Shown one piece after another: positions 1 through 32,501 of a DNA stretch of 32,501 nucleotides. Positions within the stretch are counted from its first letter, which is position 1. Each line of letters begins with the position of its first letter. The notes under the pieces were generated by a model. That model made no database searches. It was not told where the DNA came from and was given only the letters and a program-made list of their open reading frames with translations. Origin of the DNA: a virus. The stretch covers positions 1 to 32,501 of IMG/VR virus record IMGVR_UViG_3300044972_001114; one strand, written 5' to 3'. Position numbers and translations under genes: made by a program.

Positions 1-113
1 TTGGTCAATGAACTCAACGTGTGCAACGCCGAAACGGCTTGACGCGCTGATATTGTCCGGCTTGAATCCAAACCGTGAAATCAAAGACCTCAATTTGGTT
101 TCAATATCGCCAG
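1..113. repeat. Terminal direct repeat, left copy
   Basis: Bases 1-113 are identical to 32389-32501 by direct reading. A minus-strand gene reads in frame from this copy into the right end, so the repeat most likely reflects overlap closure of a circular assembly rather than a physical phage terminus. It lies wholly inside coding sequence, which is unusual for true short terminal repeats. Confidence 0.97.
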
Positions 114-582
114 CAAACGCCGCCTTCGCGCCGGGGCGGGTGTTCTTGCTCATCAACATCCTCTTCAGATCTTGCACATCCCGGCCTGTCATTCGTGACA
201 ACTGCGCCAGCGTTAAATCTGGATGGCTGTCGTAGAAACTAATAATTTCAGCCTTGGTTGAAGACATTCCAATAGTCTCATCGTCATCATCACCGCTTTG
301 GCGAACCGCCATCTTTGCTTTCGCTGCAAATCCAAGACGGGCGGCGATTTCCTTGCGTGTGTTGCTCATGTTCGGTGTTCTCCAATGTTGTAGTAGCTCA
401 TCCTCGTCAATGAATCTGCCGCGCTTGTCCATGCTCTTTGAGATATCCCATAATTGGGGTTTTCCTTGAACCCGACCACGGATGAATGCCGTTCCCCATT
501 CTGGGCGCTGCGTCAGCTCAATCTCGACTCCGCGCTTCAGTTGATCCGGCCGAAGAAATGTCTCCTTGCTCATGTCGTGCAT
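1..582 (-). CDS. Motif-repeat protein spanning the joint, N-terminal part
   Basis: This reading frame runs leftward off position 1 and continues at 32388, ending at 32038. Joined across the repeat it gives about 310 residues. ATG at 582 is preferred because a GGAG lies 9 bases upstream (592-595); ATG 597 has no clear ribosome site and ATG 573 is also possible. The upstream head gene stops at 608. I do not recognise the family. The first ~70 residues look like a small charged domain (start MHDMSKETFLRPDQ). A second segment begins MSNTRKEIAARLGFAA at ATG 369, which has its own GGAG upstream and resembles the N-terminus of the gene at 4924, so it could be an internal start. The first TRPGAKAA motif copy falls at 118-141. 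Position between Mu F-like and virion-surface genes suggests a virion or head-assembly role, as inference only. Confidence 0.8.
   Translation of the reverse strand, partial: MHDMSKETFLRPDQLKRGVEIELTQRPEWGTAFIRGRVQGKPQLWDISKSMDKRGRFIDEDELLQHWRTPNMSNTRKEIAARLGFAAKAKMAVRQSGDDDDETIGMSSTKAEIISFYDSHPDLTLAQLSRMTGRDVQDLKRMLMSKNTRPGAKAAFAGDIETKLRSLISRFGFKPDNISASSRFGVAHVEFIDQ
118..141 (-). repeat. RPGxKAK motif copy in joint-spanning gene
   Basis: This stretch encodes TRPGAKAA and on the plus strand contains gcgccggggcggg. It is one of seven related copies in the genome; the others are at 3710-3733, 3911-3934, 4109-4132, 4508-4531, 4841-4864 and 32200-32223. Similarity exists at both DNA and peptide level. 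Confidence 0.75.
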
Positions 583-607
583 CGTAGCGATCTCCATTAC
601 GATTTAT

Positions 608-1690
608 TTATGCGTTTACGAAACCGGGGTCAGGAACTTGGCGCGTGTCAACTAGCCGCTGACGCGCTCCGTTGTGCTTGGCAATAGCGGCTGGGTCTAT
701 CGTCCCGTTCGGGCGTGTCCAACGCTCGCGCAACGCCTCGGCGGCGGGGACGGGAATCAGGCTGCAACGGCAGTTGAAGCCCAATGGGGGTGAGATTCCA
801 AGGCGGTCGAAGTCTGCCATCGTCCCGACGTAGCCGTCAAAGGCTCGATGCGTGTCCCGCGTGCGCGGGTCTTTGGTGGCGCTGAACTGCACCAGCGGGA
901 CGAACGCCTGTACTCGCTCGTCGCGGAGGACTTCGGCGCTGCCCTCGGTCATGGCGCGGTTGGTGTTCGTCCGCAGGACGGTTTCAAGGCGGGAGGACGT
1001 TAGCCCTGTCCCGGTCATCAGTTGGGCGGTGGTGACGAAATCGCCAAGGTTCATGGTCTTGATGAGCTTGCCGACCACGCTCTTGGTGGGGCGCTCCTCG
1101 ATGACCTGCGCGATCAGTTCCTGCACCATCCGCGCCTGCGCGACAGGCATAGCGGTAACGAAGAAGGTGGTATCAACGATCCGCTTGACCCGCGAGATAG
1201 CCCCTTGCGGCCCTCGTGTAACACCGCGTAACAACGAATCGAGGATCGGGGACTGCTTGCGGAGGTCAGGAAGGGCGTTTTCACGCTCGTGATCGGTCAC
1301 GTCCCCGGCGCTGGCGGCGGCCGCCTTGACCAGCAGCTCCCAGTCGGCGCGGGTAATCGGGACGCGCTTCCTGAACCAACCCGTGATCGGAGCCATCCAT
1401 TTCGTCCCGAAGCCTTCAAGGGAGATCGGTACGTCTCGGTCGAACTTGACCGCGTCCCCATCGTCGAGCATTCCCTCGATAGCCCCGTCTGGGATCTTGG
1501 CGGTGTCCACCGTATCTCGCGCCCCAAAGAGCCACGATGCCATCAGGAGCGCCGCAGTCGCCTCGTGGAACTCTGCCCACGCAGGAAGGGCATCTTCGCC
1601 CCTAACCTGAGCCGCGACCGCTCTACGGTACGCCTGCTGCGACTGGCGCAGGACTTTGCGGAGGTGCTTGTCGAGGTCGGCTTTGGTCAT
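608..1690 (-). CDS. Phage head morphogenesis protein, Mu F / SPP1 gp7-like
   Basis: A 360-residue protein whose C-terminal ~100 residues carry the Mu F-like minor head protein signature: VLRTNTNRAM, then FSATKDPRTRDTHRAFDGY, then LGFNCRCSLIPV with the family's closely spaced cysteines. Members of this family (PF04233) are minor capsid or ejected proteins that sit next to the portal and take part in procapsid assembly. The N-terminal half is helical and more variable. The start ATG overlaps the portal stop in an ATGA junction at 1687-1690, so the two are translationally coupled. The order portal then F-like protein is the usual Mu-type head layout, which supports the call. Confidence 0.88.
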   Translation of the reverse strand: MTKADLDKHLRKVLRQSQQAYRRAVAAQVRGEDALPAWAEFHEATAALLMASWLFGARDTVDTAKIPDGAIEGMLDDGDAVKFDRDVPISLEGFGTKWMAPITGWFRKRVPITRADWELLVKAAAASAGDVTDHERENALPDLRKQSPILDSLLRGVTRGPQGAISRVKRIVDTTFFVTAMPVAQARMVQELIAQVIEERPTKSVVGKLIKTMNLGDFVTTAQLMTGTGLTSSRLETVLRTNTNRAMTEGSAEVLRDERVQAFVPLVQFSATKDPRTRDTHRAFDGYVGTMADFDRLGISPPLGFNCRCSLIPVPAAEALRERWTRPNGTIDPAAIAKHNGARQRLVDTRQVPDPGFVNA

Positions 1691-3180
1691 CGCTTGCGCT
1701 TGCGGACGGCGGCTACCTTCGGCGCTTCAGGGGCTGGCTCGTCGCCCTCGCTCTCGTTGCCCTGCCCGAGCATGGCTGAGAGCGGGTTGGACGATGCGCC
1801 CGCGCTGCCTGTGGCTTGACCGCCGAGGACGGATTCTCCGTCTTCCGGGTCGGACAGACCAAGGAGGTCGCGGACTTCGCGCTCGCTGACACGGCCACCC
1901 ATTTGGATAAACGTCTGAATTGCTTCGAGCCGCTCCTTCGGGTTCGGTCGCTCCGGGGCAAAGACGAACCGAATACGGCGTGCATCCTCTTCGGAGGCTC
2001 CGAGCATCCCGGCAATGATGCGGACGAGGTCGGTGGTTAGGCTCTCCGCGAGGCAATCCGCGTGATAACGGATTACGCGGGAAAGGGTATCGGCGTGGAG
2101 GTCGGCAACGCCTGACCCCATACCCGTCCCACCAGCCTCGCTAGAGAGCGACTGACCGAGGATTGCTTCCTTGAGTTTGCCAGAAAGCCAGTTCACCAAC
2201 TCCATGAAGATCTGAGCGCGGCCACCGTTCGCGTCCTTGATGTCGATGTCGTACATGGACTCGGTCGGCGAAATGCGGGGCAGAACGACCGAGTTGTCGT
2301 TGACCAAGTTCTGCAAGATGGTCATCATCTCGCTCTTGGCGGCATCGTTCCCTGCTGGGTAGTACCCAACGCGGATGCCGAGGGCGTACCGCTCCACATA
2401 AGCGGCGGCGTTCTGTAGGACTTCCTGCTTCAAGAGCCAGATGTACCAACAGACATCACGCGCACCTACGCCACGGTAAACCGTCTCAGCGCTGTTCGGG
2501 TCGATGAAGTTAGGCGCGGTGGTGAATACGCGGTGCAGGACAATGGCGCGGCGTTCGTTGTCGTCAAACAGGTGGACGAGCGAGTCAAAGCCGAGGTCGG
2601 TGACGGAGGCCTCGTTGATGTAGGCGCTACCAACGCGCATCGCCACGTTCCCGGTCTGGTCGAAAGCGAGGGTGTCGGAGGCGAGCGGAAGCCATTCGCG
2701 GATGCGTACCCCAAGGCGCGGGTCGCGGTCGTAGACCACGTTTACGGCGCTGCACCCGTACCAGACGGCTTCGTGCAGGGAGCGGAACATATCGCTACGG
2801 CGCGGGGCTGCGCCGATGATCTCGGCAATGCGCTCGGCGAGCTTGACAAGGCGCGGGTTGCTCTCGTCGTCGCAAAGGACGTTCCACTCCAACCCGGCAA
2901 GGGTCACGAGCAGGGAGCGCAGCACGCCCTCAATGTCCGCGTCTGCCCGCATCATCGCCTGATAGTTCGGGTCAAGGCGGTAGGCGAGGCTCGAGTTCCG
3001 CAGCATTAGGCTGGCGGTGCGGAAGAACGTCCGCTGCACTTCCACGGGCATGGCAAGCGGCCCGGTCAGTCCACGATCAATCGGAGGCGGCAGCGGCTTG
3101 CGCGGTCGCTTGGTTGGTGGCAAGCCTGCGCCGGGAATCGACTGACGTTGCGAAAGTGGGTTGTTGATCGGGTCGGGCAT
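1687..3180 (-). CDS. Portal protein, Mu gp29-like (DUF935)
   Basis: A 497-residue protein of typical portal size. The middle has CWYIWLLKQEVLQNAAAYVE followed by RYALGIRVGYYPAG, matching the DUF935/Mu gp29 pattern of an aromatic-rich segment, then ERxG and a glycine-tyrosine turn. Further on, ILGQSLSSEAGGTGMGSGVA and DLHADTLSRVIRYHAD match the conserved portal segment after the clip. The C-terminus is proline- and acid-rich and ends in KRKR. The portal forms the dodecameric ring for DNA packaging and for tail attachment. It starts at ATG 3180, overlapping the upstream stop in an ATGA junction, and is coupled to the F-like gene downstream. It lies shortly after the large terminase, as expected. 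Confidence 0.9.
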   Translation of the reverse strand: MPDPINNPLSQRQSIPGAGLPPTKRPRKPLPPPIDRGLTGPLAMPVEVQRTFFRTASLMLRNSSLAYRLDPNYQAMMRADADIEGVLRSLLVTLAGLEWNVLCDDESNPRLVKLAERIAEIIGAAPRRSDMFRSLHEAVWYGCSAVNVVYDRDPRLGVRIREWLPLASDTLAFDQTGNVAMRVGSAYINEASVTDLGFDSLVHLFDDNERRAIVLHRVFTTAPNFIDPNSAETVYRGVGARDVCWYIWLLKQEVLQNAAAYVERYALGIRVGYYPAGNDAAKSEMMTILQNLVNDNSVVLPRISPTESMYDIDIKDANGGRAQIFMELVNWLSGKLKEAILGQSLSSEAGGTGMGSGVADLHADTLSRVIRYHADCLAESLTTDLVRIIAGMLGASEEDARRIRFVFAPERPNPKERLEAIQTFIQMGGRVSEREVRDLLGLSDPEDGESVLGGQATGSAGASSNPLSAMLGQGNESEGDEPAPEAPKVAAVRKRKR

Positions 3181-3707
3181 CAGGATTTCTCGTATGCAAG
3201 GGCTTTGATCTGGTCTACCGTCATGCGCTTAGAAACGCCGTTCGGCTGTTTCACTTCGTAGGACGTAGCAAAGGCTGGCGGATTGGTCTGCCCGCTGCGG
3301 AAGTCAAGCGTATACCCAAGGCGCTTGAGCGCTGCTTCGGCTTGGTCGATGGTCAGCTTGCGCTTGCTTGTAGGCAGGGCAAAGGCGGGACGGGTAACAG
3401 CAAGAATGCTTTCCTTGACTTGTGGGTCGGCGTTGAGAACCATACGCAATGCCCAATCCATTTGCCCAAGGATTGCGCGAACAGCAGCGGCATCGTTTGC
3501 CCGCATTGCTGGCACTAGCTTGGCAAGCAAGGCATCTGCTTTGGCGGTTGCTTGTTTGACGAGTTTCTTTTCGCCCGTGCGGTACTTTTGCCCTTTGGCA
3601 TCGCGCTCTTCAATCGCCTTCATTCGTGCAATCAACGCCTCCAGCGCGTGCGTGTCCACGGCTGCGAAGATGCCTAGTCGGCGCATGATGGCCTTGCGTT
3701 GGCTCAC
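3180..3707 (-). CDS. Unknown protein between motif-repeat gene and portal
   Basis: A 175-residue basic protein that I do not recognise. It starts with GTG at 3707, overlapping the preceding TGA (GTGA junction). The N-terminus MSQRKAIMRRLGIFAA resembles those of the gene at 4924 and of the internal start at 369, which share the pattern MS..(K/R)..I..RLGFAA. A helical middle with many Lys and Ala is followed by a C-terminal segment (KLTIDQAEAALKRLGYTL, then SKRMTVDQIKALAYEKS) that looks like a small DNA- or protein-binding fold. It lacks the SRPGxKAK motif. Its position between terminase and portal suggests a head accessory or ejected protein, as inference. Confidence 0.75.
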   Translation of the reverse strand: MSQRKAIMRRLGIFAAVDTHALEALIARMKAIEERDAKGQKYRTGEKKLVKQATAKADALLAKLVPAMRANDAAAVRAILGQMDWALRMVLNADPQVKESILAVTRPAFALPTSKRKLTIDQAEAALKRLGYTLDFRSGQTNPPAFATSYEVKQPNGVSKRMTVDQIKALAYEKS

Positions 3708-4924
3708 GCCTTCGCCTTCACGCCGGGGCGGGACATCTTGTAACGCTTAACCAGTTGCTCTAGTTTGCTTCGCATACCAGTAGAAACCACGGTTTCGTCC
3801 ATTGCGTCTTGCGCGGCCTTGATCCAGCGCCGTGCATTCTCTGTGTCACCACGACGAACAGCATTCTCGGCGTTGAATATGGCTTCGCTGACAATAAAGG
3901 TTGCCGACATCTTCGCCTTCGTGCCGGGGCGGGAGGACTTGGCTTTCTTCAGTTCGTCGTACACCTCGCTACCAATTCGCTTGTAGGTTCCTTCGCCAAG
4001 CACCGAGTCGATCGCCTGCGGAACCGACAAACCCTTGGATACCAGCGTACGAATCTTGTCGCTGATTGCGGCGTTGTTGCGGATTTGATTTAGCGCGGCA
4101 TCGGCGAACTTTGCCTTTGCACCGGGGCGGGAGGCTTGCAAGGTCATCCCTAATTTCCGCGCTCTCTTTTCCAACTCCGAAATCTCTTTCGATGTTTGTT
4201 TAAAAGCAATCTCCGTTTCTTTCGCAACTGCGAATTCCTTATCTAGAAGCTTTACTAATTTTGCCTTTTTTTTCATATCAGGCGTGCGCCATGTTTGTCT
4301 ATTTAAATTATATATTCTTGGAGTTGCAGCTTTAAGATAGTCCGCCAGTTCCCTATAACGCGGCCGCAAAGTATTCAGCTTGCGTTGAATTGTCGCCTTC
4401 TCTTCATCCCTAGCGGCTGCGCGTGCAACTGCTGCTGCCTTCTCTTCGGCGATTTCTGCCTTGCGAGCAGGTGACCCCCTGAGTGGGGCTGGCCCCATTG
4501 CTGCAAAGTCTGCCTTCGCGCCAGAGCGGGAGAACGGGGACTTCGACGCGCCAAGGATCATCGACTGGGACTTGACGGCGATCCGCAGTTGCTCAACGTA
4601 ATGCTCAATGTCCTTCGCGCTGGTCGCGGTGTTGATGACCTTGATGGCGTTGGTGACATACGCGTCGAGCGCGGCGAGCCGCTCCTTGACCTTGTCGCGC
4701 ATGAACTTGTAGTTGGTGATCGCGTCCTTGGCTGCGGCTTTTGCCTCAGCGACTTGCTTGCGGTACTCCGCCGACTTGGGATCAGCCGGGTCGGCGGTCA
4801 GCGCGGTAGCCGCGTAGCCAACGCGAGACAAGAACCCCATCTCTGCCTTTGCGCTGGTGCGGGTTGTTTCCTTCACGCCTTGCGCCGCGAATCCCAAACG
4901 CTTCTCGATGTCTTGCTTGCTCAT
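3704..4924 (-). CDS. Modular protein with five SRPGxKAK-type repeats
   Basis: A 406-residue, lysine- and alanine-rich protein read from ATG 4924, chosen because AAAGGA lies just upstream; the frame stays open to 5026, but that extension runs back into terminase sequence. I do not recognise the family. Motif copies are TRTSAKAE (residues 21-28), SRSGAKAD (132-139), SRPGAKAK (265-272), SRPGTKAK (331-338) and SRPGVKAK (398-405, the very C-terminus). The last four are spaced 133, 66 and 67 residues apart, so the protein looks like strung modules of about 66 residues or twice that. The segment at 274-330 (KIRTLVSKGLSVPQAIDSVL) resembles the C-terminal module of the joint-spanning protein. The middle is predicted coiled coil. 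Neighbours are terminase and portal, suggesting a packaged or head-associated protein. Confidence 0.82.
   Translation of the reverse strand: MSKQDIEKRLGFAAQGVKETTRTSAKAEMGFLSRVGYAATALTADPADPKSAEYRKQVAEAKAAAKDAITNYKFMRDKVKERLAALDAYVTNAIKVINTATSAKDIEHYVEQLRIAVKSQSMILGASKSPFSRSGAKADFAAMGPAPLRGSPARKAEIAEEKAAAVARAAARDEEKATIQRKLNTLRPRYRELADYLKAATPRIYNLNRQTWRTPDMKKKAKLVKLLDKEFAVAKETEIAFKQTSKEISELEKRARKLGMTLQASRPGAKAKFADAALNQIRNNAAISDKIRTLVSKGLSVPQAIDSVLGEGTYKRIGSEVYDELKKAKSSRPGTKAKMSATFIVSEAIFNAENAVRRGDTENARRWIKAAQDAMDETVVSTGMRSKLEQLVKRYKMSRPGVKAKA
3710..4864 (-). repeat. Five dispersed in-gene copies of the RPGxKAK element
   Basis: Copies sit at 3710-3733, 3911-3934, 4109-4132, 4508-4531 and 4841-4864. 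On the coding strand most share CCCGCCCCGGC followed by AAGGC. Flanking protein segments differ, so these are short linkers between unlike modules rather than one tandem domain repeat. Confidence 0.75.
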
Positions 4925-4964
4925 GTGGTTCCTTTGTTGAGTAGTCCACGAGCATCGTAGCGAT

Positions 4965-6431
4965 TCAACCGAACATTCTGCGCTTGACTGCGCGAGAATC
5001 GAACATCCTGCTTGTGTCGGTCGCAACGGTGACCGCGCCGCCTGATGTCACTACCGTCCCGCTCGACGCTGCGGTGCATAGGTCAACAACGCAATCGACC
5101 GTGTCATCGTGACTGCCAGCGGGGAAGGCGAGCATTTCGTCAAGGGTGGAACGGAAGTCGGCGTGGACTTGCCCGTCATGGTTTTGCGGGAACAGGAGCT
5201 TCCCCTGCTCAACAAACGGCTGGGCGGCGGCGGCTCGTAAATGCTTGTCGGCGGTGCGGGTCACGGCAATGACGGGCTGGTGGCAGTCTTGGCGGAATTG
5301 GTCAAACACGCCCTTTTGCGGCCCGTTCGCCTCGGCTAGAACCATGCCCACGCCACGGCGCTCAACGAGGTCTTTCGCCATACGGGCGAAATCGGGGAAG
5401 GACTCGCGGACGCGGAGGATGTCGGTCAGGTACAGGTTGCGGGCTTGGTCAACCTCACCAACGATGCAGACCGAGTAGTCGGGGTCGTCGCGCTCTTGGC
5501 GCTTCTTTCCGTACCCCCAGTCGATGGCGGCAACTGTGCGCGTACCGAGGGGGACTGTGCCAGCGCGGTAGTAGCGCGTCCATTCCGGTCGGAAGATCAG
5601 GAGGTCGGAGGACAGCGGAACGAGTTCGTAGGCTCGGGCGTATGCCATCGGCCCCATCTCGCGGCGCTTCTGGTCGAGGATCTCAGGCGTGAACACGCTT
5701 GCCCACGGGCTAATCAGTCCCCGGCAAGGCTCGCGTAAGAGCGTGCCAGCGCGTTCGCATTCTCTGCGCCAGTCGGCGGTAATGTCGTCCGTATGGAAGG
5801 GGGTCGCCGTGCGCCAAATGCGGGCGGGGTGCTTCGCGGACGGGTCAAGCATGGGGAGCCAGATGTTGTTCATCGCCTCCTTGACCTGTGCGCGAAGGGT
5901 GGGTTGGAGGACGGCGTTGCGTAGGTCGCAGATGTCATCCGGCCAAAGAACGTCGGCGCGTCCGCCCGTTCGCCCAAAGATGCCGGAGGCTTGCACGGAC
6001 GGGTCACGCCTTGCCCCTACCCCGGGCGCGGTGATCGACCACGCCATGACCGTATCTTCCCCGGGCTTGAGTTCGACATGGGGGAAAGTGGCGCGGTAGA
6101 TGGGGCTGCGGATGATGTCGCGCAGGAAGCGGGAGGTTGCGGACGCGGCTTCGTCGTTCTGCCCGATCAGCTTAAAGCGTGTCGCTGGGCGACGACCGAG
6201 CCACCACGCGGCCAAATATGTAAGGCTGCTGGTCTTCGCGTGACCACGCGGGATTTCACCGTACCAACTGTGATGCTTCAGCGCGTGCGCGATCAGCCTG
6301 CGCTGAAGGTCGGAGGCGGGCTTGCCGAGGCACAAGGCTAAGAAGGCAACCGGGTTCTCCCGCGCTGCGGCGACCGCTTGCTCCGGGGTCAGGCTTTGCG
6401 CTTTGGTTTTCGCTTTGGCTTTGGAAGGCAC
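4965..6431 (-). CDS. terL: Terminase large subunit
   Basis: A 488-residue DNA-packaging motor. The ATPase half shows a Walker A-like GEIPRGHAKT (residues 58-67), a Walker B VLWPDD (161-166) and the coupling motif TATPFH (208-213). The nuclease half shows AAIDWGYG (Asp304), LAEANG (Glu367) and SHDDTVD (Asp442/443), the acidic set of RNase H-like terminase nucleases. It converts concatemeric DNA into genome units and drives it through the portal. The start is GTG 6431, inside the end of the upstream gene (43-base overlap); no good ribosome site is visible there, so coupling is likely. The N-terminus is Lys/Ala-rich. Confidence 0.93.
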   Translation of the reverse strand: MPSKAKAKTKAQSLTPEQAVAAARENPVAFLALCLGKPASDLQRRLIAHALKHHSWYGEIPRGHAKTSSLTYLAAWWLGRRPATRFKLIGQNDEAASATSRFLRDIIRSPIYRATFPHVELKPGEDTVMAWSITAPGVGARRDPSVQASGIFGRTGGRADVLWPDDICDLRNAVLQPTLRAQVKEAMNNIWLPMLDPSAKHPARIWRTATPFHTDDITADWRRECERAGTLLREPCRGLISPWASVFTPEILDQKRREMGPMAYARAYELVPLSSDLLIFRPEWTRYYRAGTVPLGTRTVAAIDWGYGKKRQERDDPDYSVCIVGEVDQARNLYLTDILRVRESFPDFARMAKDLVERRGVGMVLAEANGPQKGVFDQFRQDCHQPVIAVTRTADKHLRAAAAQPFVEQGKLLFPQNHDGQVHADFRSTLDEMLAFPAGSHDDTVDCVVDLCTAASSGTVVTSGGAVTVATDTSRMFDSRAVKRRMFG

Positions 6432-6811
6432 TTGGGGGGCTGGATCTGGTTGAGGCTTTGAGCGACTGCGTCAAGGGCTTGATCTCCAAGGTCGTGGATC
6501 ACTTCCACGCGGTCGGTTGCCGTACCAGCGTCAAGGCGCAGGATGCGGTCAAGCTGCACGGTCGCGTCTACGCGGTCACGGGATAGGGATGCAAGGACTT
6601 CCACGGCTCGCACGCGGGTGCGGGTATCCATGTTCAGGTCGTTCATCACGTCCTGTAGGAAGGCGGGCGCAGACTTAGCGGCCTCGGCTGGAATGTCCCA
6701 ACCGCCGTAGACGGCTCGCTCAAGGCAAGAGAGGTGCAGGGTCTTGTCGCGGCGTGTGACGAGGTCGCGGACATCCCCCTTCCCCCTATCGAGGGGTGCG
6801 TCTTCTGTCAT
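6389..6811 (-). CDS. Candidate terminase small subunit
   Basis: A 140-residue protein ending in a lysine- and proline-rich tail (PKPKRKPKRKA). It contains helical segments, among them DRVDATVQLDRILRLDAG, but I cannot see a clear helix-turn-helix. The call rests on its position directly before and overlapping the large terminase, its size and its basic tail. Small terminases recognise the packaging site and regulate the large subunit. It overlaps the upstream HTH gene by an ATGA junction at 6808-6811. It could instead be an unrelated small early protein. Confidence 0.5.
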   Translation of the reverse strand: MTEDAPLDRGKGDVRDLVTRRDKTLHLSCLERAVYGGWDIPAEAAKSAPAFLQDVMNDLNMDTRTRVRAVEVLASLSRDRVDATVQLDRILRLDAGTATDRVEVIHDLGDQALDAVAQSLNQIQPPKCLPKPKRKPKRKA

Positions 6812-7074
6812 GATCGTACCTTCCGTTTCCTCAGAATCAACTCAAATCCGGCAGCGTGCGCGATTGCGAGCGCGGAATCAAATGCAGGCTTCCTGCGCCC
6901 GTTGCGTGTCCCCGGTGTCCCAAGGAGGCAGCGAACGGTATGGGCGCGGAGGATGCCATCGGCTTCCATGCGCAGGGCAAGTTCCCCTCGCGTACTTCCT
7001 CGCGCCTCTAGCGCGGTACGGATGGCAGACTTAAAATCGTCATAGTCGTTCATACGGTCGAGTATAGCATTCAT
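6808..7074 (-). CDS. Small HTH protein, Cro/CI-like
   Basis: An 88-residue protein. ATG 7074 is chosen because it overlaps the upstream stop as ATGA; a second ATG at 7053 is possible. The order of helices (DDFKSAIRTALEARGSTRGE, LALRMEADGILRAHTVRCLL, PAFDSALAIAHAAGFELILR) fits a Cro/CI-type fold in which an XRE-like helix pair is followed by a final helix with ALAIAHAAGFEL. Such proteins bind operator DNA. Its place next to the terminase genes could mean that it regulates the late unit or that it acts in packaging-site recognition; neither can be decided here. Confidence 0.65.
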   Translation of the reverse strand: MNAILDRMNDYDDFKSAIRTALEARGSTRGELALRMEADGILRAHTVRCLLGTPGTRNGRRKPAFDSALAIAHAAGFELILRKRKVRS

Positions 7075-7409
7075 GGCTTGACCTGCGAGGGAACAGGTCG
7101 GCGCGAGACGGAGACGAAGCGAGGCATTTCCTTGCTGAAGGGGTCTTTCGCCCACTTCATCAGGACTGGGATGCGGGTAGTGAACCAGTCGGTGGTAGGG
7201 AGTTTCTTGACGTACTCCTCGCGGAAGCGGCCGTGAATGGTGTGTCGGACTTGAGCGCTGGTGCGGAAGGGGCTGACCTGAATGACGATCCCATCGTCAT
7301 CAACGGCGACCATCCCAGTCGCGGTGCGTCCGACCGTAAAACCCTCGTGCGCGAGGTAAAGAGCGAGTTGGTCGAGTTTCTGCTTCATTGGCTTGCTGGC
7401 GTAGTTCAT
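7071..7409 (-). CDS. Hypothetical protein preceded by phased repeats
   Basis: A 112-residue protein I do not recognise. ATG 7409 (MNYASKPMKQKL) is preferred over the TTG at 7421 because GAGGAT lies 6 bases upstream. The central segment (GMVAVDDDGIVIQVSP) looks like a small beta sheet, and the protein ends in a basic, proline-containing tail. It starts the gene group that leads into terminase. Its leader carries three 10-bp-spaced GGATAA repeats that overlap the ribosome site, which suggests control at this point. Confidence 0.72.
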   Translation of the reverse strand: MNYASKPMKQKLDQLALYLAHEGFTVGRTATGMVAVDDDGIVIQVSPFRTSAQVRHTIHGRFREEYVKKLPTTDWFTTRIPVLMKWAKDPFSKEMPRFVSVSRRPVPSQVKP

Positions 7410-7410
7410 A

Positions 7411-7440
7411 TTTATCCTCAATTATCCTGATTTATCCCAA
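7411..7440 (-). promoter_or_regulatory. Three GGATAA repeats phased at 10 bp
   Basis: On the plus strand TTATCC occurs at 7412-7417, 7422-7427 and 7432-7437, exactly 10 bases apart, so all face the same side of the helix. The copy nearest the gene supplies the ribosome binding site of the ATG at 7409. This could be an operator or a translational control element. No good -35/-10 pair is visible here. Confidence 0.45.
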
Positions 7441-7500
7441 GGCTCTAGAATGCCCTCTGCCGCGTCCCTTGGGCTTGGACGGGCAGATATGCCAAAATCA

Positions 7501-7971
7501 TTACCGAGCGCCCCTACGGGCAAGCCTGCCGCCCTGCAAGCGAACGTGTTCGACCGCCACGGCTAGCACTCGGCTGGTCGTTGGGACATAAGTCATGGTT
7601 TCGCGCACGGCTTCGATCTCCTCGTCCGTGACGGTTTCGAGGATCTTTGCTGCCCATGTGTCCCAATCTGCGAGCTCGCTCGCGCTTGGGGGGATGCAGA
7701 CCTGTGCGCGGGTGTCCTCGATTTCCGTACTGGCTACCCCTGCCGTGTGCGCGGTGGCGGTGATCTTGCAATACGCCTTGTGAATCGCGGACAGGTCGGG
7801 GCGGCTATCACGCTCAAGACGATGCTGCTTGATGCATTCGCGCAGGATGTCCTGCTTCAGCGATCCCCAGCGTTCGTTCAGGAGGTTGCCTTCTTCCGGG
7901 GTGGGCTTGTATTTCGGCCACAGTTTGCAGAGGTAGATTTTGTTGTCCGACCATGTCGTTGGTTGTTGCAT
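7501..7971 (-). CDS. Hypothetical protein, likely replication-associated
   Basis: A 156-residue protein. ATG 7971 follows AAGGAGA with good spacing. The segment ERWGSLKQDILRECIKQHRL, then RPDLSAIHKAYC, matches a pattern I associate with small phage proteins encoded beside DUF1376 replication proteins, but I cannot name the family. The C-terminal third is acidic (TVTDEEIEAVRETM), then basic. It lies immediately after the DUF1376-like gene in the same transcript, so a role in replication initiation or helicase loading is a guess from context. Confidence 0.65.
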   Translation of the reverse strand: MQQPTTWSDNKIYLCKLWPKYKPTPEEGNLLNERWGSLKQDILRECIKQHRLERDSRPDLSAIHKAYCKITATAHTAGVASTEIEDTRAQVCIPPSASELADWDTWAAKILETVTDEEIEAVRETMTYVPTTSRVLAVAVEHVRLQGGRLARRGAR

Positions 7972-7994
7972 CGTTGTCTCCTTGGTTGATGGTT

Positions 7995-8534
7995 TCAGAA
8001 CGGAACCCAATTCGGGTCGGCTTCTTGAGCAGCCTTAATCTCCGCCCGCCGAAGGCGACGACCCCCTTTGTAAAGGGGGAGGGGGGTTTTAATATCTGTG
8101 GTTGTGGTTGTAGTTGTAGTTGCCATCGGTTCGCCATTGGCTGAGCCAATGACTGAGCCATTACCTGAGCCATTGGCGGAGCCATTCTTGCCACTCCAAC
8201 GGGCATCGGCTCCGCGCTTTCCGGATTCACTTCGTTCGTTGTGCCGTTCCGCCACCTTGACGCGTTCGCGTTCCATGCGCGGGTTCACAAGGCTAGCCAT
8301 TGGCTTAGCCAATGGCTCAGCCATAGGCTCAAACCTTGCCCGGATGATTGCCCAGTCGCGCTCGGAGAGTGGGCAGCGGGTCAGGATTGAGCAGGCTTCG
8401 CGGTCGTCTGGGATGCCCCCATTCGTCCACGCGTACATGAGGAGCTGCGTGTACGACCAGCCTTGGATGGGGGTCATCGTTGCGGTGCTGACCAAGAAGT
8501 CAGTCGGGTAAAGCGGGAACCACGGTATAGACAT
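7995..8534 (-). CDS. DUF1376/YdaU-like replication protein with repeat linker
   Basis: A 179-residue protein from ATG 8534 with AAGGAAG upstream. The N-terminus WFPLYPTDFLVSTATMTPIQ then GWSYTQLLMYAWTNGGIPDD matches the DUF1376 (YdaU-like) domain found in phage replication-initiation regions. After residue 70 comes low-complexity sequence: MAEPLAKPMAS, then GSANGSGNGS, then a run of eight threonines, encoded by 12-bp repeats. The conserved-looking end is EAIKAAQE-like helix then DPNWVPF. It is the first gene of the leftward unit, downstream of a candidate extended -10 promoter and a strong hairpin. In this family the N-terminal domain is usually followed by a variable linker, which fits. Confidence 0.7.
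   Translation of the reverse strand: MSIPWFPLYPTDFLVSTATMTPIQGWSYTQLLMYAWTNGGIPDDREACSILTRCPLSERDWAIIRARFEPMAEPLAKPMASLVNPRMERERVKVAERHNERSESGKRGADARWSGKNGSANGSGNGSVIGSANGEPMATTTTTTTTDIKTPLPLYKGGRRLRRAEIKAAQEADPNWVPF
8136..8183. repeat. Four 12-bp tandem repeats inside the DUF1376-like gene
   Basis: Units at 8136, 8148, 8160 and 8172 follow the pattern A(A/T)T(G/A)(G/A/C)C(T/G)GAGCC. On the minus strand they encode GSANGSGNGSVIGSANG. A related cluster at 8298-8330 is read in another frame as MAEPLAKPMAS. Confidence 0.8.
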
Positions 8535-8553
8535 TTGCTTCCTTGCGATAGCC

Positions 8554-8598
8554 GTAGGCAGGGCGGGGAGCGAGTGCGGGCTGACCCGCCCCGCCTAC
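8554..8598. promoter_or_regulatory. Strong hairpin in the leftward leader
   Basis: The arms 8554-8567 (gtaggcagggcggg) and 8585-8598 (cccgccccgcctac) pair at 13 of 14 positions around a 17-base loop. It lies 20 bases before the first leftward gene. No T-tract follows on either strand, so it is more likely a leader structure or protein site than a terminator. Confidence 0.6.
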
Positions 8599-8655
8599 AG
8601 TTGTCGAGATGTTGAGCGTTTGCACTCGCTCCGCTATCCCCACGTTGGGAGTCGC

Positions 8656-8671
8656 TGAAAATATGATACCA
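8656..8671 (-). promoter_or_regulatory. Candidate extended -10 promoter for the leftward unit
   Basis: On the minus strand TGGTATCAT occupies 8671-8663, fitting an extended -10 (TGnTATAAT with one mismatch in the hexamer). No good -35 is present, as is common for extended -10 promoters. It would start a transcript about 120 bases before the gene at 8534. Confidence 0.35.
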
Positions 8672-8729
8672 TAAACCTGCCACCATGTGGCGGGGCGGTC
8701 TTGACCGCTCCTTACCTCACCCCCGGAAG

Positions 8730-8770
8730 CGCGGCTCGGTCGACGAAAGTCCCGAGCCGCGTTTGTTTTT
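8730..8770 (+). terminator. Intrinsic terminator in the divergent region
   Basis: A perfect 10-bp stem, cgcggctcgg (8730-8739) with ccgagccgcg (8752-8761), is followed by tttgttttt (8762-8770). Reading direction is plus. It lies upstream of the first rightward gene, and no clear gene precedes it, so it either ends a short RNA or blocks read-through into the early unit. Confidence 0.75.
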
Positions 8771-8838
8771 GGCGTACCAACCGCGCCAGCCGACCACCAA
8801 CGCGGCTAACACACCGAGCGGCATCATAATCGGGCGAG

Positions 8839-8857
8839 GTGTCAATTTATTTGATAC
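8839..8857. promoter_or_regulatory. Imperfect 19-bp dyad, operator candidate
   Basis: The sequence is gtgtcaatttatttgatac: 7-base arms with one mismatch around a 5-base AT-rich centre. Size and symmetry fit a dimeric HTH repressor site. Confidence 0.4.
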
Positions 8858-8920
8858 GGATTTCGGGCTAGGAATCCGCGATTGTGTGGAAATCCGTCAA
8901 CAAACTTACAGATTGACCCC

Positions 8921-8949
8921 TTGCGTGCCGATGTACCTGTCAGTACATT
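8921..8949 (+). promoter_or_regulatory. Candidate rightward promoter overlapping a dyad
   Basis: TTGCGT (8921-8926), 17 bases, then TACATT (8944-8949) gives a weak sigma70-like match (3/6 and 4/6). The 16-bp dyad TGTACCTGTCAGTACA (8932-8947) overlaps the -10, as a repressor site would. The first rightward gene starts about 50 bases downstream. Confidence 0.35.
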
Positions 8950-9006
8950 TCCGATGTCAGAGGCGCGTGCCGCTGACGACGCACCCAGTTTGAGAGGACT
9001 GAAGCC

Positions 9007-9321
9007 ATGACCGACGCAATCACCATTTCGATCCCAGAACACAACTACCTCGCAGTTCAGCACGTCACCCGCATGGAGCCGTATGCGGTTGCGCTCGGCT
9101 ACATGGGCTACGACGCGATTCTCCCAGCGGCTCAAAAAATCAAAGACGGCGTAAGCCTCGCTGTGATTCGCGCACACGCGGACATGGAGGTTGTAAACCG
9201 TCGAAGCAAAAAAGCCTACAACGCGTGCCTCGTCGCAATTCAAAATGCAGAGGATGCTTTTGAATCCCGCCACACAATCACGGTGGGCATCATCCGCTCA
9301 ACCGTGCGGCAGCTGTCTTGA
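9007..9321 (+). CDS. Early hypothetical protein, paralog 1
   Basis: A 104-residue protein from ATG 9007, preceded by GAGAGG. It is clearly related to the next gene: both contain IKDGVS, then VIRAH, then a segment with A(Y/F).AC(L/V)..I..AE.AF..RH. The function is unknown. It is the first gene of the rightward unit, so expression soon after infection is likely. Its leader (CGCACCCAGTTTGAGAGGAC) is also duplicated before the second copy. Confidence 0.78.
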   Translation: MTDAITISIPEHNYLAVQHVTRMEPYAVALGYMGYDAILPAAQKIKDGVSLAVIRAHADMEVVNRRSKKAYNACLVAIQNAEDAFESRHTITVGIIRSTVRQLS

Positions 9322-9410
9322 TATCGACCGCGCACCTGTTCACCCTCCGGGGTGGGCGGGATGCGACGGCCGATACCGACGCAACGCACCCAGTACGAGA
9401 GGACTGACCC

Positions 9411-9665
9411 GTGAGTACCAAGACCCAAATGACCGTTACCGATGCCTTGAACAGCGACCGTATTGCCAAGCAGTACAACGATGCGCTGCTTGCCGCCGCT
9501 ATGGAAATCAAGGACGGCGTCAGCCAGCGCGTGATTCGCGCACACAACGACCTTGCCGCCGTTGACCATGACAACGAGAACGCCTTTGCCGCTTGCGTGG
9601 ACGAGATCGACGCAGCCGAAGGCGCGTTTATTGCTCGCCACGAGAACACGGTGGTATCACTTTGA
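9411..9665 (+). CDS. Early hypothetical protein, paralog 2
   Basis: An 84-residue protein from GTG 9411 with GAGAGG upstream. It is a shorter relative of the preceding gene, sharing (M)EIKDGVS, VIRAHNDL and the AEGAFIARHENT ending, with a different and shorter N-terminus (MSTKTQMTVTDALNSDRI). The gap between the paralogs (9322-9410) holds a small cacccTCCGgggtg hairpin and the repeated leader. Function unknown; the protein is probably all helix. Confidence 0.78.
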   Translation: MSTKTQMTVTDALNSDRIAKQYNDALLAAAMEIKDGVSQRVIRAHNDLAAVDHDNENAFAACVDEIDAAEGAFIARHENTVVSL

Positions 9666-9991
9666 CCGCCCGCCGCTCTGACCCCGCGACCAGTCACGCG
9701 GCCGCCGATGACATGGCTCCCAAACTCGCAGGGCTTCAAGCCGCGCTCCTTGACGCGTTCAAGGCGGCGGGCGAGTATGGACTGACCTCAGACGAGGCGG
9801 AGGCGAAAGCCCACCTACACGCGGGAGCGCGTCGCAGAGTCAGCGAGCTGCACGCGGCAGGGCTGATTGCTCCGACTGGCGCTACGCGACTTGGTCGCGC
9901 TGGCAAGGCGCAGCGCGTGTTCTGCGCGGTCATCTCTTCTATCCCCGACAGTCTCTTCCCCACCCCTACCGAAAGGAAATACCGATGCTAG
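9662..9991 (+). CDS. Winged-helix-like phage protein
   Basis: A 109-residue protein read from TTG 9662, which overlaps the upstream stop as TTGA. Translation begins TARRSDPATSHAAADDM after the initiator, a phrase common at the start of small phage and prophage proteins with a winged-helix domain. The rest (YGLTSDEAEA, HAGARRRVSELHAAGLI, GKAQRVF) fits helix-turn-helix plus wing, as in the family's typical 'arrRvseL...Gli' layout. It probably binds DNA. The start choice rests on the overlap and on the family N-terminus. Confidence 0.7.
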   Translation: MTARRSDPATSHAAADDMAPKLAGLQAALLDAFKAAGEYGLTSDEAEAKAHLHAGARRRVSELHAAGLIAPTGATRLGRAGKAQRVFCAVISSIPDSLFPTPTERKYRC

Positions 9992-10329
9992 ACACCAAGA
10001 AGATCCGCAAGCGCGAAGTCGAGTACGAAATTGATGCTAGTCAGTTGATGGGCATCCCAGAAGTCGTTGCCGAGTACCTCATGTCGCACTCTGTGACCGT
10101 CCTCCTAGAAGGTCGCTATCAGGTTGACGGCGGTTGTGCGGAGATGGGCGACCGACCAGCATGGCGGTTGCTTGACTGGAAGATCCTGACCGTGAGCCTT
10201 GACGGGCAAGTCCTTGACCACGACCAGCGCGTCCCGTCAGACTTCCCTATGGCCGTTGTCATCAACAGCACCTTCTCGCGCCATACGCGTGAGTACCTTG
10301 AGGCGCGACCGCCGGAGATGTACGAATGA
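9985..10329 (+). CDS. Early hypothetical protein
   Basis: A 114-residue protein from ATG 9985 with a strong AAAGGAAA upstream; it overlaps the previous gene by 7 bases. The sequence looks mixed alpha/beta (VTVLLEGRYQVDGG, WRLLDWKILTVSLDGQVLDH). No family recognised. It is coupled by an ATGA overlap to the next gene. Confidence 0.72.
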   Translation: MLDTKKIRKREVEYEIDASQLMGIPEVVAEYLMSHSVTVLLEGRYQVDGGCAEMGDRPAWRLLDWKILTVSLDGQVLDHDQRVPSDFPMAVVINSTFSRHTREYLEARPPEMYE

Positions 10330-10682
10330 AAAACTGCAAGACCTGTGCGGAATTGGTTGAGTCGCTCAAGGTGGCTACCGCACTCATCAAGGACGCGACC
10401 GCGCAAATCAAGGAACTACACCTTGACCTAAACGAAGCGCGATACGACAACAAAAACCTGCACGCGGTACTACTCAATCAAGATGCCGCGTTAAAGAAAA
10501 ATCAAACCCTGCTGAACAAACAAGCAAGGCGCGAGCGACTGATGCAGATCCGCCCAAACAAGGGCATTACCGAGAAGAGTGATTTACAGGCTGACATGAT
10601 CGCCAGCGCAATCGAACAGGCACTAGCGGCTCCCGCGCCAACCCTGTCGAAGCGGTCAAAGCGTTTGGGTTCCCAAGGTTAA
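10326..10682 (+). CDS. Early coiled-coil hypothetical protein
   Basis: A 118-residue protein that begins MKNCKTCAEL, with a CxxC pair, followed by heptad-like helices (VATALIKDATAQIKELHLDL) and a basic C-terminus. The start overlaps the previous stop as ATGA. A coiled-coil oligomer is likely; function unknown. Confidence 0.68.
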   Translation: MKNCKTCAELVESLKVATALIKDATAQIKELHLDLNEARYDNKNLHAVLLNQDAALKKNQTLLNKQARRERLMQIRPNKGITEKSDLQADMIASAIEQALAAPAPTLSKRSKRLGSQG

Positions 10683-10709
10683 CACCGCCACGGCGGAGAA
10701 GGAAACGAC

Positions 10710-10907
10710 ATGAGCGACCTGAGAGACATAGCGACATTGTGCAAGGAGATCGGCTACCTGACGGCACAGGTGGAAATACTCCGCAAGGAGCGCGACGAGG
10801 CAAGGCAGAGGGTTTGCAGGATGATGTCGAGAAACACCAAGCCTTACACGATTCCTGAATGGTTTGCCGAGCAAGAGAATTGGGATTGCTACAAGGAGGC
10901 AAAGTAA
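10710..10907 (+). CDS. Small early coiled-coil protein
   Basis: A 65-residue protein from ATG 10710 with GAAGGAAA upstream. The N-terminal two thirds (ATLCKEIGYLTAQVEILRKE) reads as a coiled coil; the end is aromatic (TIPEWFAEQENWDCY). It contains the strong AAGGAGG that serves the next gene, which overlaps it by one base (TAATG). Function unknown. Confidence 0.65.
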   Translation: MSDLRDIATLCKEIGYLTAQVEILRKERDEARQRVCRMMSRNTKPYTIPEWFAEQENWDCYKEAK

Positions 10908-11083
10908 TGGAAGAGCGCGACCGCATGGCCGTTGAAATGCTTCGGGTTGTGTTCCAGACGACCCAGCATTGGGCTGGGGTGCAGCATGATGAAAAGTGGT
11001 ATTGGGACGATATGAACTCGGCAGCAGAGGTTGCTTACCGCCTTGCCGATGCAATGCTCAAAGCACGAAAGGAAGAGCAATAA
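10907..11083 (+). CDS. Small early hypothetical protein
   Basis: A 58-residue protein starting at ATG 10907 in a TAATG overlap, with AAGGAGG 8 bases upstream. It contains a Trp/His-rich middle (TTQHWAGVQHDEKWYWDDM) and a helical end (AYRLADAMLKARKE). It overlaps the next gene in another TAATG junction. I do not recognise it. Confidence 0.62.
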   Translation: MEERDRMAVEMLRVVFQTTQHWAGVQHDEKWYWDDMNSAAEVAYRLADAMLKARKEEQ

Positions 11084-11472
11084 TGGAAGAAGAAGACAAC
11101 CGATGGGCGCGGCCCGTGTTGCATGACGTGGAATGGAATCGCAAGGACGGCTACCCCGCGTGGCTGAGTGAAGACCGCGTCCAGCGCGGGCTGGCGGGGA
11201 AGTTCGACCGCCCGGTCTTGGTCATCGTTGGCGGCGATTCGATGTTGCACCAAGTGGACGAGTCGGACGGCAACCCGGTACTCGCCTACTGGCGGGCTTC
11301 GGTCTACCTCTTGCAGACCAACCCCGAGGGCATCGAGGGGACGCGGTTCTCTAGCCTGTGCCTCTTTGAAGAAGGGGATACGCAGGACGGGGTACGCGAG
11401 GATCTGATGAACCGCGTTGTGAACTTCATCACCAAATGCAACCCCAACACGAAGGTAGCCCATGTCTCCTAG
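11083..11472 (+). CDS. Early hypothetical protein
   Basis: A 129-residue acidic protein from ATG 11083, in a TAATG overlap with the previous gene. Segments such as RPVLVIVGGDSML and VLAYWRASVYLL suggest a compact alpha/beta fold. No family recognised. It overlaps the next gene by 11 bases. Confidence 0.7.
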   Translation: MEEEDNRWARPVLHDVEWNRKDGYPAWLSEDRVQRGLAGKFDRPVLVIVGGDSMLHQVDESDGNPVLAYWRASVYLLQTNPEGIEGTRFSSLCLFEEGDTQDGVREDLMNRVVNFITKCNPNTKVAHVS

Positions 11473-11668
11473 TGTTGAAACTAAGGGTGGGTTCTTGACC
11501 ATCACACTCCGCAAGCACTCGGATTACATCGTGATTCTTGACGAGGCTGGGGAGCAGGTCGCGCACATTTGCGCGAACGTGCAAGGATCGTCAGGCAACG
11601 ACCGTATCCGCGTCTCGATCCGCGCCGACCAGCGCTACCGCATTCATCGGGGGAAGGGAGACGAATGA
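11462..11668 (+). CDS. CsrA-like small protein (tentative)
   Basis: A 68-residue protein from ATG 11462. The layout resembles the CsrA/RsmA fold: a first strand (GFLTITLRKHSDYIVI), a second strand region (EAGEQVAHICANVQG) and the family-like ending NDRIRVSIRADQRYRIHR, comparable to CsrA's 'vRiGI.AP..v.vhR'. CsrA proteins bind GGA motifs in mRNA leaders and control translation. The canonical GVNAP is not present (SIRAD instead), so the assignment is tentative. It is coupled to a small HTH protein by ATGA. Confidence 0.5.
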   Translation: MSPSVETKGGFLTITLRKHSDYIVILDEAGEQVAHICANVQGSSGNDRIRVSIRADQRYRIHRGKGDE

Positions 11669-11811
11669 ACAAGATCGACGACCTAACCTTGCAGGGCATC
11701 CGCAAGGACAAGAGCAAGGGCGTAAAGCAATCAGACATCGCGCGGAAGTACCGAGTGAGCGTTTCGGCGGTGAGCCGCATCCTGCGCGGGAGTCGCCGTG
11801 CGAAGCGCTAA
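11665..11811 (+). CDS. Tiny helix-turn-helix protein
   Basis: A 48-residue protein starting at ATG 11665 in an ATGA overlap, with AAGGGAG upstream. Nearly the whole chain is a helix-turn-helix: GVKQSDIARKYRVSVSAVSR followed by ILRGSRRAKR. It resembles the isolated HTH of resolvases and of sigma-type or AsnC-type regulators, with no catalytic domain. A DNA-binding regulator or cofactor is likely. An intrinsic terminator follows directly. Confidence 0.72.
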   Translation: MNKIDDLTLQGIRKDKSKGVKQSDIARKYRVSVSAVSRILRGSRRAKR

Positions 11812-11830
11812 GGACTACTGTTTTAGAGGC

Positions 11831-11868
11831 AATCCCGCCGGGGGGCGTTCCCTCGGCGGGGTTGTTTG
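11831..11868 (+). terminator. Intrinsic terminator after the first early gene block
   Basis: A 14-bp stem (11831-11844 with 11850-11863, one or two G-T pairs) with loop gcgtt is followed by gtttgt. It comes 20 bases after the small HTH gene and would end or attenuate the first part of the rightward unit. Confidence 0.7.
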
Positions 11869-11985
11869 TAGATTGTGGCGTTTCCTCACACGGAAAAAAC
11901 CGAAACAAGATACCCTCCCCACGGTGAAGCAAGAACTACACCGCATCATGCTGAGAGACGACCTTTATCGAGGCGAAGGCTGACC

Positions 11986-12168
11986 ATGCGAGGGGATTGG
12001 GAAGAGGACATTGTTGACCGCATCATGGCGAGCCAGTCCACCGACCCCCTGCTCAAAGAAGCCGCCACCGAGATCACCTATATGCGCGAGCAGCTCACCG
12101 CACAGATCAAAGAAGTCAACCGCGCTCGGCAGGCGCTTCTCCTCTGCCAGCGGACGCAACGTGCTTGA
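11986..12168 (+). CDS. Small early hypothetical protein before rusA
   Basis: A 60-residue helical protein from ATG 11986 (MRGDWEEDIVDRIMASQ) with GAGGCGAAGG upstream. The second half (ATEITYMREQLTAQIKEVNR) is a likely coiled coil. It overlaps the resolvase gene by 8 bases. The gap before it (11869-11985) holds no recognisable gene beyond a 19-codon GTG frame without a ribosome site. Function unknown. Confidence 0.65.
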   Translation: MRGDWEEDIVDRIMASQSTDPLLKEAATEITYMREQLTAQIKEVNRARQALLLCQRTQRA

Positions 12169-12571
12169 ATTCGTAGTCGCCGGAATTCCCGCGCCCCAAG
12201 GCTCTAAAAGGGTTTTCGTGCGCGGCGGCCGCGTTTCGCTCGTGGAGTCATGCGCGAGGGTCAAGCCCTACCGCGCCCTTGTTTCCCTTGCCGCTAGTCA
12301 AGCGCGTACTGAAGCACCAACGCAGCAACCCGTAGGGATAGCGATTGCCTTCGTCTTCGTTCGCCCGAAGAGCCATTACACCAGTAAAGGCGCACTCCGC
12401 GCTGGCGCTCCGACCCACCCCGGCAAGCCTGACATCGACAAACTTTGCCGCGCCGTCCTTGATGCCCTTACGGGCATCCTGTACCACGATGACGCGCAGG
12501 TCGTTTCCCTGAACGCTAGTAAACGCTACGGGGTCGCTTCGATGACGGCTATTTCCCTTTTCACCTGTTGA
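12161..12571 (+). CDS. rusA: RusA-family Holliday junction resolvase
   Basis: A 136-residue protein from GTG 12161, overlapping the upstream stop. The N-terminus has FVVAGIPAPQGSKR, the family's substrate-binding start, and the catalytic region is HPGKPDIDKLCRAVLDALTG followed by LYHDDAQV. Asp91, Asp93 and Asp110/111 correspond to the acidic residues that bind metal in RusA. RusA resolves four-way junctions by paired nicking. In this phage it probably processes recombination intermediates made with the ERF annealing protein downstream. Length fits the family (about 120-140). Confidence 0.9.
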   Translation: MLEFVVAGIPAPQGSKRVFVRGGRVSLVESCARVKPYRALVSLAASQARTEAPTQQPVGIAIAFVFVRPKSHYTSKGALRAGAPTHPGKPDIDKLCRAVLDALTGILYHDDAQVVSLNASKRYGVASMTAISLFTC

Positions 12572-12596
12572 CACTTGCTATATGAGGCAGTACCAT
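12568..12596 (+). promoter_or_regulatory. Near-consensus sigma70 promoter before the ERF gene
   Basis: TTGACA (12568-12573), a 17-base spacer and TACCAT (12591-12596). The -35 is perfect and overlaps the rusA stop codon; the -10 matches 4 of 6. It would give a separate strong transcript for the ERF and Gp157-like genes, with a leader of about 58 bases holding the gcgcggcGAgccgcgc hairpin at 12627-12642. Confidence 0.65.
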
Positions 12597-12660
12597 TTCC
12601 GCGCCCTAGCATTTCGCCGGGGTCGAGCGCGGCGAGCCGCGCAGTCTTGAGAGGACGATC

Positions 12661-13443
12661 ATGCAACGAAGTGACACTATTGGGGAGCTAGCGAAGGCGC
12701 TGGCGGCCGCAAACTTGGAAATCACCAACCCCAGCCTTGACGCGGTCAACCCGCATTTTAAAAGCCGCTACGCCAGCCTTGGCGCAATCATTAACGCCGT
12801 CCGCCTGCCGCTTGCCCGTCACGGGATCAGCGCCGTGCAGACAGTCAGCACCGATGGCGGGGCGGTAGGGGTGACGACCACCTTGCTCCATGCGAGCGGG
12901 GAATGGATGGCGGAGACGGCAATGTCCGCGCTGCCTGACCGCGCTACGGTTCAGCAACTAGGGTCGGTCATCACCTACCTACGCCGCTACGCGCTCGCGT
13001 CCATCACGGGCATCGTTGGCGAGGACGACGATGACGGCAACGCAACGACTAGCCCAAGCGCCCCGCGTAGCGAGCCTCGTAAGCCCTTCAAGCCGCAAGA
13101 CCCACGGACAGCCGTTCCGCCGCCTCCGACCGCTCCTAGGGCAACCAAGCCCGCCCCTGAGCCTGTGGCGGAAGTCAAGGCGGCAACCAAGGCGCTTGAC
13201 GCGTACCCAGACGTATACGAGGGGACATTCGACATCCTGCGCGTAGTCGTTCGTGACGGCAAGGCTCACGCTATTCAGGTGGACGGCAAGCATGGCAAGG
13301 CGTGGGTCGCCACTACCGTGCAGGAGTACGCCGACATGGCGAAGGAACACGTCAACGACTGTATGCAGTTGCAGGTTGAACGCGTCGGTGACACGCTCCA
13401 GATCATGAAGGTCATCGCATCGAAAGTCGAGGTCCCATTTTGA
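12661..13443 (+). CDS. erf: ERF-family single-strand annealing protein
   Basis: A 260-residue protein from ATG 12661 with GAGAGGAC upstream. The ERF domain is clear in residues 5-125: NPHFKSRYASLGAI (30-43), LARHGISAVQT (51-61) and the signature LGSVITYLRRYALASITGIV (100-119), followed by EDDDDGN. ERF proteins bind single-stranded DNA and anneal complementary strands, circularising or recombining phage genomes. A proline-rich linker (about 130-165) leads to a C-terminal domain of ~90 residues (TFDILRVVVRDGKAHAIQVD) that is probably variable. It pairs with the RusA resolvase and is coupled to a Gp157-like gene. Confidence 0.92.
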   Translation: MQRSDTIGELAKALAAANLEITNPSLDAVNPHFKSRYASLGAIINAVRLPLARHGISAVQTVSTDGGAVGVTTTLLHASGEWMAETAMSALPDRATVQQLGSVITYLRRYALASITGIVGEDDDDGNATTSPSAPRSEPRKPFKPQDPRTAVPPPPTAPRATKPAPEPVAEVKAATKALDAYPDVYEGTFDILRVVVRDGKAHAIQVDGKHGKAWVATTVQEYADMAKEHVNDCMQLQVERVGDTLQIMKVIASKVEVPF

Positions 13444-13949
13444 GCCTTTACCAAATCACGTCCGAAATGCAGTCCATTCTCGATGCCGTCTTGGACGGTG
13501 GCATCGACTCGCCCGAGGCGCAGGCCGCGCTCGACGAGCATCTCACGGGTCTTGATGTCGCCCTCGACACTAAGGCCGAGTCCTACGCGGGATTCATTCG
13601 TGAGCTAGAGATGCGAGCGGAGGCGAGGAGCAAGGAAGCTTCTCGCATCCGTGCGCTTGCAGCGGCTGACGATGCCCTTGCCACACGCCTCAAAGAAGGC
13701 TTGAAGGCGGCAATGGAGCAGGTTGGCAGGTTGAAGATGGAACTGCCGAGTTTCAAATTGTCGATTGCTGCTAATGGCGGGAAGCAGTCGCTTCAGATTG
13801 ATGACGATGCCGTCAAGGGTCTTGAAGTCCCGCTCGTCAAGATCGTCACCGAGCCAAACAAGGAAGCGATCCGGATCGTCCTTGAGGCTGGCGGCGAGAT
13901 CCCCGGATGCAGATTGCTCCCTCGCGGGACAAGCCTCCGCATTCGCTAA
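13440..13949 (+). CDS. Gp157-like protein (Siphovirus Gp157 family)
   Basis: A 169-residue protein from TTG 13440 in a TTGA overlap with the ERF gene. The N-terminal SLYQITSEMQSILDAVLDGG, the long central helices and a C-terminal beta segment with KLSIAANGGKQ and GCRLLPRGTSLRIR fit the Siphovirus Gp157 family (PF05565), which usually lies beside single-strand annealing proteins and has been linked to phage resistance in streptococci; its biochemical role is unclear. Its stop (13947-13949) abuts the stop of the convergent leftward gene. Confidence 0.85.
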   Translation: MSLYQITSEMQSILDAVLDGGIDSPEAQAALDEHLTGLDVALDTKAESYAGFIRELEMRAEARSKEASRIRALAAADDALATRLKEGLKAAMEQVGRLKMELPSFKLSIAANGGKQSLQIDDDAVKGLEVPLVKIVTEPNKEAIRIVLEAGGEIPGCRLLPRGTSLRIR

Positions 13950-14357
13950 TTACTTTGCCTCTCCCTCGCCGTTGCCTTCGGGTGGCGGCGAGGTTTCTTT
14001 TTGTCCAAATGGGATCATGCGATTGAGCGCCTCGCGCCGCTTCGCGCACCCTCCGCAAGTCCTGATGCCGACCGCCTTCGTCATGGCCTGCACTACGTCA
14101 CCCATCCCGCGCAGGCGCGGCTCACGCGCAGGTCGCGTAGGGGCAACGATCTCAGCCGCTGGCGGGGGCGACTTCATCCCGGCGAACAAGGGCGGGTCGG
14201 TGATGTTTCCCTCACGGCTGACGCGCGAGCCACAGGTATCACATTGCGCGGTATCTAGCCCGAGCAAGCAGACCGGGGCAGTACCAGCGACGCGCCACGA
14301 CTTGCAGTCCGCAATGGGGAGGGATATGCCGGAGATGTTGAGCGTGCCGAGCGTCAT
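13950..14357 (-). CDS. Late zinc-ribbon-like small protein
   Basis: A 135-residue protein and the last gene of the leftward unit. ATG 14357 overlaps the upstream stop as ATGA. It has paired cysteines (CDTCGSRVSREG near residue 40 and GIRTCGGCAKRREALNRMIP near residue 105) that could bind one zinc, with a proline- and arginine-rich linker between. The ending CGGCAKRREALN is common in small phage proteins encoded near tail and lysis genes. Function unknown. Its last ~17 codons coincide with the rightward terminator. Confidence 0.7.
   Translation of the reverse strand: MTLGTLNISGISLPIADCKSWRVAGTAPVCLLGLDTAQCDTCGSRVSREGNITDPPLFAGMKSPPPAAEIVAPTRPAREPRLRGMGDVVQAMTKAVGIRTCGGCAKRREALNRMIPFGQKETSPPPEGNGEGEAK
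13964..14002 (+). terminator. Rightward terminator inside the convergent gene
   Basis: The stem cctcgccg.. (13964-13976) with ..cggcgagg (13981-13993) around ttcg is followed by tttcttttt. It ends the rightward unit but lies wholly within the 3' end of the leftward gene at 14357-13950. Confidence 0.75.
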
Positions 14358-16192
14358 GACGATAAGCCTATGACCGTGCCGTCAGACTTGCAAAAGATTC
14401 GCGGCGATTGGAACGAATGGAAGCAAGGTTGCGGGAGAGGATGGTCGATGTCCCATTGACCTCCCGCCGTGCAGTCTTCGCCCTCTGGGCAGCACGGCGC
14501 AGGCTCGTAGGTGAATGGGTAGGCGTAGCACCCCGTGCGAGGGTCTGGCATTGAGGGGCAGAGGGACTCCCAGCCGTACACAAGGACGATGATGTCGTCC
14601 CCGATGGTGACCGTGATGTCTTCAAGCGGCCACCCGTTTCGCGCTTCGCAGTTAGTGACGTCTTGGAAGAAGGCAATGTCCACGCAGATTGAAATATCAG
14701 CGCTCGCGTACTCCTGAATGCGCTTCATCTGGTAGCGCTCGCCAAAGGAGTATTCGGGGAAGGAGAGGCATTGAATGACGAACGGCTGCGAATCTGTCAG
14801 CGCGGAGATGGCCGCGTTACAGGTGTTCTCCGTCGTCATTTGCCACGGGTAATCCACGATCAAAGTCTGCGTCGCGCACGCGTAGTATCGGATGGCAGTA
14901 CCGACGAGCGTGACCGTAATGTCCTGATTGCCGTTCGTAAACTCCACGCGGTCAACCGTGAGCAGGTCGCCAGCGGAGAATCCGGGGCGGTCGTTCGGGG
15001 TCTGCCAGTCGCAGGCAACGCAGGACTGGCGATTGCCGAACCAGAAGTAAGCGGACCAAGGCGCAATACCTGAGGCCGTCACTAGCCCGCCAATACGGTC
15101 ATTGATCCTTTGCGCGACGTGTCCGGCGTTTCCTGAGAAGATCACCACGTCAAGACCACAGACGCTCAGCTTGGGCGCTCCAAGCGTCCCCCAGCCTGTC
15201 GCCACGGTGTTCTCTTGGTCGATATGCACGATGCCAGACACCCCAAGGAACAAGGCATCAAGCGCAGCCTGTGCGCCCGGATCGTCTGGGTCAATCCCCG
15301 GCGCAAAGCACGCAGGGAAGACAATCGTCATGATGTCCTCAACATGGTCGGCGCACCCGAATGAATTCAGGCTGTAGCACGTCCGCACGTCGTACGTCTC
15401 AAAGCGATCCTCGAAACTGTCGCAGAAGTTTGGGTCGCTGTCGCAGTTCGGGGTATTGCCGCAGCAGTCGCCTTGCGGCTCGCAGTCAGGGCAATCCATG
15501 TGCTCGATGTAGTTCTGCGTGACCTGATTCGGGCAGCTGCCCAGCGTGACCGGGTCGCGCACGGTGCAAAAACTCATTTCCTGCGACATTGCGACACTCA
15601 AGGTCTGGATTTCCTCGGGCGGTCCGTGATCGCAGCGATCCTCCCACGGGACGCCAATCGTCTCAATGCAAGTGTTTGCTACGCTCGCAATGGTCACCCC
15701 CTTACCCTTGACGGTTCCGGCTTGATCCTTGAAGTCATAGCACTCGGCTATTAACTCCTCGCAAGGCAGTTCAGGGTCGTTCTCAATGACGGGACCTTCC
15801 TCGGTTTCAAGGTCGGCAATCCCGCCGGGGTTGCCCTGCACGGCTGGCTCCGGGTAGCAGCATGGGTTCTCGCCGATGACGCGATCTTTGACCTTGTACA
15901 AGATCCCCACATTGACCGGGTTGGTCGATAGCGGATTCGGGCAAGGCAACGCCTCCACACCTGTCAGGATGTAGATGCAGCAGTCGTACTTGATGTAGTA
16001 GCACTTGGTCGCAATGTCTGGCGGGTCGGGGATGCCGATTGAGATCAAGTACCCGAGGCAGAATTCAATGCGATCAGGCGCTGCCTCGCAGTCTGGCGGG
16101 CAGCAATACTCGTCAAAATACTCAGGGCATTTCAGGGCGTACCAAAGCACGCCGGGGTCGCAGCAACACGAAGCGGCAAGTATCGCGCTCAC
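14354..16192 (-). CDS. Cysteine-rich 612-residue late protein
   Basis: Read from GTG 16192, which overlaps the stop of a 15-codon peptide as GTGA, this 612-residue protein has 44 cysteines (about 7%), with clusters SCCC, YCCPPDC, DCC, PCC and DCCGNTPNC in the first half and a final PCCPEGEDC. The second half also carries beta-rich, adhesin-like stretches. I do not recognise the family. Downstream position after the tailspike and small membrane proteins suggests a virion-surface, tail-tip or lysis-associated protein. Phage proteins made in the cytoplasm rarely carry so many cysteines, so metal clusters, zinc sites or late disulphides are possibilities. The frame is open to 16282, but that extension would overlap two small genes. 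Confidence 0.82.
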   Translation of the reverse strand: MSAILAASCCCDPGVLWYALKCPEYFDEYCCPPDCEAAPDRIEFCLGYLISIGIPDPPDIATKCYYIKYDCCIYILTGVEALPCPNPLSTNPVNVGILYKVKDRVIGENPCCYPEPAVQGNPGGIADLETEEGPVIENDPELPCEELIAECYDFKDQAGTVKGKGVTIASVANTCIETIGVPWEDRCDHGPPEEIQTLSVAMSQEMSFCTVRDPVTLGSCPNQVTQNYIEHMDCPDCEPQGDCCGNTPNCDSDPNFCDSFEDRFETYDVRTCYSLNSFGCADHVEDIMTIVFPACFAPGIDPDDPGAQAALDALFLGVSGIVHIDQENTVATGWGTLGAPKLSVCGLDVVIFSGNAGHVAQRINDRIGGLVTASGIAPWSAYFWFGNRQSCVACDWQTPNDRPGFSAGDLLTVDRVEFTNGNQDITVTLVGTAIRYYACATQTLIVDYPWQMTTENTCNAAISALTDSQPFVIQCLSFPEYSFGERYQMKRIQEYASADISICVDIAFFQDVTNCEARNGWPLEDITVTIGDDIIVLVYGWESLCPSMPDPRTGCYAYPFTYEPAPCCPEGEDCTAGGQWDIDHPLPQPCFHSFQSPRIFCKSDGTVIGLSS

Positions 16193-16236
16193 GCTACGAT
16201 GATAATGCAGAGGGCGTAGATGACGACGCGGATCAT
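16189..16236 (-). CDS. 15-codon hydrophobic peptide, coupled at both ends
   Basis: The frame reads MIRVVIYALCIIIVA and stops. Its ATG overlaps the stop of the 37-codon gene (ATGA at 16233-16236) and its TGA overlaps the GTG of the cysteine-rich gene (GTGA at 16189-16192). Both overlaps fit the coupling style of the whole operon. It may be a membrane peptide or only a bridge that delivers ribosomes to the next gene. Confidence 0.5.
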   Translation of the reverse strand: MIRVVIYALCIIIVA

Positions 16237-16346
16237 CGTCCGGCCTTCTTGGTGGCGAGATACCAGCCTGCGCCGAAAGCAATGGCGGCGGCGGCGAGTG
16301 CGAACCAAAGACTACCGAGGAAGCTGGAGAAGTCTGCGAGGATCAT
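16233..16346 (-). CDS. Holin-like 37-residue membrane protein
   Basis: ATG 16346 starts two bases after the upstream TAA. The peptide begins MILADFSSFLGSLW, has one hydrophobic segment (FALAAAAIAFGAGWYLA) and ends KKAGR. One transmembrane helix plus a basic tail is typical of small phage holins or lysis-associated peptides, and the surrounding genes are membrane proteins. The lysis role is inferred from context. Confidence 0.6.
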   Translation of the reverse strand: MILADFSSFLGSLWFALAAAAIAFGAGWYLATKKAGR

Positions 16347-16348
16347 GT

Positions 16349-16837
16349 TTATGCCTTTCGTCTGGTCTGTGCTTTTCGAAATGCCGCATCGAACATCGGG
16401 TCTTGTGCGCGCATTGCTGCAATGTACTCCCGATCCCCTTCGGGTCGATTGGGGTCTAGCATATCGACCGCCATCTCGGCTGCAACTACCTTTTTCCTAG
16501 GAAGCCAGCCAACCGCAATGCGTAAAAATGACCCCAGTCCAGTTTGGAGCAGGAGGATGACGAGCGCCACGGCCACCACGGCTACCGCCCCATAGGTCAA
16601 GGCGGTCAGCCACATGGGGGTCTTATTTTCCACGCCTGAAAGCTGCACATGAATCCCGGACGCGAGCGCCTCAATGCGGGTAGCACGGGAAACCACCTCC
16701 GCGTCCCCTGTCTCCGTCCCGCGCTGGATCAGCCCCTGAGCCTCGGCGCGGATGTCGTTGGAACTCTGCGCGATCCGCTGTACCGGGCTGCACGCTGACA
16801 GCCAAAGGCAGGCGGTCACGGCGAGCGCCCACCACAT
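16349..16837 (-). CDS. Lipoprotein with a second membrane segment, spanin-like
   Basis: A 162-residue protein. The N-terminal signal ends in the lipobox LSAC (Cys16), so the mature protein would be a lipoprotein. A second hydrophobic stretch spans residues 77-99 (LTALTYGAVAVVAVALVILL), followed by a basic and acidic tail. Lipoprotein plus inner-membrane segment is the layout of unimolecular spanins, which fuse inner and outer membranes at lysis, although here ~60 residues follow the second segment. It is coupled to the preceding coiled-coil membrane protein (TAATG at 16835-16839). The presence of a lipobox supports a diderm host. Confidence 0.6.
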   Translation of the reverse strand: MWWALAVTACLWLSACSPVQRIAQSSNDIRAEAQGLIQRGTETGDAEVVSRATRIEALASGIHVQLSGVENKTPMWLTALTYGAVAVVAVALVILLLQTGLGSFLRIAVGWLPRKKVVAAEMAVDMLDPNRPEGDREYIAAMRAQDPMFDAAFRKAQTRRKA

Positions 16838-17100
16838 TAACGCTTCTCGATGCGCATAACGCGATCTTCTAGCCCGCGAACGCGCTCGCCGATGACTTGG
16901 ATTTGGGCGTTGCCCGATGTCGCTAACTCCTGTATTCGACCCAGTTCCGCCGCCATGCGGTCAAGGCTACGGGTCTGTTGTTCATCGCGTTCCGAGCGGC
17001 TCCCGGCGTACGCCATCGCACCAATGAGGGCAACGAGGGCGACGCAGAATTGACCGTAACGGAGCCAGCGGTCGATAGTGGATGCTACTTCTTGTGTCAT
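16837..17100 (-). CDS. Membrane-anchored coiled-coil protein, i-spanin-like
   Basis: An 87-residue protein from ATG 17100, which follows the tailspike TAA by one base. A single N-terminal hydrophobic segment (FCVALVALIGAMAYAG, residues ~18-33) is followed by a long coiled coil (LDRMAAELGRIQELA, then VIGERVRGLEDRVMRIEK). This N-in, C-out layout with a periplasmic coiled coil resembles inner-membrane spanins and XhlA-type proteins. It is adjacent to a lipoprotein, as an i-spanin/o-spanin pair would be. No ribosome site is visible, so coupling is likely. Confidence 0.6.
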   Translation of the reverse strand: MTQEVASTIDRWLRYGQFCVALVALIGAMAYAGSRSERDEQQTRSLDRMAAELGRIQELATSGNAQIQVIGERVRGLEDRVMRIEKR

Positions 17101-17101
17101 G

Positions 17102-19426
17102 TTACGGAGGGGTAATAATGCTGTCTGTGTTAGCGGGGTTGTCGTATTCCGGAGGAACAAAGGTACTTGACACCAGCGCCCCGGTTGAACTGTATTCAGT
17201 TACGACATGGGTCCACCCATACCCACCAGTCTTCTGCACATTGCAAGCCGCCCCGGTATACGCTTGCCTTTGCGATATGTCGTTAATAAACATGATGCCG
17301 CTATTTGAATCGGCTGACGGGCGACGCGCAAGGAAAGGATACATTGGACTGTTTAAGCCTCCAATCCCTTGATTGCTAAAGTTATTAAACGAGTCTCGAA
17401 TCGAACACCTAGACGCACTCTTATAGGTTGCCACGATTGGAATATTGGCTGGAATATAGCCGCTTCCGGTGGTTAGCAGAGTCGTCCCTGTAACCACTCC
17501 GCCAGTAAGTGAAGTAGATCCTGTAGCCTGAACAACAGTACCAGCAACCACCCCGCCTCCAGTTGTAAACGTCAACGTAGGCGCAGAAACATATCCTGAT
17601 CCGCCGTTAAGAATAATAAGCGAATTGACTGTGCCGTCCATATTTACACGGGCGACAACAACGGCGGTGTCTCCAGTTGGTGATGCTGAAGCAGTAACGC
17701 GTGCAATATCGCCACACAGAAACGACCCTCCAAGATCACCGTTTTCAACGGTGCATCCAACTGCATAGTCAAACCAAATAAGGGCTTCCCTTTTATTTGC
17801 TTCAGGCTGTGCGCTTCCGCCAGTAATAAGTGGGCCGCCTAAATTTGTGTTTCTTATGCTGGTGTTGAATGCTATTTTTGCCTCACTATGGCTTCCAAAT
17901 CGAATAGGGCAAGTTACATTTTCTGTATAAAAACCATCAATCGACCCGCATCTCCACGCTTTAATCCACATTCCATATCGACCACCCTGTGCCGTCAAGT
18001 TAGAAAACGAACTTGACAAAGAAGTTCCTGTGCCGTGAGCGATTGTATTTGCTTGATAGTCAAGAAGGAAATTGATTTTTGTTTCTAGGTTTGACGTGTA
18101 CCAATTAGAACAACGATTGGCATTGAAATCAGCGCCACAAACGAAACCAATTTCCGTAATAACTGATCCGGATGTGTTTAGGTTTTTAAGTTCACAACCC
18201 CATACCTGATTGAAAATAAACCCATACTGACCACTAAAGCCACGAAGAGTAATGTTGTTAATAATTCCGTCGGTGTAGTTTTTAACATACAGGGCGGTTG
18301 TTGCTGTTCCTGAAATTCTAAAGGCTCGCAACTCGTTTCCAAACGAAATAGCAAGTGGCGTTTGAGTTACTCCATTTGCCGCCATTGCTGCACCAACAAT
18401 GCTCGTAGCAACAATGTTTGAATTCTCGCCTACCCCGTAAATTGTGCGCTTCGGAGCGTTGGTGCTACTCGTCGGAATGGCGTTGATCGTAGATATGATC
18501 TTGTAGTCGCCCGCTGGTATAAATACATTCAGCCCGGTATTGATTGCCGCCTGAATGGCTGCTGTGTCATCCGTAACACCATCTCCTACTGCCCCGAAGT
18601 CTTTGACGCTCACGGTGTCGCGCAGCTTGTTCTGAAGCGTCCGCGTTGTCGCGCTGCCTGCGGCCACAAACGAAAACCGCGCATCGTTGCCTACGGTGGC
18701 TGTGGTGCTTGTTGCGCCAAAGTCAACGGCAAAGGAGCGGTTTGCGCTTAGGTCGCCGCCTCCGGTCAAGCCCGTGCCTGCGGTCATGGTCGTCGCGCCG
18801 AGCGCCTTGGCGGCAAGCCCAGAAACCAGCCCGGTGATCTGCGCTTGTCCAAGCGTCAGTACATCCGTACCGCCAGTTGCGTGCGTTGCCGCGTGAGTGG
18901 TGCTTGACTTGAGGGCAAGGTCAGACACCAAGCTCGTGACCTGCGCCTGCGTGATAGTGATGGCATCAGACTGGCCTGCGCTGTGCGTACTAGCGTGTAG
19001 TGTGGGGGTACGAGCGTTGCTCAGTCGGCCGTCGTTACCCACACAGGCGGTAGTCGCTGATGAGCCGTAGGAGACGTTGAGCGTGACATCGGTGGACAAT
19101 GCGCCACCGCCGCCCAAGCCCGTCCCAGCGATCACTTGCCGCGTACCCGCTACTTTTGCGGCTAGGTCAGTTCCAAGATCGGTGATCTGGGACTGCGACA
19201 AGGTGAGGGGGTCAGTCCCGACTGCCGTGTGACTAGCCGCATGGGCAGCAGGAGCGCCGCCGCCGCCGCCGCCTGACAGCCGAGCGTCGTTGCCTTGGCA
19301 AATCGTCCCGGCGGTCGTGCCAAAGACTGCGGCGATAGTCCCCGTCCCGGTAATCGTTCCGCCTGACAAGCCCGTGCCTGCGGTGATTTCTGAGACAGCC
19401 CCGACATTGATGACGACGTCAGCCAT
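17102..19426 (-). CDS. Tailspike with pectate-lyase-type beta-helix
   Basis: A 774-residue protein. Residues 1-260 form a repetitive stalk: GTGLSGG-type turns at 18, 101 and 218 alternate with HA(A/S)(S/T)H segments and VGND.R endings (NDARLS, NDGRLS, NDARFS). At residues 272-297 comes VSVKDFGAVGDGVTDDTAAI, the start of the Pectate_lyase_3 fold, and the rest is beta-helix-like with many Asn and Gly ladders. Such tailspikes bind and often cut surface polysaccharide. The N-terminal part probably attaches to the tail. It is coupled by TAATG to the preceding small gene. The enzyme activity is inferred from the fold only. Confidence 0.88.
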   Translation of the reverse strand: MADVVINVGAVSEITAGTGLSGGTITGTGTIAAVFGTTAGTICQGNDARLSGGGGGGAPAAHAASHTAVGTDPLTLSQSQITDLGTDLAAKVAGTRQVIAGTGLGGGGALSTDVTLNVSYGSSATTACVGNDGRLSNARTPTLHASTHSAGQSDAITITQAQVTSLVSDLALKSSTTHAATHATGGTDVLTLGQAQITGLVSGLAAKALGATTMTAGTGLTGGGDLSANRSFAVDFGATSTTATVGNDARFSFVAAGSATTRTLQNKLRDTVSVKDFGAVGDGVTDDTAAIQAAINTGLNVFIPAGDYKIISTINAIPTSSTNAPKRTIYGVGENSNIVATSIVGAAMAANGVTQTPLAISFGNELRAFRISGTATTALYVKNYTDGIINNITLRGFSGQYGFIFNQVWGCELKNLNTSGSVITEIGFVCGADFNANRCSNWYTSNLETKINFLLDYQANTIAHGTGTSLSSSFSNLTAQGGRYGMWIKAWRCGSIDGFYTENVTCPIRFGSHSEAKIAFNTSIRNTNLGGPLITGGSAQPEANKREALIWFDYAVGCTVENGDLGGSFLCGDIARVTASASPTGDTAVVVARVNMDGTVNSLIILNGGSGYVSAPTLTFTTGGGVVAGTVVQATGSTSLTGGVVTGTTLLTTGSGYIPANIPIVATYKSASRCSIRDSFNNFSNQGIGGLNSPMYPFLARRPSADSNSGIMFINDISQRQAYTGAACNVQKTGGYGWTHVVTEYSSTGALVSSTFVPPEYDNPANTDSIITPP

Positions 19427-19782
19427 TAGAGAGCTCCTGCGTAGGTGTTAACTTGAGCAGCGCCGAGCGAGATAAGCCGCTTCGTGATGCTTGCGGGGAA
19501 GAAGATATCAAGGTCATACCGGGCGCTGCCAAGCGGCAGGGTTGCCGTTGTCGCGGACGGGATCTTGATGGTCGCTACGGTCATTGCAATATTCAAGGTA
19601 ATCATCGGCGACACCCCAATACTGGAGGCGACCAAGAACGCTGCTGCGTTCGGCTGGGACAGCGTGAGCCGCCATTCGGTGGCGGTATTGAGAGCGGGGT
19701 AGGTGTTCGGCCACGTCCCGACCGTCACCGTGTCCTGAAATTCGCCACCCTTTGCAATGATGATGTTCCACTTCTCGGCCAT
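19426..19782 (-). CDS. Small tail-associated protein
   Basis: A 118-residue beta-rich protein from ATG 19782 with AGGAG upstream. It starts MAEKWNIIIAKGGEFQDTVT, a pattern like small phage baseplate or tail-fibre attachment proteins, but I cannot name the family with confidence. It sits between a large tail protein and the tailspike, and the tailspike start overlaps its stop (TAATG). A role in joining spike to tail is plausible. Confidence 0.65.
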   Translation of the reverse strand: MAEKWNIIIAKGGEFQDTVTVGTWPNTYPALNTATEWRLTLSQPNAAAFLVASSIGVSPMITLNIAMTVATIKIPSATTATLPLGSARYDLDIFFPASITKRLISLGAAQVNTYAGAL

Positions 19783-19791
19783 GTGTCGCTC

Positions 19792-21561
19792 CTATTCGGT
19801 GCAAGTTACCTTCACGGCGTTCGGCATTGAGAACCAATACTGCGGAATGGAAGGAACACTCCCAATCTCGTAGGAGGTGGGGAATTGCTCGACCATGTGG
19901 ACAATGGTGTCGTTGCAGATCGGGAGCGCCTCGATGGTCGCATTGAGGTAGTGGGACTGCAATACGCCGGGGGCTACGCGGGTTGGGTCGGTGTTCCCGT
20001 TCTCTGCCATGTTGCGGGCGACGATTGCACCCGCTGCCGTGCGGGCGTAGTTACCAATACTGACGCTCGGGGTTGCCCCAACGGTTGGGTTAGGTTCGAC
20101 CTCGACAAACGAGTACGCCCAGCGCCAATTCCCGTAATACTCGCTATTCGTGATCCGAGCAGGGAACGAACGGCACATAGGAGGCGGTACGTCGATGATG
20201 GTCGCCCCGACGCAATTCCGGTATGCCTGTGCGTTGCCCTTGGCGGTGACCACGTCGCGCGGCTCGCTCCAACTCGTCCCCTGCAATCCGAAGCGCCAGT
20301 CCGCTTCGTCCGCCGAGGTGACGGTATGCGGCGACCATTCGCCGTCAATAATGGCAAGGCGGTAGGAGACATTCCCGAGCTGCCCGATGGTGGTGGTCGC
20401 ATTGCTGTACCACGGAATCCACCCAGCCCACACGGTGCGGCCGAAGGGGACATTGTTGTACCGAGAAGCGTAATCGGCTCGTATCAAGGTGGAGAGCGGG
20501 GTAGTGTTCCAACCCGGCGTACTCGTCAGCACCGCCCCGGTATGGTCATTGACGACCACCGACGCGTCCGTGATGTAGCCCGCTCCGATGTCGTTCGGGG
20601 CGCGGACAAAAGGAGCCGCATCCCCTGCCGCATAGACTTGGTTCGCCGTAAAGTTCTTGTCGAGCGCGGGGGTATTGGCGAGGTTGCAGTTGTTGTAGAC
20701 GGTCAACCCCTCAACCATGCGCTGGGGGAAGATCGTGCTGCACGTCAACGGCGCACGCGCTTGGAATCCGGTCGCGTTGTAGAGCGAAACGAGCGGGTTT
20801 GAAGAGGTCGATACCCCGTTCACAGGCTGCATCCCGCCGCGCATAGCGACTTGATACAACTGCATCCGCGCGTTGTACTGCTGTTTCAGGGTGGCACGAG
20901 CGATAAAGATCGTTGCCGACCCGGTGCTAACAATGATCTGCTGGTTTGCCACCGCGATAGCGTCAAGGACGAGCGCAAGGCTGACATTTGGCGAGCCGAA
21001 TAAGTCGCTCAGCCGCCTCATGTATTCCGGGGACTGCACGGTAAACCCGGTCGGGGAGGTCAGGCTGTCGGCCGTCGCCGCCGTAGTCACCTCGGCAAGA
21101 AGCTCGGTGTAGGTCGTGATCGGGTCGGGGGCGGTCGCTCCGTTGACCTGCCAGCGACCATCGGACGACCATGTCGGAGCAATAGCGAGGTTCAGGACAG
21201 CGGCGCTTGAGAATTGCCAGTACCAACGCTCGTCCACCAGTTCGACCAACACCGCGCCGCCCTGCTGCGTCCAGTAGAAAGGCTGATGCGGACGGGCGTA
21301 CAGGTTGCTGATGACGACCGACAGCCCGCTTGAATCCTCAAGCGTCAACGACACATTTAGGGCCGCGTACAAGGCGGCGATCTGCGTGGAGGCGATCAGG
21401 AAACTAGCGCGGGTGTGTTGCGTCATCCCGACTGGGACGTCCACGCAAAATAGATCCGCTTCTGGGATGCCGATCTGCCGCGCTGTGTCGAGCATGGCGG
21501 CATCAGGCAGCAAGACAGGGATCGTTGCAGCGCCTGCCGTGATGTAGGCCTGTACTCCCAT
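19792..21561 (-). CDS. Large tail protein, baseplate or tip (unknown family)
   Basis: A 589-residue protein, coupled to the gene before it by TAATG. It has an N-terminal part rich in beta strands (LNVSLTLEDSSGLSVVISN, QPFYWTQQGGAVLVELVDER) and a large C-terminal domain with many aromatic and Asn residues. The ERWYW.F segment near residue 110 recalls tail-tip proteins. I do not recognise a specific domain. Order after the tape measure and before the spike indicates distal tail or baseplate. Confidence 0.72.
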   Translation of the reverse strand: MGVQAYITAGAATIPVLLPDAAMLDTARQIGIPEADLFCVDVPVGMTQHTRASFLIASTQIAALYAALNVSLTLEDSSGLSVVISNLYARPHQPFYWTQQGGAVLVELVDERWYWQFSSAAVLNLAIAPTWSSDGRWQVNGATAPDPITTYTELLAEVTTAATADSLTSPTGFTVQSPEYMRRLSDLFGSPNVSLALVLDAIAVANQQIIVSTGSATIFIARATLKQQYNARMQLYQVAMRGGMQPVNGVSTSSNPLVSLYNATGFQARAPLTCSTIFPQRMVEGLTVYNNCNLANTPALDKNFTANQVYAAGDAAPFVRAPNDIGAGYITDASVVVNDHTGAVLTSTPGWNTTPLSTLIRADYASRYNNVPFGRTVWAGWIPWYSNATTTIGQLGNVSYRLAIIDGEWSPHTVTSADEADWRFGLQGTSWSEPRDVVTAKGNAQAYRNCVGATIIDVPPPMCRSFPARITNSEYYGNWRWAYSFVEVEPNPTVGATPSVSIGNYARTAAGAIVARNMAENGNTDPTRVAPGVLQSHYLNATIEALPICNDTIVHMVEQFPTSYEIGSVPSIPQYWFSMPNAVKVTCTE

Positions 21562-23372
21562 TACGCGTAGTCCTGTGGCGTGCCGACTTGGTACGCCTGT
21601 GGGGCGCTTCCGAGGCTCAATACAGATGACGCCGGGGACTGAACGTTTGGGTCGTACCCAAGGGTGAGCGGAGCCGCCACACTAGGGCTTGCGCCCGTTG
21701 GCCACCATTGACGGCGACCGCTTGCGGTGTAGTAGCCGTTACTCGTCGAGCCGCCACCGTCAAACGACATGAGCGTGCGGGTATAGACCCCGATGAACAT
21801 ACGGTGTCCGCTTTGGTCAATGTCGCCGTGATTGACCTTCCAGTCATCAGCAACAACCACGAACCCGCTAGGGATTGGACGGAACGTCCGCACGGGTGGG
21901 ATGTTCGTGCGCTTGACGATGGTTGTTTCCTCAAGCGTAACTACCGCCTTGCCCGTCTGGAAGACAAAGTCAGACCCTTCGGTGTAAAGCGTTTGCAGAC
22001 GGTGCATACGCGTATTGGTGTTCACCTTGGTCGTCGTTGCCGCTTGGTCAACGGTCGTCACAATCCCGTCGCTGTTGAATTGCGAAATCGGGGGATCGAA
22101 CGGTCCGGTTTCGATAGCCGCGTTGGCGGCCGTAAATTCTGTATCCGGAATACTGATCGAAATGGTCGGCGTACTGGGGCCGCAATAATCCGTGTAAACC
22201 TGAATGCACGAGGCGACCGCTATGGTCTGCGTTGTCGTTGCCTTGGCGTTTGTCTGGTTGTTCGCCCAGTGCGGCGTATTAGCGGCTCCGCGATACGGTC
22301 CGTATGGATCAGAGAAAGGAGGGCAGGAACGACCAACGGTAAAGAATTTACCGACGTATTGAGCCAGCGGAACGGAGCCGTTGGCAAGTCCAACAATATC
22401 CGTACCGACCGCTGGGCAAAGCGCCTCAAGTTCAAACCGGATCTTCGCCTTCTTGAGCATATCTTGCTCGGTCACAACCAGCCGAAGTATCTTGCTACGC
22501 GTGAAACTGATGCGCGATTGCGCCAGTACCACCGCCGACCAAATCATGTGCCTTACGTCTCCGGTAACGTCGCCCTCTAAATCGCAATTGAATCGAAGAA
22601 TTGCATATGCGCCTGTATTGGTTCGCTCATAGGTGAAATCAGCCGACCCTGAGAACGCGCTATCCGGTAAAGACGTGCGAGCGTTGGAATCCGTGATTTC
22701 GTAAATGAGCGAGTTGCCCGTTTCGTTGTACGCGAACGTCTGCGCCTCGCGCCGCCAGATCCCATCGACGTTTAGAACCGGAAGGATGGCGCGCCGGAAT
22801 AAATCGGCGTAGGGCGCTTTCCCTGTCACCTGTCCGACCGTGCCGTTTAGCGCAGGCGCAACGGTTGTCCCAGTTGCAGCCAAATCGACAACAAGCGACC
22901 CAGATACCACACGCGTCAAATGACCAGCCGCGTCAAGCGAGAAGCGCGACGTCCAGCGGTGCGAAATGATTGGATACGCTGTATCTCCAGAAGGGTAAGC
23001 CACTGCAGCCATAACGCTGAAATTGCAGATAGCCGCGCGGATGCCCGCGATTTCTGTCACCGTAACACTTACCAACGGACCGCGGAGTGCATCGGGGGCC
23101 TGAACGCTAAAGAGCAATTCTGTTCCTTCGCCTGTCTGGGTTACAAGAAACACATTACTAACCTGTCCCGGTCCGTTTCGGTTAAGTGTTTCTAGGTCAA
23201 AATATGTGTTTAGCCCACTCGAAACCAAACCGCTTCCAGAGACGTGTATTTCGTGGCGGATCAGCGTGTACCCGTCTTCGGCGTAAATCGGTCGCCACTC
23301 ATAAGACGAGATGTTTACGTTGTCAATTTGGTAGACGGCGCTGTCGTATTCGAAATTTAGAGTCGTACTCAT
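21561..23372 (-). CDS. Large distal tail protein (unknown family)
   Basis: A 603-residue beta-rich protein directly after the tape-measure gene, coupled to it and to the next gene by TAATG overlaps. The start MSTTLNFEYDSAVYQIDNVN and an even spread of short strands suggest a distal tail or baseplate hub protein. A region with SFTRSKILRLVVTEQDMLKK resembles a helical link. In siphoviruses this position holds the distal tail and tail-associated proteins; the assignment is from order. Confidence 0.72.
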   Translation of the reverse strand: MSTTLNFEYDSAVYQIDNVNISSYEWRPIYAEDGYTLIRHEIHVSGSGLVSSGLNTYFDLETLNRNGPGQVSNVFLVTQTGEGTELLFSVQAPDALRGPLVSVTVTEIAGIRAAICNFSVMAAVAYPSGDTAYPIISHRWTSRFSLDAAGHLTRVVSGSLVVDLAATGTTVAPALNGTVGQVTGKAPYADLFRRAILPVLNVDGIWRREAQTFAYNETGNSLIYEITDSNARTSLPDSAFSGSADFTYERTNTGAYAILRFNCDLEGDVTGDVRHMIWSAVVLAQSRISFTRSKILRLVVTEQDMLKKAKIRFELEALCPAVGTDIVGLANGSVPLAQYVGKFFTVGRSCPPFSDPYGPYRGAANTPHWANNQTNAKATTTQTIAVASCIQVYTDYCGPSTPTISISIPDTEFTAANAAIETGPFDPPISQFNSDGIVTTVDQAATTTKVNTNTRMHRLQTLYTEGSDFVFQTGKAVVTLEETTIVKRTNIPPVRTFRPIPSGFVVVADDWKVNHGDIDQSGHRMFIGVYTRTLMSFDGGGSTSNGYYTASGRRQWWPTGASPSVAAPLTLGYDPNVQSPASSVLSLGSAPQAYQVGTPQDYA

Positions 23373-24208
23373 TAGATTTTCGCTCCCATAAGGGCTAGGT
23401 CTGCAAGGAATGGAGCGTTTAGAGCCTTGTAATCAACGTCTGGCTTTGTGTTTCGATTAATGGCGCGCAGGTCATTCGCAATGTCTCTCCACATTTTGAC
23501 TATTGGGGATTCAGGATTGACCGCATCGAACAACCTAAGACCGCCAGCGGGAACTAAGGCGCGAGCAGCTTCACGCGATACACCTGCGTAGGTTGCGTAC
23601 TTTGAGGTTTCAGCAAGATAAGAAGCCGCTGCGGCCATGAAATTGATGATCTTGGGAAGGTTTCGGACAATGCTTTCCAAGATGTCGGCAAGTAGTTTCG
23701 TAATAGGGCGAAGGAATGCCGACCCCATACCAGCAAGCGCCGTTTTGATTTCAAGCGTTGCGCGGTCAACCCGACCCGCTTCCTTTATTTGCGCCCCAAT
23801 GCCTGCCCCGTATTGGTTGCCAAGCCTGAACTTGGTCAGCATCATATTCAGGTCATTGCCCAGTTCTGCCAACTGGATGCCGGGGCTGAATTCGCGCAGT
23901 TCACCAGCAACATCCATGATGAATTTATGCAGCGACATGAGAGCAGCGGCAACCGCCCTGACCGCTTGCACTACCGCCCCAAACGCAACGGTAGCAACAC
24001 CGACCGCCGCGCCGATACCCATCATCGCCTTGGACACAAACCCGGCCGCGCCATCAATAGACTTACCTGCAAAGTCCAATACCTTGGAAGCGCCTTGACC
24101 CATGATTGACTTTGCCGTCGGGGCGCTCGCGCCACCGCCTGCGGCTCCACCAGCCGAAGCCTTGCCGCCCTCGTTGATGTCAATCGTGATCTTGCCTAGG
24201 TCTTGCAT
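23372..24208 (-). CDS. Short tape-measure-like protein
   Basis: A 278-residue protein read from ATG 24208, which overlaps the upstream stop as TAATG; the frame is open to 24223. It has a Gly/Ala-rich N-terminus (GGKASAGGAAGGGASAP), two hydrophobic helices (MMGIGAAVGVATVAFGAVVQ and the following AVRAVAAALMSL) and amphipathic helices after them, including LADILESIVRNLPKIINFMA. These are tape-measure features. At about 0.15 nm per residue the length predicts a tail near 42 nm, short for a siphovirus. It follows the chaperone pair, as expected. Confidence 0.7.
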   Translation of the reverse strand: MQDLGKITIDINEGGKASAGGAAGGGASAPTAKSIMGQGASKVLDFAGKSIDGAAGFVSKAMMGIGAAVGVATVAFGAVVQAVRAVAAALMSLHKFIMDVAGELREFSPGIQLAELGNDLNMMLTKFRLGNQYGAGIGAQIKEAGRVDRATLEIKTALAGMGSAFLRPITKLLADILESIVRNLPKIINFMAAAASYLAETSKYATYAGVSREAARALVPAGGLRLFDAVNPESPIVKMWRDIANDLRAINRNTKPDVDYKALNAPFLADLALMGAKI

Positions 24209-24672
24209 TACTGAACCTCCCACGTCATTTCAAAGGCGCACAGGAAAGTCTCCGTGCCGCGCATCCAGCCGACCGCTTCGTCTACCGCTTCGATCTGCCC
24301 ACCGCTGCGCCATGTGAGCGGGATGGTCAGGCGACCGTTGAGCGTGTTCTGGATCAGGAGTGTGCGCAGCCCGTCGATGAATTGCTCAATGCCTTCTTCC
24401 CCGGCAATGCGCTCGGTCGCTTGGCTTGTGTGATCGAGTAGCCCGCGCCACCAGACCGTTATATTGATGGTCGCTTGAAGCAGGCCAACGCCGCTAAGGG
24501 GATGTAGCGACGCGTCGCCCGATGGGACGATCTGCACCGCGTACTGTGCGATCATGTCGTCCATCGGCTTCTCGGTTAAGTAGACCTGATCCCCGTAGCC
24601 GCGCGCCACCATCCAACTACCGATTTGGTTCCGCAGCTCAAGCCAAATTCCTGAGTTAGTTTGGATACTCAT
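24208..24672 (-). CDS. Tail terminator-like protein
   Basis: A 154-residue protein with mixed alpha/beta sequence (IWLELRNQIGSWMVARG, LQATINITVWWRGLLDH, GTETFLCAFEMTWEVQ) like tail terminator or tail completion proteins of Mu- and lambda-type phages. ATG 24672 overlaps the chaperone GT stop as ATGA. Its place after the chaperone rather than beside the tail-completion gene is unusual, so the role is not certain. Confidence 0.55.
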   Translation of the reverse strand: MSIQTNSGIWLELRNQIGSWMVARGYGDQVYLTEKPMDDMIAQYAVQIVPSGDASLHPLSGVGLLQATINITVWWRGLLDHTSQATERIAGEEGIEQFIDGLRTLLIQNTLNGRLTIPLTWRSGGQIEAVDEAVGWMRGTETFLCAFEMTWEVQ

Positions 24673-24857
24673 CGTTGGCTTGCCGCCTTGCTGTGTTCCA
24701 TTTCCATACGCGTGCGGAATGCAAGCGAGGCATCGCCTGTGGCAAGCCGAATGGTTTGCTCAGTCATTTCAGGAGAGCCAAGAGCAACGGCAATGCCTTG
24801 AGCAAATACCAGCGACTGGCGCGCTTCGATCATGGGGATGTTCTGCGCTAGTCCCAT
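24669..24857 (-). CDS. Tail assembly chaperone, downstream (T) part
   Basis: Read from ATG 24857 the frame gives 62 residues, but it is open upstream without a stop to 24929, where it meets the slippery site of the upstream chaperone gene. The likely product is a fusion of about 170 residues (84 + 24 + 62). GAAGG upstream of the ATG could also allow separate initiation. The sequence is helical (MIEARQSLVFAQGIAVALGS, IRLATGDASLAFRTRMEMEH), typical of chaperone T domains that recruit tail tube subunits. Confidence 0.75.
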   Translation of the reverse strand: MGLAQNIPMIEARQSLVFAQGIAVALGSPEMTEQTIRLATGDASLAFRTRMEMEHSKAASQR

Positions 24858-24925
24858 TGCTGTGCCTTCGTCAAAGTCTGAGGGGAGCCGTCCGTATGTT
24901 GCAACGAATAGGGATACCCCCCTTG

Positions 24926-25180
24926 CTATTTTCCCGCTTGCTCTACCGCCTGACCCATGCGCGCAAAGACTGCGAAGAGGATCTCATCCGACGCGCTAGC
25001 AGCCACTTCGGGCGAGCGTGCTACTTTTCGTAAGGCGGCGGCGACATCCGCGACTTGCGGAGCGGCGTCTTGCTTTCCGCTCAATGCGGCTAGTGCTTCG
25101 TTCCATTGCACTACCAGCGCGCCGGATGGGATTTCGATGCGGAAGAGAAGCGGGTCGGTGTCAGGTGTTAGGTCGATCAT
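24926..25180 (-). CDS. Tail assembly chaperone, upstream (G) part
   Basis: An 84-residue protein between the tail tube and tape-measure genes. It starts with a beta segment (PLLFRIEIPSGALVVQWNEA) then helices to QAVEQAGK at the stop. Size, position and the in-frame slippery heptamer G GGA AAA at its last codons identify it as the G-type chaperone of siphoviruses, which binds the tape measure during tail assembly. The ATG follows the tube gene's TAA by one base. Confidence 0.82.
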   Translation of the reverse strand: MIDLTPDTDPLLFRIEIPSGALVVQWNEALAALSGKQDAAPQVADVAAALRKVARSPEVAASASDEILFAVFARMGQAVEQAGK

Positions 25181-25181
25181 A

Positions 25182-25670
25182 TTACGAAGTATATGACGCG
25201 GCGAGAATATTGCTGCCGTCTGGGATGGCGCGGAAGGTCAAACCCATGCGCTGCTCGACGTTGCCGAATTGCGAGTGAGTGATGGCGTCGCCCATCAAGA
25301 AGCAACGCCCGAAGGTGTAGCCCGTCTTACCTACCGCTATTGGGTCGATTTGAACCCCGAACGTCCCGCTATCAGCCACCAGCAAGCGACCGACCGTGGA
25401 TGTAAACGCCGCGCCACGCTGCCGCGTCTGTACGCTCGTCAGTACGGCCGCATCCCACTTGACCAGCGTGACGGTGATGGTCGCGCTCGTATTCTGCACC
25501 ACCATCTCCTCCGGGGTCGCGCCCGACGAAACGGTCTTGATCTCATGGACGTTGTCCGAGTAGGAAACTTGCGGGAGGCTGTCGTTGTCGGTCTGCCCGA
25601 GTTCGACATACCCAGCCCCGACATTGACGAAGATTGACGTTGGACCAGCGACGAAGATTGCGGTTGCCAT
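25182..25670 (-). CDS. Major tail tube protein
   Basis: A 162-residue beta-rich protein whose start overlaps the upstream stop as TAATG. The order tail completion, this gene, chaperone G/T, tape measure is that of siphovirus tail operons, where the tube protein sits just before the chaperones. Sequence such as VVQNTSATITVTLVKWDAAV and a C-terminal MGLTFRAIPDGSN fit a tail-tube beta sandwich like that of phage tube proteins that share a fold with type VI secretion Hcp. No exact family match can be claimed by eye. Confidence 0.75.
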   Translation of the reverse strand: MATAIFVAGPTSIFVNVGAGYVELGQTDNDSLPQVSYSDNVHEIKTVSSGATPEEMVVQNTSATITVTLVKWDAAVLTSVQTRQRGAAFTSTVGRLLVADSGTFGVQIDPIAVGKTGYTFGRCFLMGDAITHSQFGNVEQRMGLTFRAIPDGSNILAASYTS

Positions 25671-26359
25671 TACTTGAGTTTCCCTTTGAGGATTTTGGCA
25701 AGCCCGATTTTGATCGTCTTGCCGATACTTGAGAATTCGGTGCTAGTCGGGACAAGGAACGGACGGGCGGGAACGTCTACGCCGCTCCATGCCATCGTAA
25801 AATCCTTGCCGGGGGTCAGTCCCTCGCTGTAGGGATTGGCTCCGGTGGCGTGTCCGCGCTTGCCCTTGCGCGTCAGCGGGATGAAGTTCGGGCCGTCGGT
25901 TGAGAAGCCCTTCTCATGGTAGATGCCGTAGATAGCGCCCGACATGGTCACGGAGAGGCGGGACGGGCCGACCTGCTCGGCTTTCGCACCAATCGACCGC
26001 AGTAGGTTCCCGGTATCGCGGAGCGGCTGACCACCGTTCCGGTAGGACTGACCGGACATCTTGTACTCGGTCACCATGACGTTCTTGACGACAATCGAGC
26101 CGTCCTTCTTCTTGCGGCTGACCGCCTTGAGGACTTGGCGCGTCGCGCTTGCCGTATCGCCAGCGCGCGGCTTCTTGGTCGTCCAGAACTCGCCCGACAT
26201 GGGCTTGAGGGCTGCAAGGGCGACCGTCTCCCCGTTCGGACCGCGTCCTTGGCTTTTGGCAATGTGCTGCTTGGCGTAAGACGAGATAGCCGCCGCAATG
26301 CCGCTACGGATTGCATCGTTGGCGAGCGCCTTGCTGATTCTCTTGCGCCACGGCTCCAC
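25670..26359 (-). CDS. Tail completion protein, Mu gpG / HK97 gp10-like
   Basis: A 229-residue protein from GTG 26359. The signature GGQPLRDTGNLLRSIGAK followed by SGAIYGIYHEKG and, near the C-terminus, DVPARPFLVP matches phage virion morphogenesis proteins (Mu gpG family, PF05069), which join heads to tails. Here the gene is longer than typical (150-180), with an extended basic loop (SRKKKDGSIVVKNVMV). It follows a Mu gp36-like connector, the same order as in Mu. Confidence 0.85.
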   Translation of the reverse strand: MEPWRKRISKALANDAIRSGIAAAISSYAKQHIAKSQGRGPNGETVALAALKPMSGEFWTTKKPRAGDTASATRQVLKAVSRKKKDGSIVVKNVMVTEYKMSGQSYRNGGQPLRDTGNLLRSIGAKAEQVGPSRLSVTMSGAIYGIYHEKGFSTDGPNFIPLTRKGKRGHATGANPYSEGLTPGKDFTMAWSGVDVPARPFLVPTSTEFSSIGKTIKIGLAKILKGKLK

Positions 26360-26360
26360 G

Positions 26361-26855
26361 TCAGCGCCCCGGCATCGTGTTCGGGAGGCGAGGGCGGAAG
26401 AAGGCGCTCGTGCTAACGCCGTCGTACCAAGCGTTCGTCATCGCCGGGGTAGCCTGCACCGCTGGCAAGCCCGCTTCTGCTGCCTTGGCGAGCGCCCCAA
26501 ATATCATCTTCCCGTCCCGGAGTGCTTCCAGCATGGAGTACGCCTGCTTTAGACGCTGCTCCACGGCTGGGGTAATCTTCATGGCGCGACGCTGAAAGAG
26601 CGCCTCAACCGCCAAGTCAACAACGAGCGTCATCAGCAGGGGGTCACGAGCCGCTGAGAGCGTCGTCAAATCCAAATCGGTGTAGATGCCGCCTACACGC
26701 GTGTACGCCTGCACAATCCCTGTAGCGCGTTCTAGCGCGTGCGTCGTGACCGGGTTGGAGCCGAGCATAGGACTGCCGAGGTCGCTGCACAGTTGTGCAA
26801 TGATCTGAGCGTCGAGCGCGGCTTCCAAATCGGCGTAGGTGGCGTATGCGGTCAT
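26361..26855 (-). CDS. Head-tail connector, Mu gp36-like (DUF1320)
   Basis: A 164-residue protein starting MTAYATYADLEAALDAQIIA. The pattern of an N-terminal 'Y.t..dL' helix, a central ALERATGIVQAYTRVGG helix and a following LLMTLVVDLAVEALFQRR fits DUF1320 (Mu gp36), a connector that joins portal-side head proteins to the tail. A proline- and glycine-containing tail follows. It is separated from the capsid gene by a strong hairpin. Confidence 0.75.
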   Translation of the reverse strand: MTAYATYADLEAALDAQIIAQLCSDLGSPMLGSNPVTTHALERATGIVQAYTRVGGIYTDLDLTTLSAARDPLLMTLVVDLAVEALFQRRAMKITPAVEQRLKQAYSMLEALRDGKMIFGALAKAAEAGLPAVQATPAMTNAWYDGVSTSAFFRPRLPNTMPGR

Positions 26856-26872
26856 AGGTTCCGCCTAGAGAG

Positions 26873-26903
26873 GGAGGTGGGAACCGAAGTCCCCACCACC
26901 CTC
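26873..26903 (-). terminator. Hairpin after the capsid gene (attenuator or processing site)
   Basis: On the minus strand gggtggtgggga.. pairs with ..ttcccacctccc around a UUCG-like loop, just after the major capsid stop. A T-tract is lacking (ctctct follows), so partial termination or mRNA 3'-end protection of the highly expressed capsid message is more likely than a full stop. Confidence 0.5.
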
Positions 26904-26922
26904 ATCCTGAGAGGCTGAATAA

Positions 26923-27957
26923 TCAGGCGACGACAGTGCCACACAGGAACCCAGAGACTGGAGCAACCAGTTCTGAGGTGCTGTTGTCAATGACGCGGCC
27001 TTCAATACGGCGATCCTTCGGATCGTCCCAGTTCTCAACCGTCATATCTTCGAATGCGAAGATCTGGCAGGTGCTGAACGAGGTCGAACCTTCGACACCA
27101 ATCAAGCCACCGGGGCGGCTCACAAAGATTGCCGAGTTGCCGTACACGAACGAACGAGTCGCCGAGGCTGCGCCCTTGCGGGTCGTAATCTTGACCGAGT
27201 CGTCAACGACAACTGAAACGCCGAACAGATTTGGCGGGAGGCCGTAACGGCTGAAGATGTCAGAGCCTTGCAAGAATGGCAAGGCGGCTGGGTAGTTCTT
27301 CACATAGTTACGGATTTCTTCCGCCTGTGAGATGATATTTGCAACGGTCGGACTAATGACCATGCAAATGTCTTCACTACGAACCGCGCCACCAGTAGCA
27401 AGCGAGATGCGCTGGAGCGCGTCTTGGATACTTGCCTGAATGACGTTAGTGGACGAACTCGTCCAAACGCCCTTCCAAGCACTAGCAGAAGCCTGATAGT
27501 TGCCAGCTGTGGTAAACGCGTTCACAGCTGCGGTGTTGGTCAGCGCGGTAGCCGTTCGCATGGAGCGAGCGGTCATAGCGAGCTGTGCCTTGCTGCGAGC
27601 GTGCTGGGCAACGATGTCCCACGCGGCTTGCTTGACCGTCTCGTTCGGAATGTAGAACGGGAAGGCAAAGCGTTGAGCCGTGAAGGTAACGAAGTCATGC
27701 TCGTTCATCTTGCCGACCGGGCGGTCGTTACCAAGAGGCCAAGCGAATTCGTTAACGTCGGTCACGCGCACGTTGTCGTCCGAATTAAGACGCAGGTAGT
27801 ACCCCGTCTGCTGATTGCAGGCGACGATTTGAGCGTAACGGGTGATGGCAAACGAATTCACCGCACGGGTGAACTCAACTTGGAGAGCGCCAGTTGCGAG
27901 CGCGTTGGTGGAGGGGACGTAAGTGTTTAGACCGCCTCCGACTGTTACATAGGCCAT
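26923..27957 (-). CDS. Major capsid protein, HK97-fold
   Basis: A 344-residue protein from ATG 27957 with the strongest ribosome site in the window (AAAGGAGG). Features typical of HK97-fold capsid proteins are an extended N-arm, FVTFTAQRFAFPFYIPNETV (E-loop/P-domain region), a long spine helix region (QAAWDIVAQHARSKAQLAMT), the VISPTVANIISQAEEI segment and the C-terminal ENWDDPKDRRIEGRVID. The order protease/scaffold, decoration, capsid fits. The N-terminus (GGGLNTYVPST, residues 7-17) recurs in the protease gene. No large N-terminal delta domain is present, consistent with a separate scaffold. Confidence 0.88.
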   Translation of the reverse strand: MAYVTVGGGLNTYVPSTNALATGALQVEFTRAVNSFAITRYAQIVACNQQTGYYLRLNSDDNVRVTDVNEFAWPLGNDRPVGKMNEHDFVTFTAQRFAFPFYIPNETVKQAAWDIVAQHARSKAQLAMTARSMRTATALTNTAAVNAFTTAGNYQASASAWKGVWTSSSTNVIQASIQDALQRISLATGGAVRSEDICMVISPTVANIISQAEEIRNYVKNYPAALPFLQGSDIFSRYGLPPNLFGVSVVVDDSVKITTRKGAASATRSFVYGNSAIFVSRPGGLIGVEGSTSFSTCQIFAFEDMTVENWDDPKDRRIEGRVIDNSTSELVAPVSGFLCGTVVA

Positions 27958-27982
27958 TTGATGACCTCCTTTCGATGATTAA

Positions 27983-28372
27983 TTACAGAGGCTTGACGGA
28001 GGGCAGGCGGTACGCCCAGAAGATGGTGTCCACGGCTGCGGCTTCAAGAGCCACGAACAGAGGAACATTTCCAGTACCAGCCGCAGTAATCGCTACGCCC
28101 GCAGTCCCGGCGATCAAGCCAAGACCCGCAGTAATAGCGGTCGATGCGCCGCACTTCAGTTGAACGCAGTTCGACGGCTGGAGACTGATTGGGTCGCCTG
28201 CTGCTGCGTGAACCGATGAGTCGAATCGACGGGTTGAGCCGTCAGCAACGCCGACAACGTAGTCAGCTGCTGCCGTGGAGGCAGAACCTGAGAACGCGGT
28301 CGTTGACATCTTGACGATGGCATAGGGGTTGATGTCAGCAGTAGCAATGAGATTAGGAGAGAATTGAAGCAT
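27983..28372 (-). CDS. Head decoration-like protein (DUF2190 type)
   Basis: A 129-residue beta-rich protein from ATG 28372 with AAAGGAAA upstream. Sequence such as FSPNLIATADINPYAIVKMS, then ADYVVGVADGSTR and GDPISLQPSNCVQLKCGAS, fits the capsid-decoration family DUF2190, in which short hydrophobic strands report a 'v.G.a......Gd.v.v...G..' pattern. It sits between scaffold and capsid gene, the usual place. It probably stabilises the capsid exterior. Confidence 0.75.
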   Translation of the reverse strand: MLQFSPNLIATADINPYAIVKMSTTAFSGSASTAAADYVVGVADGSTRRFDSSVHAAAGDPISLQPSNCVQLKCGASTAITAGLGLIAGTAGVAITAAGTGNVPLFVALEAAAVDTIFWAYRLPSVKPL

Positions 28373-28384
28373 TGTTGTTTCCTT

Positions 28385-28993
28385 TTATCCCTTCATTCGG
28401 GAGTTGATTGCACGGGCAAACTCTTCAGGCTTGCCAGCAAATTGCTTGACGAGTGAGCCAACGTCACCAATGTCCATGCCACGCGGCAGGGCTGCTCGGC
28501 TCATATCAATCTTGGTTCCGATTGGGTCGCGGGCGAACAGGTCGCGCCATGACTCAAGGAGCTCGACTGGGTTACGGGAGGCCTGCAACTGACCAACAAG
28601 CGCGGCGCGCTGTGAGTCTGGGATGCGGTAGCCCTCCTGCTCCATGATCTCCACTTCGCGCTCAAACTTCTCGCGCTTCAACTCGGCTTCGAGTCGGGCG
28701 AACCGCGACTTGAGACGGGCGTTCTCGGAGCGAAGCGCGTAGGTGGATCGGCTAGCGACCACCGACTCCGCCTCGTCTTCGTCTTCGCCTGCCTCAACGT
28801 CATGGCTCTCAATGTCGATGTGGACTTGACCGTCTTCCTCGGCCATCTCGTCCTTCATCTCATCGTCGTCCTCAGCCATCTCGTCCTTATCGTCCGAGTC
28901 GTCTGCGAACTTCTTCTTCATCATGTCCGAGAGTTCGGAGATGGCGCACTTCATGGCCTCCAACTCCTCGCGCATATCGTCGCTGGATGCCAT
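28385..28993 (-). CDS. Nested scaffold protein (internal start in protease gene)
   Basis: An in-frame ATG at 28993 (MASSDDMREELEAMK) lies 7 bases after AAGGAGGA (29008-29001), a near-perfect ribosome site. The 202-residue product is acidic and coiled coil: an Asp/Glu-rich stretch (DDSDDKDEMAEDDDEMKDEM), then NARLKSRFARLEAELKREKF, and a C-terminal helical part ending FARAINSRMKG. That matches scaffold proteins. The layout is that of lambda C/Nu3, where the scaffold is the C-terminal part of the protease gene made from its own start. Confidence 0.82.
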   Translation of the reverse strand: MASSDDMREELEAMKCAISELSDMMKKKFADDSDDKDEMAEDDDEMKDEMAEEDGQVHIDIESHDVEAGEDEDEAESVVASRSTYALRSENARLKSRFARLEAELKREKFEREVEIMEQEGYRIPDSQRAALVGQLQASRNPVELLESWRDLFARDPIGTKIDMSRAALPRGMDIGDVGSLVKQFAGKPEEFARAINSRMKG

Positions 28994-29875
28994 GCTGGCC
29001 TCCTCCTTGGTAGTCGTCGGGACAAAGGTATTGAGTCCGCCACCAGCCCCGACGAGGTCATGGTTGGACTTTGAACAAGTGATCTTCTCGCCCTTGCGGG
29101 TGAAATGGGTGTCCGGGAGAGGGCGGCGCGGGGTTTCACGCCCGAGCAACGCCACTTCGGATAGGTGGTTTGAGCCTGACCAGATCTCAGCCGACCGACG
29201 CGGGAAGGCGTTGGTAGCAATGAAGCGGTCGAAAATATCGCGGTTTACTTCCATGTCGCCCACAATGTACCCAATCCCATCGCGTTCTTCGTAGGAAATT
29301 GTGGGGAATCGACCGACAGCGGACTTCGGTTCCTTGCCATCCTTCTCGTGCATGATGACGAGGCGAGGGAACGAACCGCGAGCCATGTGCTTGCGCGTAC
29401 TAGCAACGATGTCCTTGAGGCGCTTGTTGTTGAAACGCTTCAGTTCCGGGTCAGCCTCGCCGTCGTCAATGGCTGGGTCAAACGCCATGAACAGTTCGAC
29501 GCGCTCAATCATGACCTTGTCGCCGTCTTCGGCGACTGTGTGAGATGTCTTTGCGTTCACGGTCTTCTCCTCTTTGCGGTCGAGTTCCTTGTCCTTGCGC
29601 TCCGCCCATGCCTTGCCAGCATCGCCGCCCCACAGGAGCCAAGCGATATAGCCAGCGGAATCCTTGCCCCATCCTTCGCCCTGCTTGTCAACCTCATGCC
29701 GAGCGAAGTAGGACACCATGCGGCGCACGGTTTCGGGTGACAGGTTCGCCCGGTTCTTGATGTCACGCGCCCGGGCTACGCCGATTTCTGTGCCACCGCG
29801 ACCATGCTTTTCCCGCAGCTCAAGGCCACGGGCAGCATTGGATGCCATTTCGGTGGTTGGCTTCAAGTCGATCAT
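28385..29875 (-). CDS. Capsid maturation protease with fused N-terminal domain and scaffold
   Basis: A 496-residue protein. Residues 1-95 form a small domain (ARARDIKNRANLSPETVRRM, then YIAWLLWGGDAGKAWAERK) that I know as an add-on in phage head proteins. Residues ~115-275 are protease-like: RLVIMHEKDGKEPKSAVGRF, YIVGDMEVNRDIFDRFIATN, FPRRSAEIWSGSNHLSEVAL and LLGRETPRRPLPDTHFTR, with His of VIMH and Ser of RRSAEIW as candidate catalytic residues. Residues 278-288 (GGGLNTFVPTT) match the capsid protein N-terminus. From 295 on it is the scaffold. The ATG overlaps the preceding stop as TAATG. The protease would cleave scaffold and head proteins during maturation. Confidence 0.75.
   Translation of the reverse strand: MIDLKPTTEMASNAARGLELREKHGRGGTEIGVARARDIKNRANLSPETVRRMVSYFARHEVDKQGEGWGKDSAGYIAWLLWGGDAGKAWAERKDKELDRKEEKTVNAKTSHTVAEDGDKVMIERVELFMAFDPAIDDGEADPELKRFNNKRLKDIVASTRKHMARGSFPRLVIMHEKDGKEPKSAVGRFPTISYEERDGIGYIVGDMEVNRDIFDRFIATNAFPRRSAEIWSGSNHLSEVALLGRETPRRPLPDTHFTRKGEKITCSKSNHDLVGAGGGLNTFVPTTTKEEASMASSDDMREELEAMKCAISELSDMMKKKFADDSDDKDEMAEDDDEMKDEMAEEDGQVHIDIESHDVEAGEDEDEAESVVASRSTYALRSENARLKSRFARLEAELKREKFEREVEIMEQEGYRIPDSQRAALVGQLQASRNPVELLESWRDLFARDPIGTKIDMSRAALPRGMDIGDVGSLVKQFAGKPEEFARAINSRMKG
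29012..29044 (-). other. Peptide motif shared with the capsid N-terminus
   Basis: This stretch encodes GGGLNTFVPTT; the capsid gene encodes GGGLNTYVPST at 27907-27939. The bases also agree in part. It lies directly upstream of the internal ribosome site for the scaffold. Confidence 0.7.
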
Positions 29876-31224
29876 TAGGCGGTTAGCCCTTGGATTTGAC
29901 CGTCACTTAGACGCGTTGGGAAGTATTTGATCTTGCGAATGGCGTTGTTGAGAACAACCGCCGTGTCGGTGATGCTTGTCCCGTTTGTCGACGGGCCGCC
30001 AATACTCAGGAACGTCGGAGCAACACTAAACGCTAGCGTCCCCGGCACAACTGTGCCGCCATTGAGGCACAGGCTTTGCACCGATCCGGAGTACGAGAAC
30101 GCGCCCTTGTTGATTGAATTGTCTACAGACGCGTTCGCGGTTTCGATAAACGCGGGAACCTTGTCAGCCAGTCGAAGCCGCGAGGTGGTCGCTGCTATGT
30201 ACTGGTGAAGGTGTTGGTTGGAAACGTCGCTCGTTGCAATGACGGTGCGTTGGGTAGTGGTTGGACTGCAACGACACCACTCGGTCACAAACGTACCCGT
30301 TGTCCCGCCTGTGTACCACGAGCTGAAGTTTGTCCCAGCGGCAATGATGGCGGTGTCGACGGCGCGGGTGACCGTACTCGCGCCCGTAAGAATTGTCGAG
30401 GATGCAACAGAACCTAGTTCAAGTTGTGCGCCCCAAATGTAGTTCTCGACTGCGGCCGATGTGTCTAAATTAGGGTACACGGCAAGTAGTACAGTTGAAC
30501 TTATAGAAGTAAATACAACCGACACTCGCACCCATCGATCACTTGGAACATTAGAGAATTGCGACCCAAAACCGGATGCATTATTTATTGTTACAGCGGG
30601 ATCGCTGCAACTACCGACAGTAGTTAATGGCGTACCACCAACATCAAAAGGAGCCAATCGGAAATATGTAGCGCCATTAGTGCCAGCGCGAAGCCACATA
30701 CTGTAGGTATATTGCTGCGATGTGGTTACTGTTGCGTATGTAAACAGCCGTACAAAAGTAGGGCCTGCATCTTTTGTAATACTTGTACCCGTAAGCGTCC
30801 CATTGTCGGGCCCGTTAATTCTTGCTATTGGAGTTCCTGAGGTTGCAAGTATTGAGTTGATATTGACTTTCGCACTTACACCCCACAGGTTAGCGTCATA
30901 ACAGTATTGACCCTGCTGACACAAATTCGTTGCTGGGGCTTCTAGTAGTAGCCCACGCGGAGTGCCAATAGATGTCTCAGAGAAGGTGAAGCGGGGCGCT
31001 TGCGGTTGCCCGCTTGGTACTGTCTCCACATAGCCAAGGCTATTGATGAACGTAGCCCGAGCGGTCGCGTCTGCGCGGCTAAACGTGATGCGCGGGTCAA
31101 TCGTTCCACCCATCGCCGTGAAGTCAAGGGACAACGTCGAGCCGTCGCCAGAGCGCGACATGAGTCGGCTGTCGTAAGACGAGCCGCTGATCCTTGACAT
31201 CCTTGGACGGTTCGCTCGATTCAT
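29875..31224 (-). CDS. Virion-surface protein with lectin-like beta sandwich (head or fibre)
   Basis: A 449-residue protein. The N-terminal part STLSLDFTAMGGTIDPRITF, SRADATARATFINSLGYVET then GTPRGLLLEAPATNL is a conserved entry sequence of phage virion proteins that precedes jelly-roll, carbohydrate-binding-like domains. The rest is beta-rich (LamG/CBM-like: YTYSMWLRAGTNGATYFRLA, DRWVRVSVVFTSIS, NYIWGAQLELGSVASSTIL) and ends RKIKYFPTRLSDGQIQGLTA. It probably binds glycans. The position inside the head operon, between F-like and protease genes, suggests a head fibre or decoration rather than a tail fibre. Translation is coupled to the protease (TAATG). Confidence 0.72.
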   Translation of the reverse strand: MNRANRPRMSRISGSSYDSRLMSRSGDGSTLSLDFTAMGGTIDPRITFSRADATARATFINSLGYVETVPSGQPQAPRFTFSETSIGTPRGLLLEAPATNLCQQGQYCYDANLWGVSAKVNINSILATSGTPIARINGPDNGTLTGTSITKDAGPTFVRLFTYATVTTSQQYTYSMWLRAGTNGATYFRLAPFDVGGTPLTTVGSCSDPAVTINNASGFGSQFSNVPSDRWVRVSVVFTSISSTVLLAVYPNLDTSAAVENYIWGAQLELGSVASSTILTGASTVTRAVDTAIIAAGTNFSSWYTGGTTGTFVTEWCRCSPTTTQRTVIATSDVSNQHLHQYIAATTSRLRLADKVPAFIETANASVDNSINKGAFSYSGSVQSLCLNGGTVVPGTLAFSVAPTFLSIGGPSTNGTSITDTAVVLNNAIRKIKYFPTRLSDGQIQGLTA

Positions 31225-32037
31225 TTACAGGTTAGCCCAGAAGGTTCCCATAGTTGGCGTGCCGCTCGACTTGAATTGCGCGGTGACGTAAGAAGCCCCG
31301 GCAACGTCAACCATCGCGTAGGCGGGTTCCACGTTTGCGCCTGCGGGCGAGTACAGGTTGGCGGCAGGGGTTCCGGCGACCTGCGTAATGCCCGAGAAGG
31401 TGCGCGTGTTGAGAGCGCCGTCCATCGTGTAGTTCGGGACGGTTCCGCTGGTGAAGGTCAGCGTGAAGTCTGCGAGGACGGTCGGCATATACCAAAAGCC
31501 CGTACCAGTCGTGCGCGTGTACTGCAATCCTGTCGGCGTGCCTGCGGTGGTGACGACTGCAGTTCCGCCGAGTGTCGCGGAGAGCTGGAAGGTCGTTGAG
31601 CCGTTCGTTGCAATGATGTAGTAGGTCGTTGGGCTGGTGTACCCGGTGATCGTTCCCGTTCCGCCGAGCGTTCCGGTAATGGTCACGGCCTGCCCGACTA
31701 CAAGGACGTTCGCGTTGCAGGTGAAGTTACCTGCGGTGTCTGCAATGGTGACACCCGCAAGCGTGCCAGCGGTGTCAAGGTACTTGCGCCAGCCGAGGAG
31801 CCGCATACCGATGGCGGTCTGCGCGGTGGTCGCCGCCACCATGAACGGCATGACGTACAGGAGCGAAGGGTTCGTCCCGCTCACCGATGCCGTGTTGATA
31901 TCCCACAGGAGGGCGCTTCCGGTCGCACTCGCCGGGGCGGCTTGCAGGAGAATCGCCTGCGCTGCGGTGTAGGTTGCAGGGACGGACGCGACCGATACCT
32001 TGCGGAAGTTCTCTTGGGCGGTGTTGATTACGGGCAT
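31225..32037 (-). CDS. Virion protein with inserted Ig-like/beta repeat domain
   Basis: A 270-residue protein from ATG 32037, which directly follows the TAA of the joint-spanning gene. The middle (about residues 102-175: GNFTCNANVLVVGQAVTITG, GYTSPTTYYIIATNGSTTFQ, then LSATLGGTAVVTTAGTPTGL) is a module I have met in many freshwater and marine phage virion proteins, inserted into unrelated hosts. The flanks (AIGMRLLGWRKYLDTA before, GFWYMPTVLADFTLTFTSGT after) look like one domain interrupted by it. A head fibre or decoration role is inferred from the module and the next gene. Confidence 0.7.
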   Translation of the reverse strand: MPVINTAQENFRKVSVASVPATYTAAQAILLQAAPASATGSALLWDINTASVSGTNPSLLYVMPFMVAATTAQTAIGMRLLGWRKYLDTAGTLAGVTIADTAGNFTCNANVLVVGQAVTITGTLGGTGTITGYTSPTTYYIIATNGSTTFQLSATLGGTAVVTTAGTPTGLQYTRTTGTGFWYMPTVLADFTLTFTSGTVPNYTMDGALNTRTFSGITQVAGTPAANLYSPAGANVEPAYAMVDVAGASYVTAQFKSSGTPTMGTFWANL

Positions 32038-32501
32038 TTACAGTTCTCCTCTGCGCTTCATGTCGAGCGCGATTGCGATCGCTTGGTCTTGTGGCTTGCC
32101 TTCTTTGATGAGGGTGGCTATTTTTTCGCCGACGGCTGGGTCAGCGGCGGACATGATCTTCAGCCCTGCCTTCTGCTCCTCGGTCTGATCGCGGGTCATG
32201 CGGGTCTTTGTGCCGGGGCGGGAGGACTTCATTTGTCCAAAGTCAATGGTGACAATCCCAATGTGCTGCGCTGGGCCGTCTTGATCTGCGGGATATTGAT
32301 TCTCGCGTGCTGTGATTGCCGATTCCGGAACGCCCATTTGCTTCATTGCTCCCTTGAGTTTGGAAACCATTTCAGTTGCCTTGCCCTTTTGGTCAATGAA
32401 CTCAACGTGTGCAACGCCGAAACGGCTTGACGCGCTGATATTGTCCGGCTTGAATCCAAACCGTGAAATCAAAGACCTCAATTTGGTTTCAATATCGCCA
32501 G
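32038..32501 (-). CDS. Motif-repeat protein spanning the joint, C-terminal part
   Basis: This is the continuation of the frame that starts at 582. It holds a segment (GVAHVEFIDQKGKATEMVSK, MKQMGVPESAITARENQ, HIGIVTIDFGQMKS) like a small alpha/beta domain, then the motif SRPGTKTR (32200-32223) and a C-terminal helical module (VGEKIATLIKEGKPQDQAIA, then RRGEL), similar to a module of the gene at 4924. A TTG at 32481 could be mistaken for its start, but the frame is open across the joint. The TAA is followed at once by the next ATG. Confidence 0.8.
   Translation of the reverse strand, partial: GDIETKLRSLISRFGFKPDNISASSRFGVAHVEFIDQKGKATEMVSKLKGAMKQMGVPESAITARENQYPADQDGPAQHIGIVTIDFGQMKSSRPGTKTRMTRDQTEEQKAGLKIMSAADPAVGEKIATLIKEGKPQDQAIAIALDMKRRGEL
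32200..32223 (-). repeat. RPGxKAK motif copy in joint-spanning gene, C-terminal
   Basis: It encodes SRPGTKTR; on the plus strand it reads gtgccggggcgggaggac. The same plus-strand string occurs around 3921-3938 in the other motif-repeat gene. Confidence 0.75.
32389..32501. repeat. Terminal direct repeat, right copy
   Basis: This is identical to bases 1-113. Removing one copy gives a circle of 32,388 bases with an intact gene across the joint. Confidence 0.97.

Follow-up and report, generated by a model that had tools for sequence, protein, structure and literature searches.

SRPGxKAK as a probable in-frame recombination joint of modular genes in a group of uncultured phages

Both short boundary sequences (PMC3029335) and annealing-driven exchange (PMC3945230) are already known in phage mosaicism. 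The genes described here resemble boundary-sequence mosaicism with Rad52-like annealing proteins in that a short shared sequence stands at the module borders, non-homologous pieces appear to be exchanged, and the phage encodes an annealing protein, but here the boundary is intragenic, recurs as many as about nine times in a single gene, never changes frame, and doubles as the coding sequence of a peptide linker. With the domain mosaicism of phage proteins (Smug et al. 2023, PMC10684548) these genes share the recent swapping of fragments among proteins that otherwise differ, but the functional classes that study singles out are tail fibres, spikes, endolysins and DNA polymerases, and in its text the word "linker" is absent and "motif" occurs in the references only. 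Polyvalent proteins (Iyer et al. 2017, PMC5512222) are multi-domain phage proteins encoded alongside virion genes, in the MuF neighbourhood, for which injection has been suggested. The genes studied here also encode at least two distinct domains per polypeptide and, judging by gene position, are also encoded together with virion genes, whereas in the 70 members scanned the described domain set (peptidase, ART, ParB-like, etc.) was not found, and Pfam models recognize hardly any of the modules; for polyvalent proteins, PMC5512222 mentions no conserved joint, and neither "linker" nor "shuffl" appears in its text.

Integron gene cassettes are likewise exchangeable units arrayed with a shared recombination sequence between them, but here no integrase was found among the genes scanned, the joint is no folded attC-like site, and the units are in-frame parts of one protein. 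Internal head proteins of phage T4 carry a capsid targeting sequence, a fixed N-terminal peptide followed by variable proteins, and are encoded in the head-gene region. A fixed N-terminus followed by a variable part in the head-gene region is observed here as well, several modules per chain are a difference, and packaging and cleavage of the products would be putative here. In the literature searched, with few subscription papers among it, we found neither the joint motif nor a description of a repeated, in-frame, codon-conserved joint that builds multi-module genes.

Joint-bearing genes and their relatives

The window (the whole analyzed stretch of DNA, 32,501 nt) represents a phage genome that closes into a circle of 32,388 bp. 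Its two ends (positions 1-113 and 32389-32501) are an exact 113-bp repeat, which makes the assembly either circular or terminally redundant. The motif copies of the window lie in two genes, A and J (scores are those of the joint profile):

4965-6431, minus strand: terminase large subunit (PF17289, phrog_38), upstream neighbour of gene A
3704-4924, minus strand: gene A, modular and joint-bearing, between the terminase large subunit and the portal; 406 aa, net charge +34
4865-4924, minus strand: fixed N-terminal head of gene A, MSKQDIEKRLGFAAQG..., near-identical in 14 relatives with differing modules
4838-4864, minus strand: gene A joint 1, TRTSAKAEM, after the head; degenerate, score -0.6
4532-4837, minus strand: module A1, helical; 17 distinct homologues with 33-98% identity, in other contexts
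4505-4531, minus strand: gene A joint 2, SRSGAKADF; score 17.9, inside the pLDDT<50 segment 127-151
4133-4504, minus strand: module A2, helical; homologues in L001 and L003 (in L003, in its J gene)
4106-4132, minus strand: gene A joint 3, SRPGAKAKF; score 33.3, pLDDT<50 segment 264-275
3935-4105, minus strand: module A3; 96% identical copies in L003 and L005, with other modules adjoining
3908-3934, minus strand: gene A joint 4, SRPGTKAKM; score 28.3, pLDDT<50 segment 331-339
3734-3907, minus strand: module A4; 96% identical copy in L004, with other modules adjoining
3707-3733, minus strand: gene A joint 5, C-terminal SRPGVKAKA, then stop; score 25.1
3180-3707, minus strand: gene B, GTG start overlapping the stop of A; head-style N-terminus MSQRKAIMRRLG, charge +14
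1687-3180, minus strand: Mu-type portal protein (PF06074, E 2.9e-44)
608-1690, minus strand: MuF-like minor head protein (PF04233, E 2.1e-14), upstream neighbour of gene J
1-597, minus strand: 5' part of gene J, which runs across the circular joint into 32388-32038; matching gene L033:967-1917
115-141, minus strand: gene J joint 1, TRPGAKAAF; score 23.4
32038-32388, minus strand: 3' part of gene J
32197-32223, minus strand: gene J joint 2, SRPGTKTRM; score 24.2
32041-32196, minus strand: fixed C-terminal tail of gene J (phrog_2423, E 5e-9)

All seven motif copies reported in the first-pass annotation of this DNA are present, five in gene A and two in gene J, the first being degenerate, and the spacings of 133, 66 and 67 residues given for gene A are right. 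The shared DNA core noticed there is also real: CCCGCCCCGGC with at most one mismatch occurs at 8 places, 5 of them joints, whereas 2.0 would be expected. The fixed head of gene J, MSNTRKEIAARLGFAAKAKM, starts at position 369, and its tail has 50 distinct copies in the collected loci, while the SRPGVKAKA ending of gene A is common to most group-1 A genes. Gene B has no joint. In MuF-fused toxins a variable effector is fused to the MuF domain; gene J instead forms a gene of its own behind MuF.

IMG/VR was searched by three routes, that is, by protein (31 loci), by the J tail (80 more), and by the joint DNA pattern (at least its listed matches). In this motif search, of the kind proposed in the first-pass annotation, joints occur far beyond the two proteins of the window: at least 221 IMG/VR stretches yielded at least 117 genes that carry two joints or more. 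The joint consensus is [F/A/S/M][S/A]RPGAKAK[M/F][A/G], and its profile has 492 matches in the 117 genes compared to 1.6 in shuffled proteins, which excludes the chance origin of the matches. The head with which joint-bearing genes open, M..R..I..RLG..A, is fixed and hardly ever seen in other genes, and their end is SRPGVKAKA or the phrog_2423 tail. Every multi-joint gene with recognizable neighbours is located between TerL and the portal, or directly after MuF, and the portals of phages carrying such genes have about 60 to 99% identity to the window portal. As judged from these sequences, the pattern extends well beyond the window phage and belongs to a large uncultured phage group. Among annotated phages no full relative was found, single modules only being present in cyanophages, Rhodobacter phages and a few others, and the host-side search yielded distant matches to the fixed tail alone, in six genome records. 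No version of the motif with AT codons was found in IMG/VR, which could also be accounted for by GC-rich genomes.

Two joint-bearing genes, L127:6160-8252 and L177:4729-5790, have different heads (MNQKKIENKFYAAAPGKK; MNTEDKFYASKHG in L127). No terminase, portal or MuF relatives were detected on the two contigs, and the joint may reach other phage types. The candidate protease/scaffold gene of the window (28385-29875) has an N-terminal phrog_2859 domain, and in distant groups joint-bearing genes have this domain close to their start, too.

Module reuse, breakpoints and conservation of the joint

Genes were split into modules at the profile-defined joints, and families were formed by reciprocal coverage; clustering of modules cut at strict joints was rejected, as unsplit segments fused all families. 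The 117 multi-joint genes contain 535 modules from 184 families. In 78 of the 79 families seen at least twice, the copies have different neighbours, and the order of modules is distinct in 113 of the 117 genes. A complete gene comprises 1-9 modules (median 4). Their length varies from 27 to more than 130 aa, with quartiles at 64-91 aa, so that the unit of about 66 residues deduced earlier from the spacing of copies is coincidental. Fourteen close relatives have the mean portal DNA identity of 94.6%, yet on average only 17% of gene-A modules are in common. Three module families are present in both A and J of the window's phage group, and 22 of 148 module families are also found in other phage groups. 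The module type KI.TL..G...QAI, claimed for both proteins of the window, does not hold up: the likeness between them amounts to one 22-residue match with 41% identity and a pairwise E-value of 4e-4.

Breakpoints were studied in pairs of module copies whose DNA identity is 90% or more. There were 218 left-shared and 321 right-shared pairs, partly dependent on one another, with family-weighted bootstraps being concordant. For copies in different contexts, DNA identity is about 0.97 up to the joint and about 0.27 past it. In the family-weighted analysis, the left linkage fades and the right linkage rises over codons 3-8, the change across the joint core being gradual. As splitting at joints makes this test partly circular, an unconditioned test on raw blastn alignment ends was added: 63% of individual ends are within 30 nt of a joint, compared to 21% of random positions, and so are 74% of unique breakpoints identified with no prior splitting, about a quarter of alignment ends being away from any detected joint.

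The joint is conserved at the DNA level, besides the peptide, its core being TCCCGCCCCGGCGCGAAGGC. In the codon test, performed on loci found without use of joint DNA and with identical residues elsewhere as the comparison, the joint strongly prefers TCC (.84 vs.21), CCC (.87 vs.26) and GCG (.88 vs.30). Preference for codons of highly expressed genes was rejected as the cause, as MCP uses other codons; MCP and structural genes have no joint-like codon uniformity. The synonymous difference between lineages is 0.15-0.23 in the joint core and 0.51-0.54 in portal codons for the same residues, and in the core it does not increase with lineage distance. The portal was used here because the fixed tail is a weak control, close phages varying little. 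The DNA conservation would fit selection for a recombination site as well as common descent with recurrent exchange.

The nonsynonymous/synonymous ratio (n/s) is 0.42 in the joint core, compared to 0.006 in the fixed tail. Joint residues R, P, G and K have n/s of 0-0.36, indicating some amino-acid constraint, though the profile search itself favours conserved residues, while the S/A and A/V positions (n/s 1.0-1.2) are as free as silent sites. Given the constraint on R, P, G and K, the joint likely has a peptide role as well, beside the DNA role.

AlphaFold models were examined for the gene A product (406 aa) and for a nine-module relative of 801 aa; both are of moderate quality (mean pLDDT about 66) and show separate predicted folded segments. 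Joint residues fall into pLDDT<50 segments in 40 of 45 cases in gene A and in 71 of 90 cases in the relative, and circular shifts perform as well as the observed joint placement in 3 of 406 and 1 of 801 cases, respectively. In these two models, which take up the proposed check of predicted structures for copies at domain borders, the joints sit in predicted disordered linkers.

Breakpoints, reuse of modules in new contexts, conservation of synonymous sites and the location of joints in predicted linkers all strongly support one of the options listed for the shuffling linker in the first-pass annotation, a GC-rich recombination joint, and SRPGxKAK is very probably the in-frame joint of a module-shuffling system. 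An alternative is that it is a short linear motif for binding or targeting, and that every module needs a copy in order to dock on DNA, the capsid interior or the portal. This agrees with the invariant K and near-invariant R and G, and with the strong positive charge of gene A (+34) next to almost neutral neighbours, but we consider it rather unlikely, as it leaves the codon conservation unexplained and does not account for the freedom of the S/A and A/V positions. Somewhat less likely still, the gene could be a polyprotein whose RPGxKAK sites are cut by a phage protease, modules being released in the head: the repeated basic motif lies between folded modules, the genes sit in the head cluster, and DdrB/DarA of P1, packaged multi-domain proteins, are reported to be proteolytically processed (PMC5512222). 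However, cleavage explains neither synonymous-codon conservation nor breakpoints at the joint, cutting of the joint at the extreme C-terminus would release nothing, and no copy of the motif turned up in MCP, portal, MuF or the candidate protease/scaffold, the window copies being only in genes A and J. Cleavage at the joint could coexist with a recombination role, while, taken in place of a recombination joint, both the protease and the binding roles are less parsimonious.

Exchange mechanism

Three genes of the window are relevant to the exchange:

12661-13443, plus strand: ERF single-strand annealing protein (PF04404, E 2.8e-22; phrog_2324), candidate agent of exchange
12011-12571, plus strand: RusA-like Holliday junction resolvase (PF05866, E 3e-18)
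13440-13949, plus strand: Sipho_Gp157 / Gam-like end-protection protein (PF05565, E 2.1e-28; phrog_253)

Each of the 12 examined relatives longer than 27 kb carries an ERF or RecT-like gene. Red-beta requires just 23-27 bp of identity (PMC3945230). Identical runs of at least 20 nt are shared by 15-36% of pairs of unrelated joints, compared to 0.05% for random windows; in loci not chosen by joint DNA, 15% of joint pairs reach 20 nt, and 5% reach 23 nt. The exact identity of unrelated joints is thus often below 23 nt, so either many pairs are poor substrates or mismatch tolerance is needed. Together, the annealing genes, the short identity required by Red-beta and the identity runs of the joints favour annealing-type homologous exchange between co-infecting phages, and we infer that the exchange is most likely homologous recombination of this type at the core of about 20 nt, with an annealing protein as the enzyme.

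SRPGxKAK would then be the translation of an in-frame recombination joint some 20 nt long, and genes A and J would be cassette genes with a fixed head, 1-9 independently folding modules, joints between them, and a fixed end. When related phages meet, modules would be swapped by homologous annealing of joint DNA, probably through the annealing protein that the phage encodes (ERF in the window, a RecT-like protein in distant relatives) together with RusA and Gam. Since all joints are in the same frame, any exchange leaves the gene open. In the protein, the joint would form a short, flexible, basic linker. We consider this account of an in-frame recombination joint in cassette genes A and J very likely.

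Site-specific recombination at the joint, integron- or invertase-like and driven by an unrecognized enzyme, would also limit exchange to a narrow core, but it is highly improbable: no integrase, serine/tyrosine or other site-specific recombinase was found among the 29 window genes scanned (Pfam, and the 25 listed of 42 PHROG families), the joint DNA has no hairpin or dyad and no fold more stable than shuffles, and the linkage shifts gradually across the core. That false contig joins at repeated joints produced these genes in metagenome assembly, as might be suspected from the relatives all being uncultured assemblies, is scarcely credible, as the joint is shorter than the usual final assembly k-mers, reading frames remain open through to the correct tail, and separate metagenomes contain identical copies of genes with 8 joints and with 2-6 joints (e.g. 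L027/L028, or L071/L073/L074/L075/L076).

The annealing protein itself is swapped between phage groups, being ERF in the window (12661-13443) and RecT-like in L230-L233, while the C-terminal part of about 100-125 aa of the swapped proteins stays similar (43-49%).

Possible function of the products

The Pfam scan of 70 members yielded only DUF7678 and two incidental matches, and none of the 70 genes matched PADLOC defence families. The fold search of modules gave no match at E<=0.001, and the PDB sequence search provided no usable known function for any module. The location between TerL and the portal or after MuF makes a packaged or ejected product a reasonable supposition, and the position in the head cluster, the fixed N-terminus, the positive charge and the hypervariability suggest virion-internal or ejected proteins, which for the products of A and J seems an evenly balanced proposition. 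More tentatively, this may be a dedicated cassette system in which a phage lineage, by way of the codon-conserved joint, draws on a shared pool of at least 184 families to rebuild one or two ejected proteins associated with the head, each phage delivering its own combination of mostly unnamed host-acting modules. A shifting set of modules in ejected products would help against variable hosts.

Recombination at boundary sequences has long been proposed for phage mosaicism and rarely found, and the joint would provide a concrete, repeated case of it inside genes and in frame. The pool of at least 184 families consists of mostly unnamed small protein modules that appear to be in rapid circulation beside head genes, and these modules are candidate host-delivered proteins. 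As a sequence handle, the joint can serve for finding more such genes and for probing the exchange mechanism.

Several other features of the window were observed. The gene at 29875-31224 encodes a head spike fibre domain (NCBIfam NF048003, E 4.6e-22), and this gene and the adjoining one at 31225-32037 also vary strongly among relatives. The tail spike-like gene (18759-19387) contains three imperfect 29-nt repeats encoding TAGTGLxGG-type repeats. Inverted GCCATTGGCTGAGCCA-like repeats are clustered at 8133-8338 within the DUF1376 gene. A 24-nt direct repeat (8979-9002 and 9384-9407, 92% identical, 405 nt apart) is located near the switch from minus- to plus-strand genes.

Follow-up and report, generated by a model that had tools for sequence, protein, structure and literature searches.

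Is a reading frame of only 15 codons, held between a one-helix membrane gene and a cysteine-rich gene by overlapping stop and start codons, a gene in its own right, and if so, does its peptide matter or only its position? The question arises in an uncultured tailed phage (G000), whose 32.5-kb record is the whole stretch of DNA that we analysed (the window). We recognised a terminase, a Mu-type portal, MuF head proteins and a tail fibre in it. Two further proteins of the window, both encoded on the minus strand (3704-5026 and 32038-32481), carry repeated SRPGxKxK-like motifs (SSRPGTKAKM, MSRPGVKAKA, SSRPGTKTRM). In a close relative, G003, the MuF-like head protein (L082:10554-12464, minus strand) is 636 aa long versus 360 aa and has weak intein-splicing/HINT matches between its conserved parts, which may mark an intein within this head gene.

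A chain of coupled genes beyond the tail fibre

On the minus strand, 3' of the tail fibre gene, we found a chain of genes for proteins of 87, 162, 37, 15, 612 and 135 aa, linked throughout by stop/start overlaps or a 2-nt gap. The topologies of the small proteins were assigned by eye. The first gene of the chain (16837-17100) encodes the 87-aa protein, which has an N-terminal transmembrane segment and a coiled-coil-like tail. Its stop overlaps the start of the next gene (TAATG), which encodes the 162-aa protein (16349-16837), with a lipobox-like N-terminus (WLSAC), an internal transmembrane segment and a cytoplasm-like tail. The 37-codon gene (16233-16346; MILADFSSFLGSLWFALAAAAIAFGAGWYLATKKAGR) begins 2 nt after the 162-aa stop and encodes a one-helix membrane protein; its ATG is at 16346-16344, its last sense codon ends at 16236 and its TGA stop is at 16235-16233. 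The 15-codon frame (16189-16236; MIRVVIYALCIIIVA) runs from an ATG at 16236-16234 through a last sense codon ending at 16192 to a TGA at 16191-16189. Its start shares the 4-nt ATGA at 16233-16236 with the stop of the 37-codon gene, within whose end, 5' of the 15-codon start, lies AAGAAGG (16244-16250), which resembles a ribosome-binding site (-5.0 kcal/mol with the anti-Shine-Dalgarno sequence). The 15-codon stop in turn shares the 4-nt GTGA at 16189-16192 with the start of the 612-aa cysteine-rich gene (14354-16192; GTG 16192-16190, stop 14356-14354), whose product begins MSAILAASCCC. The chain ends with the 135-aa gene (13950-14357), the start of which overlaps the cysteine-rich stop (ATGA). 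The 135-aa protein matched phrog_32048, a family annotated as of unknown function (E=8e-7). Pfam and PHROG searches gave no family match for the window's 87-, 162-, 37- and 612-aa proteins. Searching annotated phages by tblastn with the 87-, 162- and 612-aa sequences returned nothing useful. An earlier, sequence-only reading had described the 37- and 15-codon genes as chained by ATGA and leading by GTGA into the cysteine-rich gene. That description is exact, and its span, 16189-16346, is correct for the minus strand.

The 15-codon frame is kept at a single kind of site

Short frames flanked by RTGA are not rare, with 16 of 8-40 codons on the minus strand of the window, so the anatomy of the junction is by itself weak evidence for a gene. 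We collected relatives through the cysteine-rich protein (28 loci by protein search and 40 by alignment search), all of them from uncultured contigs that are often partial. Homologues of the 37-codon gene, 33-43 aa long, stand 5' of the junction in nearly all relatives. Where the cassette is of the same type as in the window, the 15-codon frame is always present, starting with ATG or GTG; neither its length nor its frame offset changes, and both 4-nt overlaps are kept. L070 and L071 retain the frame (peptide VTRLLIFIAALVIVA) and both overlaps even though identity of their downstream protein is no more than about 52-54%. Their stop context, GCA-TGA, puts an ATG in place of the downstream GTG, at the position of GTG 16192, so that the overlap survives the change. 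A loose, degenerate nucleotide pattern of the 15-mer matched 33 of 2.9 million viral contigs, every time at this junction and nowhere else. Relatives of the 162-aa gene numbered 12 in one search, and a search with the L070 homologue reached 54 loci. The latter added nine contigs with more diverged peptides, which include VMKFFVILISALVMVA (16 codons), VMPFLIIALCIVMVA, VSRLLFFIAAIIIVA, VTHLLIFIAALVIVA, VLKLVLALCLVIVA (14 codons) and MRLVILALVIVIVA (14 codons). Besides the window, about 42 contigs thus carry the micro-gene (33 found by the pattern and nine through the 162-aa gene). Conservation, the pattern scan and the codon-position statistics given below rule out a chance frame, and by these comparisons we conclude that the 15-codon frame is a real gene.

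Selection acts on the amino acids of the peptide

A set of loci found with a pattern is biased by that pattern. Therefore, we tested for selection on loci reached by way of the downstream protein. On a locally built tree of this recombining region, parsimony placed 10, 1 and 26 changes at the first, second and third positions of codons 2-15 when L070 and L071 were left out (26 of 37 at position 3), and 16, 5 and 32 when they were included. The excess at third positions (P=5e-6) and the deficit at second positions (P=6e-6) were computed without L070/L071; with them, P was approximately 5e-5. None of 2000 neutral simulations retained the start, the frame and the all-hydrophobic core. Pairwise pN/pS of the 15-mer was 0.47 in frame, compared with 0.78 and 2.6 in the other two frames. 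Across 19 DNA versions, which encode 11 peptides of 14-16 codons, mean entropy over the last 12 codons was 0.86, 0.32 and 1.09 bits at positions 1, 2 and 3. In the final three codons positions 1 and 2 are invariant and position 3 is free, and 11/11 peptides end in [I/M]VA. Near-fixed second positions with free third positions point to a constraint on amino acids rather than on an RNA signal, and the constraint peaks at the C-terminal [I/M]VA. Evidence for a folded RNA at the junction was not convincing (z=-1.7, with 10 of 200 shuffles folding equally well). The 15-codon frame thus shows the amino-acid-level purifying selection of a protein-coding gene, and on this comparative evidence we conclude that the peptide itself is selected.

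Probable ribosome delivery to the cysteine-rich gene

GTG 16192 is the true start of the cysteine-rich gene: in 6 of 20 relatives no further start lies in frame 5' of it, and L070/L071 have their ATG in the same place. We rejected the 642-aa frame from TTG 16282, given in a mechanical list of open reading frames, as an over-extension, because that start is unavailable in 6 of 20 relatives. The sequence-only reading had also held that the GTG has no ribosome site of its own. This held up in the window, where the duplex of the region before GTG 16192 with the anti-Shine-Dalgarno sequence was +0.5 kcal/mol, little or no site, in comparison with the value for AAGAAGG given above. Over distinct junctions the micro-gene has a stronger ribosome site than the downstream start (median -4.5 vs -2.6 kcal/mol, P=0.015). 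We rejected the idea that the ribosome site is invariably better at junctions free of the 15-mer, because over 30 distinct junctions downstream site strength did not differ significantly with and without the micro-gene (P=0.17).

If the 15-mer were absent, 40 nt would separate the GTG from the nearest previous stop. Reinitiation requires an overlap or a very short gap (PMC10666635; PMC12548453), and in native E. coli pairs a 38-nt gap cuts it by 80-100% (PMC10666635). Coupled pairs have overlaps of 4 or 1 nt or a spacing of a few nt; ATGA and GTGA are of this kind, and relatives keep both. In nearly all lineages the downstream start overlaps or nearly touches whichever gene precedes it, which fits a relay. 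Taken together, these data suggest that the 15-mer most likely relays ribosomes to the cysteine-rich gene, so that anatomy and comparison support the relay that the sequence-only reading had offered as one possibility. Because the peptide is under selection, the 15-mer would not be a relay only.

Junctions without the micro-gene and exchange of cassettes

Several lineages lack the 15-mer. Direct overlap of the one-helix gene with the downstream gene, through ATGA or GTGA, marks one cassette type (L002, L016-L020, L062-L064, L074), and in L173-L182 a different one-helix gene overlaps in this way. Other junctions have a gap of 1 nt (L073, L075) or 3 nt (L026), or an overlap with a 177-aa gene (L027). 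Judging from these junctions, a small gene mostly overlaps or abuts the downstream gene directly when the 15-mer is missing, which suggests that the micro-gene is dispensable for the downstream gene where another small gene takes up that position.

The tree of the cysteine-rich proteins requires at least three changes of 15-mer presence. L002, with a downstream protein 88% identical to that of the window, is nested in the 15-mer group yet has the other cassette type. These two results indicate that upstream cassette and junction swap as a block. The sequence-only reading had named loss of the frame in close relatives as a refutation, and this applies in part. L002 is such a relative and does lack the frame, but its whole upstream cassette is of the other type and overlaps the downstream gene directly.

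In an alternative cassette, seen in L016 (4413-4989) and L085 (4823-5119), a 98-111-aa lipoprotein with a C-terminal membrane segment, together with 42-aa and 38-aa membrane genes, replaces the 87/162/37/15 set. The contig of L085/L086 (G012) has head and packaging genes unlike those of the window and two copies of the block of spanin-like, one-helix and cysteine-rich genes, the second with a 439-aa protein that begins MSHKKCCC. In L186, L188 and L191 distant homologues of the 162-aa gene and a one-helix gene lie shortly 5' of terminase-region genes rather than of a cysteine-rich gene, a location that indicates movement of the cassette between genome positions.

The downstream slot is exchanged as well: behind the 15-mer stand cysteine-rich proteins of at least four groups that are unrelated in sequence, yet all four have much the same N-terminus. 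This 11-residue stretch, resembling MS[A/G]-x-x-x-x-[S/A/T]-CCC (16192-16160 in the window), is common to unrelated cysteine-rich proteins of about 300, 490 and 610 aa, found at the same slot in L070, L095, L102, L161 and L178, so that a short common head is joined to exchangeable bodies. No relatives of the cysteine-rich protein were confirmed in bacterial or archaeal genomes, and an AlphaFold2 model of the 612-aa protein from 31 sequences was unusable (pLDDT 46).

What the micro-gene may do

We consider it probable that the 15-codon frame is a truly translated micro-gene that serves as a ribosome relay and whose peptide has a further function, most likely at the membrane. The micro-gene would be the fourth link of the gene chain. 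Ribosomes ending the 37-codon gene would restart at once on the overlapping ATG, aided by AAGAAGG. Fifteen codons later they would terminate right at the GTG that opens the cysteine-rich gene and start again on it, since this GTG, as we propose, cannot itself recruit ribosomes. The released peptide, which is hydrophobic, with charge close to the N-terminus and [I/M]VA at its end, would then act most likely at the membrane with the preceding one-helix protein. Its role may be that of a membrane peptide beside this protein, or it may lie in what the nascent chain does at its own stop codon. Several points weigh against the explanation as a whole: a stretch of 12 hydrophobic residues is short for a full membrane span, several lineages manage the same junction without the micro-gene, the strength of the downstream site shows no significant difference, and the codon-position statistics come from parsimony on a local tree where recombination occurs.

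Four other explanations deserve weighing against it. The 15 codons could merely deliver ribosomes to the next start, the peptide being meaningless. Position, overlaps and the weak downstream start would all suit this, and both short upstream frames and MIRU elements, which bring ribosomes to a start at -4 spacing, serve as a precedent (PMC12548453). A relay alone needs just a start, a length and a stop, however, whereas the amino acids are selected and the [I/M]VA end never varies; the codon-position entropy already disfavours this explanation, and we regard it as unlikely. We give about the same small weight to a nascent-peptide switch, in which the peptide, still in the ribosome tunnel at its stop, would slow termination or favour reinitiation and so tune the cysteine-rich gene. 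Conservation does peak, at the amino-acid level, in the residues beside the stop, and length is constant at 14-16 codons. A chain of 15 residues cannot leave the tunnel before termination, which also speaks for a switch. On the other side, no known arrest motif was identified, no inducer is known and relatives do without the 15-mer.

A role in host lysis, in which the 15-mer would act with the 37-aa one-helix protein as holin, antiholin or similar, appears rather doubtful, though not as improbable as a bare relay. The neighbours invite the idea: the 87-aa protein (membrane segment and coil) and the 162-aa protein (lipobox and membrane segment) have spanin-like topologies, the L070 homologue of the 87-aa protein weakly matches the Rz-like spanin phrog_1026 (E=0.002), and these lysis-like cassettes, of two types, exchange as a block. 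The 111-aa lipoprotein of L016, with its C-terminal membrane segment, stands at the same place and has the layout of a unimolecular spanin (PMC6139136). It fits that class better than the 162-aa protein, in which WLSAC and the membrane segment are followed by a tail of about 60 residues. Against lysis, the cassette adjoins tail-fibre genes, several otherwise similar cassettes lack the 15-mer, and the proteins scanned from the window and from longer relatives, genomes that may be incomplete, included no recognisable endolysin. For this last reason we do not class the 15-mer as a lysis gene, and the minimal lysis peptide suggested by the sequence-only reading was not borne out. Finally, a -1 frameshift at the 15-mer stop might fuse the peptide to SAILAASCCC, and the cysteine-rich product would then be exported, either secreted or as a lipoprotein. 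Read as a fusion, MIRVVIYALCIIIVA-SAILAASC does resemble a signal peptide, and A-x-[S/A/T]-C is frequent near the start of the downstream proteins. Yet no slippery heptamer X-XXY-YYZ, the mark of -1 frameshifting, was seen when we read the 15-mer in its DNA versions, the bases required vary in GTN-GCR-TGA, and alanine tRNA, the last one, would not be expected to re-pair one base back. Moreover, L026, L027 and L173-L183 have the same N-terminal motif without any 15-mer, and the second cassette type has MSRRRTCCC. The missing slippery site and the motif without the 15-mer led us to reject a frameshift-fused signal peptide, which we hold to be very unlikely.

Returning to the micro-gene as relay and functional peptide, a bolder form can be put forward as speculation that we would not expect to hold: a hydrophobic peptide of 14-16 codons with a fixed [I/M]VA end would act inside the ribosome or just after it, controlling how ribosomes reinitiate on a cysteine-rich cargo gene that can be exchanged, and would have a second action at the membrane. 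If this were true, few tailed-phage genes with selection at the peptide level would be shorter. The comparative data show such selection at 14-16 codons, at a fixed site with a one-helix gene before it and an exchangeable cysteine-rich gene after it. They offer a small, clean system in which to ask if one peptide can serve as ribosome relay and as functional product at once, and if reinitiation is tuned by the nascent residues beside the stop. A 15-codon gene escapes gene finders with the usual length limits, so such phage micro-genes are probably under-counted.

Comparison with known systems

Leader peptides of amino-acid operons have 14-16 residues and precede a gene, similar to the 15-mer in length and position. 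The 15-mer differs from them in having no run of regulatory codons, a conserved hydrophobic sequence and overlaps on both sides. The unimolecular spanin gp11 of phage T1 (PMC6139136) has both a lipobox at its N-terminus and a transmembrane segment, as does the 111-aa neighbour and, with its lipobox-like WLSAC, perhaps the 162-aa one. The 162-aa form differs in its residues past the membrane segment and in being without a family match, and no endolysin was found nearby. Genes VII and IX of phage f1 belong to another phage type (filamentous), are about twice as long as the micro-gene and encode virion proteins. As at the 15-mer junction, the proteins are tiny and hydrophobic, the overlap is of the -4 nt kind and a start is poor when alone; we claim no homology. 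The two f1 genes are coupled at a spacing of -4, and the start of gene VII, inherently defective, functions through coupling (PMC12548453). Short upstream frames and MIRU elements likewise place a short frame that ends in a -4 overlap with the next start (PMC12548453). Their function is thought to be delivery only, and the 15-mer differs from them in that the sequence of its peptide is conserved.

Follow-up and report, generated by a model that had tools for sequence, protein, structure and literature searches.

Does a small gene in the tail region of a virus of bacteria yield one protein, ending at its own stop codon, or also a longer one made when ribosomes slip back a base and read on in a second frame? 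The locus that raises this question lies on the minus strand of a 32,501-base virus record (the window, by which we mean the whole stretch of DNA analyzed), where positions 24937-24926 read GCG GGA AAA TAG. As judged from the sequence and its relatives, such a slip very probably allows this uncultured virus to make a small tail-building protein in a second, longer form. The elements of the putative frameshift are as follows.

24926-25180, minus strand: 0-frame open reading frame "G", 84 aa, a tail assembly chaperone candidate, recognized as an ORF and by its G-frame pN/pS.
24929-24935, minus strand: slippery heptamer G GGA AAA (GGGAAAA), in X XXY YYZ phase.
24926-24928, minus strand: 0-frame stop codon TAG, abutting the heptamer, which places the window in the 0-nt group described below.
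24669-24929, minus strand: -1 frame extension "T", 86 codons plus TGA, recognized as an open frame and by its T-frame pN/pS.

The T extension and the heptamer have one base in common. Past the heptamer the -1 frame reads ATA GCA AGG GGG GTA and onward to its first stop, the TGA at 24671-24669, which in the sequence ATGA overlaps the start codon of the following gene. A slip of one base would produce a fusion of 170 aa (84 + 86). The first in-frame ATG of T is found only at 24857-24855, at the end of a 72-nt bridge that begins at 24929, and in the T frame of the window no ATG, GTG, or TTG precedes that ATG as far back as the upstream stop of the frame. The sequence-only reading from which we started had described the heptamer in slippery phase and in contact with the stop, a -1 frame open to 24669 giving a fusion of about 170 residues, and a 72-base bridge; each of these was confirmed. 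The heptamer GGGAAAA is by itself common, with two copies observed in the window versus 3.98 expected, and the case therefore rests on comparison with relatives. The other copy, at 29808-29814 on the minus strand, is out of slippery phase in the ORF at 28385-29875.

Relatives were collected by scanning IMG/VR contigs with peptide patterns and tblastn, and the heptamer was not used as a search key. The collection comprised 201 loci from 110 distinct contigs, with two of the scans represented by the best 80 of 82 and the best 80 of 112 matches. The distinct contigs are the first-seen loci, listed by hand, and a false row reading AAATTTG (six loci) was left out of the counts. Among the matches listed, an in-phase X XXY YYZ heptamer was present in 201 of 201 loci and 110 of 110 distinct contigs, in every locus at a constant distance from the T motif F...YGR.P. 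The heptamer was GGGAAAC in 83 of these listed contigs, GGGAAAA in 26, and AAAAAAC in one, and the 0-frame stop stood 0 nt past it in 69/110 and 3 nt past it in 41/110, with TGA, TAA, and TAG all present. In the single exception (locus L138, heptamer at 3252-3258), A AAA AAC replaces the GGGAAAC of others, and since GGG has been changed to AAA, slipperiness is retained. Relatives lacking the heptamer, or carrying stops in the bridge, had been named at the outset as what would speak against a slip; the check for both was run and went in favor of it in 110 of the 110 contigs listed. A chance heptamer was thus ruled out by this conservation among the matches listed. Compared with the window, the most diverged relatives were about 39% identical in G and about 36% identical in T. 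Isolate phages yielded no DNA match to positions 20000-32501; tblastn against them returned only matches at E 0.8 to unrelated Pseudomonas phage proteins with the fusion from locus L042, and no match with the G protein from L121. The bacterial and archaeal genomes scanned revealed no relative.

We then compared 45 distinct sequences, namely the window and 44 relatives, two of which (L158 and L169) had been added by hand to the 43 others. Over the 20 codons before the heptamer, pN/pS was 0.64 in the G frame versus 1.14 and 1.37 in the other frames (n = 45). Over the 60 nt past the slip it was 0.38 in the T frame versus 1.36 and 1.61 in the others, and further downstream 0.49 versus 1.04 and 1.24 (n = 45 for both). 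Purifying selection thus switches frame at the heptamer, and the new frame is under coding selection from the slip site onward. In 12 of the 45 (the window and 11 others), the stretch of T frame that runs from the upstream stop to the inner AMGL codon is free of ATG, GTG, and TTG, so in these the conserved first part of T would be reachable only by a shift. Some NTG codon occurs inside the bridge in 21/45 and upstream of it in many, none of them common to all. The P-site codon of the slip was GGA in 44 of the 45 sequences and AAA in the remaining one. All 44 of the P-site glycines were encoded by GGA, as compared to 14 of 141 among the other glycine codons of G; because the sequences are related, the 44 are not independent events.

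The sequence-only reading had suspected that a G-run and a C-run behind the stop might form structure. A hairpin was indeed found 5-7 nt downstream of the heptamer, backed by covariation, and its arms in the window are these.

24916-24923, minus strand: 5' arm, A GGGGGG U, beginning 5 nt past the heptamer, supported by folding and covariation.
24881-24888, minus strand: 3' arm, G CUCCCC U, supported by folding and covariation.

In the window these arms form a stem of 8 bp at -16.2 kcal/mol (z -1.21), which on its own is not exceptional. A spacing of about 5-9 nt is usual for the structure downstream of a -1 site, and here it is 5 nt in the window fold and 7 nt to the conserved core. The 66 nt from the heptamer onward could be aligned without gaps, and RNAalifold, unprompted, returned from the 45 distinct sequences a core of 6 bp between columns 15-20 and 48-53, four pairs of which had changed on both sides. 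For covariation scoring we chose a longer stem of 11 bp, in which 82.4% of cells were paired (n = 45). Its covariation score was 0.333 versus 0.145 for shuffled alignments (0 of 500 as high) and 0.039-0.122 for versions of the stem slid along the alignment. The number of pairs with two-sided changes was in no excess over shuffles (201 of 500 as high), nor were further pair types (426 of 500 as high). Compensatory changes were then placed on a tree inferred from those G and T residues that lie beyond the 66 nt, except for the G codons before the slip. This revealed 12 inferred double compensatory changes, versus 0-1 in each of six slid versions, distributed as four at pair 17-51, two at 18-50, five at 19-49, and one at 20-48. 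Examples of covarying arms are GGCATCC/GGATGCC, GGCAACC/GGTTGCC, and GGGAGGCC/GGCCTCCC. Beyond the 6-bp core the stem is patchy, with columns 21-24 broken in 5-23 of the 45 sequences and pair 14-54 in 25 of 45. When eight sequences were folded individually, L028 and L088 were clearly more stable than their shuffles, and for two others (L013 and L091) the minimum-energy fold was a different or branched one with no simple hairpin. Because the stem pairing covaries in the alignment, the L, M, or P of the T motif YGR[LMP]P, encoded within 24881-24923 and the corresponding stretch of relatives, changes in step with the opposite stem arm, as though pairing in the RNA were driving a change in the T protein at that position.

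A weaker candidate element lies on the other side of the heptamer.

24945-24951, minus strand: possible internal Shine-Dalgarno-like stretch, AGGCGGT, weak, 9-10 nt before the heptamer.

Its raw mean was -7.45 versus -3.98 kcal/mol, and in a profile of 24 representatives, which ignored their kinship, it ranked second best of 77 positions, another place within G giving the higher peak.

The sequence arrangement, its conservation, the switch in selected frame, and the covarying hairpin are direct observations, and several explanations other than a ribosomal slip can be weighed against them. T might be a separate protein begun, without frameshifting, at the conserved inner start (24857, AMGL). 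That codon is ATG in 43 and TTG in 2 of the 45 distinct sequences, some of which have a GGAG-like stretch about 6 nt upstream, and a T protein so initiated could exist alongside GT. However, initiation there would leave untranslated the preceding 24 codons, which are among the best conserved of T: all 44 of the 44 aligned sequences share the Y, G, R, P, F, and D of YGR.P..FD, and the T-frame pN/pS is 0.38. The inner start also accounts for neither heptamer nor hairpin, and we regard it as quite improbable as the whole explanation. Slippage of the polymerase rather than the ribosome, with the change of frame already in the RNA, appears still less credible. In bacteria such slippage occurs on runs of about nine A or T (PMC5009743), but the run here consists of four A, and of only three in the 83 of 110 contigs, among the matches listed, that have GGGAAAC; nor would it need a covarying hairpin at ribosomal spacing. 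A sequencing error or a decayed gene, devoid of function, would look the same if there were a single such break in one contig. The identical break recurs in 110 contigs listed, with all three stop codons, and purifying selection acts on both sides of it. These observations refute error or decay, to which we give almost no credence. Programmed -1 ribosomal frameshifting at the heptamer is strongly supported by the comparative sequence data.

What the two products might do was approached through the proteins themselves and the genes around them. A Pfam search with the fusion gave no match. Among PHROGs, 1 of 44 G proteins matched, at E 0.0045, a family without function, and 0 of 44 T proteins matched. 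Lambda-like homology of G and T was therefore set aside, as Pfam and PHROGs gave nothing useful. AlphaFold2 predicted a small alpha/beta fold for G, at a pLDDT of 88.4, and four helices for T, at a pLDDT of 91.0 and a pTM of 0.61. Fold searches with either returned no significant named match; the best viral matches were unnamed 89-aa proteins, A0A516L3X5 for G (E 1.4e-3, TM 0.79/0.76) and A0A516LL78 for T (E 0.13). Against solved structures, the best hit to G had a Z of 4.9 (an aldolase domain), accompanied by many histone rows, with nothing meaningful among them. The neighboring genes of interest are listed here.

25182-25670, minus strand: tail tube protein candidate, 162 aa, matching Pfam Phage_TTP_17 at E 1.2e-4, below the curated cut-off.
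24208-24672, minus strand: conserved gene, 154 aa, with no assigned family, whose ATG overlaps the T stop (ATGA).
23372-24223, minus strand: tape-measure candidate, 283 aa, suggested by position and length variability.

Nine of 18 homologues of the tube candidate matched Phage_TTP_17 at E<=0.01, the best at 2.7e-5. The tape-measure candidate ranged from 260 to 398 aa in 18 sequences, and one of 17 members matched the PHROG "tail protein" at E 0.0012. In 18 of 18 cases, judged by ORF size and position, the order was capsid, gp36-like adaptor, neck protein, tube candidate, G/T, a gene of 150-170 aa, and the tape-measure candidate. No PHROG was matched by the 150-170 aa gene (24208-24672 and relatives) in 18/18 members; its WW and GG..GW residues are invariant, and as a guess it could be a tail terminator candidate. 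The lambda gene order claimed by the sequence-only reading is therefore partly right; the departure from it is the 150-170 aa gene, itself conserved, that separates T from the tape-measure candidate. The window carries Mu-like head genes, matching Portal_Mu at E 2.9e-44, Phage_Mu_F at E 2.1e-14, and gp36 at E 4.8e-9, and the Mu-like portal, F-like, and gp36-like genes at 608-6431 and 26361-27957 are found together with a non-Mu tail order. A large cysteine-rich ORF (14354-16282, 642 aa) with many CC pairs is also present, in the tail or fiber region.

The frameshifted pair is thus situated between a weakly matched tube candidate and the tape-measure candidate, with one extra gene intervening. 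Since G follows a weakly recognized tail tube gene, the best reading is that G/T is a candidate tail assembly chaperone of the lambda G/GT type, as the label given at the outset had it; position and frameshift favor that label, and homology to known chaperones was found in neither Pfam nor PHROGs. The frameshift could be real and the pair serve instead in some other aspect of virion assembly or structure. The want of homology in Pfam and PHROGs, the additional gene before the tape-measure candidate, and the weak tube assignment would all be in keeping with this. A position directly past the tube candidate, combined with a heptamer of the form G GGA AAx, is, however, typical of G/GT (PMC5009743), and the gene order is kept in 18 of 18, so we consider a role other than chaperone unlikely.

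We propose that most ribosomes would translate the 84-aa G and halt at the stop abutting the heptamer, and that a minority would shift by -1 at the heptamer: the tRNA in the P site would re-pair from GGA to GGG, and the one in the A site from AAA, which is AAC in most relatives, to AAA. The hairpin, 5-7 nt downstream, would meet the ribosome at the mRNA entry channel and aid the slip, and the slipped ribosomes would continue in the -1 frame to give the 170-aa GT fusion. For ribosomes that do not slip, the 0-frame stop within one codon of the slip would end G, and its nearness may add kinetic competition. G and GT would then act as tail assembly chaperones as in phage lambda; G would bind the tape measure protein, and the T part of GT would bring in subunits of the tail tube. 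The slipping itself, its efficiency, and the chaperone role are what we infer here, and to the proposal as a whole, from slip at the heptamer with its hairpin to G/GT chaperones, we assign a probability of about 0.87. The mechanism is a known one that carries unusually clear marks here, in a phage lineage so far unstudied. The locus adds a well-documented, covariation-backed case to tail-chaperone frameshifting, from a lineage with no isolate among the records searched, and gives gene callers reason to annotate a fusion that would otherwise be missed. A full-text literature search, limited to the words "tail assembly chaperone," "frameshift," and "covariation," returned no paper joining the three.

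Among the closest known systems is lambda gpG/gpGT (Levin 1993 and Xu 2004/2013, as cited in PMC5009743), in which about one GT is made per 30 G, and the partners of G and T are the tape measure protein and the tube protein, respectively. Both systems have two short overlapping frames behind the tube gene, a heptamer of the form G GGA AAx late in G, a -1 extension without an upstream start of its own, and a tape-measure gene, here a candidate, downstream (PMC5009743). The G and T of the window lineage have no detectable sequence relation to those of lambda, and in contrast to lambda the lineage carries a stop 0 or 3 nt past the heptamer and a strongly covarying hairpin, and has an extra gene between T and the tape-measure candidate as well as Mu-like head genes. 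The haloarchaeal siphoviruses HCTV-1 (G_GGA_AAC) and HCTV-2 (A_AAA_AAC) employ the heptamers of the majority of our relatives and of L138, respectively (PMC5009743). E. coli dnaX and other bacterial -1 sites likewise combine an X XXY YYZ heptamer with a simple downstream stem-loop, and a few bacterial dnaX genes have a stop directly past the slip site (PMC5009743). The upstream Shine-Dalgarno stimulator of dnaX (PMC5009743) has as its counterpart in the window only the weak candidate stretch.

The mean distance from slip to stop in annotated phage sets is 26 nt for SEA-PHAGES and 36 nt for the Xu set (PMC10885494). The polymerase sites of umbra-, diantho-, and luteoviruses have the pre-shift stop exactly 0 or 3 nt behind, with an adjoining stem-loop (PMC4737148), and our phage relatives exhibit the same 0/3 nt dichotomy and a stem-loop after the slip site. 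The viruses, their host ribosomes, and the product are unrelated, and the plant-virus element, a bulged stem-loop of considerable length, also engages in long-distance pairing (PMC4737148), whereas that of the window is a short hairpin. When the PEMV stop was replaced with a sense codon, frameshifting in vitro fell by 72%, and other stops had no effect (PMC4737148); in work on HIV with a stop codon introduced just past the slip site, release factor could read it before slipping (PMC4373837). By analogy with these results a role for the stop is plausible here. That a stop so close to the slip site, at 0 or 3 nt, is part of the signal, with termination competing with or stimulating slippage, is nonetheless a tentative reading that we think doubtful, and the constant distance may mean no more than that there is no need to encode anything in between. 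The constant distance makes a role of the stop codon in -1 slippage testable on natural variants. If the stop were coupled to the slip, the GT:G ratio would follow the supply of release factor in the host, and phages and plant viruses would have converged on a stop-coupled design, here setting the stoichiometry of a tail chaperone.
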